Shown piece by piece: positions 1-64,000 of a DNA stretch of 64,000 bases. Position 1 is the stretch's first letter, and each line of letters opens with the position of its first letter. Location: positions 124,001 to 188,000 of the forward strand of contig JAENRP010000007.1 in the NCBI GenBank assembly GCA_024741835.1. Reading direction: 5' to 3'. Source of the DNA: Diplocarpon mali (lineage: Eukaryota; Ascomycota; Leotiomycetes; Helotiales; Drepanopezizaceae). The position numbers and the translations under genes were made by a program. Under the pieces are notes generated by a model, which worked only from the letters and a program-made list of their open reading frames with translations, had not been told where the DNA came from and made no database searches.

Positions 1-354
1 GAGCAGGGTGAGGTGGACATTCATGGGTACCTACGAACATAGGTACAGGTCACGTACCTTGCCTATAAATCGTGCCAGCGGGCGGACGGAAAAATGCTGG
101 AAGTCTCGGGGATATCGTTTTAATGGTCAGATGATCTCGCCCGGGCAATGATTTATCCTCCTCTCTTTCGCCGTCTGCTTTGGCTTTTCCTTCTACGTCG
201 GTGTCATTTGTGTCAAGGCTCTCGCTGCCCGGTCCCTTCTCTGCATCGGTACTTAAAAAGTGCCTACCTACCTACCCACCCAAGGTACTCTTTCTGTACC
301 TAGGTGCACCGAAGCTATCTACCTGCTTCAGGTTCCCGTTACCCAGTACCCAGC
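1..354. promoter_or_regulatory. Upstream region of the tannase gene
   Basis: No gene is seen. The stretch holds short GGTACCTA/TACCTAGG-like motifs (near 26-60 and 262-305) and a pyrimidine-rich tract with repeated CTAC just before the start codon at 355, as is common in fungal promoters and 5' leaders. No clear TATA box was found. It is assigned to the downstream gene only by position. Confidence 0.4.
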
Positions 355-2355
355 ATGCGCTGCCTCGCCTTCTCTGTCCTCCTCGCAGGCCTTGTCAACG
401 GAGCTACCCTCGCGAAGCCCAAGCTCTCCTGCGCCCAGTTCGGCTCGGAACTTGTCATTCCAAACGTCACGGTCAACTTCGCGACGCATGTCCCAGCCGG
501 CACCAATCTCACGCTTTCGCAGGACTACGACCTGGCGTCTTGCGGAAGGGCGAGCCAGGTGGTTGATGTGGACATGTGCCGGCTGGCCCTGTATGTGGCG
601 ACGAGCAGTCGTAGCGGGATCACACTTGAGGCCTGGCTGCCCATGAACTGGACAGGGCGATTCTTGAGCACAGGGAACGGTGGTGTGAGTGGATGCATTC
701 AGTACGAGGACCTAGCGTATGGTACTGGCTTCGGTTTTGCTACGGTTGGTATGTGATTCATGACCGATATCCGAGCCTGGGTGGCGAAAGCTACACGTGT
801 TTGAAGAGGGTTGACCTTCTCCCAAGGGGCCAATAATGGACACAACGGAACGAGAGGTATTGTAGGTCTACGGCTCATATCGGATCGTTGATGCTGGTAG
901 GGCCACAGCTGATGGACAGCAGGCGTTTGAAGGAAACAAAGATGTGGTGCGCGACTTTGCCGATCGAAGCATGCATACAGGTGTCCTCGTCGGAAAACAG
1001 CTCACCGAGAGATTCTATGGCAACGCGCACAGTAAGTCGTACTACCTCGGCTGCAGCACCGGCGGTCGCCAGGGCTTCAAAGCCGTACAGACCTATCCTG
1101 AGGACTTCGATGGCGTCGTGGTCACAGCCCCTGCATTGAAATTCCCCTCGCTGATAAGCTGGAGTGCGCGTTTCTACACAATACTCGGGAATGTGGGAGA
1201 CCCTACTTTCGTGCCTCCTGCCACTTGGAGAGGGCTTATTCGCACGGAAATCCTGAGCCAGTGTGATGGGATCGACGGCGCGGTAGACGGTATCATCGAG
1301 GATCCATCATTGTGTCATTTCAGACCAGAGGCGCTGCTGTGTCCATCTGGAAGCCCAGATGCCACGTCTTGTCTAACATCAATTCAAGTTGGCGCTGTAC
1401 GAAAGGTGTATGATGATTATTACGGAGTTGATGGGCAGCTGATCTATCCGGGCTTGCAGCCAGGAGCGGAGCAAGTTGCCGCGTCCGTATTGTTCAGCGG
1501 GGAGCCTTTCCCATATTCTGAGGATTGGTTCAAATATGTGGTCTACGGTGAGTCTGAACCCGATGTCATTGCGAGCTCTGCCAAGATGGCAGTTGAAGGG
1601 AAGTAGAGATGAACGCTGATGATGTGATGTGTAGATGATCCGAACTGGGATGCGGCTGCATATTCGATTCAAGATGCAAAAGTAGCGATTGACCAGAACC
1701 CGTTCAACATCGATACCTGGAATGGAAACCTCTCTGCTTTTGAGAGCAAGGGCGGTAAGATTCGTAAGTCTACGACCTCCCTGCTCAGGCCTTAGGCCCC
1801 GGACAGGTATTGATATCGCATACAGTACATCAACACGGTCAAGAAGACGCCATCATTACATCCGGCATCAGCCCTCTATACTACGATCACGTGTCCAGAA
1901 CGATGGGAAAGACGTCTGCACAACTTGATCAGTTCTACCGGTTCTTCCGAGTCTCAGGCATGGGTGAGACACTCATCTTACTCTTTCATCGCACCCCCTT
2001 TTCTTTAGTCTCTTGATGCTAATTATACTCAGGCCATTGTAGCGGCGGTGACGGCGCTCATTTCATCGGAAACCAAGCCGAGTCATTCTCGACCGCAGAT
2101 CCTCAAAACAACGTGTTACTGCGAATGGTGGACTGGGTCGAGAATGGCAATGCGCCTGAAACCATCACAGGGACGAGATATTTCAACGTAAGGCTTTCCA
2201 TCAAAGGAATAAAATCAATCTCGTACTGATGATGACTTTAGAATGATAAGTCTCAGGGCGTTGAGCTCGTAAGAAATCATTGCAAGTACCCGAAGAGAAA
2301 TACCTGCATCGATCCGGCGAACCACCAGAAAGCTGAGGCGTGGAAGTGCGTCTAA
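355..2355 (+). CDS. Tannase / feruloyl esterase family secreted esterase
   Basis: Seven exons by my reading: 355-748, 827-856, 909-1547, 1635-1763, 1826-1963, 2033-2187, 2242-2355, giving 532 residues. The ATG at 355 was chosen because it opens a signal peptide (MRCLAFSVLLAGLVNG); an upstream in-frame ATG at 304 would bury it. Family signatures are GANNGHNGT, then GCSTGGRQG with the nucleophile Ser191 preceded by Cys190, Asp405 in HQHGQEDA, and His445-Cys446 in SGMGHCSGGDGAHF. This is the CS-D-HC arrangement of the tannase family (PF07519), in which the two cysteines form a disulfide beside the Ser-Asp-His triad. The spacings (214 and 40 residues) match those I recall for Aspergillus oryzae feruloyl esterase B. 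It probably hydrolyses feruloyl or galloyl esters outside the cell; which substrate cannot be told from sequence. Introns are 52-87 bp with standard ends. The second splice (857-908) was fixed by reading frame. Confidence 0.93.
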
Positions 2356-3235
2356 ATAGGAATCTGGCGATTTCGAGCAATTATGAAATGTACTATAGAG
2401 AAGATAATATCCAGATAGTCCCTGGCCTTCTGAGTAAGAAATGTATATACTGGGCCAGTCATCCTTGGTATTGTCAAGAGTCGCACGAAGCGCAAGTCTT
2501 GCCTGATTCAGTGCTTGTGTAAGAAGAAGTACGCGGATCCCTCTGTATCGCGTGCGATTCACTTATTACGTAGAGACAGGATAGCAGAAGGGGAGCGGGA
2601 CGCTAGGCGATCTCTGATTGTTGACTTCGCTTATAATTCTTATATTCGCCTATTGGGTTTAAAGGCTAGATGACGAACCCTTCCTTAATGCCCGTTCCTT
2701 GAAGTAAATGCCAAGCCCGCCTATCTAGACCTACAATACCCGTGAACAATTCAAAGGTATCGCAAGTGACTGGAGGAGTTGAGGTTAGCAGCGGGACTGA
2801 CAATAGGGTTCAACGCAGAGGCGATCCGGTTGCTTACGAATTCTGGTAAAGAGCAGAAAGGCTAAAGCATTTCCTCCAGTGCTAAAATACGACTTGTTTG
2901 AGACTTGGGAAAGCGCGTGATACTGCATAAGCCAGCCTTGCGTATCAGTTCCGTGCTAGGCAGCACTCGATTTCAATGAAGTCGATCTACGCAGTAATTG
3001 TCTGTCACGTGTCGATTGGTGCCTTGTGCTTGCGTCAGGCTCATAGATTTTGCGGGCCAAGCTCGCGTGTCATCTCCAGCTTCAACGCGTCAAAATCCGG
3101 ACAGCTCCGCGACCTGCAGTACCCTGATTTGACCACAACGTAAGGAAGCAGAACCGAATCGTCTCTACTTACCAGTCGCCTAACAACCAGCAACGGCCTC
3201 CTTTGCTTGTTCGGCTGCGACAAGCCCAATTGACG
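2356..3235. other. Intergenic region between tannase and Arp9-like gene
   Basis: I see no supportable gene here. It holds the tannase 3' end and the Arp9-like promoter. The short open frames lack codon patterns or motifs that I recognise. The segment just before 3236 is C/A-rich, as expected for a fungal 5' leader. Confidence 0.5.
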
Positions 3236-5321
3236 ATGCCTGCATTCAAGGATGACCACATTCTCATCATCGCGCCAGGCTCGCAAACAACTCTCGCCCA
3301 ACTTGGCCTTCCCGAATCGTTTACCCCCGCTTCGCATAGATTCCCCACGAGGGTTTTCGAAGCGCCGGACGGCAAGACCTTTGAACCATACAAGATTCGT
3401 GCGCGGAAGAAGGAGGCTGTTCTCAATGGGGATGTTGAGATGGGCGGAGTGGATGGCGAGGAAGAGGAGTTTGTTGAGGAGCCGGAGGAAGACGAGGGAG
3501 CCATCTGGCCACTAAAGGGTTCGTGGGTATCACTGAGTAATGAGACGTGTCGGGCAAATGCTAATAGCGAGAAGAGGGCCGGATCATTAACATGCCGGCT
3601 TTTTATGCCTTTCTAGAACACATCAAGCTTACCTTCAACGCCCCTCTGCATACACCTATCATGTTGATTGCCCAGCCATGTTGGACGGCGAAGAACCACG
3701 AGGATCTCACCCAATTCATCTTCGAAAAGTTCAAGACTCCTGCTCTGTGCATCATGGACAGCGCTCTGGCTACCTCGTATGCCTTCGCCCTGCAAAATAC
3801 CACGATCATCGATGTTGGCTTTGAGAAAGTGGACGTGACGGCTGTGGCTGACTTTCAAATTGCGGGGAGAGGCGCCGTCCGCGAGTCTGGGGGAGAGGCT
3901 ATGACACGCCAATTGATGGAGTTGCTGAAGACGAAGGACTTTACGAGGAGCATGGCTGAGCAGTTGAAGAAGAGTGCGATCTGTGAGATTCTCCCTCCGG
4001 GGACGCCGTTGCCAGGAACGGATGCGGATGTGCCGATGGAGGGTGATAGTAACCCTGCTGCTGCTGCAACCACTGGAGCTTCCCCTTCGGGGCCAAATGT
4101 CAGGATCACAGATCCACCTCGAGTCCCTCTACTCGATGAAGTTGACGAGGACTACGGTGTTGGAGATGACAAGGCGGTGGAGGACGATGGTGTGTTGGAT
4201 GTTGCGAGTATCGTGACCAGCGGCAAGACTCAAGAGTTCTTGGCGAAGAAACAGAAGGAAAAGGAGGAGAGAGCAGCGTTGCGCAAGGCAAATCGTGAGG
4301 CCGAGAAAGAGGCTGCCGCATTGGCTGCCGCAAGACCTGTGCGATTGCCCAACTCGAAACGGCTACGAGCCACTTTCCACTACGAAGAGGTTCTTAAGGA
4401 TACACATGCTGCCAAGAGACAGAAGACCCCTGAACCGAGCACGACGACTCACGAGCCGCCTCCTGCTGATGAGCCCAAGGATGATGATGAGGCACCATCT
4501 GCAGATGGGGCTTCAGCTCCGGCTGTGAGCGAGGCTACTCAACGAGAAGCAAGCAAAGCTGCTAAGAAGGAAGAGAAGCGAAAGGAGAGAGAAGAGGCAA
4601 ACCCCGGTCGCATCCGCAAGGACATTGAAGTTGGGACCGAGCGTTTCCAGGCCGCGAGCGAGGATTACTTAGATACGATAGCCGATACAGTCTACCGCAC
4701 TGTGCTGTCTGTTGACGATATATCCAAAAGACAGAGCGCGTGGGACTCTTTGGTCATTTGTGGATCTGGCTCGAAGGTCAGAGGGTTCAAGGATGCATTG
4801 ATTACTACTCTCCATAAGCGCTACCTAGTATCACCCAGCTCGGCAACCATGTTCATGAGTGAACTCCCCTCCAACCTTGCGACACCCAGCGGTACGGGTG
4901 CTCAAACCCCAAACGCCTCTTTCTCATCGACACCACATACTGCTCCCTCCGCCAGTGCCGTCAATCCTCTCCTACTCGCCGCAACTACCGCCTCTCACCC
5001 AGCTCTCAACCCCAATGTATCCATGGCTTCTTTCAACGACCCGCATTCCCACTCCTCGCACTCCCAATCGCCGACTAGTATCAAGGTCGCCAGTCCGCCA
5101 ACATATTTCCCAGAGTGGAAGAACTTCGACGAAGCGGTGTTCCTTGGTGCCCAGGTTGCATCGAAGGTCATCTTTGTCGTGGACCAAGGTGCTTCAAAGG
5201 GCTTCCTCTCTCGAGTGGAATTCAATGATGAGGGTCCTACTGCTATTCATCAGATGTAAGATCGCTCTCATTGTTTTCGTATTGCGCACATACTGACTTG
5301 GGCAGTGGACTGTTATATTAA
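3236..5321 (+). CDS. Arp9-like actin-related protein, SWI/SNF-RSC chromatin remodelling subunit
   Basis: Begins MPAFKDDHILIIAPGSQTT, the characteristic opening of fungal Arp9 proteins. Exon 1 is 3236-3518, exon 2 3575-5255, and a tiny last exon 5306-5321, together 659 residues. The first splice joins WPLK to GRIINMPAFYAF; its donor (GTTCGT) is weak, and a donor at 3527 with acceptor 3576 is an alternative. The last intron (5256-5305) has GTAAGA, a TACTGAC branch point and CAG; without it the protein would end three residues after EGPTAIH, at 5259. Actin-fold segments include the ATPase-like beta strands around TTIIDVGFEKVDVTAVADF and the C-terminal EAVFLGAQVASKVIFVVDQG. A long acidic and Lys/Glu-rich insertion sits in the middle, as is usual for this divergent subfamily. 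By family knowledge Arp9 pairs with Arp7 on the HSA helix of the remodeller ATPase in the nucleus and has little ATPase activity itself. Arp9 identity is from motif recall. Confidence 0.88.
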
Positions 5322-6230
5322 AGGCTTCATAGGGCGTTACTGGATCGAGGTGTATGATAGGAATGCTACTAGAATAAGTGTCGCATGTAATGATCAAAGT
5401 ATACCCTTTTCGTAGAGTCATAAAATTTGCGCTTATGCCATTTTCGCCAGTTCTCGATAAACCTCGCTGCCTGTAATAATAGTTGACCATTTCTCCAACA
5501 AACTTACAGGGGAGTCGCAACATGTTGGTTGTGTCGCTGATGAATCTCACCTCAATCGCCCCAAGCAAGTGCTATGTATTGATGGTTCGATTGTTTTTAC
5601 TGCTCTTTTGTATTGCTAGATAGTAACGGTAAAGCCCGAATCTTCTGCTAGTAGTAAAGGGCTTTCAGACAGGCTTGAGCCACTTTGCCAGTCGGAATCA
5701 TTAAGACTGGCACAGACATACTTTATGCTCTAAGCCAAGAAGCTGCCCCTTTATCAAATTCAGTAGACTTATATAAAGTTAACTATGTGCTACGCAGACT
5801 GTCTGAGGGCATTCTTATACACTGCAAGGATAGGCAATTGATGCCAGACTGAGGTCAATAGAATAGGGCCTTCAACTATTTTGATTCATTCACTCTGGAG
5901 TATATGTGAGGTGGAACTCTACTAACTGCCTAGCAGTCCTTTTTTGTCCCTGGAGGTGTCTCCCCGCCAACGCCAACTTCATTTTCCCTCTTTCCTCCAC
6001 ATCACCTTTGACTGCTTTCGGGGCGTCCACTACCCACCAATATTAAAACTACTGTCAACGCCAGCAGCCACATGGTAAGATCTTCCTATTGCTAGTGTCA
6101 CATGCGCTAGCTGAATGTTTATGTCTTCTTTGAAAAGGGCTGCTCCTGTTCGCCTTTGCCTTTCGGTGCAAATATATTTCCCTCATAGCAACCCCAAAAC
6201 CGAAACAACACCGTCGAATCACCGCTCACG
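5322..6230. other. Intergenic region and leader of the next gene
   Basis: No gene recognised. The stretch near 5950-6070 is pyrimidine-rich and looks like a promoter or 5' leader. A potential 5' intron lies at 6075-6188 (donor GTAAGA directly after an ATG at 6072, acceptor CATAG); see the gene starting at 6231. Confidence 0.45.
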
Positions 6231-7682
6231 ATGCGTCTCACACGGCTAAGGACCGGCAAGCTCCCTGCGCGTGTTGTCCGTGAGGATGTAGTCTCCGATT
6301 TTGAGGATAACGAGCCCTTACCTAGCCTCTCCGCCTCGATGAGCCCTGTCTCAGCCGACCAGGTTGAAACCCTCCCCATCCTTGAGTCTATACTCCCCAA
6401 GGAGCCGAAAAACATCTTCCAGGTCGTCAGAGTCAACAAGAAGCTCGAGGATGGGCTGTGCCTTGTACGCGCTCTTGGTCACGGAAGATATGAGCTCGTC
6501 AACCTCAAGAATGTCAACCATGATGAAATTAGCTCCGAGGAGACCGGAGTCATGATCAAGGCCGATGAACAGCGATTGAATGCTTTCAAGCTGGACAAGA
6601 AGGAATGGGACGCCGCTGCGTTCAAGTGTCACATGGCGGTTGGCAGTGCTAGTAAGGTGCCCTCTATCTACTTCATATCTTGAAGGTCGAGCAGAGAAGC
6701 GTTGGTTCTGATGCGGGCTTGGAGTCTTGAACGCCACACGAGTAGTGCATGGCGATACTTCGCTCCAAGGCTTGAGAGCTAACGTTACGCAGACAAAGCG
6801 ATCTTCCGATTCCGCAGCCTGCCACTTGAGTTGCGTTACCGGGTCTATGACTTTGCCATCGTGGGCGTGAAGGCTCTTTACCGTGTCTCAGGCGCAACTC
6901 AGAAGACACTCGCGCTGGCCTTGAGAGGAACTTGTAAACAATTCTATGGAGAGACCGAGTCCTTCTTTTACAAAAACAGCTTCCGTGTGGATGCCGAGAA
7001 TATCCGTGGTGAGTTTAAATGCCAGAGGAGGCTTGTTGGCCTCGCTAACGCATGTCCTCTAGACATGCAAATCCCCCCCAAGATCCAAGACAACTTGAAG
7101 GAGGTCACGTTCCAATGGTGGGGATGGACTCGGAAGGATAGGAGTGCGCTCAATCTACTCCGCAGCTTCAAGAATGTGAAGATACTTAACCTCATTGTAA
7201 CCGAATGGATTTTCCTATCTGGCACCCATCTTGCCGAGCCCGCAAGCGGAGATCTGTTGGCCAAATTCCGGCAGAGTCGAGGTTTTATGGATATCTGTGA
7301 TCTGAGGGGTTTCGAGACCGTCCGTGTCAGCAACGAGGGAGTCCGCAAGGCGCAGGATGCACATGTAAGAGTCGATTGTCCACATCGTTTCCCCACATCT
7401 AGACAGCAACTGCTAATTCACCCCACCAAGATCACTCCCGCTGAGCTCAAGGCCTTCGAGGATCATCTGAATGAGCAGTTGACCAAAGCTAGATGGGTCC
7501 CTCCACCTCCTGCAAGTTCTGGCCCAGCACTACGGATGTGATTATGACTAATCGCTATGCAGAAGTCAGTTGCCGTCAAGAAGGCCAGAGCCCTCAAGAT
7601 CTCCAGAGCGGCTGCAGCCGAGGCCAAGGCTAAGAAGTCGAAGAGAGCCAACTGGGACGAGGATTCTGAGTACGACGAGTAA
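6231..7682 (+). CDS. F-box-like (LP-E-R-Y type) fungal protein of unknown function
   Basis: Five exons: 6231-6651, 6793-7008, 7063-7364, 7431-7511, 7563-7682, for 379 residues. A segment starting FRFRSLPLELRYRVYDFAIV followed by GTCKQFYGETESFFYKN is typical of the large fungal group with an F-box-like LPxELRxxIY helix and a CRQxxxE...FY motif; these are often annotated as F-box or DUF proteins without known function. The C-terminus is Lys/Ala-rich (KKARALKISRAAAAEAKAKK) and ends in an acidic DEDSEYDE, suggesting a nuclear or nucleic-acid-associated protein, which is inference. Introns 2 and 3 are multiples of three without stops. Intron 4 uses a GC donor (GCAAGT at 7512, branch TGACTAAT, acceptor CAG); if it were not spliced the protein would end at 7541. 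An alternative start uses an ATG-only exon at 6072-6074 joined to 6189, adding 15 residues in frame. Confidence 0.72.
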
Positions 7683-8319
7683 AGAGGCGCGTGGGTTCGA
7701 GAGTCGATAATCTGCCTTGGTTTACTTGGGCAAAGCGCAGGGCTTTCTTGTGGCAGATGTCTCACGGGAAGATTCTCTCTGGACCAACACCTTCGCTCTC
7801 TGCCCTGATGGAAGAGGCGCTGGGATGTATTCTCTCCTTGCGCATGTGCTACGGCGGTTGGGGAGTTTCTAGCCCCGCGGATTTCGGGACTCGTTTCACG
7901 AGCTTTAGGTTGTTTGTCAAGGCACTGGGAACCAAGGATTTCACTGCTGTAGTGGTATTTGCAATCTCTCAACGATCTCAAGGATCCTATGGCCCTGCGA
8001 TTCTTCGTGATGGCTGGGAGGTCAAGGACTATTTTCTAGCTGGCAGGGATTCTACCTCGCAAGCCGATGGCGTTATTCAGAGTGCCTGTCGTACTACAAT
8101 GCTTGATGTTTCGAAAGCAGCTCTCTCATTTGGTAAACCCTGATATCCTATCAATCTCAACCCACGCCGATTACATACTCGCTCCGCGTTCAAACCAGTT
8201 CGTCCTCTCCAAAGCATGCAATCATAAAATTAGGGGTATCGATCTCGTTCATCGTCATCAACGCTCCAATCACCTGCCCTCCTAACTGACATCCTCATCC
8301 ATCTCCCCCCTCTTGCTCT
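7683..8319. other. Tail-to-tail intergenic region
   Basis: Lies between the 3' ends of two convergent genes. The 150-codon open frame at 7691-8143 shows no recognisable domain and is probably chance. I see no RNA gene or repeat. Confidence 0.5.
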
Positions 8320-9672
8320 TTACATAACCACGGTCGCATTCTGGCCCCCTCTGTCCACGGCGTTGCTCCCGGTCTCTTTCGCGCTCGCTGCTCGAAGGTC
8401 GGCATTTTGGTCGCTACTAGAGTGGTTCTCATTATGAGTGTGCGATAGGCCCGGGCGGCTGTTGCTCGACTCCCCGCTGGGAAGCATCGGGTCGTCGTCT
8501 AGTTCCGTGATGCGACCTTCACTGTCGACCCTGGCTTCCTTCTCCAAGCGCACCTCACGGCCGCGTTTGTGACAATACCAGAACACGAAAAGAAGGACTA
8601 GATATGCATGTCAGCTAATGTGGTGGAGACGAGGGTAATTTTGGGGCTAGCGGTGCTTACCAAACAGCCCGAGACTGAGGAGCACATTTGTACCCATGAA
8701 GGCTGGCCACCGTAGCTTCAGGGCATTCATGATAGCTTTCAACATTGATACCACGGCGCCCGGCTTTGTCACCAAGTCCTTCAGGCTCGTGGGCTTGAGG
8801 AACTTCATAGCAGCAGCTCCCAGGCCGGCAGTGCCTCCTACACCTTCTGCGCCTGCGCCAGAAGCTGCTGCAGTGGTGTTGAAAGCTTGTGCTTCCGTTG
8901 CCACGGCCAGTAATTCTGGCGCCAAGTTCTTGGTCAACTTGTCTGGGAGAGTTTTGATCAACTTCTGCAGGAAACTTGGCAGGTGGTCATAGCTCTTTGC
9001 CAGGGTCCCTTGAGAATCGTCAAGGAGGTGCGTAAGGTCATCGTACGCGGTCGGCACGCCGTTTATGAGGTCTTTGAGGATGACTGTGAATTTCTGGAGG
9101 ATTTGCTGGGACTCGTCGGAGATGGAGAACGCGCGGTTGTTTACGGCGGAGAGGTTGAGATCTTCGAGGACCTTGTTGATGTCGTTCTCTTCGGAATCCC
9201 CTTCATTGGGAGTGATGACTGTCGAGTCTGCTTTGAGACCATCTTTGTTCTGTGGAATTGTAAGCGTCAGCTTGAGCAAGCTCCGATAATAGTTGGGGGT
9301 ACGTACCTTTTTGGTTCCACTTCTATGGAGGAATGAGAATCTCCCGGGCTTCTTCGCATCCTTTCCTGCACTCGTCTCAGTCTCATTCTCCTTGCTCTTG
9401 CCTTTGTCCTTCGAGCGTCGACGCTGCCCCTCCTCAGCGGTTATATTCCTATCATGAACCACCACCTGCGCCGCATTGCCTGTCGAGTCTCCAGCTTCCG
9501 CTCCTAATTCAAGCGGACGCTGCGGTAGCGGCGGTGGCGTCCCTTCTGCCGATACGATCCGTTCAAGGAAATTCTCATCTTCGGCATTGAGGAGGGGCGA
9601 CTGCAAGCCTGCTTGGGCTTTTTTCTCTGCTTGGTGCTTTTTGATCTTCTTGTATGTGAAATATTCCATCAT
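8320..9672 (-). CDS. Conserved hypothetical single-pass membrane protein
   Basis: Three exons on the minus strand: 9672-9307, 9249-8661, 8597-8320, encoding 410 residues. The first intron (9250-9306, 57 bp; GTACGT, branch GCTGACG, CAG) is a multiple of three and stop-free, so the frame also reads through it. The second intron (8598-8660; GTAAGC to TAG) joins two halves of a transmembrane helix, NVLLSLGLF and VLLFVFWYC, followed by basic HKRGREVR: a clear single membrane span near residues 308-327. The long N-terminal part is charged, with a predicted helical stretch around SQQILQKFTVILKDLINGVP, an Ala/Gly-rich linker, then the helix. The C-terminal tail is acidic and Ser/Asn-rich. No signal peptide is seen, so orientation is uncertain. 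I do not recognise the family and assign no function. Confidence 0.75.
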
Positions 9673-11481
9673 CTTGGCTGAAGTTGCCTTTCTCGCGCTG
9701 TTCTGGGTGCAAACTGGGGATTTTTTGCGGAGAAATCTGGACGTGGACGACTTTGTTGTAGGTTGGATGTCTCTGATGTCTTTGATACAAACTCAGCCAC
9801 ACAAGTTGTCAGACGCCACACCTTCGTCATTGCCCAGATGTCAAGCTGACATGTGGCTCGAGTCCATGTGGCTCATCTCGCCCAATCATATCGGTCCAAC
9901 GGCTATCTCCGAAACTCCATCTTTTCGCTTGTTACCCTTTTCCCAGTGTTTACCTCTCCAGTCGCTTTAGCGAGCCAGGTGTCTGATTCTAGAGCTGCGG
10001 CGCTGCAGAGCCTCCAGTTCCCAAACCTGGTGTGATTCTATTAGAATTCTGATCATGCTACATTGTCCCAGCGCTTTTTTCCAATTTCCAAGCTGAAGGT
10101 CAGAGTTGGTTGTAAAGAGTCTTACGGCATCCCCTCGTTGGAATACAGGGAAATGGCGCAACCGCAGCCCAATGACTGTAACATGCCGTTTTTCTTTCGT
10201 TCCACGAACTCAGCTCTGCAGTTTTGAGTGCTATTTAACATGAAATTCGGGTTCCAATCTCCCTGTTGATATCGCGATACCCAATAGCTCTGTCGGGTTT
10301 GCAAGCAAGGGTGGCACTGGTGGGCGAGGCACAATCTCCCTCAACAGGAGCTGTCTAACAGCATGTCAACATGGTTTGTTTGCCTACCTGTGTGCTATTA
10401 CCACCTGGAAAATTTCCGCCTCCAAAGAATCGGATCTGGAAAGAAATCTAAGACAGAGGGTTTTTATGGGGGGTAGAGCTCTCGCACCAGAATTCGTGGC
10501 GGTAATTTCTCAGACGCAGAAAAACAACGCAGCCGAGCGCTTAAAAGCCGCTACCAGACATTCGGAACTCATACGGATAACTGGAATGTCCGCCGAACAC
10601 GGAATGGACTTTAACCCCCAGCTTTTACTGTATTATATCGGGCTCCACCATAATCCCTCCGGCTCCTGAAGTCTCAACGAGATCATTTCAAGTCAGCGGC
10701 ACGCAGCCTCTGGGGCTATATCGAGAGGTTCGCATCAAGTTTTCGTCTACGTTACTCGCAGAACTTTGCGTAAATCAAACACTTACTACTTCCCAAGAGA
10801 AATCGCCTGGTCCAAGTATTCTGGTTCTTCGTTTGATGTATCAGACACTATGCACAAATTTACCTAAATCAACGCGAAAGATGACAACAACAGCATAGAT
10901 CCTTTTTATAAACCCGTATCATCTCCTGTAGTGGTTGATGTCATATAATGCTGCGGCAGGAACGCCGCTGAAGATCATAAATTGGCCACAAGGCACCCGA
11001 ATAAGACATGAAGCAGCGAGCTTTGAGGAAAGCTATGCGTTCCATCTCAAGTAAAACCTGGTCGAATACCCGCGCGTTCTCAACTCCTCCGAGATACAGC
11101 AGGAGAGAAAGTCCGGCTGCCGTCGTCTGCAACACAGTATAGTGGAGTCTATATTTCCCAGTAATATTCTCATATAATCTAATGAGAAGCTGTTTTCAGT
11201 TGTGTGTATGTTCTCTAACGATATATTTTGAAAGTCTTGTTTTGCCAAAATTCATCCCTAGCTTGCAAAAATGGGTCTACGTTAGGCAGAAGAAAAATAT
11301 CCTTTCCCACATGCCGATTGCACAATAGTAAGCAAACAAGATAAAGAGATCGTGAAAAGCATGGTCATTGGCAACATAGCTCCTGTCCGAAGAAATCTAG
11401 GCTTTTGCAAAGTATTTGGATTCTTCTACTTTAAAGAGTGGAGAAGTAGGATCTCCACGGTAGAGGACAATGCTATAGTCT
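9673..11481. other. Intergenic region, no gene recognised
   Basis: About 1.8 kb with only short open frames (for example 10376-10669, +) lacking motifs, signal peptides or splice-supported extensions. It contains the promoter of the minus-strand membrane protein and the 3' flank of the HAD-type gene. Base composition drops moderately after 10.8 kb. No repeat structure stood out. Confidence 0.45.
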
Positions 11482-12639
11482 TTAGTTGTTTGAGATGCTA
11501 GCTCTGAACAAATTCCGTTCTTCTTCTTGACCCGTCATCAATATCTCAGGCCTCAAAAGCCTCCATCCCGAATCTGCAGTTACTGGGACCGAATTTCTCA
11601 ACTGTCTGCTAATACCCTTCGCGATCAGTCTCTGGAGTTCTATATATTCACTTTCGGACTTTTTCACCCACAGACGCAAACCACCCTGCGCAACATCGAC
11701 ATCAAACAGCATGTAAGTATCAGATCCTGGGGTATCTCCTGCGGCTATCATGGGCTTCCCCCACGCATCAATGTACGTCTTCATAGCAGCCAACTTTCCT
11801 GCATACCAAGTCGTTGGTGACCAAAGGTAGCTTGTGAGTTGCAAGTCTAGATTGGCGGTCTGGTTGTAATAGCCGGCCGCTATCTGCTTCCGCGAGGTGG
11901 TAAGTTCTCCAGTTTCCGAGTTCTTCATCAATACCGAGACTCCGATGACGTTCTCGGGCTTGATGTCGTACCCGTACTTGGGATCCGAGACGACCATACG
12001 AACAAGTTCCTCGTTTGAAGCGGTCACGATGTAGGTTTCGATATGATCTCTTCTCAAATCCTTCAACGTGACGGTCATGAAGGGGTAAATCTTGGGTGGT
12101 TCGACCCTCTTGGGAACAATAATTTCCCCTTTCCAGTAAGAAGTTGGAATGTCCTCTTTGAGATCGAAAATTTCATCGACGTAGACTTTCAGATCGCGCA
12201 GAATGAGCCCAGAAAAGACTTGTGCAGCCCAAGCGTAGCAGACATTGTTGTCGATCGTACAGAGGCGCCGGTAGTAACTGTACAAGGTCTCGGTGTAATT
12301 GGCATTGTCTTTGAATGCAATTAACTTCAAGGAGTCGTCGAGCTTGTCGCGACTGATGACGCCTTTGTTCTCGAGGTAGGGAATGGCAGCCTCCGTAAGA
12401 TCGTTTTTCCAGATGGTTTGATCAGCATCGAATACACCGTAGGAGCCTGATACGAGATTGTCATCGCGAGCTGCCAACTTCCTGCTATGAGATTTCTTCC
12501 TGTGGTTAGCTAACATGTCGTTGATCGCTTTGCGTGTTTCAGCCGCCGAGGACTCGAGTGGAGTTTGGTCCGATGAGGATGACGCCGCCAGGGCTACCAC
12601 AGCGAGCAAAGCCGCGGTGATTGAGATGGTACACTTCAT
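11482..12639 (-). CDS. Secreted HAD-superfamily phosphatase-like protein
   Basis: Intronless, 385 residues. The start at 12639 opens a signal peptide (MKCTISITAALLAVVALAAS), so secretion or the endomembrane route is likely. HAD motifs are all visible: motif I GVFDADQTIW (Asp71 and Asp73), motif II IVTASNEEL (Ser208), a lysine in WYAGKLAAMK as motif III (Lys282), and motif IV AAGDTPGSDTYML (Asp302 and Asp307). The cap between motifs I and II is helical, as in the phosphoserine phosphatase and phosphorylcholine phosphatase branch (PF12710-like). The expected reaction is hydrolysis of a small phosphate ester with Mg2+, the Asp71 nucleophile forming the phospho-enzyme. The substrate is unknown; phosphorylcholine is a guess from general similarity only. 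The neighbours give no functional context. Confidence 0.85.
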   Translation of the reverse strand: MKCTISITAALLAVVALAASSSSDQTPLESSAAETRKAINDMLANHRKKSHSRKLAARDDNLVSGSYGVFDADQTIWKNDLTEAAIPYLENKGVISRDKLDDSLKLIAFKDNANYTETLYSYYRRLCTIDNNVCYAWAAQVFSGLILRDLKVYVDEIFDLKEDIPTSYWKGEIIVPKRVEPPKIYPFMTVTLKDLRRDHIETYIVTASNEELVRMVVSDPKYGYDIKPENVIGVSVLMKNSETGELTTSRKQIAAGYYNQTANLDLQLTSYLWSPTTWYAGKLAAMKTYIDAWGKPMIAAGDTPGSDTYMLFDVDVAQGGLRLWVKKSESEYIELQRLIAKGISRQLRNSVPVTADSGWRLLRPEILMTGQEEERNLFRASISNN

Positions 12640-15600
12640 GATGGGTTCAGAGACTTTTTGTTACGAAGTAATAGATAAGTTAATACTCGTTCAGAGAAAG
12701 GACTGGCTGAAGTAAGGGAAAGCACCAAAAGGTCTGGCTGAACCGATGAATGAACGGGTTCGTAATGAGCGTACTGGTGATTGAGCGTACTGGTGATCGG
12801 AAGGTCTGGCCTTACATTTATACTCAAACCAGGCTGTCCCTAGTATGAATAATATCAATACCTGGTATCCTCGCTTACCTGCGAAATTAATCAATAAAAA
12901 ATTAATCCTTTTTATTTTTGCGTACCTTGGCCACTTGAGAAAATTTGAGACAGTTATAAATACCTTACATTCGGCTCCTCTGTTAGAAAACCAATACGGC
13001 GTCACAGGCGAATCGAGGCCTGCCTGTATAAAGTAGGCAGAACTTTGCATATTAGTTCTAAAGCCGCCTGGCGCGCCCCCTTCCCTCTTCTCTGCGAGGA
13101 CATCAATATGGACTCTGTTTTGCCTCTGAAAAGGTGATAATAAACTTGGATACTGACACTAAGCAAAAGCCTAGAGAGTAGGCGTTTTCTTGCCTCATGA
13201 GTTTATTTATCCTTGGATGCTCTCTTATCAACTTTAAAAGCTTCTTAGTGTTCTTAGATAGCTTTTTTTTTTAAAAAAAAAGTCAAGTAGAAAGAAATTT
13301 CTGCAGGCAATATTCCTATGCATTTTTTTACGTAGGGAAAAAGTGTGGCGAATATTTTCGTAACAAAGGAGCTGGAGAGGTAGTTCAGCAACGATATGCA
13401 AGCAAGGATATCGATTCGCCGAAAATCCTCATCTTTTAACGAGCATGATTTCTGTAAACATTAGAGATACTCATGCTGGTAGGAGCATCTTGAAGATTCT
13501 GATTACAGTAAGAATTTGTGTAGAAAGAAATCTTCACAGTTCGCCAGGCGCATTCACCATTCCAAGAACCCTGTAACTTGATATCGCCATATCTTTCCAC
13601 GGGCCTCCCCGAGTGGCCTCTCCTGGCTGTCAGGGTTTCAATCCTTATTTTGAAAAGCCGGTCTGGCGGGTATACCGATGGAATCCGACTGTCCAAGCGT
13701 GCCGGGATTCTATATAAGTTGATAAGGTTTTACGCATATGCTCGAACTTATATCGAACATGTTCGGAGATCGTTACACTTCCGCTCCAAATCTACCTTTT
13801 CCGCAGAAGCTTGAGCGGAAACGATCCATGGGAGTTTGAAAAGTTAAATCGAGCCACCCGCCCGCGTGGAGTATGATCGTAGCTACTGTGGTATTAGTTC
13901 AAGTCACTGCCACGTTTGTTCCCCAGTCTTCAACGTAAGCATCACCAACGAAGCTTTTCTCAGGTAATCTTTCTTCATTGTTCATTTTTCTCATAACGTT
14001 ACCGACTCCAGCATTGGATCTACCAATAGTTTATTTAGCACTTTTTTTCATGCTTTCTCAGAGTATGCTACTGCTTATATCTCGCCTTGTAAAAACGTCG
14101 CCCCAATTTAAAAATAATATTCCAACTATGGCAACTCGAAAACAAATTTAAAATGTATAAAAAACCCACCCGCTGCTATAACACAAAATTCCCAGAGAAG
14201 ATGCCAAGAAACCACGCCGCAAGGATCTCCCGGAGGCTTAAACTGGTCTTCGGCGCCGGCGCCTCCGTCGCTCTCGGCCACCTCTCGTTCCTCCATATCT
14301 CAGCAACCTCAATTTTCGCTCCGGCAATTCCTTTTACTCCTGTCGCTTCTCCGTTGGAATGCGCTAACCTATATTGTTACTCAGCTTTCCTTAATATTAC
14401 GTTCTGATACGGTTTCAAGAAGACTCCCGTACGGGGAATTCCCAACATGGCCCCAGCATCGCATTCCAGTTCGGTTGCTGCTACGATCGCACATCCTAGG
14501 CTCACGTTCTGCCAGGGCCTCGTTCTGGATTCTAGTTCTATTGTCCTCGCCATCCGCCCTTCGATAATTTAATTGGACCTAGTTCTGGGATTTACAGAGC
14601 CCCTCATCGCTGCTGGCTTCTCCAGTTGTTGGTTCTAAGTTATGTGCTCGGGAAATACTTGATTCTGTCATGTACAGCTTGCGAGCTTTGTGTTATGGTA
14701 AAGCTAGCTCTTCCCTCCCTTAACTATATGCAAGGGGGAATATAGCTTCACAGTCCTGTATAGTCCTCTGGAACATGGAGGTACAGTGGTGAAGTATTAT
14801 ACCCAATTTTTTCAAATAACATACTCCTTCCAAATCGACTATAGCAAGGAGATAAGGTTGCGAAATCCATAACCACTGGATTGAGGTACCTTCAGAGATT
14901 ATTCTAGTTCTTTTTCAGTAATACTTATCCTAACTCCCTAGACTCGCATCATATAGAAGTACAGATGCCAAAGGACTCCTTGTCGATAGAGTGTGCTATT
15001 TCACCGCGATGTACCCATTCACCTCATATTCTTGCAACCGCATTTTCCTAAAATACTCATTCTGAAACTCGCTATACTATGACGCAAACCATCGCCATCT
15101 AAATCAACTTATCTAACAACAAGCTCAATATTCGTTTACAATCAAACTCATCTAATATTTGAGGATTTATAGGTGGTCTTAATTTTGGGGGGCCAAAATC
15201 GCTCCCGTATCGAGAGGCAAGAAAAGCAGCGTCCACCAATCTGTTTAAACGACAAAACTGCGAATAATAAAATTGAGTAGAAACTACAAGAATCACTGCG
15301 TCCAAACTCCTCGACGTCGTATTCGATTGAGCCAAGCGTCCTACCCCAGTTAACTGGCTACAATACTTGACCGCTGTGCCAATGCGCTGACGTGGTGTTT
15401 GGTTAGCCTATGACAAGTATAACGGGATTCAGAAGAAACGTAAAATCCTACGCTCACTTGGAGAAAGCGAGGCCGCAAAGAGGTTTGTGTATGCGTATCT
15501 CTACGTGAGTGTTGCTACAGTCAACAGCTGTAAAGTAACTGCAAACTGACTTGTATGTGCATCGTTGATGCAATCACTGTAACATGTATGATAGATTTAC

Positions 15601-15756
15601 AGTTACTGAATGTATGAGTGAGCCCTATTTTTCGTGTGGGTGATGATGTCTTGTAGTTAGCTTATTTTCGCTGATTTAACCGATAAGTAATTCTGATAAC
15701 TACTTTTAACTAAGCACAGTAGAAGATTTCGCCCTCATGATACTACATTCGCAAGA

Positions 15757-15825
15757 GGTGTCGAGCAGAGTGAGGTGTCACACTCAACTTGGTAGTGAAA
15801 GGTGTTAAATAAAGTGAGATGTCGA
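15757..15825. repeat. Short tandem duplication with RIP-type differences
   Basis: The segment beginning GGTGTCGAGCAGAGTGAGGT at 15757 is followed 44 bp later, at 15801, by a related one beginning GGTGTTAAATAAAGTGAGAT. Over the first 24 bp the differences are nearly all C-to-T or G-to-A. That is the pattern expected if RIP-like mutation acted on one copy. It is small and could be part of an old LTR. Confidence 0.4.
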
Positions 15826-16999
15826 ATCGAAGGGAACCGAACCAAGGCATATATCGAATTATAGAAAATATAAAGTTCAAGGTATTTAATCGAATTCAAC
15901 GAGAAGGGGTCGAAGAGAATATTAAGTCTGAAGAAGCGTTGTATTGGAATATGTGCTTTGTCAACAGACGTATCTTATGAATTGAGATTGTTTTGAGTAA
16001 CATGGCATGAAAATGACTCTATCACTCTCTCTAACCTGAGTACTATCCCTCTCTGGGATTAAAACTGCGACGCTGGATATTGATTCCAGATAAACTTACA
16101 GAACAGTCAGACTTATCTTTTTATATCAGCATTACTCACATTAGATCATCTATTCATTCCGTAAGAGTCAAGATTGAGTTTATTTATTTTAGCAGTCAAG
16201 GGAGAATCCTTGAACTACTAAGAATGAAGCCCATTTGGCATTTTCAGCTTAGTCCTACGACATTTGCACCTACTACTCGCTTATAGGTATCAATTTCAAA
16301 AGGGAGATGGATAATAGCCGTCTTACTAACAAGCGTAAACCAAAGGTTCTTATCTTGCAATCAGCAGGGACGTCGTACAGTCGCCGCCAAATGACATGAG
16401 TCAAATGGCAGTTTTATACTAAAACAGTATTTTTACTTGGGTATGGTGTAACATTAATAAGACATTTATGATGTAGGAACCAATAGTTATTTTAAGAATA
16501 GTAAGAAATTATCGTAAGTATATTCTCAGATTATTCTAAATCTTATAGAATATTGACATCTTACCGCTAAATAAGTAGAATCCGACTCTGCACGTGGATT
16601 CGAAAAATGTGAACCGATACAAACATAGTATTCTGTATAAAACCTCAATATAACATGCCCAATCATAGGAATAATATCAGTCTAGAGAATCAATTAAATT
16701 AAAAAAACAGTATACTTGCTAGGAAAGTACAGCCCCGCAATTGACTAGTATCAGTGTGCTAGTGCTGTATATAGAACAGGCCCAAATCGAAGCATTACCA
16801 AAGTATATTACAGTTTTCACTGCGTCAACCTTGTATAAGACCAACGTATATTCAGGCATGTATAGTTGAATGCAAAAGACGCTGCAGGAGGAGGAGGCAG
16901 GTGGGATCAGAGTCACCGGAACAGTAGCAGATGGATAAATCTCGATCCGAGAAACCGATGTCGTTGAATTGGCACCACTGGGTTTAAGGTAAAGGATAG

Positions 17000-17335
17000 T
17001 TATCCTCGCACCTGCACCAAGTCAAGTCGCCATTTCAACACGTTCCTGTAAGACGCCTCGCCAGTCTGTCGTAGCCCGGCCCTCACTTGGCTCGTTCGCA
17101 TCCTCCACACCGAACACAACAGACGCAGGTAGCAGGCCAACTCTATGTGTCGATGGCCACTAATACCTGCTTCTTTGACAGGCTCCAAACTCACCTGGTA
17201 CTTCAAGGGGTCAACAGACGTGCACCGGGAAATACCCCATTCGAAACTTGAGATAAGTTGACGTGTCTCTCTGAAGCTTTTAGTGTGGTTTCTTACTTCG
17301 AATACTACTTCGTACACGGCCGAAATAATGTACAA
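17000..17335 (-). pseudogene. Possible gene fragment in a GC island
   Basis: A 111-codon open frame on the minus strand, in a patch clearly richer in GC than its surroundings. The peptide is not low-complexity and has a mixed composition, but shows no motif I recognise, no signal peptide and no obvious splice partners. It could be a remnant of a decayed gene or a chance frame. Confidence 0.2.
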
Positions 17336-18270
17336 TTCAGACCGTGCACTCTAGATACTTGGCAAAGCTACTTGTATCTTCATAATAAAGGGTCAGGCGA
17401 GTTATCAAAGCGTACTACACTTGACGTCGAGTAAGGTTCAACTGAAGAGTGTTTTAATCTGGAGTCCAACCGGCGTTACAGTAAAGGGTTTGACAGCGTA
17501 ATCGTTCATCGTAGAGGTCTGTTTTATCAGGGTCTTTGGCGTAGGTATACTTAAGAAGGATTCCATATTAAAAAGTCTTGATTTCTAGCTTGAAAAGCGG
17601 TGAGTTGATACAAACTTATCTTTAGGTATTACCCTTGCAAAGATCCCCTTGCGATAGAAACCTTTGGAATAGCGCTTAGACTGCGAATGTACATTATTTC
17701 GGGCATTTACTAAGTATACTTTTTCAAGATACCTCGTAGCTTTAGAAAGATGAGACCCATGTATTTGCTGATTAGCCCTTTTCAAGTTTAATTGTTGTTA
17801 TACTAGGATAAAGTACATCAAGACTAATTTAATTGTAATATGTAGGATAAGACTTATTTTTCGGCCTTGATATATCTTTACATTGTTATCTAAGTGGTAG
17901 AGTCTCTTTGCAGTGGAGAAGCTGATTAGTATATCTTATATTGGGTTTGTAGCCTGTAAAAAAGCGAGTAATTCCTCAAATGTTCACAGCAAGGTGCTTA
18001 CTTATGAAAGGTTCTGCTGCTTTCAGTTGACGGAAAAGAGTCACATGAAAAAATGAGAGTTGCAAGCAGTCACTTATCTATTCTCGTTTGGGTCACAAAG
18101 AGATGTCCAACGCGATTGTCTAGTGGGACCCCGACTTGCATTAGAATTATCCTAAACATATGCAATTCCTAGCGTCAAGCTCTGAAGCCTACCTAGGTAC
18201 CAACAAGTGATATATACCACAATCGCAACTAGATTGTTTCATCCTGTTACTTCCAAAAAGACACGCCACA

Positions 18271-19617
18271 CTATTCCTGCAACAAGATACTGTTTTCGTC
18301 CTTCGAATTTACCCAAACATACTCTACGCATCGAGGATCTACCTTCCGATCATTCAGCGTCACAGCCAGGAGATTGACCTCTAACCACACCGGTCTCATA
18401 CCAAACCCCTCAAGCCTCTCCCACCACTTCGTAAAGCGATCAAAGTTGACGTGCTGGTCGTCCATAAGATGTAACTCGATCATAATCTGCCCTACGGGCA
18501 TGATGCCGGTTGTATCGCACTCGTCCATGAACGCATCTAGCGCTTGGTACTCTGCGCCCTCGACATCAATCTTGAGAATATCTATGTACTTGTGTTTATT
18601 CTGCTCCATGAGGGTGGCGAGCGTGAAGAATTGCGGGTTCTTTTTAGGCTGGTCGAAACCGCCGAGACCCAGTTTTTGAAAATGTACTCGTGCCGAGTGC
18701 GAAGCCGGGATCTGAGATCCGATTCTCTCGACAGAATAATCATAGGCGTAGATCTGGGCGGATGGTATGCGAGATAGCATCTCCGCTTCAAACGTACTCT
18801 CATCGTTGATGCCAAAGCTGTAGATGATTGTTGCTGGCCTGCTGGGTAATTTTGTGTTTGACACTGCGGCGTGCGGCTTGTTCTCGTAGAGCGACATGCC
18901 ACATACCCATTTTCCTCCATCCCCGAGTCTACCAACGCGTTGGATATCGTGGGGACAAGTCCATGTCGCTGGGAAGAAATCCCAGAGCGTGTAAGGTGTC
19001 TTGCCGAAATCTTCCAACTTCTGAGCAGGGAAGAGAGGGATTCGCGGGTTCGAGGGGTGGGCGGTAGCCATTTGGTGGCGGAGGGAGACGGATGAGCGCC
19101 ATGCTGATTCAGAACGAGCCATTCGCTGTCGAGTCGTGAGGCCAAGGACTCTTGGTGATGAGTTCTGCAGACCTTGCGCGGAAGAGGACGACATCTGGAA
19201 CAGGGCATTGGACTGCTGCATAACTACCACGACAAAGAATATGAATGCTACCCAGAACCAGAGACCGCACACTGAAGAGAGGTTAGATTCTCGCTTCAGA
19301 AGGGGACAGTCTCCCGACCTTGGACTATTCGGACGGCCATGTTGAAGGCTATCCGGGAAGAGGCAACAAAAAGGGATATAATTCGGAGGTGTCTTCGCAG
19401 AGATGTGGAGCATACAAGCAGACAGACGACCCGAAAGGCTCTTCCAGAGAGACAGAACCTGCTGTTCGTCAAATGAATCGATGCCGAAAGTACAGAAGAC
19501 GTGCAAAGGGAGCAATCCAAGGCGAGAAGGGGCCAGAACGATGTTTTTGAAGGGGGTTAGAAATAAAACACATCGTTGGTAGGTAGGGCAGGGGAGAGGA
19601 TAGGCTATTCGAATCAA
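18271..19617 (-). CDS. METTL24-like methyltransferase-domain protein (Methyltransf_22), Golgi-type anchor
   Basis: Open frame of 448 codons. The C-terminal 230 residues carry the hallmarks of the METTL24/Methyltransf_22 group: TWTCPHDIQRVGRLGDGGKW, IIYSFGINDESTFE, and DILKIDVEGAEYQALDAF (Asp351), the latter resembling the FkbM-type SAM-dependent fold. Before it lies a hydrophobic segment, GLWFWVAFIFFVVVVM (residues 118-133), suitable as a signal anchor, so the domain probably faces the lumen of the secretory pathway. The substrate is unknown. The start is uncertain: the first ATG is at 19617, but the first 115 residues look unlike a protein. A good branch point and acceptor (CTAAC, then CTTCAG) end at 19272, opposite a GTATGC donor near 19417, so a 5' intron of 3n length may exist. 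Function beyond the domain name is inference. Confidence 0.75.
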   Translation of the reverse strand: MIRIAYPLPCPTYQRCVLFLTPFKNIVLAPSRLGLLPLHVFCTFGIDSFDEQQVLSLWKSLSGRLSACMLHISAKTPPNYIPFCCLFPDSLQHGRPNSPRSGDCPLLKRESNLSSVCGLWFWVAFIFFVVVVMQQSNALFQMSSSSAQGLQNSSPRVLGLTTRQRMARSESAWRSSVSLRHQMATAHPSNPRIPLFPAQKLEDFGKTPYTLWDFFPATWTCPHDIQRVGRLGDGGKWVCGMSLYENKPHAAVSNTKLPSRPATIIYSFGINDESTFEAEMLSRIPSAQIYAYDYSVERIGSQIPASHSARVHFQKLGLGGFDQPKKNPQFFTLATLMEQNKHKYIDILKIDVEGAEYQALDAFMDECDTTGIMPVGQIMIELHLMDDQHVNFDRFTKWWERLEGFGMRPVWLEVNLLAVTLNDRKVDPRCVEYVWVNSKDENSILLQE

Positions 19618-20929
19618 ACCCTCACTTGCAGCGTTTCACTAAGTCGCCTGCACTGACAAATGAGAAATCACGGCCTCGGACCAGACGAGGGAGATGGGAT
19701 GGAAGTAAGAGCCTGCACAGGCTGCACAAGCTGTGCAGGAAGGGTACAGGACTCATCGCAAGGATAATGGGCTTCTTGTCATTGACAGCTCGCTGTCAAG
19801 GAGCTGATCAAACTTGACACATTCTGAACGAAGTAAATCACAGAGTGTGAAGTGATCCAGTGCTGGATTTCATTCTGTGGTTGCGAATGGCGGATACGGG
19901 TTGAGTGTGCATGGAGGGTAGAGCCAGATGAAGATCCTGGAGCATCATGGTACGGAGGTTGAAGTTTCATGATAGGTAAGGGTGTAGGTCAGGTTAAGGT
20001 TGGTGAGGTTATCTTAGGTAAGCTACGTTAGTCAGTCGCAGGCAATTGGCGCGAGGATGAAATGGGTCTTTTGGCTCTTGGCGTGTTGGCGCTAATCTAC
20101 TCGTAGATAGGTATGTGTAAGATGAAAAGGTACACAGTACAAGATCCTGTAGCGGGGCTGGCGCTTATGTCGAACTTCGACATCTCCGACCCCTCGAACA
20201 TCGTGGGGAATAGAGCATACTGTGCAGTGCTGTGCAGTGCTGTTCAGTTCGGGGTAGAGTAGAGGGACATTTACCCAGTCCAGGGGTATCTAACCGAGTG
20301 CTTCGTGCTCCGGCTTCGAGCAAGTCAGCATCTGTCTTACGGGTCCACGGTATTGTCTCATACACGTAGAGAGCGCGGATAGACAAACAAAGTCCTGACC
20401 TGAAATCCGTGTCTAAGGTATTTTCTACCTTGAGTCTCGTGCTTCTTCTGACGGCTGTCCCGATGCGACTCGAATCGCGGGACGTAGGCTCACAAGCACC
20501 TACCTGGCTTGACATCAGCTAGAGCATTGCTGTGATGCTACATAGCCACTTGGTACTCAGAACGGGTCGAGATAGGCAAGACACCCAGTTTCTGCTCATT
20601 CTCGTTTGCTTCCCAACAGATGCATCAGACTACCGTGGGCCCAGATATTACCGCTATGCAACGCAACGCCAACAATGCACCCACTTCCTCCCAAGCCATC
20701 TCATGCACATACACTTGCAGATAGGTAGATCACGTATCGTATCAACCAGGCCAGCCGCCGTACCCCGTCACTCACAAAAAGAAGGAGAAAAAGGCTCCCC
20801 CCCTCCAACAGGTTCGTTCCATTCATCTGTATCCTGGCGAGTCAACACTCCATCCAGTTCTGTCGTCAAAATCCGGGGCCGAAGCAGAGTTTATTACCAC
20901 TCGCGTGGCAGTGCAGACATGACAGTGCC
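19618..20929. other. Intergenic region between two minus-strand genes
   Basis: No gene recognised. It contains a perfect 9-bp inverted repeat (CCTGCACAG at 19712 and CTGTGCAGG at 19731, loop of 10) and a short GTGCAGTGCT tandem repeat near 20220. The part near 19900-20050 is rich in GGTTAGGT-like words. This is probably the promoter of the METTL24-like gene and the 3' flank of the next one. Confidence 0.45.
19712..19739. repeat. Perfect 9-bp inverted repeat (hairpin)
   Basis: CCTGCACAG and CTGTGCAGG flank a 10-nt loop that itself repeats GCTGCACAAG. It lies about 95 bp upstream of the start codon of the METTL24-like gene, so it could be a binding site for a dimeric regulator or a leader hairpin. 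No function can be shown. Confidence 0.5.
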
Positions 20930-23587
20930 CTATTCCTCATCCTCCTCCTCCACCAAGGCAGGTGTCCGGCGTTCGTTTCTCCGCTTCGGGCGTCTGTGTC
21001 GGGAGCTGCTAATATTGCTCGCGGAATCGTCGGGGGCCAATTCGCTCATCAACTCCGATTCGGGTTCCCAATCACTCTCACTCAGAATTTCACTTCCATC
21101 TCCCCAGTTTTGTCTTTCGTAGCCTGGCCCTAGTCCTGAAGGCGGGAAACCAGGTGTGCTTGCGTTGATGATGTCTGGAGCCGGTTGTCTGGACTGCAGC
21201 GATATTGAGAGCCCCGCTCCGCGTTCTCGGAGAGCCCGGCGGACCATTTCAGCCTTGCGATGCAGACCTTCGAATGCATCCTCCAGCGCTTCCATGCTGA
21301 GATAGATCTCACGCTCAACTTCTGCCAGAACGGCAATCTCAGTCTCCTCGTCATTAGAGACGGGTTGCCGAAGATGAGCCAATGGCGTGGGTCCCCGAGA
21401 CTGGGACCCGCCGATTGACGAGAAAGTCTGACCGCGTGTGGGCGAGAAAGGCGTGTTGTTCCGCGATGGGTTGGCCTGTCGCGTAGCAGGAGATATCGGG
21501 CCCCGGAACGGTATTCCATTAGACGGTGTAGGCCCTCGAGAGTGGGGGTTTGTTGAGTCATCAGCTCCAGACCACAAGAAGCCATCAAAACGACCAGAAG
21601 TCAGGATCTCCCACTCTGAAGGATTGATGCTCGACAACGTCGCCAAAAGGTTGTGGAGGCTGGGGTGCTTCAACAAGTAGATCGCAGCCTCGGGGTCGCG
21701 AGGCGGATTCGGAAGTCTGTAGAGTCTCTGAATTGAATGCACAGTCTTCACCATGAACTCGGATCGAGGTTTAGATTGGGGTGCTCGAGACACAGGTTGC
21801 AGAGCCGTAAGGCCAGATACCAATGCATTGAAAATCGGCCGATCTTGGTGATCTAAATGAGTGAGGATAGCAAAAGACAAGGTCTCATCGTCGACTTCCT
21901 GTGGGGGAGTAGCTGCGGTTTGAGGGCAGCTGGAAAGCCACTTATCCACGGCGTGCTTGGTCTTCTTGGTCTGCTGAAGGTAATGCTCGCGGAACTGCTC
22001 GTCGATGTCGGGATCCATTTTGACGGGGGATCTAGGTCTCTCAGGTCCACCTTCCCCGGATATGCCAAGACCGCTTGGCAGATCCTCACCAGCTCGAACG
22101 CCTAGTGTAGCGAAGTCGAAAGCCGGCCATACAGGAAGCTCTCGTCGGCCACTGACCCACTCCAAGACTTCGCCCCAACCCAGGCCTCGGCTACCTTCAT
22201 GTGTGGCCAGGTCGGGATGCCGGCACATGACACAAATACATCCCTCAGATGAGAGATCCCGATTGAAGACATTCTCCAGTCGATCAAGCAATCTTCTCGC
22301 GACTGATCGGTATCCGGTAGCAACAGCCATCGATCCATTCTTGTTCAAGACAGCTTCGTATTGATCTAGAATGCCATAGAAAGGTCCGAAGATCCTCTCG
22401 ATCTCAGAGGGAATTGGGGTGGCTTGTCGCGAGCCGCTTTGTTGGGTATGGAGTGGCGGACCAGCAGCCAGCAGTGTTTTTGGAACCGGGCGTGGTAGTC
22501 CGCCATTCTGCATCAAGTAGTCGACTCGAGGAACGTTGATTGGTACGTTCGGAGCTGGCGGTGGAGGGGGAGGCTGAGGCGACTCGTACGCGCTAGACAC
22601 GGTATCCTGACCTTCCAGGTGGATGAACGGAGACGACATTGGCTTGATACTGGCTGCAGCTGGCGGAGGAAATTGAGGAGTCTGGGTCGGAGTTTCCGGA
22701 GACGAGTCGTGGGCTGAGTCTGGCGAAGAATCCGTATCCAGGACTGGGGGCCGCTTGCTAGAACCTCCCGATTCCCTCTTCGCCTGGTCTCGTTTCGGCG
22801 CAACGGACGTGATGTTTGAATCCACCCCGGAGCCGATGCCAGAATCCCGCACACGCAGGTGCTCGGTGGACGCTCCGCCCTTCATCCTTGGCGATTTGAT
22901 AGCTGTGCTGGCCTGGGAGCTCTTAGACTTCATAGAGACCTTCGACCTAGTCGTCGTCTCCTTGATTTGTTCCTTTCCTGCCATTTTGCCGAACCAAGAA
23001 GTACTCGAACCTGGTCTGCATTCATCCTCCACATCCTCTGGTACTTTCGACATTCGACTCGAGGCAGATCTTCTCTGTTGCGAGAATTCGGTTTCAGGAG
23101 GACTTGGGGGCCGGCCATCTTTCGAGATGTTTCCAGGCTTCGAAGGAGCAATGTTCTCCGAGGATTTAGCTCCGCCCTTGCCATCCAAACCCAGATCGGT
23201 CGATTCTGGCGTGTAAGGACTCGTCTGTTTAGCAGCAGGCAGCCGCACGTCGTCTCTGCTGTTGACCGCCTCCTTGCTATAGGTCTTGTTGAAGCTCGGG
23301 TATGGCAGACTGCTCCTCGACGTCGCAGCGGAAGCAGAAGCCGTCCGGGAGAGTTCGGGTACAAGCTCTGCCATGGAAGAAGATGGTTCAGAGCCTCTTT
23401 CGCTCCCCCTCTCCGAATCTTTGTCCTTCCGGCGTCGGTGGGACGACTTGATGACCTCGCCAGTCTCGGGGTCGATGACCTTTGGTCTGGTCTTCCGGGG
23501 TCGATTCGGGTCTCTCTCACTCTTGGATCTATGCCTTCTCTCACTTGGTCTCTCCTCGACATCCTTCTCCTTCTCCTTGTGGCCCAT
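20930..23587 (-). CDS. Large low-complexity protein with a conserved Cys-containing core
   Basis: Intronless, 885 residues. The first 390 residues are basic, Ser/Pro-rich and disordered, with the conserved-looking KTRPKVIDPETGEVIKSS near residues 32-49 and a polyproline run near 338-344. A folded core starts at about residue 392: PSEIERIFGPFYGILDQYEA, RLENVFNRDL, then EGCICVMCRHPD (Cys450, Cys452, Cys455), then WGEVLEWVSGRRELPVWPAF. A helical part follows to about 690 (QRLYRLPNPPRDPEAAIYLL). The C-terminus has another coiled helix (ETEIAVLAEVEREIYLSMEA) and ends in basic then acidic residues. I recognise it as a conserved fungal-type protein, sometimes annotated as a 5-methylcytosine G/T mismatch glycosylase, but I see no glycosylase motif and would not use that name. 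A nuclear or cortical scaffold is possible; function unknown. Confidence 0.8.
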   Translation of the reverse strand: MGHKEKEKDVEERPSERRHRSKSERDPNRPRKTRPKVIDPETGEVIKSSHRRRKDKDSERGSERGSEPSSSMAELVPELSRTASASAATSRSSLPYPSFNKTYSKEAVNSRDDVRLPAAKQTSPYTPESTDLGLDGKGGAKSSENIAPSKPGNISKDGRPPSPPETEFSQQRRSASSRMSKVPEDVEDECRPGSSTSWFGKMAGKEQIKETTTRSKVSMKSKSSQASTAIKSPRMKGGASTEHLRVRDSGIGSGVDSNITSVAPKRDQAKRESGGSSKRPPVLDTDSSPDSAHDSSPETPTQTPQFPPPAAASIKPMSSPFIHLEGQDTVSSAYESPQPPPPPPAPNVPINVPRVDYLMQNGGLPRPVPKTLLAAGPPLHTQQSGSRQATPIPSEIERIFGPFYGILDQYEAVLNKNGSMAVATGYRSVARRLLDRLENVFNRDLSSEGCICVMCRHPDLATHEGSRGLGWGEVLEWVSGRRELPVWPAFDFATLGVRAGEDLPSGLGISGEGGPERPRSPVKMDPDIDEQFREHYLQQTKKTKHAVDKWLSSCPQTAATPPQEVDDETLSFAILTHLDHQDRPIFNALVSGLTALQPVSRAPQSKPRSEFMVKTVHSIQRLYRLPNPPRDPEAAIYLLKHPSLHNLLATLSSINPSEWEILTSGRFDGFLWSGADDSTNPHSRGPTPSNGIPFRGPISPATRQANPSRNNTPFSPTRGQTFSSIGGSQSRGPTPLAHLRQPVSNDEETEIAVLAEVEREIYLSMEALEDAFEGLHRKAEMVRRALRERGAGLSISLQSRQPAPDIINASTPGFPPSGLGPGYERQNWGDGSEILSESDWEPESELMSELAPDDSASNISSSRHRRPKRRNERRTPALVEEEDEE

Positions 23588-24895
23588 AGCTGAGGGTCTG
23601 CCAGCTGAGATCGTGCTGGCGCTTAGCGGATCAAGCTGGGTGGTCGACGATCCACACCTAGCAGTGGGAGCAGCCTTTGCAGCGGTATGCTAAGCTCGTG
23701 CGGGAGCTACCTTCGCAGAGGTGTCTCGAGGTGCGCATAGGTTATATGAAGAGCGGAAAGCAGAGGGAGGCAAGGTGATCGCTGTCGAGGCAAGCCAGGT
23801 AGTAGTGGGGTCGAGGACGGGGTCGATGTGTTGGGCGGCTCTGATTCGTGGTTGGTGTTGTAGAACGAGGCCCGTATTACTGTAGCGACGTGAGGCTGCA
23901 GGTTGCCAATCAAAGAGGCTGCGCGGCGCGTCGGTGATGGGGAGACCGGACCGGACCCGGGGAAAATCATGAGAATGATCAAGTGAACGAGAGAAAGAAA
24001 AGAAAGCAGACGCGGACGAAGAAGGGGTTCGCACTTTTTTGACTGATGGCTGTACGTGCGGAAGTATCTGCAAAAGAGGTGGGCAGGTAGAGGAGAGACC
24101 GTCTCGTCTGTACCTGAGCCGGACAAGAATCGTGCGGGTGCGGTGCGGGTGGGCGGGAGGACTACTCTATTTGGGGGTGGGCGCGGACACGGCGTCACCG
24201 TTACCTGACGGAAGTGTGCCTTGGCTGTCAGGCGCCCAGATGGGTTCACATGGGCGGAGAGGCGGAGGGGAAGGTTGGGACTACACATCGCATCATCAAT
24301 AGCCTCATGAGCCGTCGCAAGGGGTATATGAAGGCACGGCTATTATCGGCGACATGGGTCTCGGCAAAAGGCAACAACAACATCAATGACCAGAATTAAT
24401 CAAGGGACTCGAGCGCTTGCGTGTTCGTCTTTTATGTACATCCAAGGTTTGCAGCTTCGTGTCAACCCCGCGTTTGGCGCGGCGGGGAGTGCCCGGGGGT
24501 GAGACAAGTGGGGAGGGGTCGGCGATTCCATGCCACAATCCTAGTTGGATATCACCTCGCGCTCGAACATGCGTCCAATCGTGCGCCGGGGGAAAACGAA
24601 TCTCGAGTTTGGGGATATAACATCCAACGATCAATCGACCAGGACAAGGAGAACCGATCAATGGACCTGGGCAAGGAGAATCGATCAATGGACCTGGGCA
24701 AGGAGAATCGATCAATGGACCTAGACAAGGAGAATCGATCAATGGACCTGGACAAGGAGAATCGATCAATGGACCTGGACAAGGAGACTATCCACCGCCG
24801 TACCAGCGACTTCTCCGTGTCTCGCGCAATTAATCCAGCATATTTTGCCCTGCCCCCTTGAGGACTCTCTTCGACCATCACCGGGTTCCTGGCAA
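23588..24895. other. Intergenic region with minisatellite
   Basis: Between the divergent promoter side of the 885-residue protein and the 3' end of the phospholipase B gene. The GC-rich first half, with pyrimidine tracts on the minus strand, is probably the promoter and leader of the 885-residue gene. The second half holds the 27-bp minisatellite at 24628-24789. No gene is supported; open frames through the repeat are a consequence of its 27-bp (3n) unit. Confidence 0.5.
24628..24789. repeat. 27-bp minisatellite, six tandem copies
   Basis: Units start at 24628, 24655, 24682, 24709, 24736 and 24763. Each begins CGATCAATGGACC and ends AAGGAGAAT or a close variant. The first and last copies are the most divergent. 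The 27-bp unit leaves both strands open (a nine-residue repeat RSMDLGKEN on the plus strand), but no gene evidence supports translation. Confidence 0.9.
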
Positions 24896-26700
24896 CTATT
24901 GATAGTAGCAGTACTCGTCAAAGCACGCCGTGCAGGCACCTGGCAACGCCTGGCCGGATTTCATCATCACAGCACACCCCAGACAAGTTGCCCAGCCAGA
25001 ATCCCCCCCTTGGGTAGCGATCTGTTGGCCATTAGCAATCATCGAGTCGGTCTCCGCTTCCGAATATACAAACTGAGCCGTCGAGGTTCCCGAGGCATAG
25101 GTGTAATTTGTGTTGGGGAGATACACGATGGTGATTTTCTCAACATCGTGGCACCCGAAGAAAGTGGCTTTCGTATTCAGGCCTGCCGAGAGAAAAGTCT
25201 CGATTGAGGGGATGAAAGGCATGCGGGTGAGACCAGCATTCAGAGACTGCACGTAAGTCGTCAGGATCTCGCTCCCGTTTGGGTAATTGGTGCTCAGGTC
25301 GGCGGAATTGTCGTTGACCAAGATGACGGACACGTTGCGGTCTGGCTGGAGCAGTGGGAATATGGGGTTGTTCTGCAGACTTTCGCCCCCATCGACCAAG
25401 CTCAAGTGATCCTGTGCCGAGACATTGTTGGCGACGTTCGGGGTGGCGGTCGGGGATATGTAGTTATAGAAAGGCTTTGATGTACAGTTAGCCTGGTCTC
25501 TTCCAATTCTTGGGGGGGGGGTTCATGAATTTCGTAACGAGGCGTCGCTCTCCCGCCAATGCCTCCTAGGATAGTGAGACGAAGACAGCACAAATTAGAA
25601 CGTACATTTCGGTAGATGGCGTAAAGATCATCACTGCTCTGCTCGTGAGCATCGGTCTCCAAGAGATCGGCCAGGGCCTTGGCTAGATCCGTGGTCGAGT
25701 TTCCTGCTTTAGGCCGAGCAGAACATAGCTCGTTGAACAGGCTGGACGAAGTCCCGAGAATGTAACCCAAGTTATCATAATTCGTGGTGCACGTGCCATT
25801 CGGCCTCCCCCCTCTCATGGTTGTCCCCAGGTACTTGGTCGGGGTGAAGGCCGACACGTCCTTGTCCCAGCTACCGAACTCGTAGGGACTGAATTCATAC
25901 GTGGTGGCGTTTGGCCCGGGTGCGCAGAGGCCTTCCCAGACCTTTGTCCCGAGCGCGGTAATCAAGGGAAAAGGTACGGCGTGGGAGGTGAAGTTCGACA
26001 ACTCGGTGATGGAAGACAGAGTCGTCTCCAACCCACCAAACGGCCCTTGGAGGAGTTGGTAGGACAGGAGTCTTCCCCATGGGTCGGTGAGGGTCGTGTT
26101 GAATCCGGCCGACTCCTTGCCCCGGAGACTGGTCTTGATCTCGGAGTATGCGACGGCGACAAAAAGATTTGCCGGGACGAACAGGGAATGCTCGAGGGCT
26201 TGCTTCCAAAGCTTCTCTCGCAGGTCGCTGATCGTTGGGTAGTTGTTCCCGGCCATCGACGACAGTAGCCACGCACCTCCTGAAAGGCCGGCATGATAGG
26301 TGAGGGCCTGGTACAGACCACTGGTGCTGACCGCGCCGTCTCGTCCATCGAGAGCTTGGACAACTCCCGCGCCCGAGAGGAGAGATCTGTAGCCCCCGCC
26401 GCTGGTCGTGAGAGCGACCTGGTCACCGTGAGCAGCTCATCCGACAACAAACTCGTGTGCGGGACTTGCCGTGGGTAGCTCCGCCGTCCCGAAAGCCGGA
26501 TTGATCCTTGCCAACCACGACTTCAGAGCTTCATCCGCAACCTCTTTCCTGGCGACTCGGAAGGTCTCTTCATTCTCCGAAAGCCCATCGGCCGCTCGCA
26601 CGAGAGACGTCGTCGGGCAGGTCGCCACTTGGGGAGTATATCCAACATCCGCGTGGACCCGGGCTGCGACCAGGAGCGACAGGAGGTGAGAGACGAGCAT
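24896..26700 (-). CDS. Secreted phospholipase B / lysophospholipase
   Basis: Three exons: 26700-26470, 26418-25606, 25474-24896, totalling 540 residues. The N-terminus MLVSHLLSLLVAARVHAD is a signal peptide. Family features (PLA2_B, PF01735): TTSGGGYRSLLSGAG with Arg88 at the oxyanion site, AGLSGGAWLLSS with nucleophile Ser123, LVDGGESLQNNPI with catalytic Asp376, and a cysteine-rich tail (CLGCAVMMKSG...CTACFDEYC). It removes acyl chains from (lyso)phospholipids outside the cell or at the wall; no GPI signal is evident. Intron 1 (26419-26469, 51 bp) uses a GC donor (GCAAGT) and joins ELPT to VALTTSGGG exactly at the family consensus; read as genomic sequence the frame would stop at a TGA inside it. 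Intron 2 (25475-25605) is 131 bp with a GTACGT donor and a run of ten G on the plus strand. The length is slightly below the usual 600 or so. No sign of inactivation. Confidence 0.9.
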
Positions 26701-26777
26701 GATTGTCTCTCAGCTGGCTGCACTCTCGAGAGATGTACAGAGGCAGAGCCAGAAAAGGGGGGGGGGAGATACATAGA

Positions 26778-26815
26778 GCCGTATATAAACATATCAACAT
26801 ATAAATATATATCTC
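26778..26815 (-). promoter_or_regulatory. TATA-rich promoter element of the phospholipase B gene
   Basis: An alternating AT stretch (TATATAAA and TATAAATATATAT words) lies 80-115 bp upstream of the ATG at 26700. The distance suits a fungal TATA region. Inference from position and composition only. Confidence 0.45.
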
Positions 26816-29800
26816 TTTCCTCGTACAGCGAGTAAGACGGACCGATTACCCCCCTCCGACGGATAGACATCCTCCATACCTACCTTACGTCCCTTACTTG
26901 CCACTCTGGCGCAGACGATGGGGCAACAGATCGACTCGTCAATTTTCCCGGGCATCTCCAACACGATGTTGTGTCCCGACCTGCCCCAAGCGACGAGTCG
27001 ACCACCTCGTCTCCGTATATTCCGCCATGGCCCTCAACCGGCAAGTCGCGCCAAAACAGTCCGGCAGCGTCCGATCTCACCACATTCCCGGCTGCTGTCG
27101 GGACAGCGCGTATGCAGACACCGACTGCACGCCTGTCAAGCTGCACAGAATCCGCACGTGTGCGGAGAACGCTGGAGAAGTTGGGAGCTTGCGCTGCGTG
27201 GGGCTCTTCGACCTGACTGACTGAGCTAGCCTCTTACTCCACAGCTGTCTCGATGTTCACATCCCTTGTCATTTGTAGCTAGGGATGTATGTCCAGGTAC
27301 CGGAGGAAGAAGGCAGCTACTGATGATCAGGGAAAAGATTTCCCGCGCGTCGCTCCGCGTCAATATGAGGTAGAAGGGAGGGAATGCTGTTATGCGTCCA
27401 CTTGGGATCGGTTTAACAATGCTCTTATATATACTCTACGCACTGGGTAAGTGCGATAGGCCGAGGCATGGTAGTATTGGGGATTCTCTACATGTCACAA
27501 AAACCCCCTTTTCCTGAGAGAGACCTTTTTCGAGGGAAAAGACTTTGTTTTTTTCCCGAGCCCCGTCAACCCCCCCTGTTCCGATCATAGACTCCAGTAG
27601 GTTGAGTCAAGTGAACCACGTGGCGTGCTATAGCCTACAGAGAGGTGGATGCTGTTGCTGCGCTTATCCCGGCCTCGAAGATCTTAAATCATTCGAGAAA
27701 CAGGTCTTCCGCCTAAACAGTTGGACGCCCTCCTATGGAATTTTCCGTGTTTGCTGGTGTTTGGAGGAAATATTCGAGAGCGACGCATTTGCCGCTTCTC
27801 GGCTTCCGACCATTCCTACTGATCTTTTTTTTTCCAGGTGGGAACAGGGAGGGGGACGACGACCTAACACCTGTACCCGCTATCTCCGACGAGCCTGCAG
27901 ATTCTTTTAATCAGTCTGCAAGGCGGAGAGTGAGTCCCCTCGACTGCGAAACACTAAAACCCCGGTGGAGTAATGCTAGAACTTCTCAAAAGCTTCGAAT
28001 TGATAAATATTCATACTAAACTCTCTTACAAATACCGTCTTCTTTCGACCTCTACTTATATACTCTAGCATTATTTACATATAACCCTATCATTAAGCGA
28101 AATGCCTGATAATGAATACAGTAGGGATTAAGGCGGGCTATGATATATAAGGCAAAGAGAGGAGAGGACATGTTTTAAAGCCTTGCAGCTTCGTAAAATT
28201 TCAATAAAAGCTTAAGTTCGTAAGAAGGATTATGAATAATAGCCGCTGCTACTTAGTTCGACTCTTAATCTGAGTGAATCAATACTCGCTATTGGCTAGG
28301 CGGCCTCATCCTAGGATAAGGAGCCTCAGACGGCTATACCTGTTGAAGCACCTCTTTAAGAATATACTTGCCCAAGACCATCACAGAGTAACTATTATGT
28401 AAGTTATAAGTTAGACTCCTACCTAAAGAGTAAGGGTCCTTTAATACCATAACAGACGAAACACTAAATTCAAGGGGTTTTTATACTAGTTCCTCCTTAT
28501 GCTTGATACGACTAGAGCGTTTTCCGCTCGTGCAACATAGTCTTGAACTGATATAGCGTATTGAAAGTAGGGGGGGAAAAGGAAGGTAGCTATGGTACCT
28601 TACCTCGCTATCTATATATAATTCTCCTCGCATATTCAGTCAATCGTATTGTCGCATAATTTCATGCACTTTAGATGTTTTGGCCTGCTACGCCCCATTG
28701 GCGTGAGAGTCCGGCGTTCTAATTCGTATAGTGAACTAACTGACTCTCCCGAAGATGTTTCCAGGCACTGTCTGCATTTCCTGTCTCGACAATGGTACAG
28801 TCTGTGCAGTGGACTATTTGCAGATCTACTGTATCTGCTTTATGGACCGGGAGGATGAGGCGCTGGTGAAGCCAGACCGGCGTAGAGTTAATGGGGCGAT
28901 GGACATAGTCTTGGCAGATGGCCTTGGACGCGAAGGCCGGTGCTGCGGCTTGGACCATTGATATCCTGACATCTGATTAGAGATTTTCACCAAGGTGGAG
29001 TAGGGTCTTTTTAATTTTAGTCCTGGGGTGCTGGCAATTTAGGAGCGGGCTGAGATGTATGAGGAGGTTAGTGGGTCAAGGTCGATGTTGTCAGGCAAGA
29101 TGATCTGGAGCATCTTGAGACTGGCTTGGAGAGATCGAGAAAGGAGGAGGTTGTCATGAAGAATCACAAGTATATATCAGAGGCTGCCATATTGTTCAGT
29201 GCGAAATGAAGTTGGAAGAGCAGTGATTTGCATCATTCGAAGCTGTCGGTATCACAGGGGGGTGAGGCACATTACAAATAGGGGTTCCCGTATGTGTATT
29301 CAGTTGTGTCTAATCTACTAGGAGAATGGCCTGAAGGGCCACTATATGCTACTCGCCAAGGCTAATGCTAAGGCTAAACTACCTACATCATGTACCCACG
29401 TGACTTCACTGGTATATGCATTCATTCCTACAGAAGCAGTTCCAGAAGGGAAAGCATTTTAGAGCCGAGAAGTAGAAATCTTGTGACTCGGAAGACGCAT
29501 TCATCGTTGGCATACGTCTCTTGTGCTTGAAAGTTTGGTAATAGAAAATTTTCATTATATGCGTTCAACTGGGTTGGTACCAGTTCTCATGTGCGATTGC
29601 ACAAAACTCGTCCCTTGCAGGCCGGCAATAATAGAAGAAATTCAGGACACCGACGAGTACATCTTGAAGAAAAAGGAAAAGAGAAGGAAAGAAGAAGAAA
29701 AGAAAACGTCGTCTCCATCCCTTGCTGTGCTTTATGGAAGCCATAGGAGTGATTCAGACCATACTATATGCCTAGTAGTGCGATGCCAAGGGCAGTTCGC

Positions 29801-29983
29801 CAGCGGCGTAGAGTTCAGGAGGTCTCGCTAATTTTGTAGGGGCTGGAACTGATAAATGTGTTTTATCGGCCTTTACTGCTCTGAATGTATAAATAAAGCT
29901 AATTAGGCTGCGGAAAATTTGAATGTTATATGTTTTTACCAATTGCAATTACGTAGAAGCATACAAAAGCACAAAGCACTGGA
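26816..29983. other. Gene-poor region between phospholipase B and the dehydrogenase pseudogene
   Basis: Overlapping open frames on both strands at 26880-27224 lie in GC-rich DNA but none has a recognisable motif. From about 27.9 to 28.65 kb the sequence becomes strongly AT-rich with many TA steps, like an old RIP-affected patch; no transposon family could be named. The remaining part to 29.98 kb holds no supportable gene. A short A/G-rich run occurs at about 29668-29706. Confidence 0.4.
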
Positions 29984-31549
29984 TCAAGTGCTTGCCTTTC
30001 CGAGTTTTACTTCAATTGCTTCGCAGACAGCATCCGCCACTTCAATGGTAGTAGCCGAGCCACCAAGGTCTTGAATCATGATTCCCTTCTCGCAAACACC
30101 CTCAACGATATCCTCAAGATTGTCTGCAGCTTCTTTCTCGCCGAGCCAAGCCAACATCCCACAAGCAGTCCAGAAAGTGACTACTGGGTTAGCTGGTAAG
30201 TATCAGTGCATGGCTCATTTATTTGGCGTCAGATGTGATGTTACCGATTCCTAATCCTGTAATATCAAACGCAGAACCATGAATTGGCTCACTTTTTAAG
30301 ATGCTTTATTCAGTATCACCTCTCAAAGAATGATACCAAGCGCTAAGAATCGCCCTGGAGATAGCACGTATTTCTGAGGATTACATCGTGCCTCGAACCT
30401 CTTTGAGCGAGCTTGAAAGAAAAATAGAAACTTGAGCAACACCCACAACATAGATGGGTTATCGCGAGTAGGGTCGAGGTTATTTGTTGGCGCGATACCA
30501 AGGGACCTTGCTAGCGCCGCCGCAAGATGCGAAAGAATATCTGCATAAGGTATCCGCTGCCAACACATTTTTGCTGGTTTCCATATGTTCAATAGGGTAA
30601 CATGACTTGCCAAATAGGTGCAACAATCGCATCCAGCGATTCCGGCTTCAGAGTCATCCGCACAGTCATAGCGTCCACCACTACATCACCGGGAGGCCAG
30701 TCAGTACTTATCACATAGGTCAAGACTAGTATCGAGGAGCTAATACTTGTGAATCATTGCAGCCGGGGAGAATGGCTAATTCTTGGCAATACTTACGCAT
30801 TTTATCAACTTCCACACCTGGGAAATCCTTTGCCACATCCGCGGCGATCGAGTCCCGCATAACCATGCCGTTCCTCTGGGCATTGCTCTTCGTCAGCACC
30901 GTCAGATGCTTCTTCGGCCTCCCTCTCGCAATCTCAAGTGCGAATCTGATGATCCTCTCTACGCCGTGGCGATTAAATATCGAGACTTCGGTTGCGACTT
31001 CGTAAGATTGATTGGAATGCGAGCGCCCCCCGTGCCCAGCGTATTCGCCCTCGCTATTTTCGCGGAGGATTATCCAGTCCAGCTCACCGGGTTCATAATT
31101 GCAAAAACGGGATTGTGTACCCGGGATTGTGTAACCTTAAGACTATCGTGGGGCGTACATTAGCATATTGCTGGAGGGGCTGGCAAATCGCTAGCCGGAG
31201 TTGCCAGAGCGAGATGTGATCCGTGACATCTAAATAACGTTGATACAACACCTTGCTTGTGAAGCTGCGGAGATACGAAACGTGCAAGGGGCTCCAACAG
31301 CACCAAGAAATATCACATCAAATTTCTTTAGGGTCGTCAAGCCATCGTCGGGCATGTACTTCCCCCAGTTTGCTTGTAGGAATCACTGTTCCAGTCGAAA
31401 TTCGTAAACTCGAGATCAGAGGTCTTGAGTGTTGCAGCGAGTTAATTTAATACAGTGATGCCGGCTCCGATGGCTTCTGGGCCAATGCCGTCCGCTGGAA
31501 TAGTGGCTATACGGTAAGTCGGTTGGTTTTTGAGAAGTGAGGGGCTCAT
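29984..31549 (-). pseudogene. Broken tartrate dehydrogenase/decarboxylase or D-malate dehydrogenase-type gene (isopropylmalate DH family)
   Basis: Pieces of one protein occur in order on the minus strand. Start at 31549: MSPSLLKNQPTYRIATIPADG then GIGPEAIGAGITVL. Middle: FDVIFLGAVGAP, DHISLWQLRLAICQPLQQYA, ELDWIILRENSEGEYAGHGG, EVSIFNRHGVERIIRFAL, VLTKSNAQRNGMVMRDS, VDAMTVRMTLKPESLDAIVA. End: YADILSHLAAALARSLGIAP, EPIHGSAFDITG, TFWTACGMLAWLGEKEAADN, stop at 29984. These match the NAD-dependent beta-decarboxylating dehydrogenase family (TtuC/DmlA branch). Breaks: an in-frame TAA at 31442 (CAA to TAA type), a frame change at the C-run 31362-31366, a 14-bp tandem duplication at 31108-31135 with a net +13 shift, and a damaged junction before YADILS near 30550-30620. 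Some introns (for example before EPIHG and after DITGLGI) still splice in frame. Loss therefore appears recent. Confidence 0.8.
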
Positions 31550-32283
31550 TTTTGGGGATGTTGTGGTGAGGGAAGGCAAGCGAGAATCATTTAGCTGGAT
31601 CAGATCTGAGACTAATGTACTCAGCTTATGAGACGTATATTGAGGGTTTGAAGCTTTTGTATGGTCCCGATTGTATTGGTATTGATGAGGTATTGTGGCG
31701 AGCGGGTTCTGGCGGGTTTCGCTTGTCTGATGGCGAAGGTTGGGGGCGGGAGCGACTGTTAGTCCCCAGCCGGTCCAACAACAGGAAACTTGTCTACATC
31801 CTCGCAGCCATGGAGCTGGTCGTGTCCGACAGGCGTTGAGAATTGCATGTTGCAGCATAGCTCACAGGAGGAATCTTCAAGTCAACCAGGCGACAACACG
31901 TAATAAGCCGACCAAGAAAGCTGCATTTTATCTCCTCGGTATATCGAAGCAGCTGTGGATTTAGGGTATCATGAAGACAGCATTTTCTAAACAAATTGCC
32001 CAAGACACAAAAGAAGGTAAGGGGAAGAAATGAGAAGGCATACTTGTTATATGCTCTACCCCTGAATTGGCGGCGTGGCGCTAAACCGCTAAGCGAGGTC
32101 AGCGCCACACGACAGCGGCAGTACGTCACTCGAATAGAAAGCTTGGCCTGGTGGCCATCCTTTCCTTCGAGGGGCTGGACCAGACATACTCCAGGTCATC
32201 ACCACAAACCTGGACCCTTTGACCTCAGCATTTGTTCGAATACTGCTCCATACACCAGTACCTAGAGAATCACTCGCACAAAC
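31550..32283. other. Divergent promoter region
   Basis: Lies between the starts of the dehydrogenase pseudogene (leftward) and the EI24-like gene (rightward). An open frame extends upstream of the pseudogene ATG to 31858 but has leader-like composition. No other feature is seen. Confidence 0.5.
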
Positions 32284-33596
32284 ATGTCGAGCACTTTGGA
32301 CAAGGCGCAAGCCAAGGCGAAGGAGGTTGCGTGAGTTGCCGTGGTCTGTTGATTTTGTTGACGAGATCTGACGAGGCCTGTGCAGCGTCGAGGACTTCAA
32401 CAAGGCAAAGGCTTTGGCGCAATCAGCTGCTAAGTCTGGAGCTTACATCTATCCCATCAAGGTATGGCTCGCCCTGACAAGTGGTTTGGTGACATTGCTA
32501 ACACGCGCAGGGTGTCTTCTACTTCGTCAGCCACCGCTCGCTATGGAAGCCCCTCCTTTCAAAACTCGTCCCAACTATGTCCCTCTCCGTTGCGGTCATC
32601 GCGTTCATGTTCTTGTTCGCATACCTACCTCAACTCGCGGTCCTGGTTTTCGTCAACGGCCCGCTTGCCGCGTTCACCACTATCTTGCTCACCCTCAGCG
32701 AAAGCTCCACTCTCATCAACCTGCTCTCTCGAACTTTCTTGCTGCAGGATGCTCTGGTCGATACCTTCGACGGAGTCATGGTGGCGAGAAGACAAACCGG
32801 CGTACTGTCAGAGGGTCGTGAGATCAAGTCGGGAAACTTCAATGATCCAATGGCCAAGCTGGGAAAACTTGTCAAGTCTCCATTTGAGAAGTACACTCCT
32901 AAGGCTTTCGTCAGATATCTTATGTACCTTCCCCTCAACTTCATCCCCGTTGTGGGCACAGTCATGTTTGTTCTTCTGCAAGGTCGCTCCAGAGGAAACT
33001 CCGTCCACACTCGCGTAAGATATCCAAGACTCCACTATAGCAAACGGACGGTAACTCCCCCACAGTATTTTCAGCTCAAGAGGTGGTCGAGCTCGCAAAG
33101 AGAGGCTTGGCTCAAAGAGAACATGGCCCCATACACTGCGTTAGTCTAGCTCCACAGCATCTGCCCCATATCATTTCTACTTTGCAGCCAATATACTTGG
33201 AAGCAGGCTGTTTGTACTCCTCCTGGCCGCCGCAGCCCGTCAGAAGATTTCTCCGCCAAAGCTTGGAGTCTTGGCTAGGTCGGCAACAAACACTCCTGCC
33301 GATCGAGATCAAGCTCGATCTCTGCATTTGACGCTGTCACATCAGTTGCAATGCAAGCTAACAAGACATAGATTCGGAACTGTCGCTACCCTTCTGGAAC
33401 TCATTCCGTTCGCATCCATCTTCTTCACCTTTACAAACACAGGTATAGTGATCTATTCTGCCGTAAACCAAAGGCACTGACTCACCCACATCAAGTTGGT
33501 GCCGCGCTTTGGGCAGCTGATATCGAGGGTAACAATACGGCGATGACTGAGATGACGGCGCCAAAATCGGGCGAGGGTGCCAAGAAAGAGCTCTAG
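32284..33596 (+). CDS. EI24-domain / Rrt8-Lds-like multi-pass membrane protein
   Basis: Six exons: 32284-32330, 32386-32461, 32511-33014, 33066-33139, 33372-33442, 33496-33596; 290 residues. Starts MSSTLDKAQAKAKEVAVEDF. Hydrophobic segments: SVAVIAFMFLFAYLPQLAVL and the following LVFVNGPLAAFTTILL, then YLMYLPLNFIPVVGTVMFVL, then FGTVATLLELIPFASIFFTF. Conserved motifs of the fungal EI24 group (PF07264; yeast Rrt8, Lds1, Lds2) are ALVDTFDGVM, LPLNFIPVVG, GRSRG, YFQLKRWSSSQREAWL and LLELIPFASIFFTFTNT. Yeast members are found on lipid droplets and at the spore wall and affect wall formation; the same location is inferred here. Intron 4 (33140-33371) is long, 232 bp, with a GTTAGT donor and GCTAACA branch. 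The C-terminus is hydrophilic and ends KSGEGAKKEL. The exon chain rests on family consensus at each junction. Confidence 0.85.
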
Positions 33597-34352
33597 ATGT
33601 ATGCAGCTTGCCGAGATTGGGCGTGTTACCGTCCGATCGCAATACTGCATGCGGGTCGAGGGTCGCTTCGAGGTCTTCGTGTTACGGGACGAGAGTGCAC
33701 CAGGCCCCCGTGCAGGGTTTTCGTCCTCAACGTCCTCAATTTCAGGTTGTGTTTGCGAACATGCATGAGGACGAAGATAACGTGGCGTTGATTGAGAGTT
33801 CTCTTTGAATGTACCCTATTCACATCATCCTCGTCATGCGTAAATACAGGAAATGCGTCTGGTGGGAACCCTCATGTGTGACCGGCGGCCGGGTCAAGGC
33901 AGACAGGCCTCCGAGGCAAGATAAGACAAACAAGGTGCGGGCCCCAGATGCTGCAAGTCTTGTATTGCCGACCAGATCTCGAAACTGCCGCAGGAACATG
34001 TCGGAAAAGTCGTGACTGCTCACAAGGTACGAGTATGCTCGAAATCGGCTGAGTTCCAGCTAGATGGGATCGTCGGTCGTGCGAGGCCACGGTACTCGGC
34101 GCGCCAGAAAGCTTGCTGTGCAAAGGCAGGAAATTGAGGTAAGATGAGCCAACAGCAAAGTGACATCTAGATGACAAAACAAGAGGACCTCGAGCCCACA
34201 CACAGAGACGCGGGTATCCGAGGTCAACGGCGCACCCGCAGACCGATAGACGGTGAAGTATCACGTATCGTACCGGAACTCCTGTCGAAGCCATGCCGTC
34301 AGGCTGCTCGTGGAGTCACTGTCATACGAGGGCGCTCTCGAGCCCGAGAAAG

Positions 34353-34410
34353 TTTCTCTCTCTCTCTCTCCCTCTCTCTCTCTTTCTCTCTCCCNNNNNN
34401 CCCCTCTCTC
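34353..34410. repeat. TC microsatellite containing an assembly gap
   Basis: Almost pure CT/TC dinucleotides, interrupted by six N at 34395-34400. The true tract length is unknown because assembly probably collapsed here. Confidence 0.85.
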
Positions 34411-34701
34411 GTCCCGTCCGGCCGAGTTGAGCTGTGCGATGGAAGAGCCCTCGGGCCACTCGCGGTGCACTTTTTTTTTTCCAGGGCCAAATGTGCGACG
34501 GACAGCTCTGGCTGCAAAGGCAAAGGTACACCCGCGGGAACCTGCAGTAGCCTGCAGGGAGGGCACATACTCTCCTATCTTGTCAGGACGGACAGCTGCA
34601 ATGCAGGTAGCCTCGACCCTCGCTCGGGTTGGGACGCGGTGTCACGACACGGCCAGGGCGATATCCAGATGGACGTGATGTGGTGTGGGATGGGGGAGGG
34701 G

Positions 34702-34738
34702 TGTCGCTGTCGCTGTCGCTGCCGCTGTCGTTGTCGGT
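34702..34738. repeat. TGTCGC hexanucleotide array
   Basis: About six imperfect copies of TGTCGC (variants with GCC and GTT). The unit length is 6 bp; no coding role is supported. Confidence 0.8.
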
Positions 34739-34860
34739 GCCGGCCGGGCTCAGATTGGAGAGTGCATGATACCCTTCCCGCTGCGGGTGTTATGCTGTGT
34801 TGTATTGTGCTGCGATGTACGTGGTGGTGCCCTCGACGGATAGCTTAGGCAGGAGAGATG

Positions 34861-34911
34861 AGAGAGAGAGAGAGAGAGATGTATTTTTGTGAGAGAGAGA
34901 GAGAGAGAGAG
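34861..34911. repeat. Paired GA microsatellites
   Basis: Two GA/AG tracts (34861-34879 and 34890-34911) separated by TGTATTTTTGT. They are the complement of the TC tract about 450 bp upstream, so the two could pair as a long hairpin. Confidence 0.85.
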
Positions 34912-35254
34912 TACCAAGCAGAGATAGGTAAGATGAGGACGTACCCTTACCGTGCCTTACCTCATCTCTTACCTCGGTACGTACCTGGGCAAAGAGAAGA
35001 GGCTTCGTATGCTTCTACTCAAGATGAGTATGATATTCTGTTCCTGGTGAGCACAAACAAATGGGCCGGGTGCTCTCGAGTCGCCTGCGTACATCCCGTT
35101 GAAAGCACCTTGGGAAGACATGGTCAACGAAACGGCGCCACATGACGGGCCGGTTGCACTGAATGGAATCAAATTGCATTGCATGGCATGACATTACATT
35201 GCGTTGCTCCCTTATCTCGCTCCGCGCGTACGGGAATCCGATGAGGGGGAGAGA

Positions 35255-35370
35255 GTGGAAGTGGAAGTGGAAGTGGAAGTGGAAATGTACTGCTACCATC
35301 TGTTTACTACTACTTCCACTACTCCTACCACTCCTCCTACTACTTCCACCCCTCCTACTACTTCCACCAC
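35255..35370. repeat. GGAAGT array facing a TTCCAC/CTACT array
   Basis: Four to five GTGGAA units at 35255-35283 are followed by a pyrimidine-rich array with repeated CTACTTCCAC (35304-35370). The two arrays are partly complementary. Confidence 0.75.
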
Positions 35371-35889
35371 CGCAACATGACCTCCCACCCTCCTCCTTCC
35401 AAATCGTTGCTTCCCCTTTCGACTCGATGCGGCTTTGCTCGGGAGAAGTGTCCCCACGTGCTAGAGTAAGAAGGCGGCCTCCCACAGCTCCCTCCCCTAC
35501 CTCGACACTTCCCCTCTCCCTTCCGTCTTCATATATCTTCTCTCTCCCTCCTCTCTCTCCCCCTCGTTCGTTTCTTCTCTTCCTCTCACTCACCACCTCG
35601 TCATCCTCCGCCTTCGGTACCGCCCCTCCCATCCACGGAAGTGCTGCATAGCACCCGGCCAGGATATCGACTGATCGTGCTGTCGAGAGGTAAGCAACTA
35701 GCACTCGTACCTCGCTCGTTTCCCGGCTCTGCAAGCTACACGCTCGTTTTTCCTTGCGCTGTTGAGAGCTGTCGATCTCAGATCCTCCGTGAGTGCCCCC
35801 TCCAGCATCATCTCCTCCTCCCCCTGACGTGCCGGGAGATTTCAATATCCTGCAGCTACTGATGTGTGGCGTCCCCCTTCCAGGTCAAG

Positions 35890-38800
35890 ATGAGGCTCTT
35901 TTCTCTCTCCCTCAAGCTCGCCTCGGCCTCGATGCTGCTTGCATCGATTCCAGGTGTCCAGGCTCGTGGTCTTCCAGCCTGGCTTCAGGCCAAGCGCCAT
36001 GATCTCGAGGATGCCAAGAATCTTCCTCGCGAGTACGCAGTCTACAATAACCACCCTCGTGCCTACGAGGGCTACACGTACCCTGGCTACGGTCCTCCAC
36101 CGACGGCCACTCGGTCCTCGAGCTCCGGAGAGGTCAGTTCGGACGATTCTGGCGGGGCAGCTTCTGTTGAGCCCTACGATGGTAAGCGAGACGAAGTCAC
36201 TAGAGTTGGACAATGTCACTGACGTTGCTTGCTAGACCCTGTCACTGAAACACCTTTGACCAGCTTATCAACCCTCATTCCTTCGTTCGTGACTGACCCG
36301 GTCTTCACGTCGTCGGGTTCCCAGACCTCGACAGCTGATGGTGTTTTCACCAGTCCGACCTTGGCTCCGCCCTTGTATACCGCGCCAATCTCGAGCCCCA
36401 GTCTTTCATCGTTATCTGGCGTTTCAGAGATTGGAAGTAGCACTTCAAGCGCAAGTTCTGGTGAGACCGCATCCACAGCCAGCGGTAGTGTGACTATTCC
36501 AACCCCGTTCGTCTCGTCAAGCACATCCTTACCCCCTCCCGCCACGACAGTCAAGCCGCAAAAGTGCAACAGGAACAATTGCCTTCGTCAACTCGTCAAC
36601 AGCAAATCATCGGCGCTCGCAGCAAGCTTCTGTGCCACATACACTAGTACAACCAACACAGCTACCACAGGTCTTCCAGCGTATGTATCTCAATGCAAGA
36701 ACAGCCCATCCGCTGTCTCTTCTGCCTGCTCGTGTATTGCTGGCCCAGCGACCAGCTCTGTGGCCACAACCTCGTCGGTAGGGAGTGTGACGCAGTCGGC
36801 AAGTGGGTCACTGAGCCCTTCATTGAGCAGCAGTGCCTATACCCAACCTACAGCCCCTACCACAACGAGCGAGGGTGAGAGCACCACAACCGTGACGTCG
36901 CAGATCACCTTGACCTCGGGACTCACGCCCACTACCACCGCTCCCGTAGGCACGGCATCGTCTGGGATCCTGACATCTGCATCAAGCTCCGTAATTTTCA
37001 GCAATTCAAGCTCAAGCGATGCTAGCAGTTTGACTGAAGGAACAGCAACTTTAACATCTCCCACCGCAATCATCACATCTATCCCATTGGGCACGGGATC
37101 ATCAGGAATATTGACGCCAGAATCGAGTTCTTTCATCTACACCAATACGAGCTCAGCCGAAATATCAAGCACTCTGACAGGCGGAACTGGCACAACCACT
37201 GATATACTCACCTTTATTACCTCCACTCCTTTGGGTACGGCTTCGTCGGGAATCTTATCCTCCGTATCGAGCTCCGTGTTGTACATCAACACAACCTCGA
37301 TTGATGATTCCGGCACTCTGACGGGTGGAATTCCTACTTCGATACCTTCGCTCGGTTTCAGCAGCTCATCTGTTCCCACAACAGCCCCATATGCCACCGC
37401 GAATGGATCGAGCATTACTGGTGCCACCGCACCTTCGCACTCGTCTCCCACTGGTGTTTCCAGCTCCCTTACTGACGGGTCTGCAAGTTCGTAAGTTCAA
37501 ACCCTCGCTATATTCAATATGTTTTCAACCCACAAGATATATCAAAGGACCTTCTTGTCTTGGTAACCGAGATAATGGGACAAGTCTCGAGTCCTTGAAA
37601 ACTGCAGTAGACAGGGCTGGTTTAAGAGAAGTGCTTCTCTGACTCCCAGTAGTTTTTCCGCCCCTACGACGGCTCCGTATGGGTATGGGAATGCATCTAC
37701 GCCTGGTGGGCCCACGGGAACTTCTCCATACAGTTCAGGCTACTCGCTTCCATCGTCGAGCTCCATCACGAAAACCTCGTTGGCGAGTGGAGAATTCACA
37801 TCACCAACTCCGAGCGCATCTATGGTGCCGTCCTCGTCAGTCTCAGGTGGACTTTACCCATATACGAATACCACTTGCTCCGACGGTCCGACAGGAACGA
37901 GCTACCTGCCCTGCGCAACGTACACTTCTGTTTTTCCCACTGGCACTGCTCCTTACACGTCGCCTCCAATCATCTCCCGCTCTTCGACTCCTCCATACCC
38001 CGCAAACTCGAGCTCAACTGCTGAGGGCATCACTGGCACATCTGTTGGTACCATGTCATCAATCACCCTACCTCTAAGCACAGGCGCCCTGACCGAGTCG
38101 AGCATTTCCGGTGGTATTGCTTCGTCGACCGAGCCAACCGCGCCACCATACCCGTTCCCAGCTACCAATACTACCACGATCAGTGGCACTGTCTATCTTC
38201 CACCTACGACGGCGTCTTCTGGCTTCAGCATCCCGTCATACTATCCACCCCATGCTTCGAGTGGATTGATCACGACTACAACCTTGAGTCCGGAAACTTC
38301 GTCTCCCCCATTTCCTATCTCGTACGCCAATTCTTCTTCAGTATTTGGTCCGACGGGGACTGGAACAGATAGCATTCCTTCATCGACGTCCTCAGCGAGC
38401 GGGATTTTCAGATCATCAACATCTGCACCGTATTACATCTCAACAGGGACCGGGAGCTTTCCGTCGTCGACTGAGCCTTCCATCGGAGAGCCTACAAGCT
38501 CGTCATCTTCTCCTTACTATGGATTTACCAATTCCAGCTCGACTGTCGGGCCGACTGCCGGACCCACAGGAACAGGCAGCTTTGAGTCATCTGCGAGCTC
38601 TGCCATTGGTGGAGTAACCTCTTCGGCGGCTCCCCCTTATTACGGGAGCTCCAACTCGTCCACGGTCGTCGGGCCAACTGGAACCGGAAGCTTCCCGTCG
38701 TTCACCAGCACCGCCATGGGCGAGTTCACCAGTTCGTCGTCCGTGCCTTACTATGGAACTGCCAACACCTCCTTTGCCGGGCCAACTGGGACGGGAAGCT

Positions 38801-39380
38801 TCCCCTCCTCCACTAGCTTAGCCAATGGAGAATCCACCAACTCTCCGACTGCACCGATCGGCACAGGGATCGCTACATCCTCGTTCAGCTACACTCTACC
38901 GCAGCTCAGTAGCAGTGCTCCATTTCCCACGAGTAACTCCTCCTCCACTGCTCTGGGGGCAACAGGTACTGAATCCATATCGATGGGGCTCATCCCGTCC
39001 ACGACGTACCTCTCGAGCAGTACGTCATCATGCACTTTGAAGCACAGCACAGCATCGCTGACCGAACCAGGCGGCTCTCCCTCATCGACGTCGGAGAGTG
39101 AGTTGAGTTCAGCTTCGTCCACAGCTGAAGGTAAGAGGCCCCATCGGTAATCGTGTAGGCTTGACTAAACATCCCAGGTGCTTTCACGAGTTCTTTACCG
39201 GCTTCCGCCACCAGTTCCAGTTCTGTCGGGACGACAGTCCTTCCAAGCTTCCCAGTCTATTCGTATGGTCCTGTTCTAACCCCAAGCTCAACTCCATACG
39301 GTCAGCCTCCTCCATACTACGGATCATACAAGTATGGTGGTATCCCCAGACGCAATGTCGGCCGCCGGTGGCTCTGGTAG
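35890..39380 (+). CDS. Large Ser/Thr-rich secreted (cell-wall type) protein with a Cys-rich segment
   Basis: Four exons: 35890-36181, 36236-37490, 37650-39130, 39178-39380; 1076 residues. Start at 35890 because it opens a signal peptide (MRLFSLSLKLASASMLLASI, then PGVQARG); no better ATG lies upstream in frame. After a Tyr/Pro-rich N-terminus the protein is dominated by Ser, Thr, Pro and Gly and should be heavily O-glycosylated. A short cysteine segment begins at Cys208 (KCNRNNCLRQLV) and ends near SSACSCIA, a pattern seen in many fungal secreted proteins. Three repeats of about 47 residues follow (GTASSGIL, GTGSSGIL, GTASSGIL; 36949-37375), and in exon 3 about five repeats built on PYYG and GPTGTGSFPS (38340-38840). 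The end is basic and aromatic (RRNVGRRWLW), with no GPI signal. Likely a wall or extracellular-matrix protein; role in adhesion is inference. Introns are standard (54, 159 and 47 bp). Confidence 0.82.
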
Positions 39381-40252
39381 ATTCTGAATCTTCACTCATC
39401 CATATAATTTTGCTTCTAGATTTGCTGTCATACAACCCGGAGGGATTGAGAATGTTCTGATTGTTTTGCCATTTGCTCATGTCGAAATGGAAAGAGGTGC
39501 TTTTTGACGGCCTCAAAAGTTTGAGATCTATCAGGACTCGGGCAAGCTTTGAGCGACTATGGAATACAATTGCTTTGAAAATAAATGATCATTGCATCTG
39601 AGAATAAAAGAGAGGATTCGAAACTCCAACCATTTGAACGCTGTATTTGCGACGTGACTGCTGCACGCATGGGATCCCTAACGCGCCCGTGTGAAACAGT
39701 TTTGCCCTCGAAGCCCTGAATTGTTACCTGTAATTCCGAGCCCCGAGATGAAGAGGGGGCGGTGTAGAAAAGCGTTTGAATAAGTAGTAGGATAAGATAA
39801 TATATTATTAAGTAGCTAGGAAGCAAGTTTCCAAGGAAAGTATGGTTTATACTCTAAACTAGGCAGCTTTAGGCAGCCCCTTGATAAGCTCAAGATGCAG
39901 GCTTTCAATAAGCTTCAGATATAGAAGCCACTTATTACTAATGCCAATTAATATAGTATCTTTATTTTTTTTTAAAAAAGCAGCCCCTCTTATATCACGA
40001 ATGTAACAATTATCTTAGTCGCGAGTACTTACCTGCCTCCTTGCCGACGCAGAAGTTAGATCAAGGAGAAAGTTATAGTAGGGTGTAAAAGTCTGAACCC
40101 CCCCAGTAGCTAAGGCTTACTTACCTGATTCGGCATTATCAATACTGCAGCTTTGAAGAGTTAATGATTGGATTTTAATATTTAATATACTGCCCTAAAG
40201 TATCAGTATTATCTTATACTTAATAGTGTATTAAAGCAGCTCATCTATATAA
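39381..40252. other. 3' flank and boundary to AT-rich repeat block
   Basis: Up to about 39.8 kb this is ordinary 3' flank. From about 39.84 kb the sequence changes abruptly to AT-rich, TA-step-rich DNA that continues to the end of the window. No gene. Repeat family of 39.84-40.25 kb unknown. Confidence 0.55.
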
Positions 40253-40600
40253 TGTTGTAGGAATGCCCGTCACATGTTTATCATATGATCTGTCATATGA
40301 CATATCATATATATAATGTGTTATATGACTTGCCATATGACTTAGTGGCAGCCCTTGTTAAATAGCTTATAGTTAGAGAGCTCTTATGAATTAAGACATA
40401 AGACACCTAATATCGTCGTTTGCACCTTATACTTCTTCGTACCCTCTTTTAGTTTACTATCAAGTTCACTATTAGAGAACCTCCTTACTATAGGTTATAA
40501 GTCCCGTATGCCTATATATAGCATTCGATAAATTCCATCGATTAGAGTCTCCCTTATAAACGAAAAGGCTGATCGATATTTTTAAGTTTTTATTACTTAA
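40253..40600 (+). repeat. Candidate 5' LTR of the outer Copia-type element
   Basis: Starts TGTTGTAGGAATGCC, a form I associate with fungal Copia LTRs, followed by several palindromic CATATG words (40282, 40294, 40334). It lies shortly upstream of a Copia gag relic in the same orientation. The 3' boundary is not visible because the partner LTR is not in the window; the end given is approximate. Confidence 0.45.
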
Positions 40601-41949
40601 CCAACGACGTACGATAGCATTATCTTAATAATAAAATAGTAGCTACTCCCCTTCTGGAGCGCTATGCAATAATCTAAGCTTACGCAAGATTCGTTACTAT
40701 AGCTGAATCATTAGGACTAATAGCTAAGATTACCAGCTTAATTGCTAAAAGTACTCTACTGCTTAAATTACCTATTTTTAAAGGGACTAATATATAGTAC
40801 TTTAAATTCGAATTTAATAGTTTATCTCCTCCTCCTCCTCCTTCTCTACCTTCTCCTTTCGACAATTCTATATACAAACATATAAATAAGATATCGTTAT
40901 TATCTTCGGCTGCCCTTAGCCTCCCTAAGTCTCAAAAGCTTAAAGGCGCAAAGGACTATAGCTAGTAGAGGAATAAGGTTTTAAACTTTGCAAAGTCAAA
41001 CGCCTTGACTATATATCTTTATATAAAAGCTAGAATATATGCTTTACTTAAGGTTGACTTATAAGACTGTTCTATTACAAATAAGGAAAGGGATAATTGG
41101 GTTAAATAGGAAGCTAAGGAATCTCAAATAAAGCTTACTATTATACTTAATTGCAAACCAGGCCTATTGGCTTATATAGAAGGCGATAAATCTGCCTTAA
41201 ATATATAGGAAGCTCTTTAAAAATAGTATAAAGGATCTGGAATAGTACTTGAATATAACGCTATCCAGACTTATATTACTATTAAATATAACGACTTCAA
41301 TTCACTTGAAGCTTACGTTATCGCTTTTAGGCTTTTAATTATTAAATTAGAAGCTTTCGACTCTGCCCCTCCCTTTTACTAGCACCCTATTATATTTATT
41401 ACTAGCTATTCCAATAGATGGCCTATTTAGGTAGATCGATAACGCTTTAACCTTCGCTTAGCTATAGTAGTTAAACGAAAATCAAAGATCATGCTCAAAG
41501 CTCTTATTAAAGATATTACTAATAAAGCTCAAGCCTTATAGAGTTTAAAAATGAACGGAACCGTCTTATACGGTAATAAATCGGCTAGCAAGCCGCATTC
41601 CTTTGACTATAAGAAGTCAGAAAACAAAAGAGGTTTTAAAGACTTAAAGAAGAGCACCTTTAGGAATACTACTAACTCCCTTAACTCCCCCTATCCTTAT
41701 TGTAAGCAATTAGAGCTATACTATAAGGCAAAAGATTGCTTTACAATTAATAAATCGAAAAGAGAGGCTTAGGAAAAGGATTTAAGGAAGAAGTACGTAT
41801 TCTATTACTTTAAAGGCAAGGACGATAAGTCCTTGCTATTATTACCAAAAGGTAAGAAGCCTTCTAGGAAGACTTAAAAGGAAGATAAAGAGTTAGATAA
41901 TGACCTCTTTAGGCATACTATACTATTACTAACCCTAGGGCCAATTCTC

Positions 41950-41973
41950 ACTCGCGAGCTGGGCCTAGGACTC
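41950..41973. repeat. GC-rich palindromic element, copy 1
   Basis: Imperfect inverted repeat starting ACTCGCGAG and ending AGGACTC, in AT-rich DNA. In frame with the outer gag relic, encoding TRELGLGL. Flanked by AATTC on both sides (41943-41947 as AATTC after CC, and 41974-41978). Confidence 0.75.
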
Positions 41974-42003
41974 AATTCAGACTCCTCCCTAAGGCTAATT
42001 TCC

Positions 42004-42026
42004 ACTCGCGGGCCGGGCCCGGGACT
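42004..42026. repeat. GC-rich palindromic element, copy 2
   Basis: Starts ACTCGCGGGCC and ends GGGACT; 31 bp downstream of copy 1 and in the same frame, encoding STRGPGPGL. Confidence 0.75.
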
Positions 42027-42288
42027 TAGTTCTTCTACCTCCTACTTCTTATTAAAATTGAGGAATCGTTGGCTATATAATATAAGTACTAGTAAGCACG
42101 TCTCTAATAATCTCTTTAAGTTTACTTCCTATACTACTTAAGATAATCTACCCTCTTTAAGTATAGTTAATAGATCTATTTAACCTCTTAGCGTTAGTAT
42201 TTATAAAGTCAATGCACTTAAATCAAATGGAAAGGTATATATTCTTAAGTTAATTAATACTCTTTATATACCTTAATTACCTATCTGC

Positions 42289-42488
42289 TGTGGTGCGGTC
42301 GGCTAGAGGGCCTTCATTAGGTCGCTTAGGAGGCTTGTAGAAGTAGGAGAAGATGATTGATTATATTATTATCTAGTATATATATAGTAAAGAGACTTCG
42401 GAAAGAAAAGGGAGAGTCTATAACTTAGCAGGAGTTATATAAAGGGTCTTTAGAATAAGTAAAGACTCCGCCTATTTTATATAATATA
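42289..42488 (-). repeat. LTR of copy A (3' LTR)
   Basis: Reverse complement of the LTRs at 49493-49690 and 56890-57089; about 200 bp. Outer end reads TGTGGTGCGGTCGG on the plus strand (element end CCGACCGCACCACA). The opposite end has the TG changed to TA, as expected for RIP. Confidence 0.85.
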
Positions 42489-43930
42489 CCCCTTAGTTAG
42501 GCGATACTCCTAGAATCGCTTAGCTATATAGATAAAATAAAAGAAAGAATAGCAGTTATAAGAAAAAGAGACTCTATCTTATATACTACCCCTCTAGAGG
42601 TCGTTCCTTTTAGAATAAGAAGGGTTGCTATAGGCAATAAGCGCGCTTAAGAATCTTCGCAATTCTATACTAGTACTCTATTAGGCTTTCTATAGAGTAT
42701 TTCTATTGTAAAGGTTCTCCTTTCCTTCTTTTAAAAACAACCTTCCTTTATTATTTAAAAATATTATCTTTATATTAATAATTTTTAAATATAAAAGGAA
42801 CTCCCGCTTATTATAGCCTTAGCTGCCTTTGCAAAGTAAGACCTTTAAAGTCCCTATACCCTATATTATACTAACTTTGCGCTAAGTTGCTAGCGCTCCT
42901 TTAAGAGCTGCAACCTTAGTGCAATTATCCTAGCGCCTGCTAAGCAATAAGCCGCTGCTGCTATTGCCTCTACCGCCGCCGCCGCCCCTGCTGCCGCTAC
43001 TGCTACTTAAGAGCCCTGCCCTTACTACGCGCTATATGCCTAAGCCTATAATAGAGCGCAATAACGCATACGTATATTATATTATACGCAAGAGCATTAG
43101 CAATCTCGATTATTAGTACTTTAATAGTACCTTTAGTATATATTGCATTTATTATATAATACTAAGCAATAGCTGCTAGTAGGCTAGTAGACCTCTCCTT
43201 GCCTCCTAGGAGGCTATTATATCGGCCTGCGCCCGCAGTACCTTTAAGGAGGAGGTAGCACTACTACTTAATATAGTAAAAGGTGCGCTTTAGAGCTTCT
43301 ATAGTATATTTATTAAGTCTTATTAAGTTCTAGGCTAATTTTAAAAGATAGGAGCGATTAGACCCTAGTATTAAGAGGGCCTGCTACTCTTATAAGTAGT
43401 AGTATCGCTGCCTCTTCTGCTTTTAGTATACTATTCCTATTCGCTCTTAACCCCTTTAGCTTAGACCTATTTGCCTTTATCGCTGCTGCCGCTCCTATCT
43501 CCTTTACCTCTACTATTGCAGCTACTGCTATAGTCTCTTTATTTATCTCCCTGGCCCCTACTATTGCTACGCCTATCCTTGCCGCCGCCCTTGCTGCCCT
43601 CGCTCTTATTACCCCTATTATACCCCTTGCCTTCGCCCTTACTATCGCTAGTATATTTGCTAGTAGGCCTTTAGCTAAGGGAGTACTAATAGGCCTCTTT
43701 TAAAAGGAGATCTATATAAAGCTTTTAACTATAGTATCTCAGCTCTTAGCCTTAGCTAAGAGAATTTAAAAGAGGGTTACGCCTTATAATAGCAGCTTAA
43801 GAATATTACCTATTTTATATTTTTAAAAAAGGAGAAGCTTCTATAGTACACTTTATAAAAGAAAATAAATAAATATAATTATAAGAGAGTAAGAGCTTAT
43901 AAGTATAAGTCTCTTAGTAATAAGTGACTA
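42489..43930 (-). other. Extra 3' segment of copy A between pol and LTR
   Basis: Mirror of 55447-56889 in copy B. It contains GCC/GCT runs (for example 42976-43010) and an alanine-rich frame that is open on the plus strand here (antisense to the element). See the copy B entry. Confidence 0.6.
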
Positions 43931-46900
43931 CTTACTAGTAAGTGCGAGTTATTAAACAATTATTTAAAAGCTTTAAAGGTTTAATAAATAAATAAAGCTC
44001 TTAAACTTCTAGCAGTTTAAGTTCTTAATAAGCCTATCTATATATATCTCCTTAATAAGGAGGTAGATTATTTAAAAGCTTCTTCTCTAGTACTCTTAGC
44101 AGATCTATATATTGCTAATTTCGATATATTAAAAGCTTATTTTAATCTTCTTATTCTTTATAATAATTAGCCGAATCGTCTATTAGTTATTATAATATAT
44201 ATTCCATTTAAAGAGGGAGTTTATACAAATCTCTTTAAAGAGGCGTTTTATAGCTATTATCTCCTTTGTAATAGAAACCATACTATAGAGTTCTACTTTA
44301 GTAAAAGAGAGTATAATAGTTGCTTAGCGATTCGCTTTCTAAATAATCGGTCCTTTAAATAGGAAGAAGACATATCCCTAAGAGGATCTGCAGGTCTCTT
44401 AATCATCTTTAAAAGAAGTATCTAAAGACGCAACTAATTAGTATTCCCTAGCTTTAAAGCTATAAGCAATTCTTAAGAAGCGCATATTATATAAGTATTA
44501 AAGCATTTAATCTGCGGTTAAAAGGTACTTAAAGCTTAAATTAGTTAAGAAGAAAGACAATTAAGAGGCTGCGAATATAATATCTAAGCGTATTATAATT
44601 GCTATATAAAGAATAGAGCCTCTTTTCTTTTAATACTCCTTTACCTTTTCTAAAGAAGCTTGCCTTAAGTTCTTAATAAACTCCTTCTTTAGTAGTAGAG
44701 TATTAAGCACTCTCCTTATATTAGCTCTAAACTTTTAAGCGATCTTCTTAATATAGGTATTATAAACTAAGGAGATCCTCTTTACCTTCCTATCTTAAAT
44801 AATCCTTACTCTAAGGAATTAAGAGATATCTCTTATAATAGTAAGCTTATATGCCCTCTTTAGGTCTTTAATTAGATAAGTCGCCTGATCTAAGTTAAAG
44901 GCCTTATATAATACTTAAATATCGTTAATATAAAATGCTATAAAGACTATACGATCCTTTATTATAAAAATACAAGGCTCCTCGCTTAATAGCTTGAGTT
45001 AAAGGCCCTTAAGCGTTCCTGCGAAGTTCCTATACTATAGCACTAGAGAGTCTTTCAGCTTATAAAGCGCGCGGTCCAGTTTTACTACTATACTAAGGCG
45101 CTTAAAGCCATCTAATAGGAAGCATATGACTAAAGCACTCCTTAGGTCTTTAGAAGTATTAACAAATGCGTTAATAATATTGAACTGCTTTACTTCTATA
45201 TTAAAGTATATAGCAAGCACTATTAGTACTTTAAAAGACCTTGCTATAAGCGTAACTGCATAAGTTAAGAAAATTAAAGCTTTATCTTAAAGATCCCCTT
45301 GCATAACTAGCTATAATCGGCACTTTAAAAGCTTGCTGAAGCTATTGACTTTATAAGTAAAAACCCATTTTAATAGTATCAGCGGAGGCTTTGAGTAGTC
45401 CTTTTGTATAATTCTCTAGTAACTCTGAGATTCCAAATTCCTAATCTCCTAGCGCCTTCCTTCCTTAAATCGTTTGCTAAAAGGGTGCTTCTCTAAGTCT
45501 AGCCATCCTTTCGGAGGCTTTAGTAAAAAGCCTTAATACTATAGGTAATTAGGAGACTGCGCTCTATCCTTTGCCTAACTATTAATTATAGCTTTAATAA
45601 TTATATAAATCGTCAAATAGTCCTTCTTATCCTCCTTTATTTATTCGTTTACTTAAAAGGTTAATATAAACTCTTACGTATATAAAGAGCAAGGTAAATC
45701 AATATTGCTTTAAAAGAATATATACTTTAAAGTAGTAGCATATACTTTTAAAGTCTCTTATTACTTAACGCTTAAGCGTCTTATCCTCTTTTGCCTAAGA
45801 AGAGGGAGTTCCTCTTTGCGCTTTTCTTTATAAGTCTCCTCTTCTATTTTTATTATTACTAGAGGTTCCTTTAAGAGTCTAAGTGGCTTTATCTTTTAAG
45901 CCTATAGTCTTTAAGCTAGTATTATAACTTAAGGTATTATATTATTAAGGCCTACTCCTTTTATTAAGTCGCTTCTTATAAGACTATTAAAGCTTTTCCC
46001 AGATCTTGGTAGTAGTGCTTCTAGCCTTCTATTAGAGTTTACTAAGGCCTGCCTTTATAATTAAAGACTCTATCTTAAAGCCTTTAAGCCATTTCCATTC
46101 TTATATAGAATAGTAGCTAAAGATCTACCGATTGCCTTATAAAACTTATCTTTAAAGACTCCCTTAAAGTCGTCTATAATTCCTTCTTTAATAAGGCCTT
46201 TATAAGGAATTATCACCCTTAAGCTCTAGTCGCCATTTGCCTTTTTAAAGACTAGCGAAGTAGCTTCTAATTCGCTTGCTTCTACCCTTAAGTTTCTAAG
46301 CAGGTCTTTTAAAGAATTTGGATTTAAGTTAAGGCCTTTTATATTATTAATTAAAAGCTATAGAGTAGTATTAGTCTATAATGCAGGCTCTTCTTATATA
46401 ACGGCTTCTTCTATAGCAATTGCGTTTAACCTTATAATAAGCTCCGATTCCTTGAAAATCCCTTTGAACTTAGTATCCTAAGCTCCCTTTCCCTTTTCAA
46501 TCAATTAAAAGGTCGTCTTAAGTTCCTAGCGCGATATAGGGTTTGCGCGCTTAGCTTTTAAACTATAAAAGAGAGACTTATCAAATTCGATATTATAAGT
46601 TATTATTACTCGCCAAAGTATAAGAACTTAGATTCTATAAATATTAGAGGTAATATATCTAATTAAGTAACTTAAGTACCCTTATAGTTCAATTTTAAAG
46701 GTTCAGCGGTCCCTCCTTGCCTCCCTCTCCTTAATTAAAGGGTATACGCAAGCACTATACGTATAAACGCAACTCCAGTTAAGCTTTAAGCTTGCTATTA
46801 TCTATTTAATAAGCAGCGGCTTATAGAATCGAAAATACTACTTAAACTAATTATAAAGAGCCTTACTTAATAAGATCATCTTCTTCCTAGTAAGTAAGGA

Positions 46901-49483
46901 GATATTATAAAGGTATATAGTAATCTTTATAACCTCTAGCTAAAGGCTTGCTAAAAGCCTGGCGTAGATCCTCATTTTAATAAAGCGTTCAATTAACTCC
47001 CTTCTTACTCGCTCTACGCCTTTATTAAGTTAGTATATATAAGCAGGAGTAAGCTTTAAATCAATTCCCTCCTCTTTTACCTATCTCTAGTACTTTATAA
47101 GAGAATCTTCCCTTAAGGAGATTACTAAAGTATTATTATCTTACCTAATTTTACAAATAGAAAGCCTATATTAGCGTTTCACCTATACTTCAAAGGCTTA
47201 AAGGACTTCTATAATCATATCTCTGCCCTTTGATCTTAGTAAGAATATCTAAAGTATACTATTATACTTATCCTTAATTAAAAGAACCTATAAGCAACTA
47301 TTATATAAATTGTCTAAAAAGTCAAAGAGATCCTAGGAGATTCTAAAGAAGGGCCTTAAAGATCGGTTTTTAAAGGTAGTATAAAAAATAACTTGCTTAG
47401 CAGATACTACTATATATATAAGGCACTCCAGCCTTTATATTCCCTTAATCTTTACTCTCCTAGCGCACTTGACTAGCGCTTAAAGAGCCTTCGCGCCTAA
47501 GTAGCTAGCGCAAAGGTGCCAAGTATACGCATTATTATCCCGTACCTTAGTAGGTGCATAGCTAAACTAGAACCTATTATAAAGTGTTATCTTAGCTATA
47601 GGGAACGCTATTAAGGCAAAGAAGTTATATTAAAGCATATTTAAAAGATCTAAATAGTTAATAAGCTTATATTTAAAGAAAATAAGATTATAGCAACGCT
47701 CTAACTAAGCTTACTTTATAGAATCTCTAATGCTCCTAAAGCGCAAAGTAAGGTCTACTCTAAAGTACCAAAAGCCCTTATCTACAAAGAGCCTTTCTAA
47801 GATAATATTAGTAGTAAACTCCTTTATAATAGCAATATTGCGAAACGTTATCCCTATAGGAGAGCCGTTACGCTATAGAAGAGAGTCTACTATATACTTA
47901 TTACCTCTTTTAATAATTAAGAGCCTTAAGGTACCTGCTTTAATATATTATTATAAGTCGCCAGAAGGCTTAAAGGTACCTATAATAAGTAAATCCTTTA
48001 AATTAATAATATAAGTAGCTGCACAATTATTAAAGAGCGTACTTAAGAAGAGCAGGTAGCGTTCTAGCTTAAAGAGGTAGTAAATATTAAACGATTCTTC
48101 AAAAGTATTAAAGGCAAAGGGATCTATTATTATAAAGACTAGTAAGTTCTCCCTTTTGCCTAAACCATCCTCTTTAAAGGCTAAAGCCTTTCCTTTAAAT
48201 TTGTCGATTGCTATTACTACAATATTATTCTCTTTAAGCTATACTTAGAGACCTTTGAACTAGTCTTTTGCGTTTAACGCCTTTCGTATTTGTAGGACCT
48301 CCTTTCGCAAAGGGAGAACCTTTATATTTTCCTTATGCCTATCTATAATATATAATAGTTTCCGATAGTCCTAAGGCTTTTAATAGTGATTTTTAAAGCC
48401 TTTATAAGGGCACTTAGGCCTGATCTCCCTTTTAAAGCTTATAAAGCGATTTCGGGAGCTACTCGCTAGAGCCTACAAAGGGGTTTCAGCATCTAAGAGA
48501 GACTCTTAAGTAGTAAAAACTGCTAGCCCTTTATTATCGATTGCTCTATTAGATTCAATGCCCGCTAAGGCGCGGCTCAGCTGCATTAGGTTATGCTTAC
48601 ATAGGGTTCTTATCTACTTATTAATAATAATTTCCTCCTTTAAGCGAGTCGCCTAACTCGGATTAATCTTTATTATAACTAAGTCTAAAAAGTTAGTAAC
48701 TCCTAGTCTCCCTTTAATCTTAAGGAGATTGTATTATTCTATTAAGCGGTATACCTCCTACTACTCCCAGATCTACTATTAAGTATTAGTTCTCTTAGTT
48801 TTGCCTTAGCGTAATACGTCGCAGTATTAAAGCCTTATCTAAGACTAAATAGCCTTGTTAAAAGGCGCAATATCACGCTTTAAAATAGATACTAGGCCTT
48901 AGAGTAAGAGTTGCTAGTTCACTAAATTAGCATATAGGTTATTAGTAGTAGTTCCACTTATAGGAGTATCTCTATTAGGTATTAAGAAGGAGAGCTTCTT
49001 AGCTTGGATTTATACTTAAGCTATTGCGGAAGCTAAAAGCGTTCTATCAATAGTCTTAAAGACCTATTCTAAGAGTAGTTTATAGTATTTGCATTAGATC
49101 TTCTAAGTCTCCTTATATATATAGTACTCCTTTATTAGGATTTTATATTTATCCTTAATATCCTTATAAGAAGCCTATAGAAGAGGAGCCTTTAATAAGT
49201 CTCCTAAGGGAAAGTAGGCATAAATCTATTTAAATAGAGTCGCTATATACTCTTTATATAACCTCGCGTATACTATACAAAGGTTAGCCGTTTCTAATTC
49301 CTTAAGCTCTTATATAAAGGGAGCTTAAGGCTTAGTCTTTATAATTAACTTAAATAGGAGTCTCAGATTAGCAAAAATAGTAATATTATAAAGCTTAGCA
49401 AAGAATATATATTTACTAAACCACTTTACCTAAAAGGCAGAAGTATTAAAGCAAGGCTTAAAGATACTCAAAGAGTTAGACAT
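43931..49483 (-). pseudogene. Degraded gag-pol of Copia copy A
   Basis: Order from 49483 downward is gag, protease, integrase, reverse transcriptase (about 44.6-45.4 kb) and RNase H (about 43.95-44.6 kb), deduced by mirror image from copy B. Gag starts MSNSLSIFKPCFNTSAF. Expected Trp and Gln positions are frequently stops, the RIP signature. No functional protein can be made. Confidence 0.75.
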
Positions 49484-49492
49484 ATTAAATAG

Positions 49493-49690
49493 TGTCGTGC
49501 AGAATGGGCGGAGTCTCCACTTATTCTGGAGACCCTCTATATGACTCTTGCTAAGTCATAGACTCTCCCTTTTCTTTCCAAAGTCTCTTTACTATATATA
49601 TACTAAAGAATAATATAATTAATTATCTTCATCTATATTAGCAAGCCTCTTAAGCGACCTAATAAAGGCCCTTTAGCCGACCGCATTATA
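49493..49690 (+). repeat. 5' LTR of copy B
   Basis: Begins TGTCGTGCAGAATGGGCGGA and ends CCGACCGCATTATA. Differs from the 3' LTR mainly by C/T and G/A changes. Forms most of the 393-bp spacer of the inverted pair. Confidence 0.88.
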
Positions 49691-49892
49691 GTTATAAGCC
49701 TTATAAGCATTTTAATATGCTTTCTCTTCGTATACAACTGGCTAAAGGGCCCTTTAAGCTCTTAACCGACTTTTTAAATATTTATAACAACTCAAAGGAC
49801 CTTCATTTTCAATTAACAAATCTCCAATTTCCAATCGAACCTTATTTGCAAACTTCATTTATATACTTAACCTTTTTCACTAGACTCTATTT

Positions 49893-52800
49893 AATATATC
49901 TAACTCTTTAAGCATCTCCGAGCCTCGCTTCAATACCTCTGCCTCTTAGGTAAAGTAGTTTAGTAAATATATATTCTTCGCTAAGCTCTATAATATTACT
50001 ATTTTTGCCGATCCGAGACTCCTATTCAAGTCAATTATAAAGACCGAGCCTTAAGCTCCCTTTATATAGGAGCTTAAGGAACTGGAAACGGCTAACCTTT
50101 GCATAATATACGCAAGGTTATATAAAGAGTATATAGCGACTCTATCTGAATAGATTTACGCTTACTTTCCCTTAGGAGATCTATTAAAGGCTCCTCTTTT
50201 ATAGGCTTCTTATAAAGATATTAAAGATAAGTATAAAATCCTAATAAAGGAGCACTATATGCGTAAGGAAACTTAAAAGACCTAATATAAATATTATAAA
50301 CTATTACTTAAATAGGTCTTTAAGACTATCGATAGAATGCTCCTAGCTTTTGCAATAGCTTAAGTATAAATCCAAGCTGAGAAGCTCTCCTCTTTAATAC
50401 TTGATAAAGATACTCCTATAAGTAGAACTACTACTAATAACCTATATTCTATTTTAGTAAATTAGCAACTCTTACTCTAAGGCCTAATATCTATTTTAAA
50501 GTGTGATATTACGCCTTCTAATAAGGCTATTCAGTCTTAGATAAGGCTCTAGTATCGCGATATACTACGCTAAGGCAAGACTAGGAGAACTAATACTTAG
50601 CAGTAGATTCGGGAGTAGCAGGAGGCGTATTGCCTAGTAGAATAATATAGTCTTCCTAAGATTAAAGGGAGATTAGGAGTTACTGACTTTTTAGACTTAG
50701 TTATAGTAAAGATTAATCTAAGTTAGGCGACTCGCTTAAAGGAGGAAATTATCACTAATAAGCAGATAGGAACCTTATATAAGCACAACTTAATATAGCT
50801 AAGCTGCGCCTTAGTAGGCATTGAATCTAATAAAGCGATTGATAATAAAGGGTTAGCAGTTTTTACTACTTAAGAGTCTCTCTTAAATGCCGAAACCCCT
50901 TCGCAGGCTTTAGCGAGTAGCTCCCGAAATCGCTTTATAAGCTTTAGAAGGGAGATTAGGCCTAAGTGCCTTTATAAAGGCTTTAAAAATCACTATTAGA
51001 AGCCCTAGGACTATCGGAAACTATTATATACTATAGACAGGCGCAAGGAAAATATAAAGGTTCTCCCCTTGCAAGAGGAGGTCTTACGAATACAAAAGGC
51101 GTTAAACGCAGGAGACTAGTTCAAGGGTCTTTGAGCATAGCTTAAGGAGAATGATATTACAATAATAGCGATTGATAAATTCAAGGGAAAGGCTTTAGCC
51201 TTTAGGAAGGACGGTTTAGGCAATAAAAGGGAGAACTTACTAGTCTTTATAATAATAGATCCCTTTGCCTTCGACGCTTTTAAAGAATCGTTTAACGTCT
51301 ACTACCTTTTTAAGCTAAAACGCCACCTACTCTCCTTAAGTACGCTCTTTAATAATTGCGTAGCTACTTATATCATTAATTTAAAGGATTTACTTATTAT
51401 AGGTACCTTTAAGCCTTTTAGCGACTTATAGTAATATATGGAAGCAGGTACCTTAAGACTCTTAATCATTAGAAGAGGTAATAGATATATAGCGGACTCT
51501 CTTCTATAGCGTAACGGCTCTCCTATAGGGATAACGCTTTGTAATATTACTATTATAAAGGAGTTTACTACTAATATTATCTTAAAGAGGCTCCTTGCAG
51601 ATAAGGGTTTTTAGTACTTTAGAGTAGACCTCACTTTGCGCTTTAAGAGTATTAGAGATTCTGTAAAGCGAGCTTAATTAAAGCGTTACTATAATCTTAT
51701 TTTCTTTAAATATAAGTCTATTAACTATTTAGATCTTTTAAATATGCTTTAATATAACTTCTCTGCTTTAATAGCGTTCTCTATAGCTAAGATAACGCTT
51801 TATAATAGGTTTTAGTCTAGCTATACACCTATTAGAGTGCGGGATAATAATACGTATACTTAGTACCTTTGCGCTAGCTACTTAGGCGCAGAGGCTCTTT
51901 AAGCGCTAATCAAGTGCGCTAAGGGAGTGAAGATTAAGGGAATATAAAGGCTAGAATGCCTTATATACGTAGTAGCGTCTGCTAAGCAAGTTATTTCTTA
52001 TGCTACCTTTGAGAACCGATCTCTAAAGCCCTTCTTTAGGATCTCCTAGGATCTCTTTGACTTTTTAGATAACTTATATAATAGTTACTTATAAGTTCTT
52101 TTAATTAAGGATAAGTATAGTAGTATACTTTAAACGTTCCTATTAAGATCGAAGGGCAAAGACGTAGTTATAGAGGTCCTTTAAGCCTTTAAAGTATAAG
52201 TAAAACGCTAATATAGGCTTTTAATTTGCAAGATTAGGCAAGATAATAATACTTTAGTAATCTCCTTAAGGGAAGACTCTCTTATAGAGTATTAGAGATA
52301 GGTAAAAGAGGAGGGAATCGATTTAGAGCTTACTCTTACCTATATATACTAACCGAATAAAGGCGTAGAGCAAGTAGGAAGGGAGTTGATTAAACGCTTT
52401 ATTAAAATGAGAATCTACGCTAGGCTTTTAGCAAGCCTTTGGCCAGAGGTTATAAAGGCTACTATATACCTTTATAATATCTCCTTACTTACTAGGAAGA
52501 AGATGATCTTATTAAGCAAGGCTCTTTATAATTAGTTTAAATAGTATTTTCGATTCTATAAGCCGCTACTTATTAAGTAGATAATAGCGAGCTTAAAGCC
52601 CGATTAAAGTCGCGTTTATACGTATAATACTTGCGTATACCCTTTAATTAAAGAGAAGGAGGTAGGAAAGGACCGCTGAACCTTTAAAATTAAACTATAA
52701 AGGTACTTAAGTTACTTAATTAGATATATTACCTTTAATATTTATAGAATCTAGGTTCTTATACTCTAGTGAGTAATAACGACTTATAATATCGAATTCG

Positions 52801-55430
52801 ATAAGTCTCTCTTCTATAGTCCAAAAGCTAAGCGCGCAAACCCTATATTGCGCTAGGAATTTGAGATAACCCTTTAATTGATTAAAGAGGGAGAGGGAGC
52901 TTAAGACGCTAAGTTTAAAGGCATTTTCAAAGAATCAAAGCTTATCGCAAAGCCGAACGCAATCGCCGCAGAAGAAGCCGCTATATAGGAAGAGCTTATA
53001 TTATAGACTGACGCTACTCTATAACCTTTAACTAATAATATAAAAGGCCTTAACTTAAATCTAAATTCTTTAAGAGACCTGCTTAGAAACTTAAGGGTAA
53101 AAGTAAGCGAACTAAAAGCCACTTTGCTAATCTTTAAGAAGGCAAATGGCGACTAGAGCTTAGGGGTAATGATTCCTTATAAAGGCCCTACTAAAGAAGG
53201 AACTATAAACAACTTTAAAGGAGTCTTTAAAGATAAGTTCTATAAGGCGATCGGCAGATCTTTAGCTGCTATTCTATATAGGAATAGAAATAGCTTAAGG
53301 GCTCTAAGACAGAGTCTTCGGTTATAAAGGCAGGCCCTAGTAAACTCTAGTAAAAGGCTAAAGGTACTGCCGCCAAGATCTAGGAGGAGCTCTAATAGTC
53401 TTATAAGAAGCGACCTAGTAAAAGGAGTAGGCCCTAATAATATAATACCTTAAGTTATAATACTAGCTTAAAGACTATAGGCTTAAGAGATAGAGCTACT
53501 TAGACTCCTAAAGGAACTTCTAATAATAATAAAAATAGAAGAAGAGACTTATAGAGAAAAGCGCAAAGAGGAACTCCCTCTTCTTAAGCAAAAGAGGATA
53601 AGACGCTTAAGCGTTAAGCAATAGGAGACTTCAAAAGTATATACTACTGCTTTAGAGTATATACTCTCTTAAAGCAATATTGATTTACCTTACTCCTTAT
53701 ATACGTAGGAGTTTATATCGACCTTTTAAGCAAACGAATAGATAAGGGAGAATAGGAAGGACTATTTGACGATTTATATAGTTATTAAAGCTGCAGTTGA
53801 TAGTCGGGCAAAGGATAGAGCGCAGTCTTTTAACCGCCTATAGCACTAAGGCTCTTTGCCGAAGCCTTCGAAAGGATAGCTAGACCTAAAGAAGCACCCT
53901 TTTAATAAACGATTTAAAGAAGGAGGGCGCTAGGAGATTAGGAATTTAAAATCTCAAAGTTGCTAAAGAATTGTATAAAAGGACTACTCAAAGCCCTTGC
54001 TAATACTATTAAAATAGGTTTTTACCTATAAGGTTAATAGCTTTAGTAAGCTTTTAAAGTACCGATTATAGCTAGTTATATAAGGGGATCTTTAAGATAA
54101 AGCTTTAATTTTCTCAACCTATATAGCTACGCTTATAGCAAGGTCTTTTAAAGTACTAATAGCGCTTGCCGCGTACTTCGATATAGAAGTAAAGCAGTTT
54201 AATATTATTAACGCATTCATTAACGCTCTTAAAGACCTAAGGAGTGCTCTAGTCATATACTTCCTATTAGATGGCTTTAAGCGCCTTAGTATAGTAGTAG
54301 AACTGGACCGCGCGCTTTATAGGCTGAAAGACTCTCTAATGCTATAGTATAAGAACTTCGCAAAAACGCTTAAAGGCCTTTAACTCAAGCTACTAGGCGA
54401 AGAGCCTTGTATTTTCATAATAAAGGATCGCATAGTCTTTATAGCGTTTTATATCGATAATATTTAAGTGTTATATAAGGCCTTTAACCTAGATCGGGCG
54501 ACTCGTCTGATTGAAGACCTAAAGAGGGCATATAAGCTTATTATTATAAGAGATATCTCTTAGTTCCTTAAAGTAAGGATTATTCGGAATAGGAAGGCAA
54601 AGAGGATCTCCTTAGTTTATAATACCTATATTAAGAAGATCGCTTAAAAGTTTAGAGCTGATATAAGGAGAGTGCCTAGTACTCTACTATTAAAGAAGGA
54701 GTTTGTTAAGAACTTAAGGCAAGCTTCCTTAAAAAAGGTAAAGGAGTATTAAAAGAAAATAGGCTTTATTCTTTATATAGCAATTATAATATGCTTAGAT
54801 ATTATATTTATAGCCTTCTAATTATCTTTCTTCTTAACTAATCTAAGCTTTAAGTACCTCTTAGCCGCAGACTAGACGCTTTAATACCTATATAGTATAT
54901 GCTTCTTAAGAATTATCTATAGCTTTAAGGCTAGGGAATACTAATTGGTCGCTTCTTTAAATGCTTCTTTTAAAGATAACTAAGAGACCTGCAGATCCTC
55001 TTAAGGATACGTCTTCTTCCTATTTAAAGGACCGATTATTTAAAAAGTAAATCGCTAAGCGACTATTACGCTCTCCTTTATTAAAGTAGAACTCTATAGT
55101 ATAGTTTCTATTGCAAAGGAGATAATGGCTATAAAACGCCTTTTTAAGGAGATTCGCATAGACTCCCTCTTTAAATAGAATATATATTGCAATAACTAAT
55201 AGACGATTTAACTAATTATTATAAAGAATAAGAAGATTAAGATAAGCCTCTAATATATTAAAATTAGTAATATATAGATCCGCTAGGAGTACTAGAGAGG
55301 AAGCTTCTAAATAATCTACCTCTCTACTAAGGAGATGCACGCAAATAGGCTTATTAAGAACCTAGACCGCTAGAAGTTTAAAAGCTTCGTTTGTTTATTA
55401 AACCTCTAAAGCTTTTAAATAATCGTTTAG
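49893..55430 (+). pseudogene. Degraded gag-pol of Copia copy B
   Basis: Gag begins MSNSLSISEPRFNTSAS at about 49893. A zinc-knuckle-like remnant CLYKGFKNHY is at about 50970. Protease-like NNCVATYIINLKDLLIIGTF is at about 51350. An integrase-like stretch follows (ASLWPEVIKATIYLYNISLL at about 52435). Reverse transcriptase shows FDIEVKQFNIINAFINALKD and ELDRALYRLKDS near 54180-54330, and IAFYIDNI near 54440. RNase H shows FIKVELYSIVSIAKEIMAIK near 55080 and the conserved end STKEMHANRLIKNL near 55325. This is the Ty1/Copia order (integrase before RT). Many TAG/TAA stops replace Trp and Gln. Inactive. Confidence 0.8.
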
Positions 55431-55446
55431 CAACTCGCACTTACTA

Positions 55447-56889
55447 GTAAGTAGTCACTTATTACTAAGAGACTTATACTTATAAGCTCCTACTCTCTTA
55501 TAGTCACGTTTATTTATTTTCTCTTATAAAGCGTATTATAGAAGCTTTTCCTTTTTTAAAAATATAGAATAGGTAATATTCCTAAGCTGCTATTATAAGG
55601 CGCGACCCTCTTTTAGATTCTCTTAGCTAAGGCCAGGAGCTAAGACGCTATAGCTAAGAGCTCTGTATAGATCTCCTCTTAAAAGAGGCCTACTAGTACT
55701 CCCTTAGCTAAAGGCCTGCTAGCAAATACACTAGTAATAATAAGGGCAAAGGCAAAGGGTACGGCAAGGGCAATAGGAGCAAGGGCGGCAGAGGCAGCAG
55801 CAAGGACAGGCGCGGTAATAGTAGGGGCTAAGGAGATAAATAGGGAGACTATAGCAGCAGCTGCGATAGCAGAGGTAAAGGGGATAGGAGTAGCAGCAGC
55901 GATAAAGGCGAATAGGTCTAAGCTAAAGGGACTAGGAGCGAACGGGAATGGTACGCTAGGAGCAGGAGAGGTAGCAATACTACTACTCGCAAGAGTAGCA
56001 GGCCCTCTTAGCACTAGGGTTCGATCGCTCCTATCTTTTAAAATCAGCCTAAAACTTAATAAGACTTAATAAACGTATTACAAAAGCTTTAAAGCGCACC
56101 CTTTACTATATTAAGTAGTAGTACTACCTCCTCCTTAAAGGCACCGCAGGCGCAGGCCGATATAATAGCCTCTTAAGAGGCGAGAAGAGGTCTACTAGCC
56201 TACTAGCAGCTATTGCTTAGCACTATATAATAAACGTAACGCGCACTAAAGGTACTATTAAAGTATTAATAATTGAAATTGCTAGTACTCTTATATGCGA
56301 TATAATATACGTATACGTTATTGCGCTCTATTATAGGCTTAGGCATACGGCACGCAATAAGAGCGGGGCTCTTAGGTAGCAGTGGCAGTAGCAGGGGCGG
56401 CGGCGGCAGTAGGGGCGATAGCAGCGGCGGCTTATTGCCTAGCAGGCGCTAGGACGATCGCGCTAGGGTTGCAGCTTCTAAAGGAGCGCTAGCAACCTAG
56501 CGTAAAGTTAGTATAACGCAGGGTATAGGGACTCTAAGGGTCTTACTTTGCAAGGGCGGCTAAGGCTATAATAAGCGGGAGTTCCTTTTATATTTAAAAA
56601 TTATTAATATAAAGATAATATTTTTAAATAATAAAGGAAGGTTGTTTTTATTAAGAAGGAGAACCTCTACGATAGAAATACTCTATAGGAAGCCTAATGG
56701 AGTACTAGTATAGAATCGCGAAGATTCCTAAGCGCGCTTATTACTTATGGCGACCCTTCTTATTCTAGAAGGAACAACCTCTAAAGGGGCGGCATATAAG
56801 ATAAAGCCTCTTTTTCTTACAATTGCTATTCTTTCTTTTATTTTATCTATATAGCTAAGCGATTCTAAGAGTATCGCTTAATTAAGGGG
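55447..56889 (+). other. Extra segment between RNase H and 3' LTR of copy B
   Basis: About 1.44 kb downstream of the end of pol, unusually long for a Copia 3' untranslated region and conserved in copy A. It has GC-richer trinucleotide runs (GGC/GCA, for example 56397-56430). On the minus strand an alanine-rich hydrophobic frame is open at 55679-56014 and upstream to about 56064, and the same frame is open in copy A, but without a clear ATG. Function unknown. Confidence 0.55.
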
Positions 56890-57089
56890 TGTATTATATA
56901 GAATAGGCGGAGTCTCCACTTATTTTAAAGACCCTTTATATGACTCCTGCTAAGTCATAGACTCTCCCTTTTCTTTCCGAAGTCTCTTTACCATATATAT
57001 ACTAAAGAATAATATAATCAATTATCTTTATCTATATTAGCGAGCCTCTTAAGCGACCTAATAAAGGCCCTCCAGCCGACCGCACCATA
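56890..57089 (+). repeat. 3' LTR of copy B
   Basis: Begins TGTATTATATAGAATAGGCG and ends CCGACCGCACCATA. Preceded by the polypurine-like AAGGGG. Same family as 42289-42488 and 49493-49690. Confidence 0.88.
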
Positions 57090-57990
57090 TAATAGTAATC
57101 CAATTATAGTAATAATAAAATAGGAATACCTTTTTAAAATACTTTTAAACAATTCTTATAAGACTGGTAGTTTTATAGCCTTTTATAACAATTATATAGC
57201 CGTTTATAATAAGAATACCTTAGAAAATAAGACTTAAATCTCTGATCTTATCTTTTCAATCTTTACTTTAAAGCAACTTCTAATACCTTAATAGATTAAC
57301 GCAAGTAGAACTACTATACCTTTTAAGGTAGCTTTTTATTTTAAGAACTGCAGTAACCTCTTTAAAGCTATTATTAATCGATGCTCTTAAATAGATCTAT
57401 TAGTTACGATCGAAGTATAAGAGTTGTTTCTTTTTAATAAAGATAAATTGAAAATCCACTTTGTAAAATATAATCAAAAGCTCTTTAATACCCTTATTAA
57501 GGCTTAGATAAACGTTATAAATACTAAGTCGCTTCTTTATAGACTTAAGTCTTAAGGATAACGCAATAAAGTAAATGCTATCCGAGAGCCTAATGCACTA
57601 ATTGATAAAGGCATTATTATAAGAAAATTCGGAAAAGAGACAAATTGAGATGCTAATATAGTATTAGACCCTAATTTAGAAACTAATCTCCTATTTTTAC
57701 CCTTAAGCTTAAAAACGCTAAGACTGACTCGCGAGCCTGGCCTACGAGTAAGGTTGGACTCGGCTAGCTTAAGCCTATAAGATAGTTCGGATAAACCTTA
57801 GTCACTAAATCTAAGGGTACTAATAGAAGATCCTTTAAGAGAGGTCCCTAAAGCTAAGAAATCGCCGAGAAATAAGAACTAACGCAAGAGAAGAAGACTC
57901 CAAAGTGATAATAGAACTGACAATTGAGTCGACTCGAGCTTAGAGAATCGAGTCTACCTCCCCTTTTGAAAACCATTTAAAGAGATTGCG
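57090..57990 (+). pseudogene. Degraded reading frame of unknown family, upstream of the long ORF
   Basis: A frame with RIP-type stops reads NKDKLKIHFVKYNQKLFNTL, INVINTKSLLYRL, NAIREPNALIDKGIIIRKFG and LRLTREPGLRVRLDSASLSL, then a basic end (SPRNKN, RKRRRLQSDNRT). The REPGLRV part is encoded by the palindrome at 57727. Its left end is cut by copy B at 57089. I do not recognise the family; it may be a first ORF of the element that carries the following long ORF. Boundaries are approximate. Confidence 0.4.
57727..57749. repeat. GC-rich palindromic element, copy 3
   Basis: Starts ACTCGCGAGCC, ends GGCCTACGAGT. In frame with the degraded ORF at 57.1-58.0 kb, encoding TREPGLRV. Confidence 0.8.
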
Positions 57991-59366
57991 AATTAGAAGT
58001 TGAATTTTTTTAAGATTATCTACTTTCTATAAACCTGCACCTCTTTATTCTCTATTTATTATTCTATTCTATATATATTCTTTACTCTACTTTATTCTTT
58101 ATATAACCTATCCCTTGATTATTTCCTTTATATGCAACCTTCTAACGCTTACCTTTGATAATTATCATTTACTAATTATAGGTCCTTATATGCGTCACAC
58201 CCCACTTTTGTTTCTACTTTCGGCCTCTTTATGCCCACTTTTTCTCTATGCGCTAATGCGATTCCTATCTCTATAAATAAACCTCTTCTTGCATTACGAT
58301 TTTACTTTTTTTTACCTTCTTTACAACCCTACTAAGACCTAGTACTAGTACTAATAATACTACTAGTATTATCTTTCTATTATTAATCTTTTCTAATTAA
58401 GCTTCCAATCTTAATAAATTCTTTTTAAAGATTTATTCTTTAATAAGGAACCCTATCACTTCTATCAAATAATTCATTATGGCCCCCCTTAGTATAAGTA
58501 AAAAGGTCATACCTAAGAAGAATATATCACTTATTACCTTAGGTAGCAAGTCTTCGGCAATATCTAGCAATAAACTAATATTAAAAGGTGGATTCTTATA
58601 GGATAGCAAGACTCTTCGGTCATTAGAAGATGTTATAAGCACCTATAAAACGTTAAGCGAGATAGAATAATAAGTATTCCTAAATTCGTCTATTAACATA
58701 CTCAATTGAAAAATATCTACTATTAAGGAAGGGTTCCTAAACTTTAATGATTTTCTTAAGGGAAAGCTTAAGGTCAAAGGAATTAATTATAAAAAGTTTT
58801 TATAAGAGTATTAAGGTTACTTTATATTAATGGATTTATTTTAAAGAAACTGAGACAAAAAGAATAAGGGTATGAAAAGATTACTACAGTTTATAAGTAG
58901 CACTTATAGTACCCTCTTCTGAACCTACTTTATAACTAATATTATAGCTAACAACGCCCTGCGAGGACTAGGCAAAATTTTTAAGATATATTAACCAGTG
59001 GCAAAGGCTATATAAGTATTAAATCATTTCACTATTTAAGAAGGTATAAAGAAACTCTAAGGTAATAATATAAGAGGTAGAAAATTTGTTAGGTTCTTAA
59101 GTACTATTATGCACTCTACTATTCAGACTATAAAAGACGATCCTGCGTAGTATAACAGCCTAGCCCTTCCTAATTAGATAATTTTAAACACCTTTAGCCT
59201 ATAATAGTTATAATATAGTCTACTTATTATAAAAGAAAAGATAATCTATCTCGCTAAGTATACTATAAACTATTTTAATAATAAAATAGAGAGATAGGAA
59301 TTTGTAATTCCTACTGCTTAGAAAATGCTACCACCCTTAGCAGAACTAACTAATAAGGAAAATTTG

Positions 59367-59389
59367 ACTCGTAGGCCTGGCCTACGAGT
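59367..59389. repeat. GC-rich palindromic element, copy 4 (perfect)
   Basis: Two exact 11-bp arms, ACTCGTAGGCC and its reverse complement, around one central T. In frame with the long ORF, encoding TRRPGLRV. This is the best-preserved copy. Confidence 0.9.
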
Positions 59390-59552
59390 GGAATTAGTAT
59401 ATAATAGAGAAGTCCTTAAGCATAAGGTACTTGTAATACTAGAAATACAAACTGCTAACTATTATAACTCCGAATCTTTAGACTTAGATATATTTAAATC
59501 ACCGTCCTTAGAAATGCCCTAAATACCTTGAATACTAGTAGCAAGTAAATCG

Positions 59553-59575
59553 ACCCGCAGGCCCGGCCTATAGGT
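59553..59575. repeat. GC-rich palindromic element, copy 5
   Basis: Starts ACCCGCAGGCC, ends GGCCTATAGGT. In frame with the long ORF, encoding TRRPGL, stop, V (the stop is RIP-type). Confidence 0.8.
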
Positions 59576-60782
59576 CAATATATGTAATGATATAAACTTA
59601 AAAGAAGATTTACCAAAGGAAGAGAATAGCGCTATTACTAATGCGCTAGAAATTTTTAATAATACTAAGAAAGACATCTCTAATATCGTTCAATCCTTCC
59701 CTAAGGACTTGCGAAAGTTTATTCTCAAATTCTATAAGTCGATAATAAAGCGTTTAAGAAAGGAAGGTCAAGGAGAAGTTTTATTAGCATAAGAAGGAAT
59801 AGCAAGAGCTGTTAAACAAATTATAAAACTGCACTAAGACGAATTCTCTACAAATAATATTATATAGTTCTTTATTAACTATAAGAAATTGAACGGTAAC
59901 TACTATATTCTTAAAGAAAAGTCAAAAGATAGTATAACTATTATCTCTATAGAATGCTATCAAGTTCCCCTTAATATTAAGATAATACTATAGCATAGCA
60001 ATAGATTTAAGATTGTGATAATACTAGAAATGAAAACAAGACTTTCTAAATTTGTAATAGGAATATTTAAGGACTTTAATTTTGATAAATTCTACGCCCT
60101 TTATAAACGATAATACGCGTAGTACTATAGGCTAGTAATAATAGGCCTTAATAATAAAGATATATTATCTAATATCTATAAATTTTATACTACTCTTAAC
60201 CTAAAGTTGTTTTTACTATACCTAGGGAATTATGCAATTGTGGCCACTAGTAATAGAATAGCAAGCTAGGTTAAGAAAGACGTATTATTAGGATTTGCTA
60301 AGTTTAAGGTAGCGCTTAAAGCTTTGAAATTATTCTATAATATCACTTAGACTCCTACCTAGTACAATGCTATATTAACTAATAATAAATTAATATCATT
60401 CTAAAGCAAAGGTTTTTTAAATATGCCTAAGCTATTCAACTATGCTTTCCTAAGTGCTATATATATATATAGTTATAGTTCTTGCGCAAAGACTTCATTT
60501 TTAATATTAGTATAAGAAGAACTGGAAATGTATAAATATCATTTCCGAGTCTCTAATAAGAAGCCAGCTCCTCTATCTGCGTTCCTTTATAATATAACTC
60601 ATAGTTTGATATAATAGACTCTAAGAATATACTATAGATTATATCTAAGCGCTCTACTTACTTATTATAATTCTTTATATAAGCTAATAATATACCCCAA
60701 GCTTATACAGTTTATTAAGGTTGACTACCATTTAAAAATCGTTGTAATAAGAATTAATACTAATATAAGATTTGTGAGATTG

Positions 60783-60805
60783 ACTCCTAGGCCTAGCTCG
60801 CAGGT
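60783..60805. repeat. GC-rich palindromic element, copy 6
   Basis: Starts ACTCCTAGGCC, ends TCGCAGGT; imperfect arms. In frame with the long ORF, encoding TPRPSSQV. Confidence 0.7.
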
Positions 60806-61604
60806 CAGTCCTCCTAATAATAGAACCATTAACTACTATATCATTCCAATAGCCAAATAGTCAACCAGCCAATTTGCTATATAAGAGAAGTCTTATAAAT
60901 TATCAATCCTTATACTAACCAAACCTAAGAATGCTTAATAGATTTTAATAAACTTAATACAAAGCGCTACTTAACGAAAAGAATTGAATACTAAATAAAG
61001 GACGTTCTTAAAAGAATATATTTCTAATAAGACCGTCCTATTCTTAGTATTTATAAGATAAGGAACATTTGTTAACCTAGATTTAAAATGGGAACCTGGC
61101 AAAGGCAGCTTCCTCGCAGTTAGCAATAACTATACTAAAGTTATCGGGAATAAAGCCCTTGAGAATAAAATAGACCTAAAGGACTTTTTAATCAAAGCTA
61201 TTAATATAAAGCGACCTTAGACTATAAGATAGAGTATTATAGGCAAATTATCTGCAAAGTTCTATATAATACTTAAAATAATAAAAGGTAGTCTATTATT
61301 AAAGGCGCTTATAAGAAGAAGACTATAGAACGATCCATTAGTTATAATAATAGTAAAAGACTTATTCTCAAAGGATATTATATAGTTAATAACTTATTTA
61401 AAGAAATATAAGTAAGAACTATTTAAAGATTTTACAAACACTTAGAAAATGATTTAATAGTTAAAGCTATAGCTATATAGAGACAAGTCTTAGGCCAAGA
61501 CTAAGGGCACTAATAATAGTATCAAGGCCGATAATATAATCGATAAAGTCATTCTTCTCAAGAAATATAGCATTAAGAAACCTTAAGCAAAGACCCTAGA
61601 AATG

Positions 61605-61628
61605 ACTCCCAGGCCCAGCCCGCGACTC
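61605..61628. repeat. GC-rich palindromic element, copy 7
   Basis: Starts ACTCCCAGGCC, ends CGCGACTC. In frame with the long ORF, encoding TPRPSPRL. Confidence 0.7.
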
Positions 61629-62030
61629 GATCTAAAGAAGGGCAAGGATAAGGAACTCGTATTTATAAAATCCCCTACTGTATCCCCTTTAGTAGCAGGT
61701 GACTTTCTAAAGGATGATAATAATAATAAAAACAACGATAATAATAATGCTATAATATAAGTCTCTCTCCCTATCGGCAGAAGCCATTATACTATACTAG
61801 CATTCGCAAAGAGTATAGAAGCTCCTGCCATACCGAGACCTATCTCGTCGGATACTAATAGCAATGCTATAAGAAGAAGTGGTCGTTCGGCGAAGAGAGT
61901 ATTATCTAATAATAGTTCTCCTTAACCCTTAAAGAGAACTAAGGAAAATTGACATCTAGGTTAGTACTATTTTTAATTGTTTTTAGCGACTCTATAACTT
62001 ATTTATTTATTTTGCTAATTTCGTTTTCTA

Positions 62031-62053
62031 ACTCCTAGGCCTGGCCTATAGGT
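62031..62053. repeat. GC-rich palindromic element, copy 8
   Basis: Starts ACTCCTAGGCC, ends GGCCTATAGGT. Same phase as copies 4-7, encoding TPRPGL, stop, V, just before the assembly gap. Confidence 0.75.
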
Positions 62054-62066
62054 GAAAAGCGTATAA

Positions 62067-62099
62067 NNNNNNNNNNNNNNNNNNNNNNNNNNNNNNNNN
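62067..62099. other. Assembly gap (33 N)
   Basis: Run of N between the long degraded ORF and the Copia reverse transcriptase relic. The true distance and the connection between the two flanks are unknown. Confidence 0.99.
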
Positions 62100-62639
62100 A
62101 AAAACTTTCTTCTTTTTTTTCTTTTTACCCTTTAATAAGGATATAGCCCTAGTTTAGGCCTTTTAATATATTAGTTTTCTCGCACTTAAGGTTTGCTAGT
62201 AATTAATATGCTATTGCCTTAACTTATATTATTTTATATTCTTTGCTAATAGTAATAAAGGCTACTACTTTTATTATTTAGGATATATATAAAGACCTAA
62301 GATAAATAGGTCTTATAATATATATTATATAATCGGCGCAGGATAGTAGGAGGATAAAAAGGGCCATCTTCTATATATAAAGACAGCGCGTGTCGCCATA
62401 GTACTAAATATACCCTATACTTAGGACTTATTCCTAATATCTTATCTAAGAGAGCCCGCTTGTAGTGCTTCCTCCTCTTGTTTTTAGGTCTTCCCTTAGG
62501 CCTATTCTTGTATTGTCCCCCCTTTGTTTTATACTAAAACGGGGAAATCTCCTAATAGAAGGTCAGATTTATTATATAAGGTTATATATAATAATAAGGT
62601 CGAGATTACAATTAGACATTTGCTAGAGTTTGCAAATCT
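62100..62639. other. AT-rich transposon relic without readable frame
   Basis: Low-GC, TA-rich sequence between the gap and the reverse transcriptase relic, probably the upstream (integrase to RT) part of the same Copia element, but too decayed for me to read. Confidence 0.35.
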
Positions 62640-63930
62640 GCGGTTTAAAAGATCGCAATTGCGCTTATAGCGCTATATAACTTTAAGCTAGATCAGTTCA
62701 ATATTAAGACAGCTTTCCTTAATTTAGAAGCTGACTTTAATATCTATATCAAGTTACCTCTTAGATATACTTAAGATAAGGTTATTCTTTTACCTTAAGA
62801 CTACTATCTTAAGCTTCTTAAGGCTTTATATAGCTTAAAGCAATCTCTACGACTATAGTAAGAAAAGCTACGGTCTGAGCTATAAAAGCTCGATTTTCAA
62901 CCTTTTAATACTAATAATTGCGTATATATTAACCGCGCCTCTTAGATTCTTATTATTACCTATATCGACAACTTCCTTATAGTAGTAAAGAAGGGTAATA
63001 TATATAACAAATTTAAGAGAGATCTTCGCAACCTCTTTAAGATTATAAGTAGCGAACCGGCTAATTACTTCTTAAGAATATATATAGTTAGAGATCGATA
63101 AAATAGAACGATCTCGCTTTATTAAGACGCCTATATTAATAAGGTTCTTAAACGTTTTCATATGACTAACTGCAAGAGCGTACTAACGCCTTTTACTAAT
63201 AGCTATAAAGTTCATATGGTCAAATTTAAAGGCTAAGCCACTCTATAGGAAGTAAAGCTATACTAGGAGATTTGTGGTTCTCTATAGTACCTTGCGCACT
63301 ATATGCGTTAGGATATACTATACTACTGCTCTATTCTTAGCAAATTCCTTACTAACCCTTTATAATAATATATAGTAGCTTTAAAACGAGTTTTATAATA
63401 CTTGCAAAGAACGCGATTCTATTATACTACCTTTAGAAGTAAAACAACTGACCTAGAGCTTTAGAAATTGCATAGCTACTGCGATTCTAATTAGGCAAGT
63501 AATAGAGGAACTAGAGCCTCCTATTCTAAGGCTATCTTCTTCCTTAATAATAGCGTAATTACTGCCTCCTTTAAGCGATAGACTATTATCGCTCTCTTAT
63601 CTATAGAAGCAGAGTATATCGCTATATGCAAATTCGCATAAAAGGCCTCTTAAATACGCTAAGTACTTAAGGAAATAGGCTACGCTAGCGATAATGCTAT
63701 TAAAGTCGAGATGATTTATAATAACTAAGGAGCCCTTTATCTTACCGAAAATCCCGAATATCATTAGAGAACGAAGCATATTAATATCAAGTTCTATTAT
63801 ATTCGGTAAGAACTTTGGAAAGGCCATTTGGACCTCTAGTATACAAATACTAAAGACAACGCCGCCGATAGACTAACTAAAAGCTTAAATAGCTCTAACT
63901 ACGCCGCCTTTATCAAATTGTTAAATATAA
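62640..63930 (+). pseudogene. Copia-type reverse transcriptase and RNase H relic
   Basis: Readable RT pieces are QFNIKTAFLNLEADFNIYIK, LLKALYSLKQS, NNCVYINRASQILIITYIDN followed by FLIVVK (the YVDD box altered to YIDN), and HMTNCKSVLTPF. RNase H pieces are GSLQYLAHYMR, SIEAEYIAI, RTKHINIKFYYI, and the conserved end NAADRLTKSL. All are on the plus strand with RIP-type stops. It differs in sequence from copies A and B, so it is a different Copia lineage, possibly the right part of the outer element that starts at 40253. Confidence 0.75.
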
Positions 63931-63937
63931 AGGTTCT

Positions 63938-63995
63938 GCACCTCGATTAAGGGGTGATTTTTTTTTTGCACCTCTATTATAGGGTGATTTTTTTT
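63938..63995. repeat. Tandem duplication at the polypurine tract
   Basis: Two copies of a unit of 28-30 bp beginning GCACCTC and containing a GGGGTGATTTTTTTT-like core (63938-63967 and 63968-63995), with the start of a third copy at the window edge. It directly follows the end of RNase H, where the polypurine tract and 3' LTR are expected. Confidence 0.6.
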
Positions 63996-64000
63996 GCACT

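Follow-up and report, generated by a model that had tools for sequence, protein, structure and literature searches.

Protein-coding palindromes are known from bacteria, and MITEs are short, high-copy inverted repeats that carry no gene of their own and have an interior and a target duplication. Rickettsia palindromic elements (RPE), of about 150 bp and in ten families, are described as bacterial palindromic repeats that lie in frame in unrelated coding sequences of cellular genes and are read as peptide inserts (PMC10969869). PARCEL are coding palindromic tandem repeats of bacteria and eukaryotic microbes, linked in some taxa to mobile elements; the motif described is a 25-residue amphipathic tandem repeat in ORFs without assigned function (PMC2996958). 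The GC clusters of yeast mitochondria are short GC-rich palindromes thought to be mobile, among which GC42 is missing at some positions and putatively duplicates an AG target (PMC4478555). Short palindromic repeats with A/T tracts in Fusarium mitochondria are also thought to be mobile (PMC7218506). Finally, Sirevirus motifs are repeated palindromes with a CGG-CCG core, common to divergent plant copia elements, that are reported mainly from LTRs and cluster upstream of the TATA box (PMC2829016).

The palindrome described here, from Diplocarpon mali, resembles RPE in being a palindromic repeat in frame within unrelated genes. However, it is 23 bp long, nuclear and fungal, and all copies seen were in transposons, untranslated DNA of these included; given this length and these hosts, we do not class it as an RPE. 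The analogy with RPE drawn in the original prediction holds for the effect on unrelated coding sequences and fails for size, host and location. Unlike PARCEL, the palindrome encodes an 8-residue Pro/Gly stretch of the TRGPGPRV type in retroelement linkers, with a period of 15 residues in arrays. It is nuclear, unlike the mitochondrial GC clusters, and no empty site was found among the scored copies. From the Sirevirus motifs it differs in sequence and in having many sites in coding linkers, past pol and also in Ty3 elements. It shares with MITEs a short inverted repeat, a high copy number and the lack of its own gene, but has no interior, no same-arm form with a 2-32 base centre and no demonstrated target duplication. 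We found no description of it in the open-access literature searched.

We read the window, a stretch of 64,000 nucleotides, directly and found all eight predicted palindromes (Table 1), including the fourth copy (D1), confirmed as perfect. A degenerate pattern allowing up to 3 mismatches recovered six of them, against an expectation of 0 from 100 dinucleotide shuffles; the palindromes at 59553 and 60783 are more mutated copies. In the gene-rich part (1-39.6 kb), a window scan allowing up to 5 mismatches, which also missed the palindrome at 60783, found none. A further palindrome, site E, begins 22 bp past the window end (contig C7:188022). The prediction that all eight share one phase applies to seven, read in phase 0, and not to the copy at 62031, which lies past the stop codon.

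Table 1. Palindromes and host frames in the window.
Feature	Coordinates	Strand	Phase	Host and remarks
Copia gag frame	40690..42290	+		Ty1/copia, RIP-mutated; Retrotran_gag_2 match
Palindrome A1	41950..41972	+	0	Copia gag, zinc-knuckle/protease interval (both regions placed by eye)
Palindrome A2	42004..42026	+	0	Same copia gag, 54 bp after A1
Long-ORF paralogue, 3' part	57110..58000	+		RIP-mutated
Palindrome C	57727..57749	+	0	Long-ORF paralogue; position equivalent to D4
Long ORF	58479..61952	+		RIP-mutated; intact relatives P0001-P0004 in Diplocarpon coronariae
Palindrome D1	59367..59389	+	0	Long ORF; perfect 11-bp arms, one centre base
Palindrome D2	59553..59575	+	0	Long ORF; 62 codons after D1
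Palindrome D3	60783..60805	+	0	Long ORF; three intact relatives have TPGPGSRV
Palindrome D4	61605..61627	+	0	Long ORF, close to C-terminal end
Palindrome D5	62031..62053	+		Outside ORF, 79 bp downstream of long-ORF stop
Copia pol 3' end	62590..63950	+		RIP-mutated; borders by eye, likeness to L026 frame

The hosts in the window are RIP-mutated transposons whose frames are not open. The closest proteins come from Diplocarpon coronariae, and the window GC of 43.9% is close to a published value of 43.96% (PMC7864672). In the DNA that hosts palindromes, TA/AT is 1.39-1.68 compared to 0.77 in the gene-rich part, and (CA+TG)/(AC+GT) is 0.54-0.68 compared to 1.18. The Retrotran_gag_2 match of the copia gag frame (E 9e-6, 25.7 bits) falls below the Pfam cut-off of 27, and no Pfam family matched the long ORF above cut-off. 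In the motif phase the long frame is interrupted by 59 stops, compared to 134 and 154 for the two remaining forward phases. Since antisense phase 0 has 66 stops, its strand rests on homology rather than on stop counts; the stop at 61950 corresponds to where an intact relative ends. The long ORF has a paralogue in the 57 kb frame (26% over 514 aa), and the correspondence of palindromes C and D4 was demonstrated by homology on the related locus L018. The window therefore contains two unrelated hosts, in line with the predicted minimum of two, and the 57 kb frame is not a separate one. In the intact relative P0001, the peptides at the four ORF sites are TRGPGPRV, TRGPGPRV, TPGPGSRV and TPGPGPRL, which marks the predicted Thr-Arg-Arg-Pro-Gly-Leu-Arg-Val as partly a product of RIP. 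The predicted structure of P0001 was uninformative (mean pLDDT 29.8).

A genome-wide search for the palindrome returned 1971 sites within 3 mismatches, compared to 0 for a reversed control. Copies were met in Ty1/Ty3 elements and in further RIP-mutated sequence, on contigs of up to 560 kb. In a sample weighted toward good matches, 145 of 146 sequences read are palindromes. Flank comparison assigned 140 of these, and inspection by eye the other 5, to ~20 fixed positions; the positions lie in copia, in several gypsy families, in a Diplocarpon protein family and in untranslated DNA. Ten loci picked from the genome match list contained 13 palindromes, each at an already known position (12 assigned by score, one by eye), and of ten half-arm hits that stood isolated in GC-rich DNA none was a palindrome. 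One of the latter loci, L076, was scored by the loose finder, yet contains no palindrome. Neither genes nor intergenic DNA of the host yielded a copy in the sample, for which these ten GC-rich loci were examined. Exact matches numbered 260 with a 1-base centre and 0 with a 2-32 base centre, and over this range the fused ends of a larger TIR element were rejected as an origin. A genome_contigs search gave 0 matches, an IMG/VR search gave one, on a GC-rich phage-like contig, and a peptide search for other hosts returned four proteins, all D. coronariae entries already known from the analysis. Because most sites were located by DNA pattern, the peptide in other codons may be missed.

The least mutated form is ACTCGCGGGCCNGGCCCGCGAGT, with flanks like TTYN-[23]-NRAWTY. 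At phase-0 sites, transversions were found at 4 of 90 synonymous positions (centre excluded) and at 12 of 240 first and second positions. The length is fixed at 23 bp, the unpaired centre base is the only free position, and both orientations occur, in which an asymmetric subtype encodes different peptides. Given the fixed synonymous positions, the single free centre and the two orientations, the palindrome is conserved as DNA; conservation as a peptide was rejected, as synonymous positions are as fixed as the others. No stop codon is present in any of its six frames. With tandem copies counted apart, every one of the 21 sites is flanked by Y at -1 and by R at +25, and the flank score is 246, compared to a maximum of 149 in 40 shuffles.

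Coding copies, where domains could be named, occupy the gag-PR, IN-RT and RNaseH-IN linkers. The hosts are copia gag, a copia IN-RT linker (one locus only), the Ty3 RNaseH-IN linker (two families), the long-ORF family and untranslated DNA, so that confinement to one transposon family by descent is ruled against. Nor are copies spread equally over the three phases: phase 0 accounts for 9 of 11 events, two weakly placed (P = 0.0014 if independent). A single universal phase does not hold, since a Ty3 pol (family H) firmly carries the palindrome in phase +1, in the RNaseH/integrase interval, and sites D5 and E are in untranslated DNA. A second case of phase +1 is uncertain. Site E could lie within an LTR. 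Sites I and C are the counterparts of D3 and D4 in the paralogous protein. In family B, insert lengths differ by multiples of 3 in 38 of 38 copies, and palindromes number one to four in tandem at the 15-residue period. Among 20 aligned non-Diplocarpon relatives of family B, the linker is visible in 18, of which 16, including Drepanopeziza brunnea P0018, do not have the peptide; TREPGARV and TREPGPRV are present in two relatives.

We then considered mobility. No empty site was found among 38 family-B and 39 family-H copies, in scoring that covered 40 of 180 and 40 of 255 candidates. For target duplication, a first test on single representatives gave 16 of 1500, whereas 1311 of 20000 permutations reached the observed value in a further test, which is not significant. 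Direct repeats beside A1, E, I, K1 and K3 are explained equally well by a shared flank preference. In other fungi, relatives without the peptide have linkers too divergent to show a junction. Each position looks fixed in its family and no movement was therefore seen; as empty sites were not found and the target duplication was not significant, mobility is inferred. The predicted fungal miniature element is borne out as a sequence in coding linkers of several unrelated transposon families, and its spread is the inferred part.

The palindrome has a high copy number and a fixed length, occurs in several unrelated hosts and in both orientations, at coding as well as noncoding sites, is conserved as DNA, and lies in linkers wherever domains could be named. 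These data are best read as a short palindromic selfish sequence in transposons, to which we assign a probability of about 0.55. In a Diplocarpon lineage, a palindrome of fixed length would have come to occupy ~20 positions, in either orientation, in several transposon families; transposition of its hosts would have multiplied it roughly a hundredfold, followed by RIP mutation. Copies within domains were presumably lost to selection, and linker and untranslated copies would have survived, probably aided by the absence of stops. As the sample holds no copies in host genes or intergenic DNA, spread may have occurred via retroelement RNAs or cDNAs and perhaps not through a DNA transposase. Hairpin-assisted template jumps at AT-rich microhomology are a proposed route. 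More tentatively, the palindrome may be a parasite of retrotransposons only, jumping between unrelated retroelements during reverse transcription in shared particles; it is similarly doubtful, though possible, that such a parasite, needing no gene of its own, persists because it reads as an innocuous linker whatever its phase and orientation.

Transversions cluster at half-site positions 5 and 9 (114 of 123), where the finder is lenient, a pattern that suits binding-site selection and is a point against a selfish sequence. The palindrome could instead be a functional cis-element under selection that several retroelement families acquired, either a putative DNA site for a dimeric protein or a hairpin that serves packaging or expression at the RNA level. 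Variation is two-fold symmetric at positions 5/19 and 9/15 with few transversions elsewhere, untranslated copies and several copies per element occur, all 38 family-B copies retain it, and palindromic CGG-CCG repeats in copia elements are a published precedent (PMC2829016). However, many positions are in coding linkers that vary by family rather than in a promoter region, and in 90 of 292 half-sites position 5 is changed by a transversion, so that the palindrome is often broken at this point. Sites of a host factor would be expected in host DNA, and none was met in the ten GC-rich loci. We consider this cis-element reading, the main rival, rather unlikely. The core also contains CGG-N7-CCG, which we take to be the shape of fungal Zn2Cys6 sites.

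A peptide module that serves as a linker or as a processing site of the polyprotein, under selection at the protein level and spread by copying from one transposon to another, would suit the placement at gag-PR, IN-RT and RNaseH-IN junctions, the phase 0 excess, the multiples of 3 in family B and the peptides in two relatives. It is improbable, as synonymous positions are no freer than others, family H uses another phase, E and D5 are untranslated, and the asymmetric subtype gives different peptides in its two orientations. Still less probable is vertical descent alone, with a linker passed down and duplicated in related transposons, the alternative named in the original prediction. The same place in all examined copies of each family, the varying tandem number and the match of I and C with D3 and D4 agree with it, and it fits copies within families. 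It fails for both orientations, untranslated copies, fixed synonymous sites and unrelated hosts: copia gag, Ty3 pol and the long-ORF family are different proteins. Moreover, most family-B relatives do not have the palindrome peptide, and paralogues only 26% identical in protein share nearly identical 23 bases in different subtypes.

In conclusion, the palindrome is best read as comparable in effect to RPE, yet as a 23-bp nuclear sequence that occurs, in the sample examined, in transposons alone. If true, this nuclear fungal counterpart would be a hyperparasite of retrotransposons, below the size of an ordinary transposon, and would illustrate one route by which polyprotein linkers grow. It would also provide a natural marker of sequence exchange between copia and gypsy elements, with which exchange in shared particles may be tested.

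All eight 23-bp GC-rich palindromes were present at the predicted positions. A degenerate pattern, ACTCSYRGGCCNGGCCYRSGAGT, matched six of the eight at ≤3 mismatches, with an expectation of 0 (100 shuffles), and the copies at 59553 and 60783 are more mutated than the other six. At ≤5 mismatches no palindrome was found in the gene-rich 1-39.6 kb of the window or in the element at 42290-57090. The DNA surrounding the palindromes carries the signature of RIP, and the host frames are therefore pseudogenes. Stops are fewest in the motif's phase of both the copia gag frame (17, versus 36 and 76 in the two remaining forward phases; 29 in antisense phase 0) and the long ORF (59, versus 134 and 154; 66 in antisense phase 0). 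For the 57 kb frame, phase 0 stops are equal on the two strands (16 each), and its direction was taken from its homologue, the long ORF (E 2e-56, 26% across 514 aa, aligned on the related locus L018). A diverged paralogue of the long ORF lies upstream in L018. A phase shared by all eight copies, as the original prediction had it, does not extend to the copy at 62031, which lies 79 bp past the long-ORF stop at 61950; the intact relative P0001 also terminates at the matching position.

Palindrome positions and other features of the window
Feature	Window coordinates	Host or location	Observation
A	41950, 42004	copia gag (frame 40690-42290; Pfam E 9e-6, under cut-off)	a pair of copies spaced 48 to 66 bp
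K		copia pol, between SH3-like domain (residues 314-383) and RVT_2 (546-785)	three copies 45 bp apart; one locus only
E		untranslated DNA beyond copia pol	adjoins poly-T of varying length
B		Ty3 pol, linker between RNaseH and integrase	
H		other Ty3 pol, same linker as B	phase +1; RNaseH 313-438, motif codon 500, integrase zinc domain 575-631, single frame throughout
J, G		one shared frame in locus L031	phase 0 (J) and phase +1 (G)
F1, F2			further palindrome positions
D1-D4	59367, 59553, 60783, 61605	long-ORF family (frame 58479-61952)	
C, I (paralogous to D sites)	57727 (C)	long-ORF family (C in the 57 kb frame, 57110-58000)	
D5	62031	untranslated DNA	
Element of ~14.8 kb	42290-57090		delimited by inverted repeats that start TGGTGCGGTCGGCT (2 differences over the 38 bp compared); by eye, inner stretches at ~43.4-43.7 and ~55.7-56.0 kb seem mutually inverted
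Long open frame	37576-39150	close to border of RIP-mutated block	Ser/Thr/Pro-rich, lies within the GC-rich part of the window

The genome-wide motif search that had been proposed gave 1971 sites within 3 mismatches of ACTCGYAGGCCNGGCCTRCGAGT, compared to none for the reversed pattern in the same genome. Within 2 mismatches of ACTCGCGGGCCNGGCCCGCGAGT there were 217 sites, the best of the list at 1 mismatch. The degenerate form had 260 exact matches, and its arms with a centre of 2-32 bases had none in this genome. In genome_contigs (257 billion bases per the tool description, with records near this genome possibly excluded) there was no exact match to the degenerate form; IMG/VR held one, on a GC-rich phage-like contig. 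The fetched loci yielded 146 distinct sequences, a sample biased toward good matches, and all except L076 were palindromes. Flanks placed 140 of the 145 at known positions (likeness ≥0.70), and the other five, three at E and two at F, were placed by eye. Among twenty loci picked from the match lists irrespective of family, ten full-palindrome loci held 13 palindromes, every one at a known position, and ten isolated half-arm loci (GC 0.43-0.65) held none. The hosts include copia gag, copia pol, Ty3 pol and the long-ORF family, bearing out the expectation of at least two unrelated proteins.

The long ORF represents a 1157-aa protein family with no Pfam match above cut-off. A protein search with this frame, stops written as X, matched four proteins, every one from Diplocarpon coronariae, so that the window probably derives from this species or a relative. 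In three of the four aligned relatives, each of the four sites carries the peptide or a minor variant of it (SRGPGPRV, TPGPGPQL), and P0003 is missing the stretch containing site 3. We saw 622 candidate places in the genome and scored 40, all with near-full protein span and 31 to 61 stops each.

Counting arrays, I/D3 and C/D4 once each, nine of 11 events are in phase 0 (A, K, B, D1, D2, D3, D4, J and the gag N-terminus of P0020, the last on peptide only) and two in phase +1 (H and G). The chance of at least nine at 1/3 is 0.0014, a value too small if the events are non-independent. J and G are less firm because their frame has no significant Pfam family. Phase 0 thus predominates among these events without being universal, as H and, less firmly, G are in phase +1 and E and D5 untranslated. 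Tolerance of a Pro/Gly linker is the only explanation we can offer for this excess.

The palindrome is conserved as DNA and at fixed length. We scored transversions from the least mutated form, omitting the centre base at third positions. Phase 0 copies (n = 15) had 4/90 at synonymous third positions versus 12/240 at first and second, and the other copies (n = 6; noncoding, unsettled or phase +1) had 3/36 versus 4/96. Transitions, the changes RIP makes, were higher at third positions of phase 0 copies (18/90 versus 22/240). The centre base varies (C7 A6 T5 G3), so that, once changes of the RIP type are set apart, synonymous freedom is confined to this one base, the sole unpaired one. These counts come from copies mostly found by their DNA pattern; the D copies were retrieved by their place in the protein, after which a looser pattern located the motif. 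An asymmetric subtype occurs in both orientations at identical phase (TP...RV in B, K and D3; TR...GV in A and J). The proposed tolerated peptide linker holds in that coding copies with identified domains sit in linkers, but third positions are no freer in transversions.

No empty site was found among the family B copies with both flanks (0/38; 40 of 180 candidates scored) or in family H (0/39; 40 of 255 scored). Family B inserts measured 23 bp (16), 68 (14), 113 (5), 158, 77 and 131 (one each), and family H inserts 23 bp (36), 24 (one) and 26 (two). The length of this linker is naturally polymorphic: the family B tandem array (L012:1501 and copies) mostly measures 23 + 45n bp, with n from 0 to 3. 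In an alignment of 24 family B proteins, four from D. coronariae, 18 of the other 20 show the linker (P0022 ends short, P0039 is gapped), and 16 of these, including Drepanopeziza brunnea P0018, are without the peptide. P0007 has TREPGARV there and P0009 a weaker TPEPSPQV. These linkers are too variable to reveal an insertion junction. At least 7/8 peptide positions matched in three (P0007, P0009, P0019) of the 69 non-Diplocarpon proteins among 77; since permuted patterns reach 6 matches (mean 0.38), the peptide in these relatives is suggestive only.

Several unrelated transposon families carry the palindrome, within linkers as well as in untranslated DNA. It would be mobile, with copies elsewhere purged, and might have spread at the RNA or cDNA level, a weaker step in that the long-ORF element may not be a retroelement. 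Across 21 sites, with tandem copies separate and orientation optimised, Y at -1 and R at +25 were found in 21/21 (flank score 246 versus mean 133 and maximum 149 in 40 single-base shuffles), at coding and noncoding sites alike. A first left-right flank test gave 16/1500; own flanks barely match better than those of different sites (1311/20000 permutations), and we therefore do not claim target duplication.

Alternatively, the palindrome may be a putative selected binding site. Its variation is symmetric, positions 5 and 9 accounting for 114/123 transversions in the half-sites, an argument tempered by the finder's leniency at those positions; the non-palindrome L076 adds to the transversions outside them. 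A selfish palindrome and a selected binding site may both be true.
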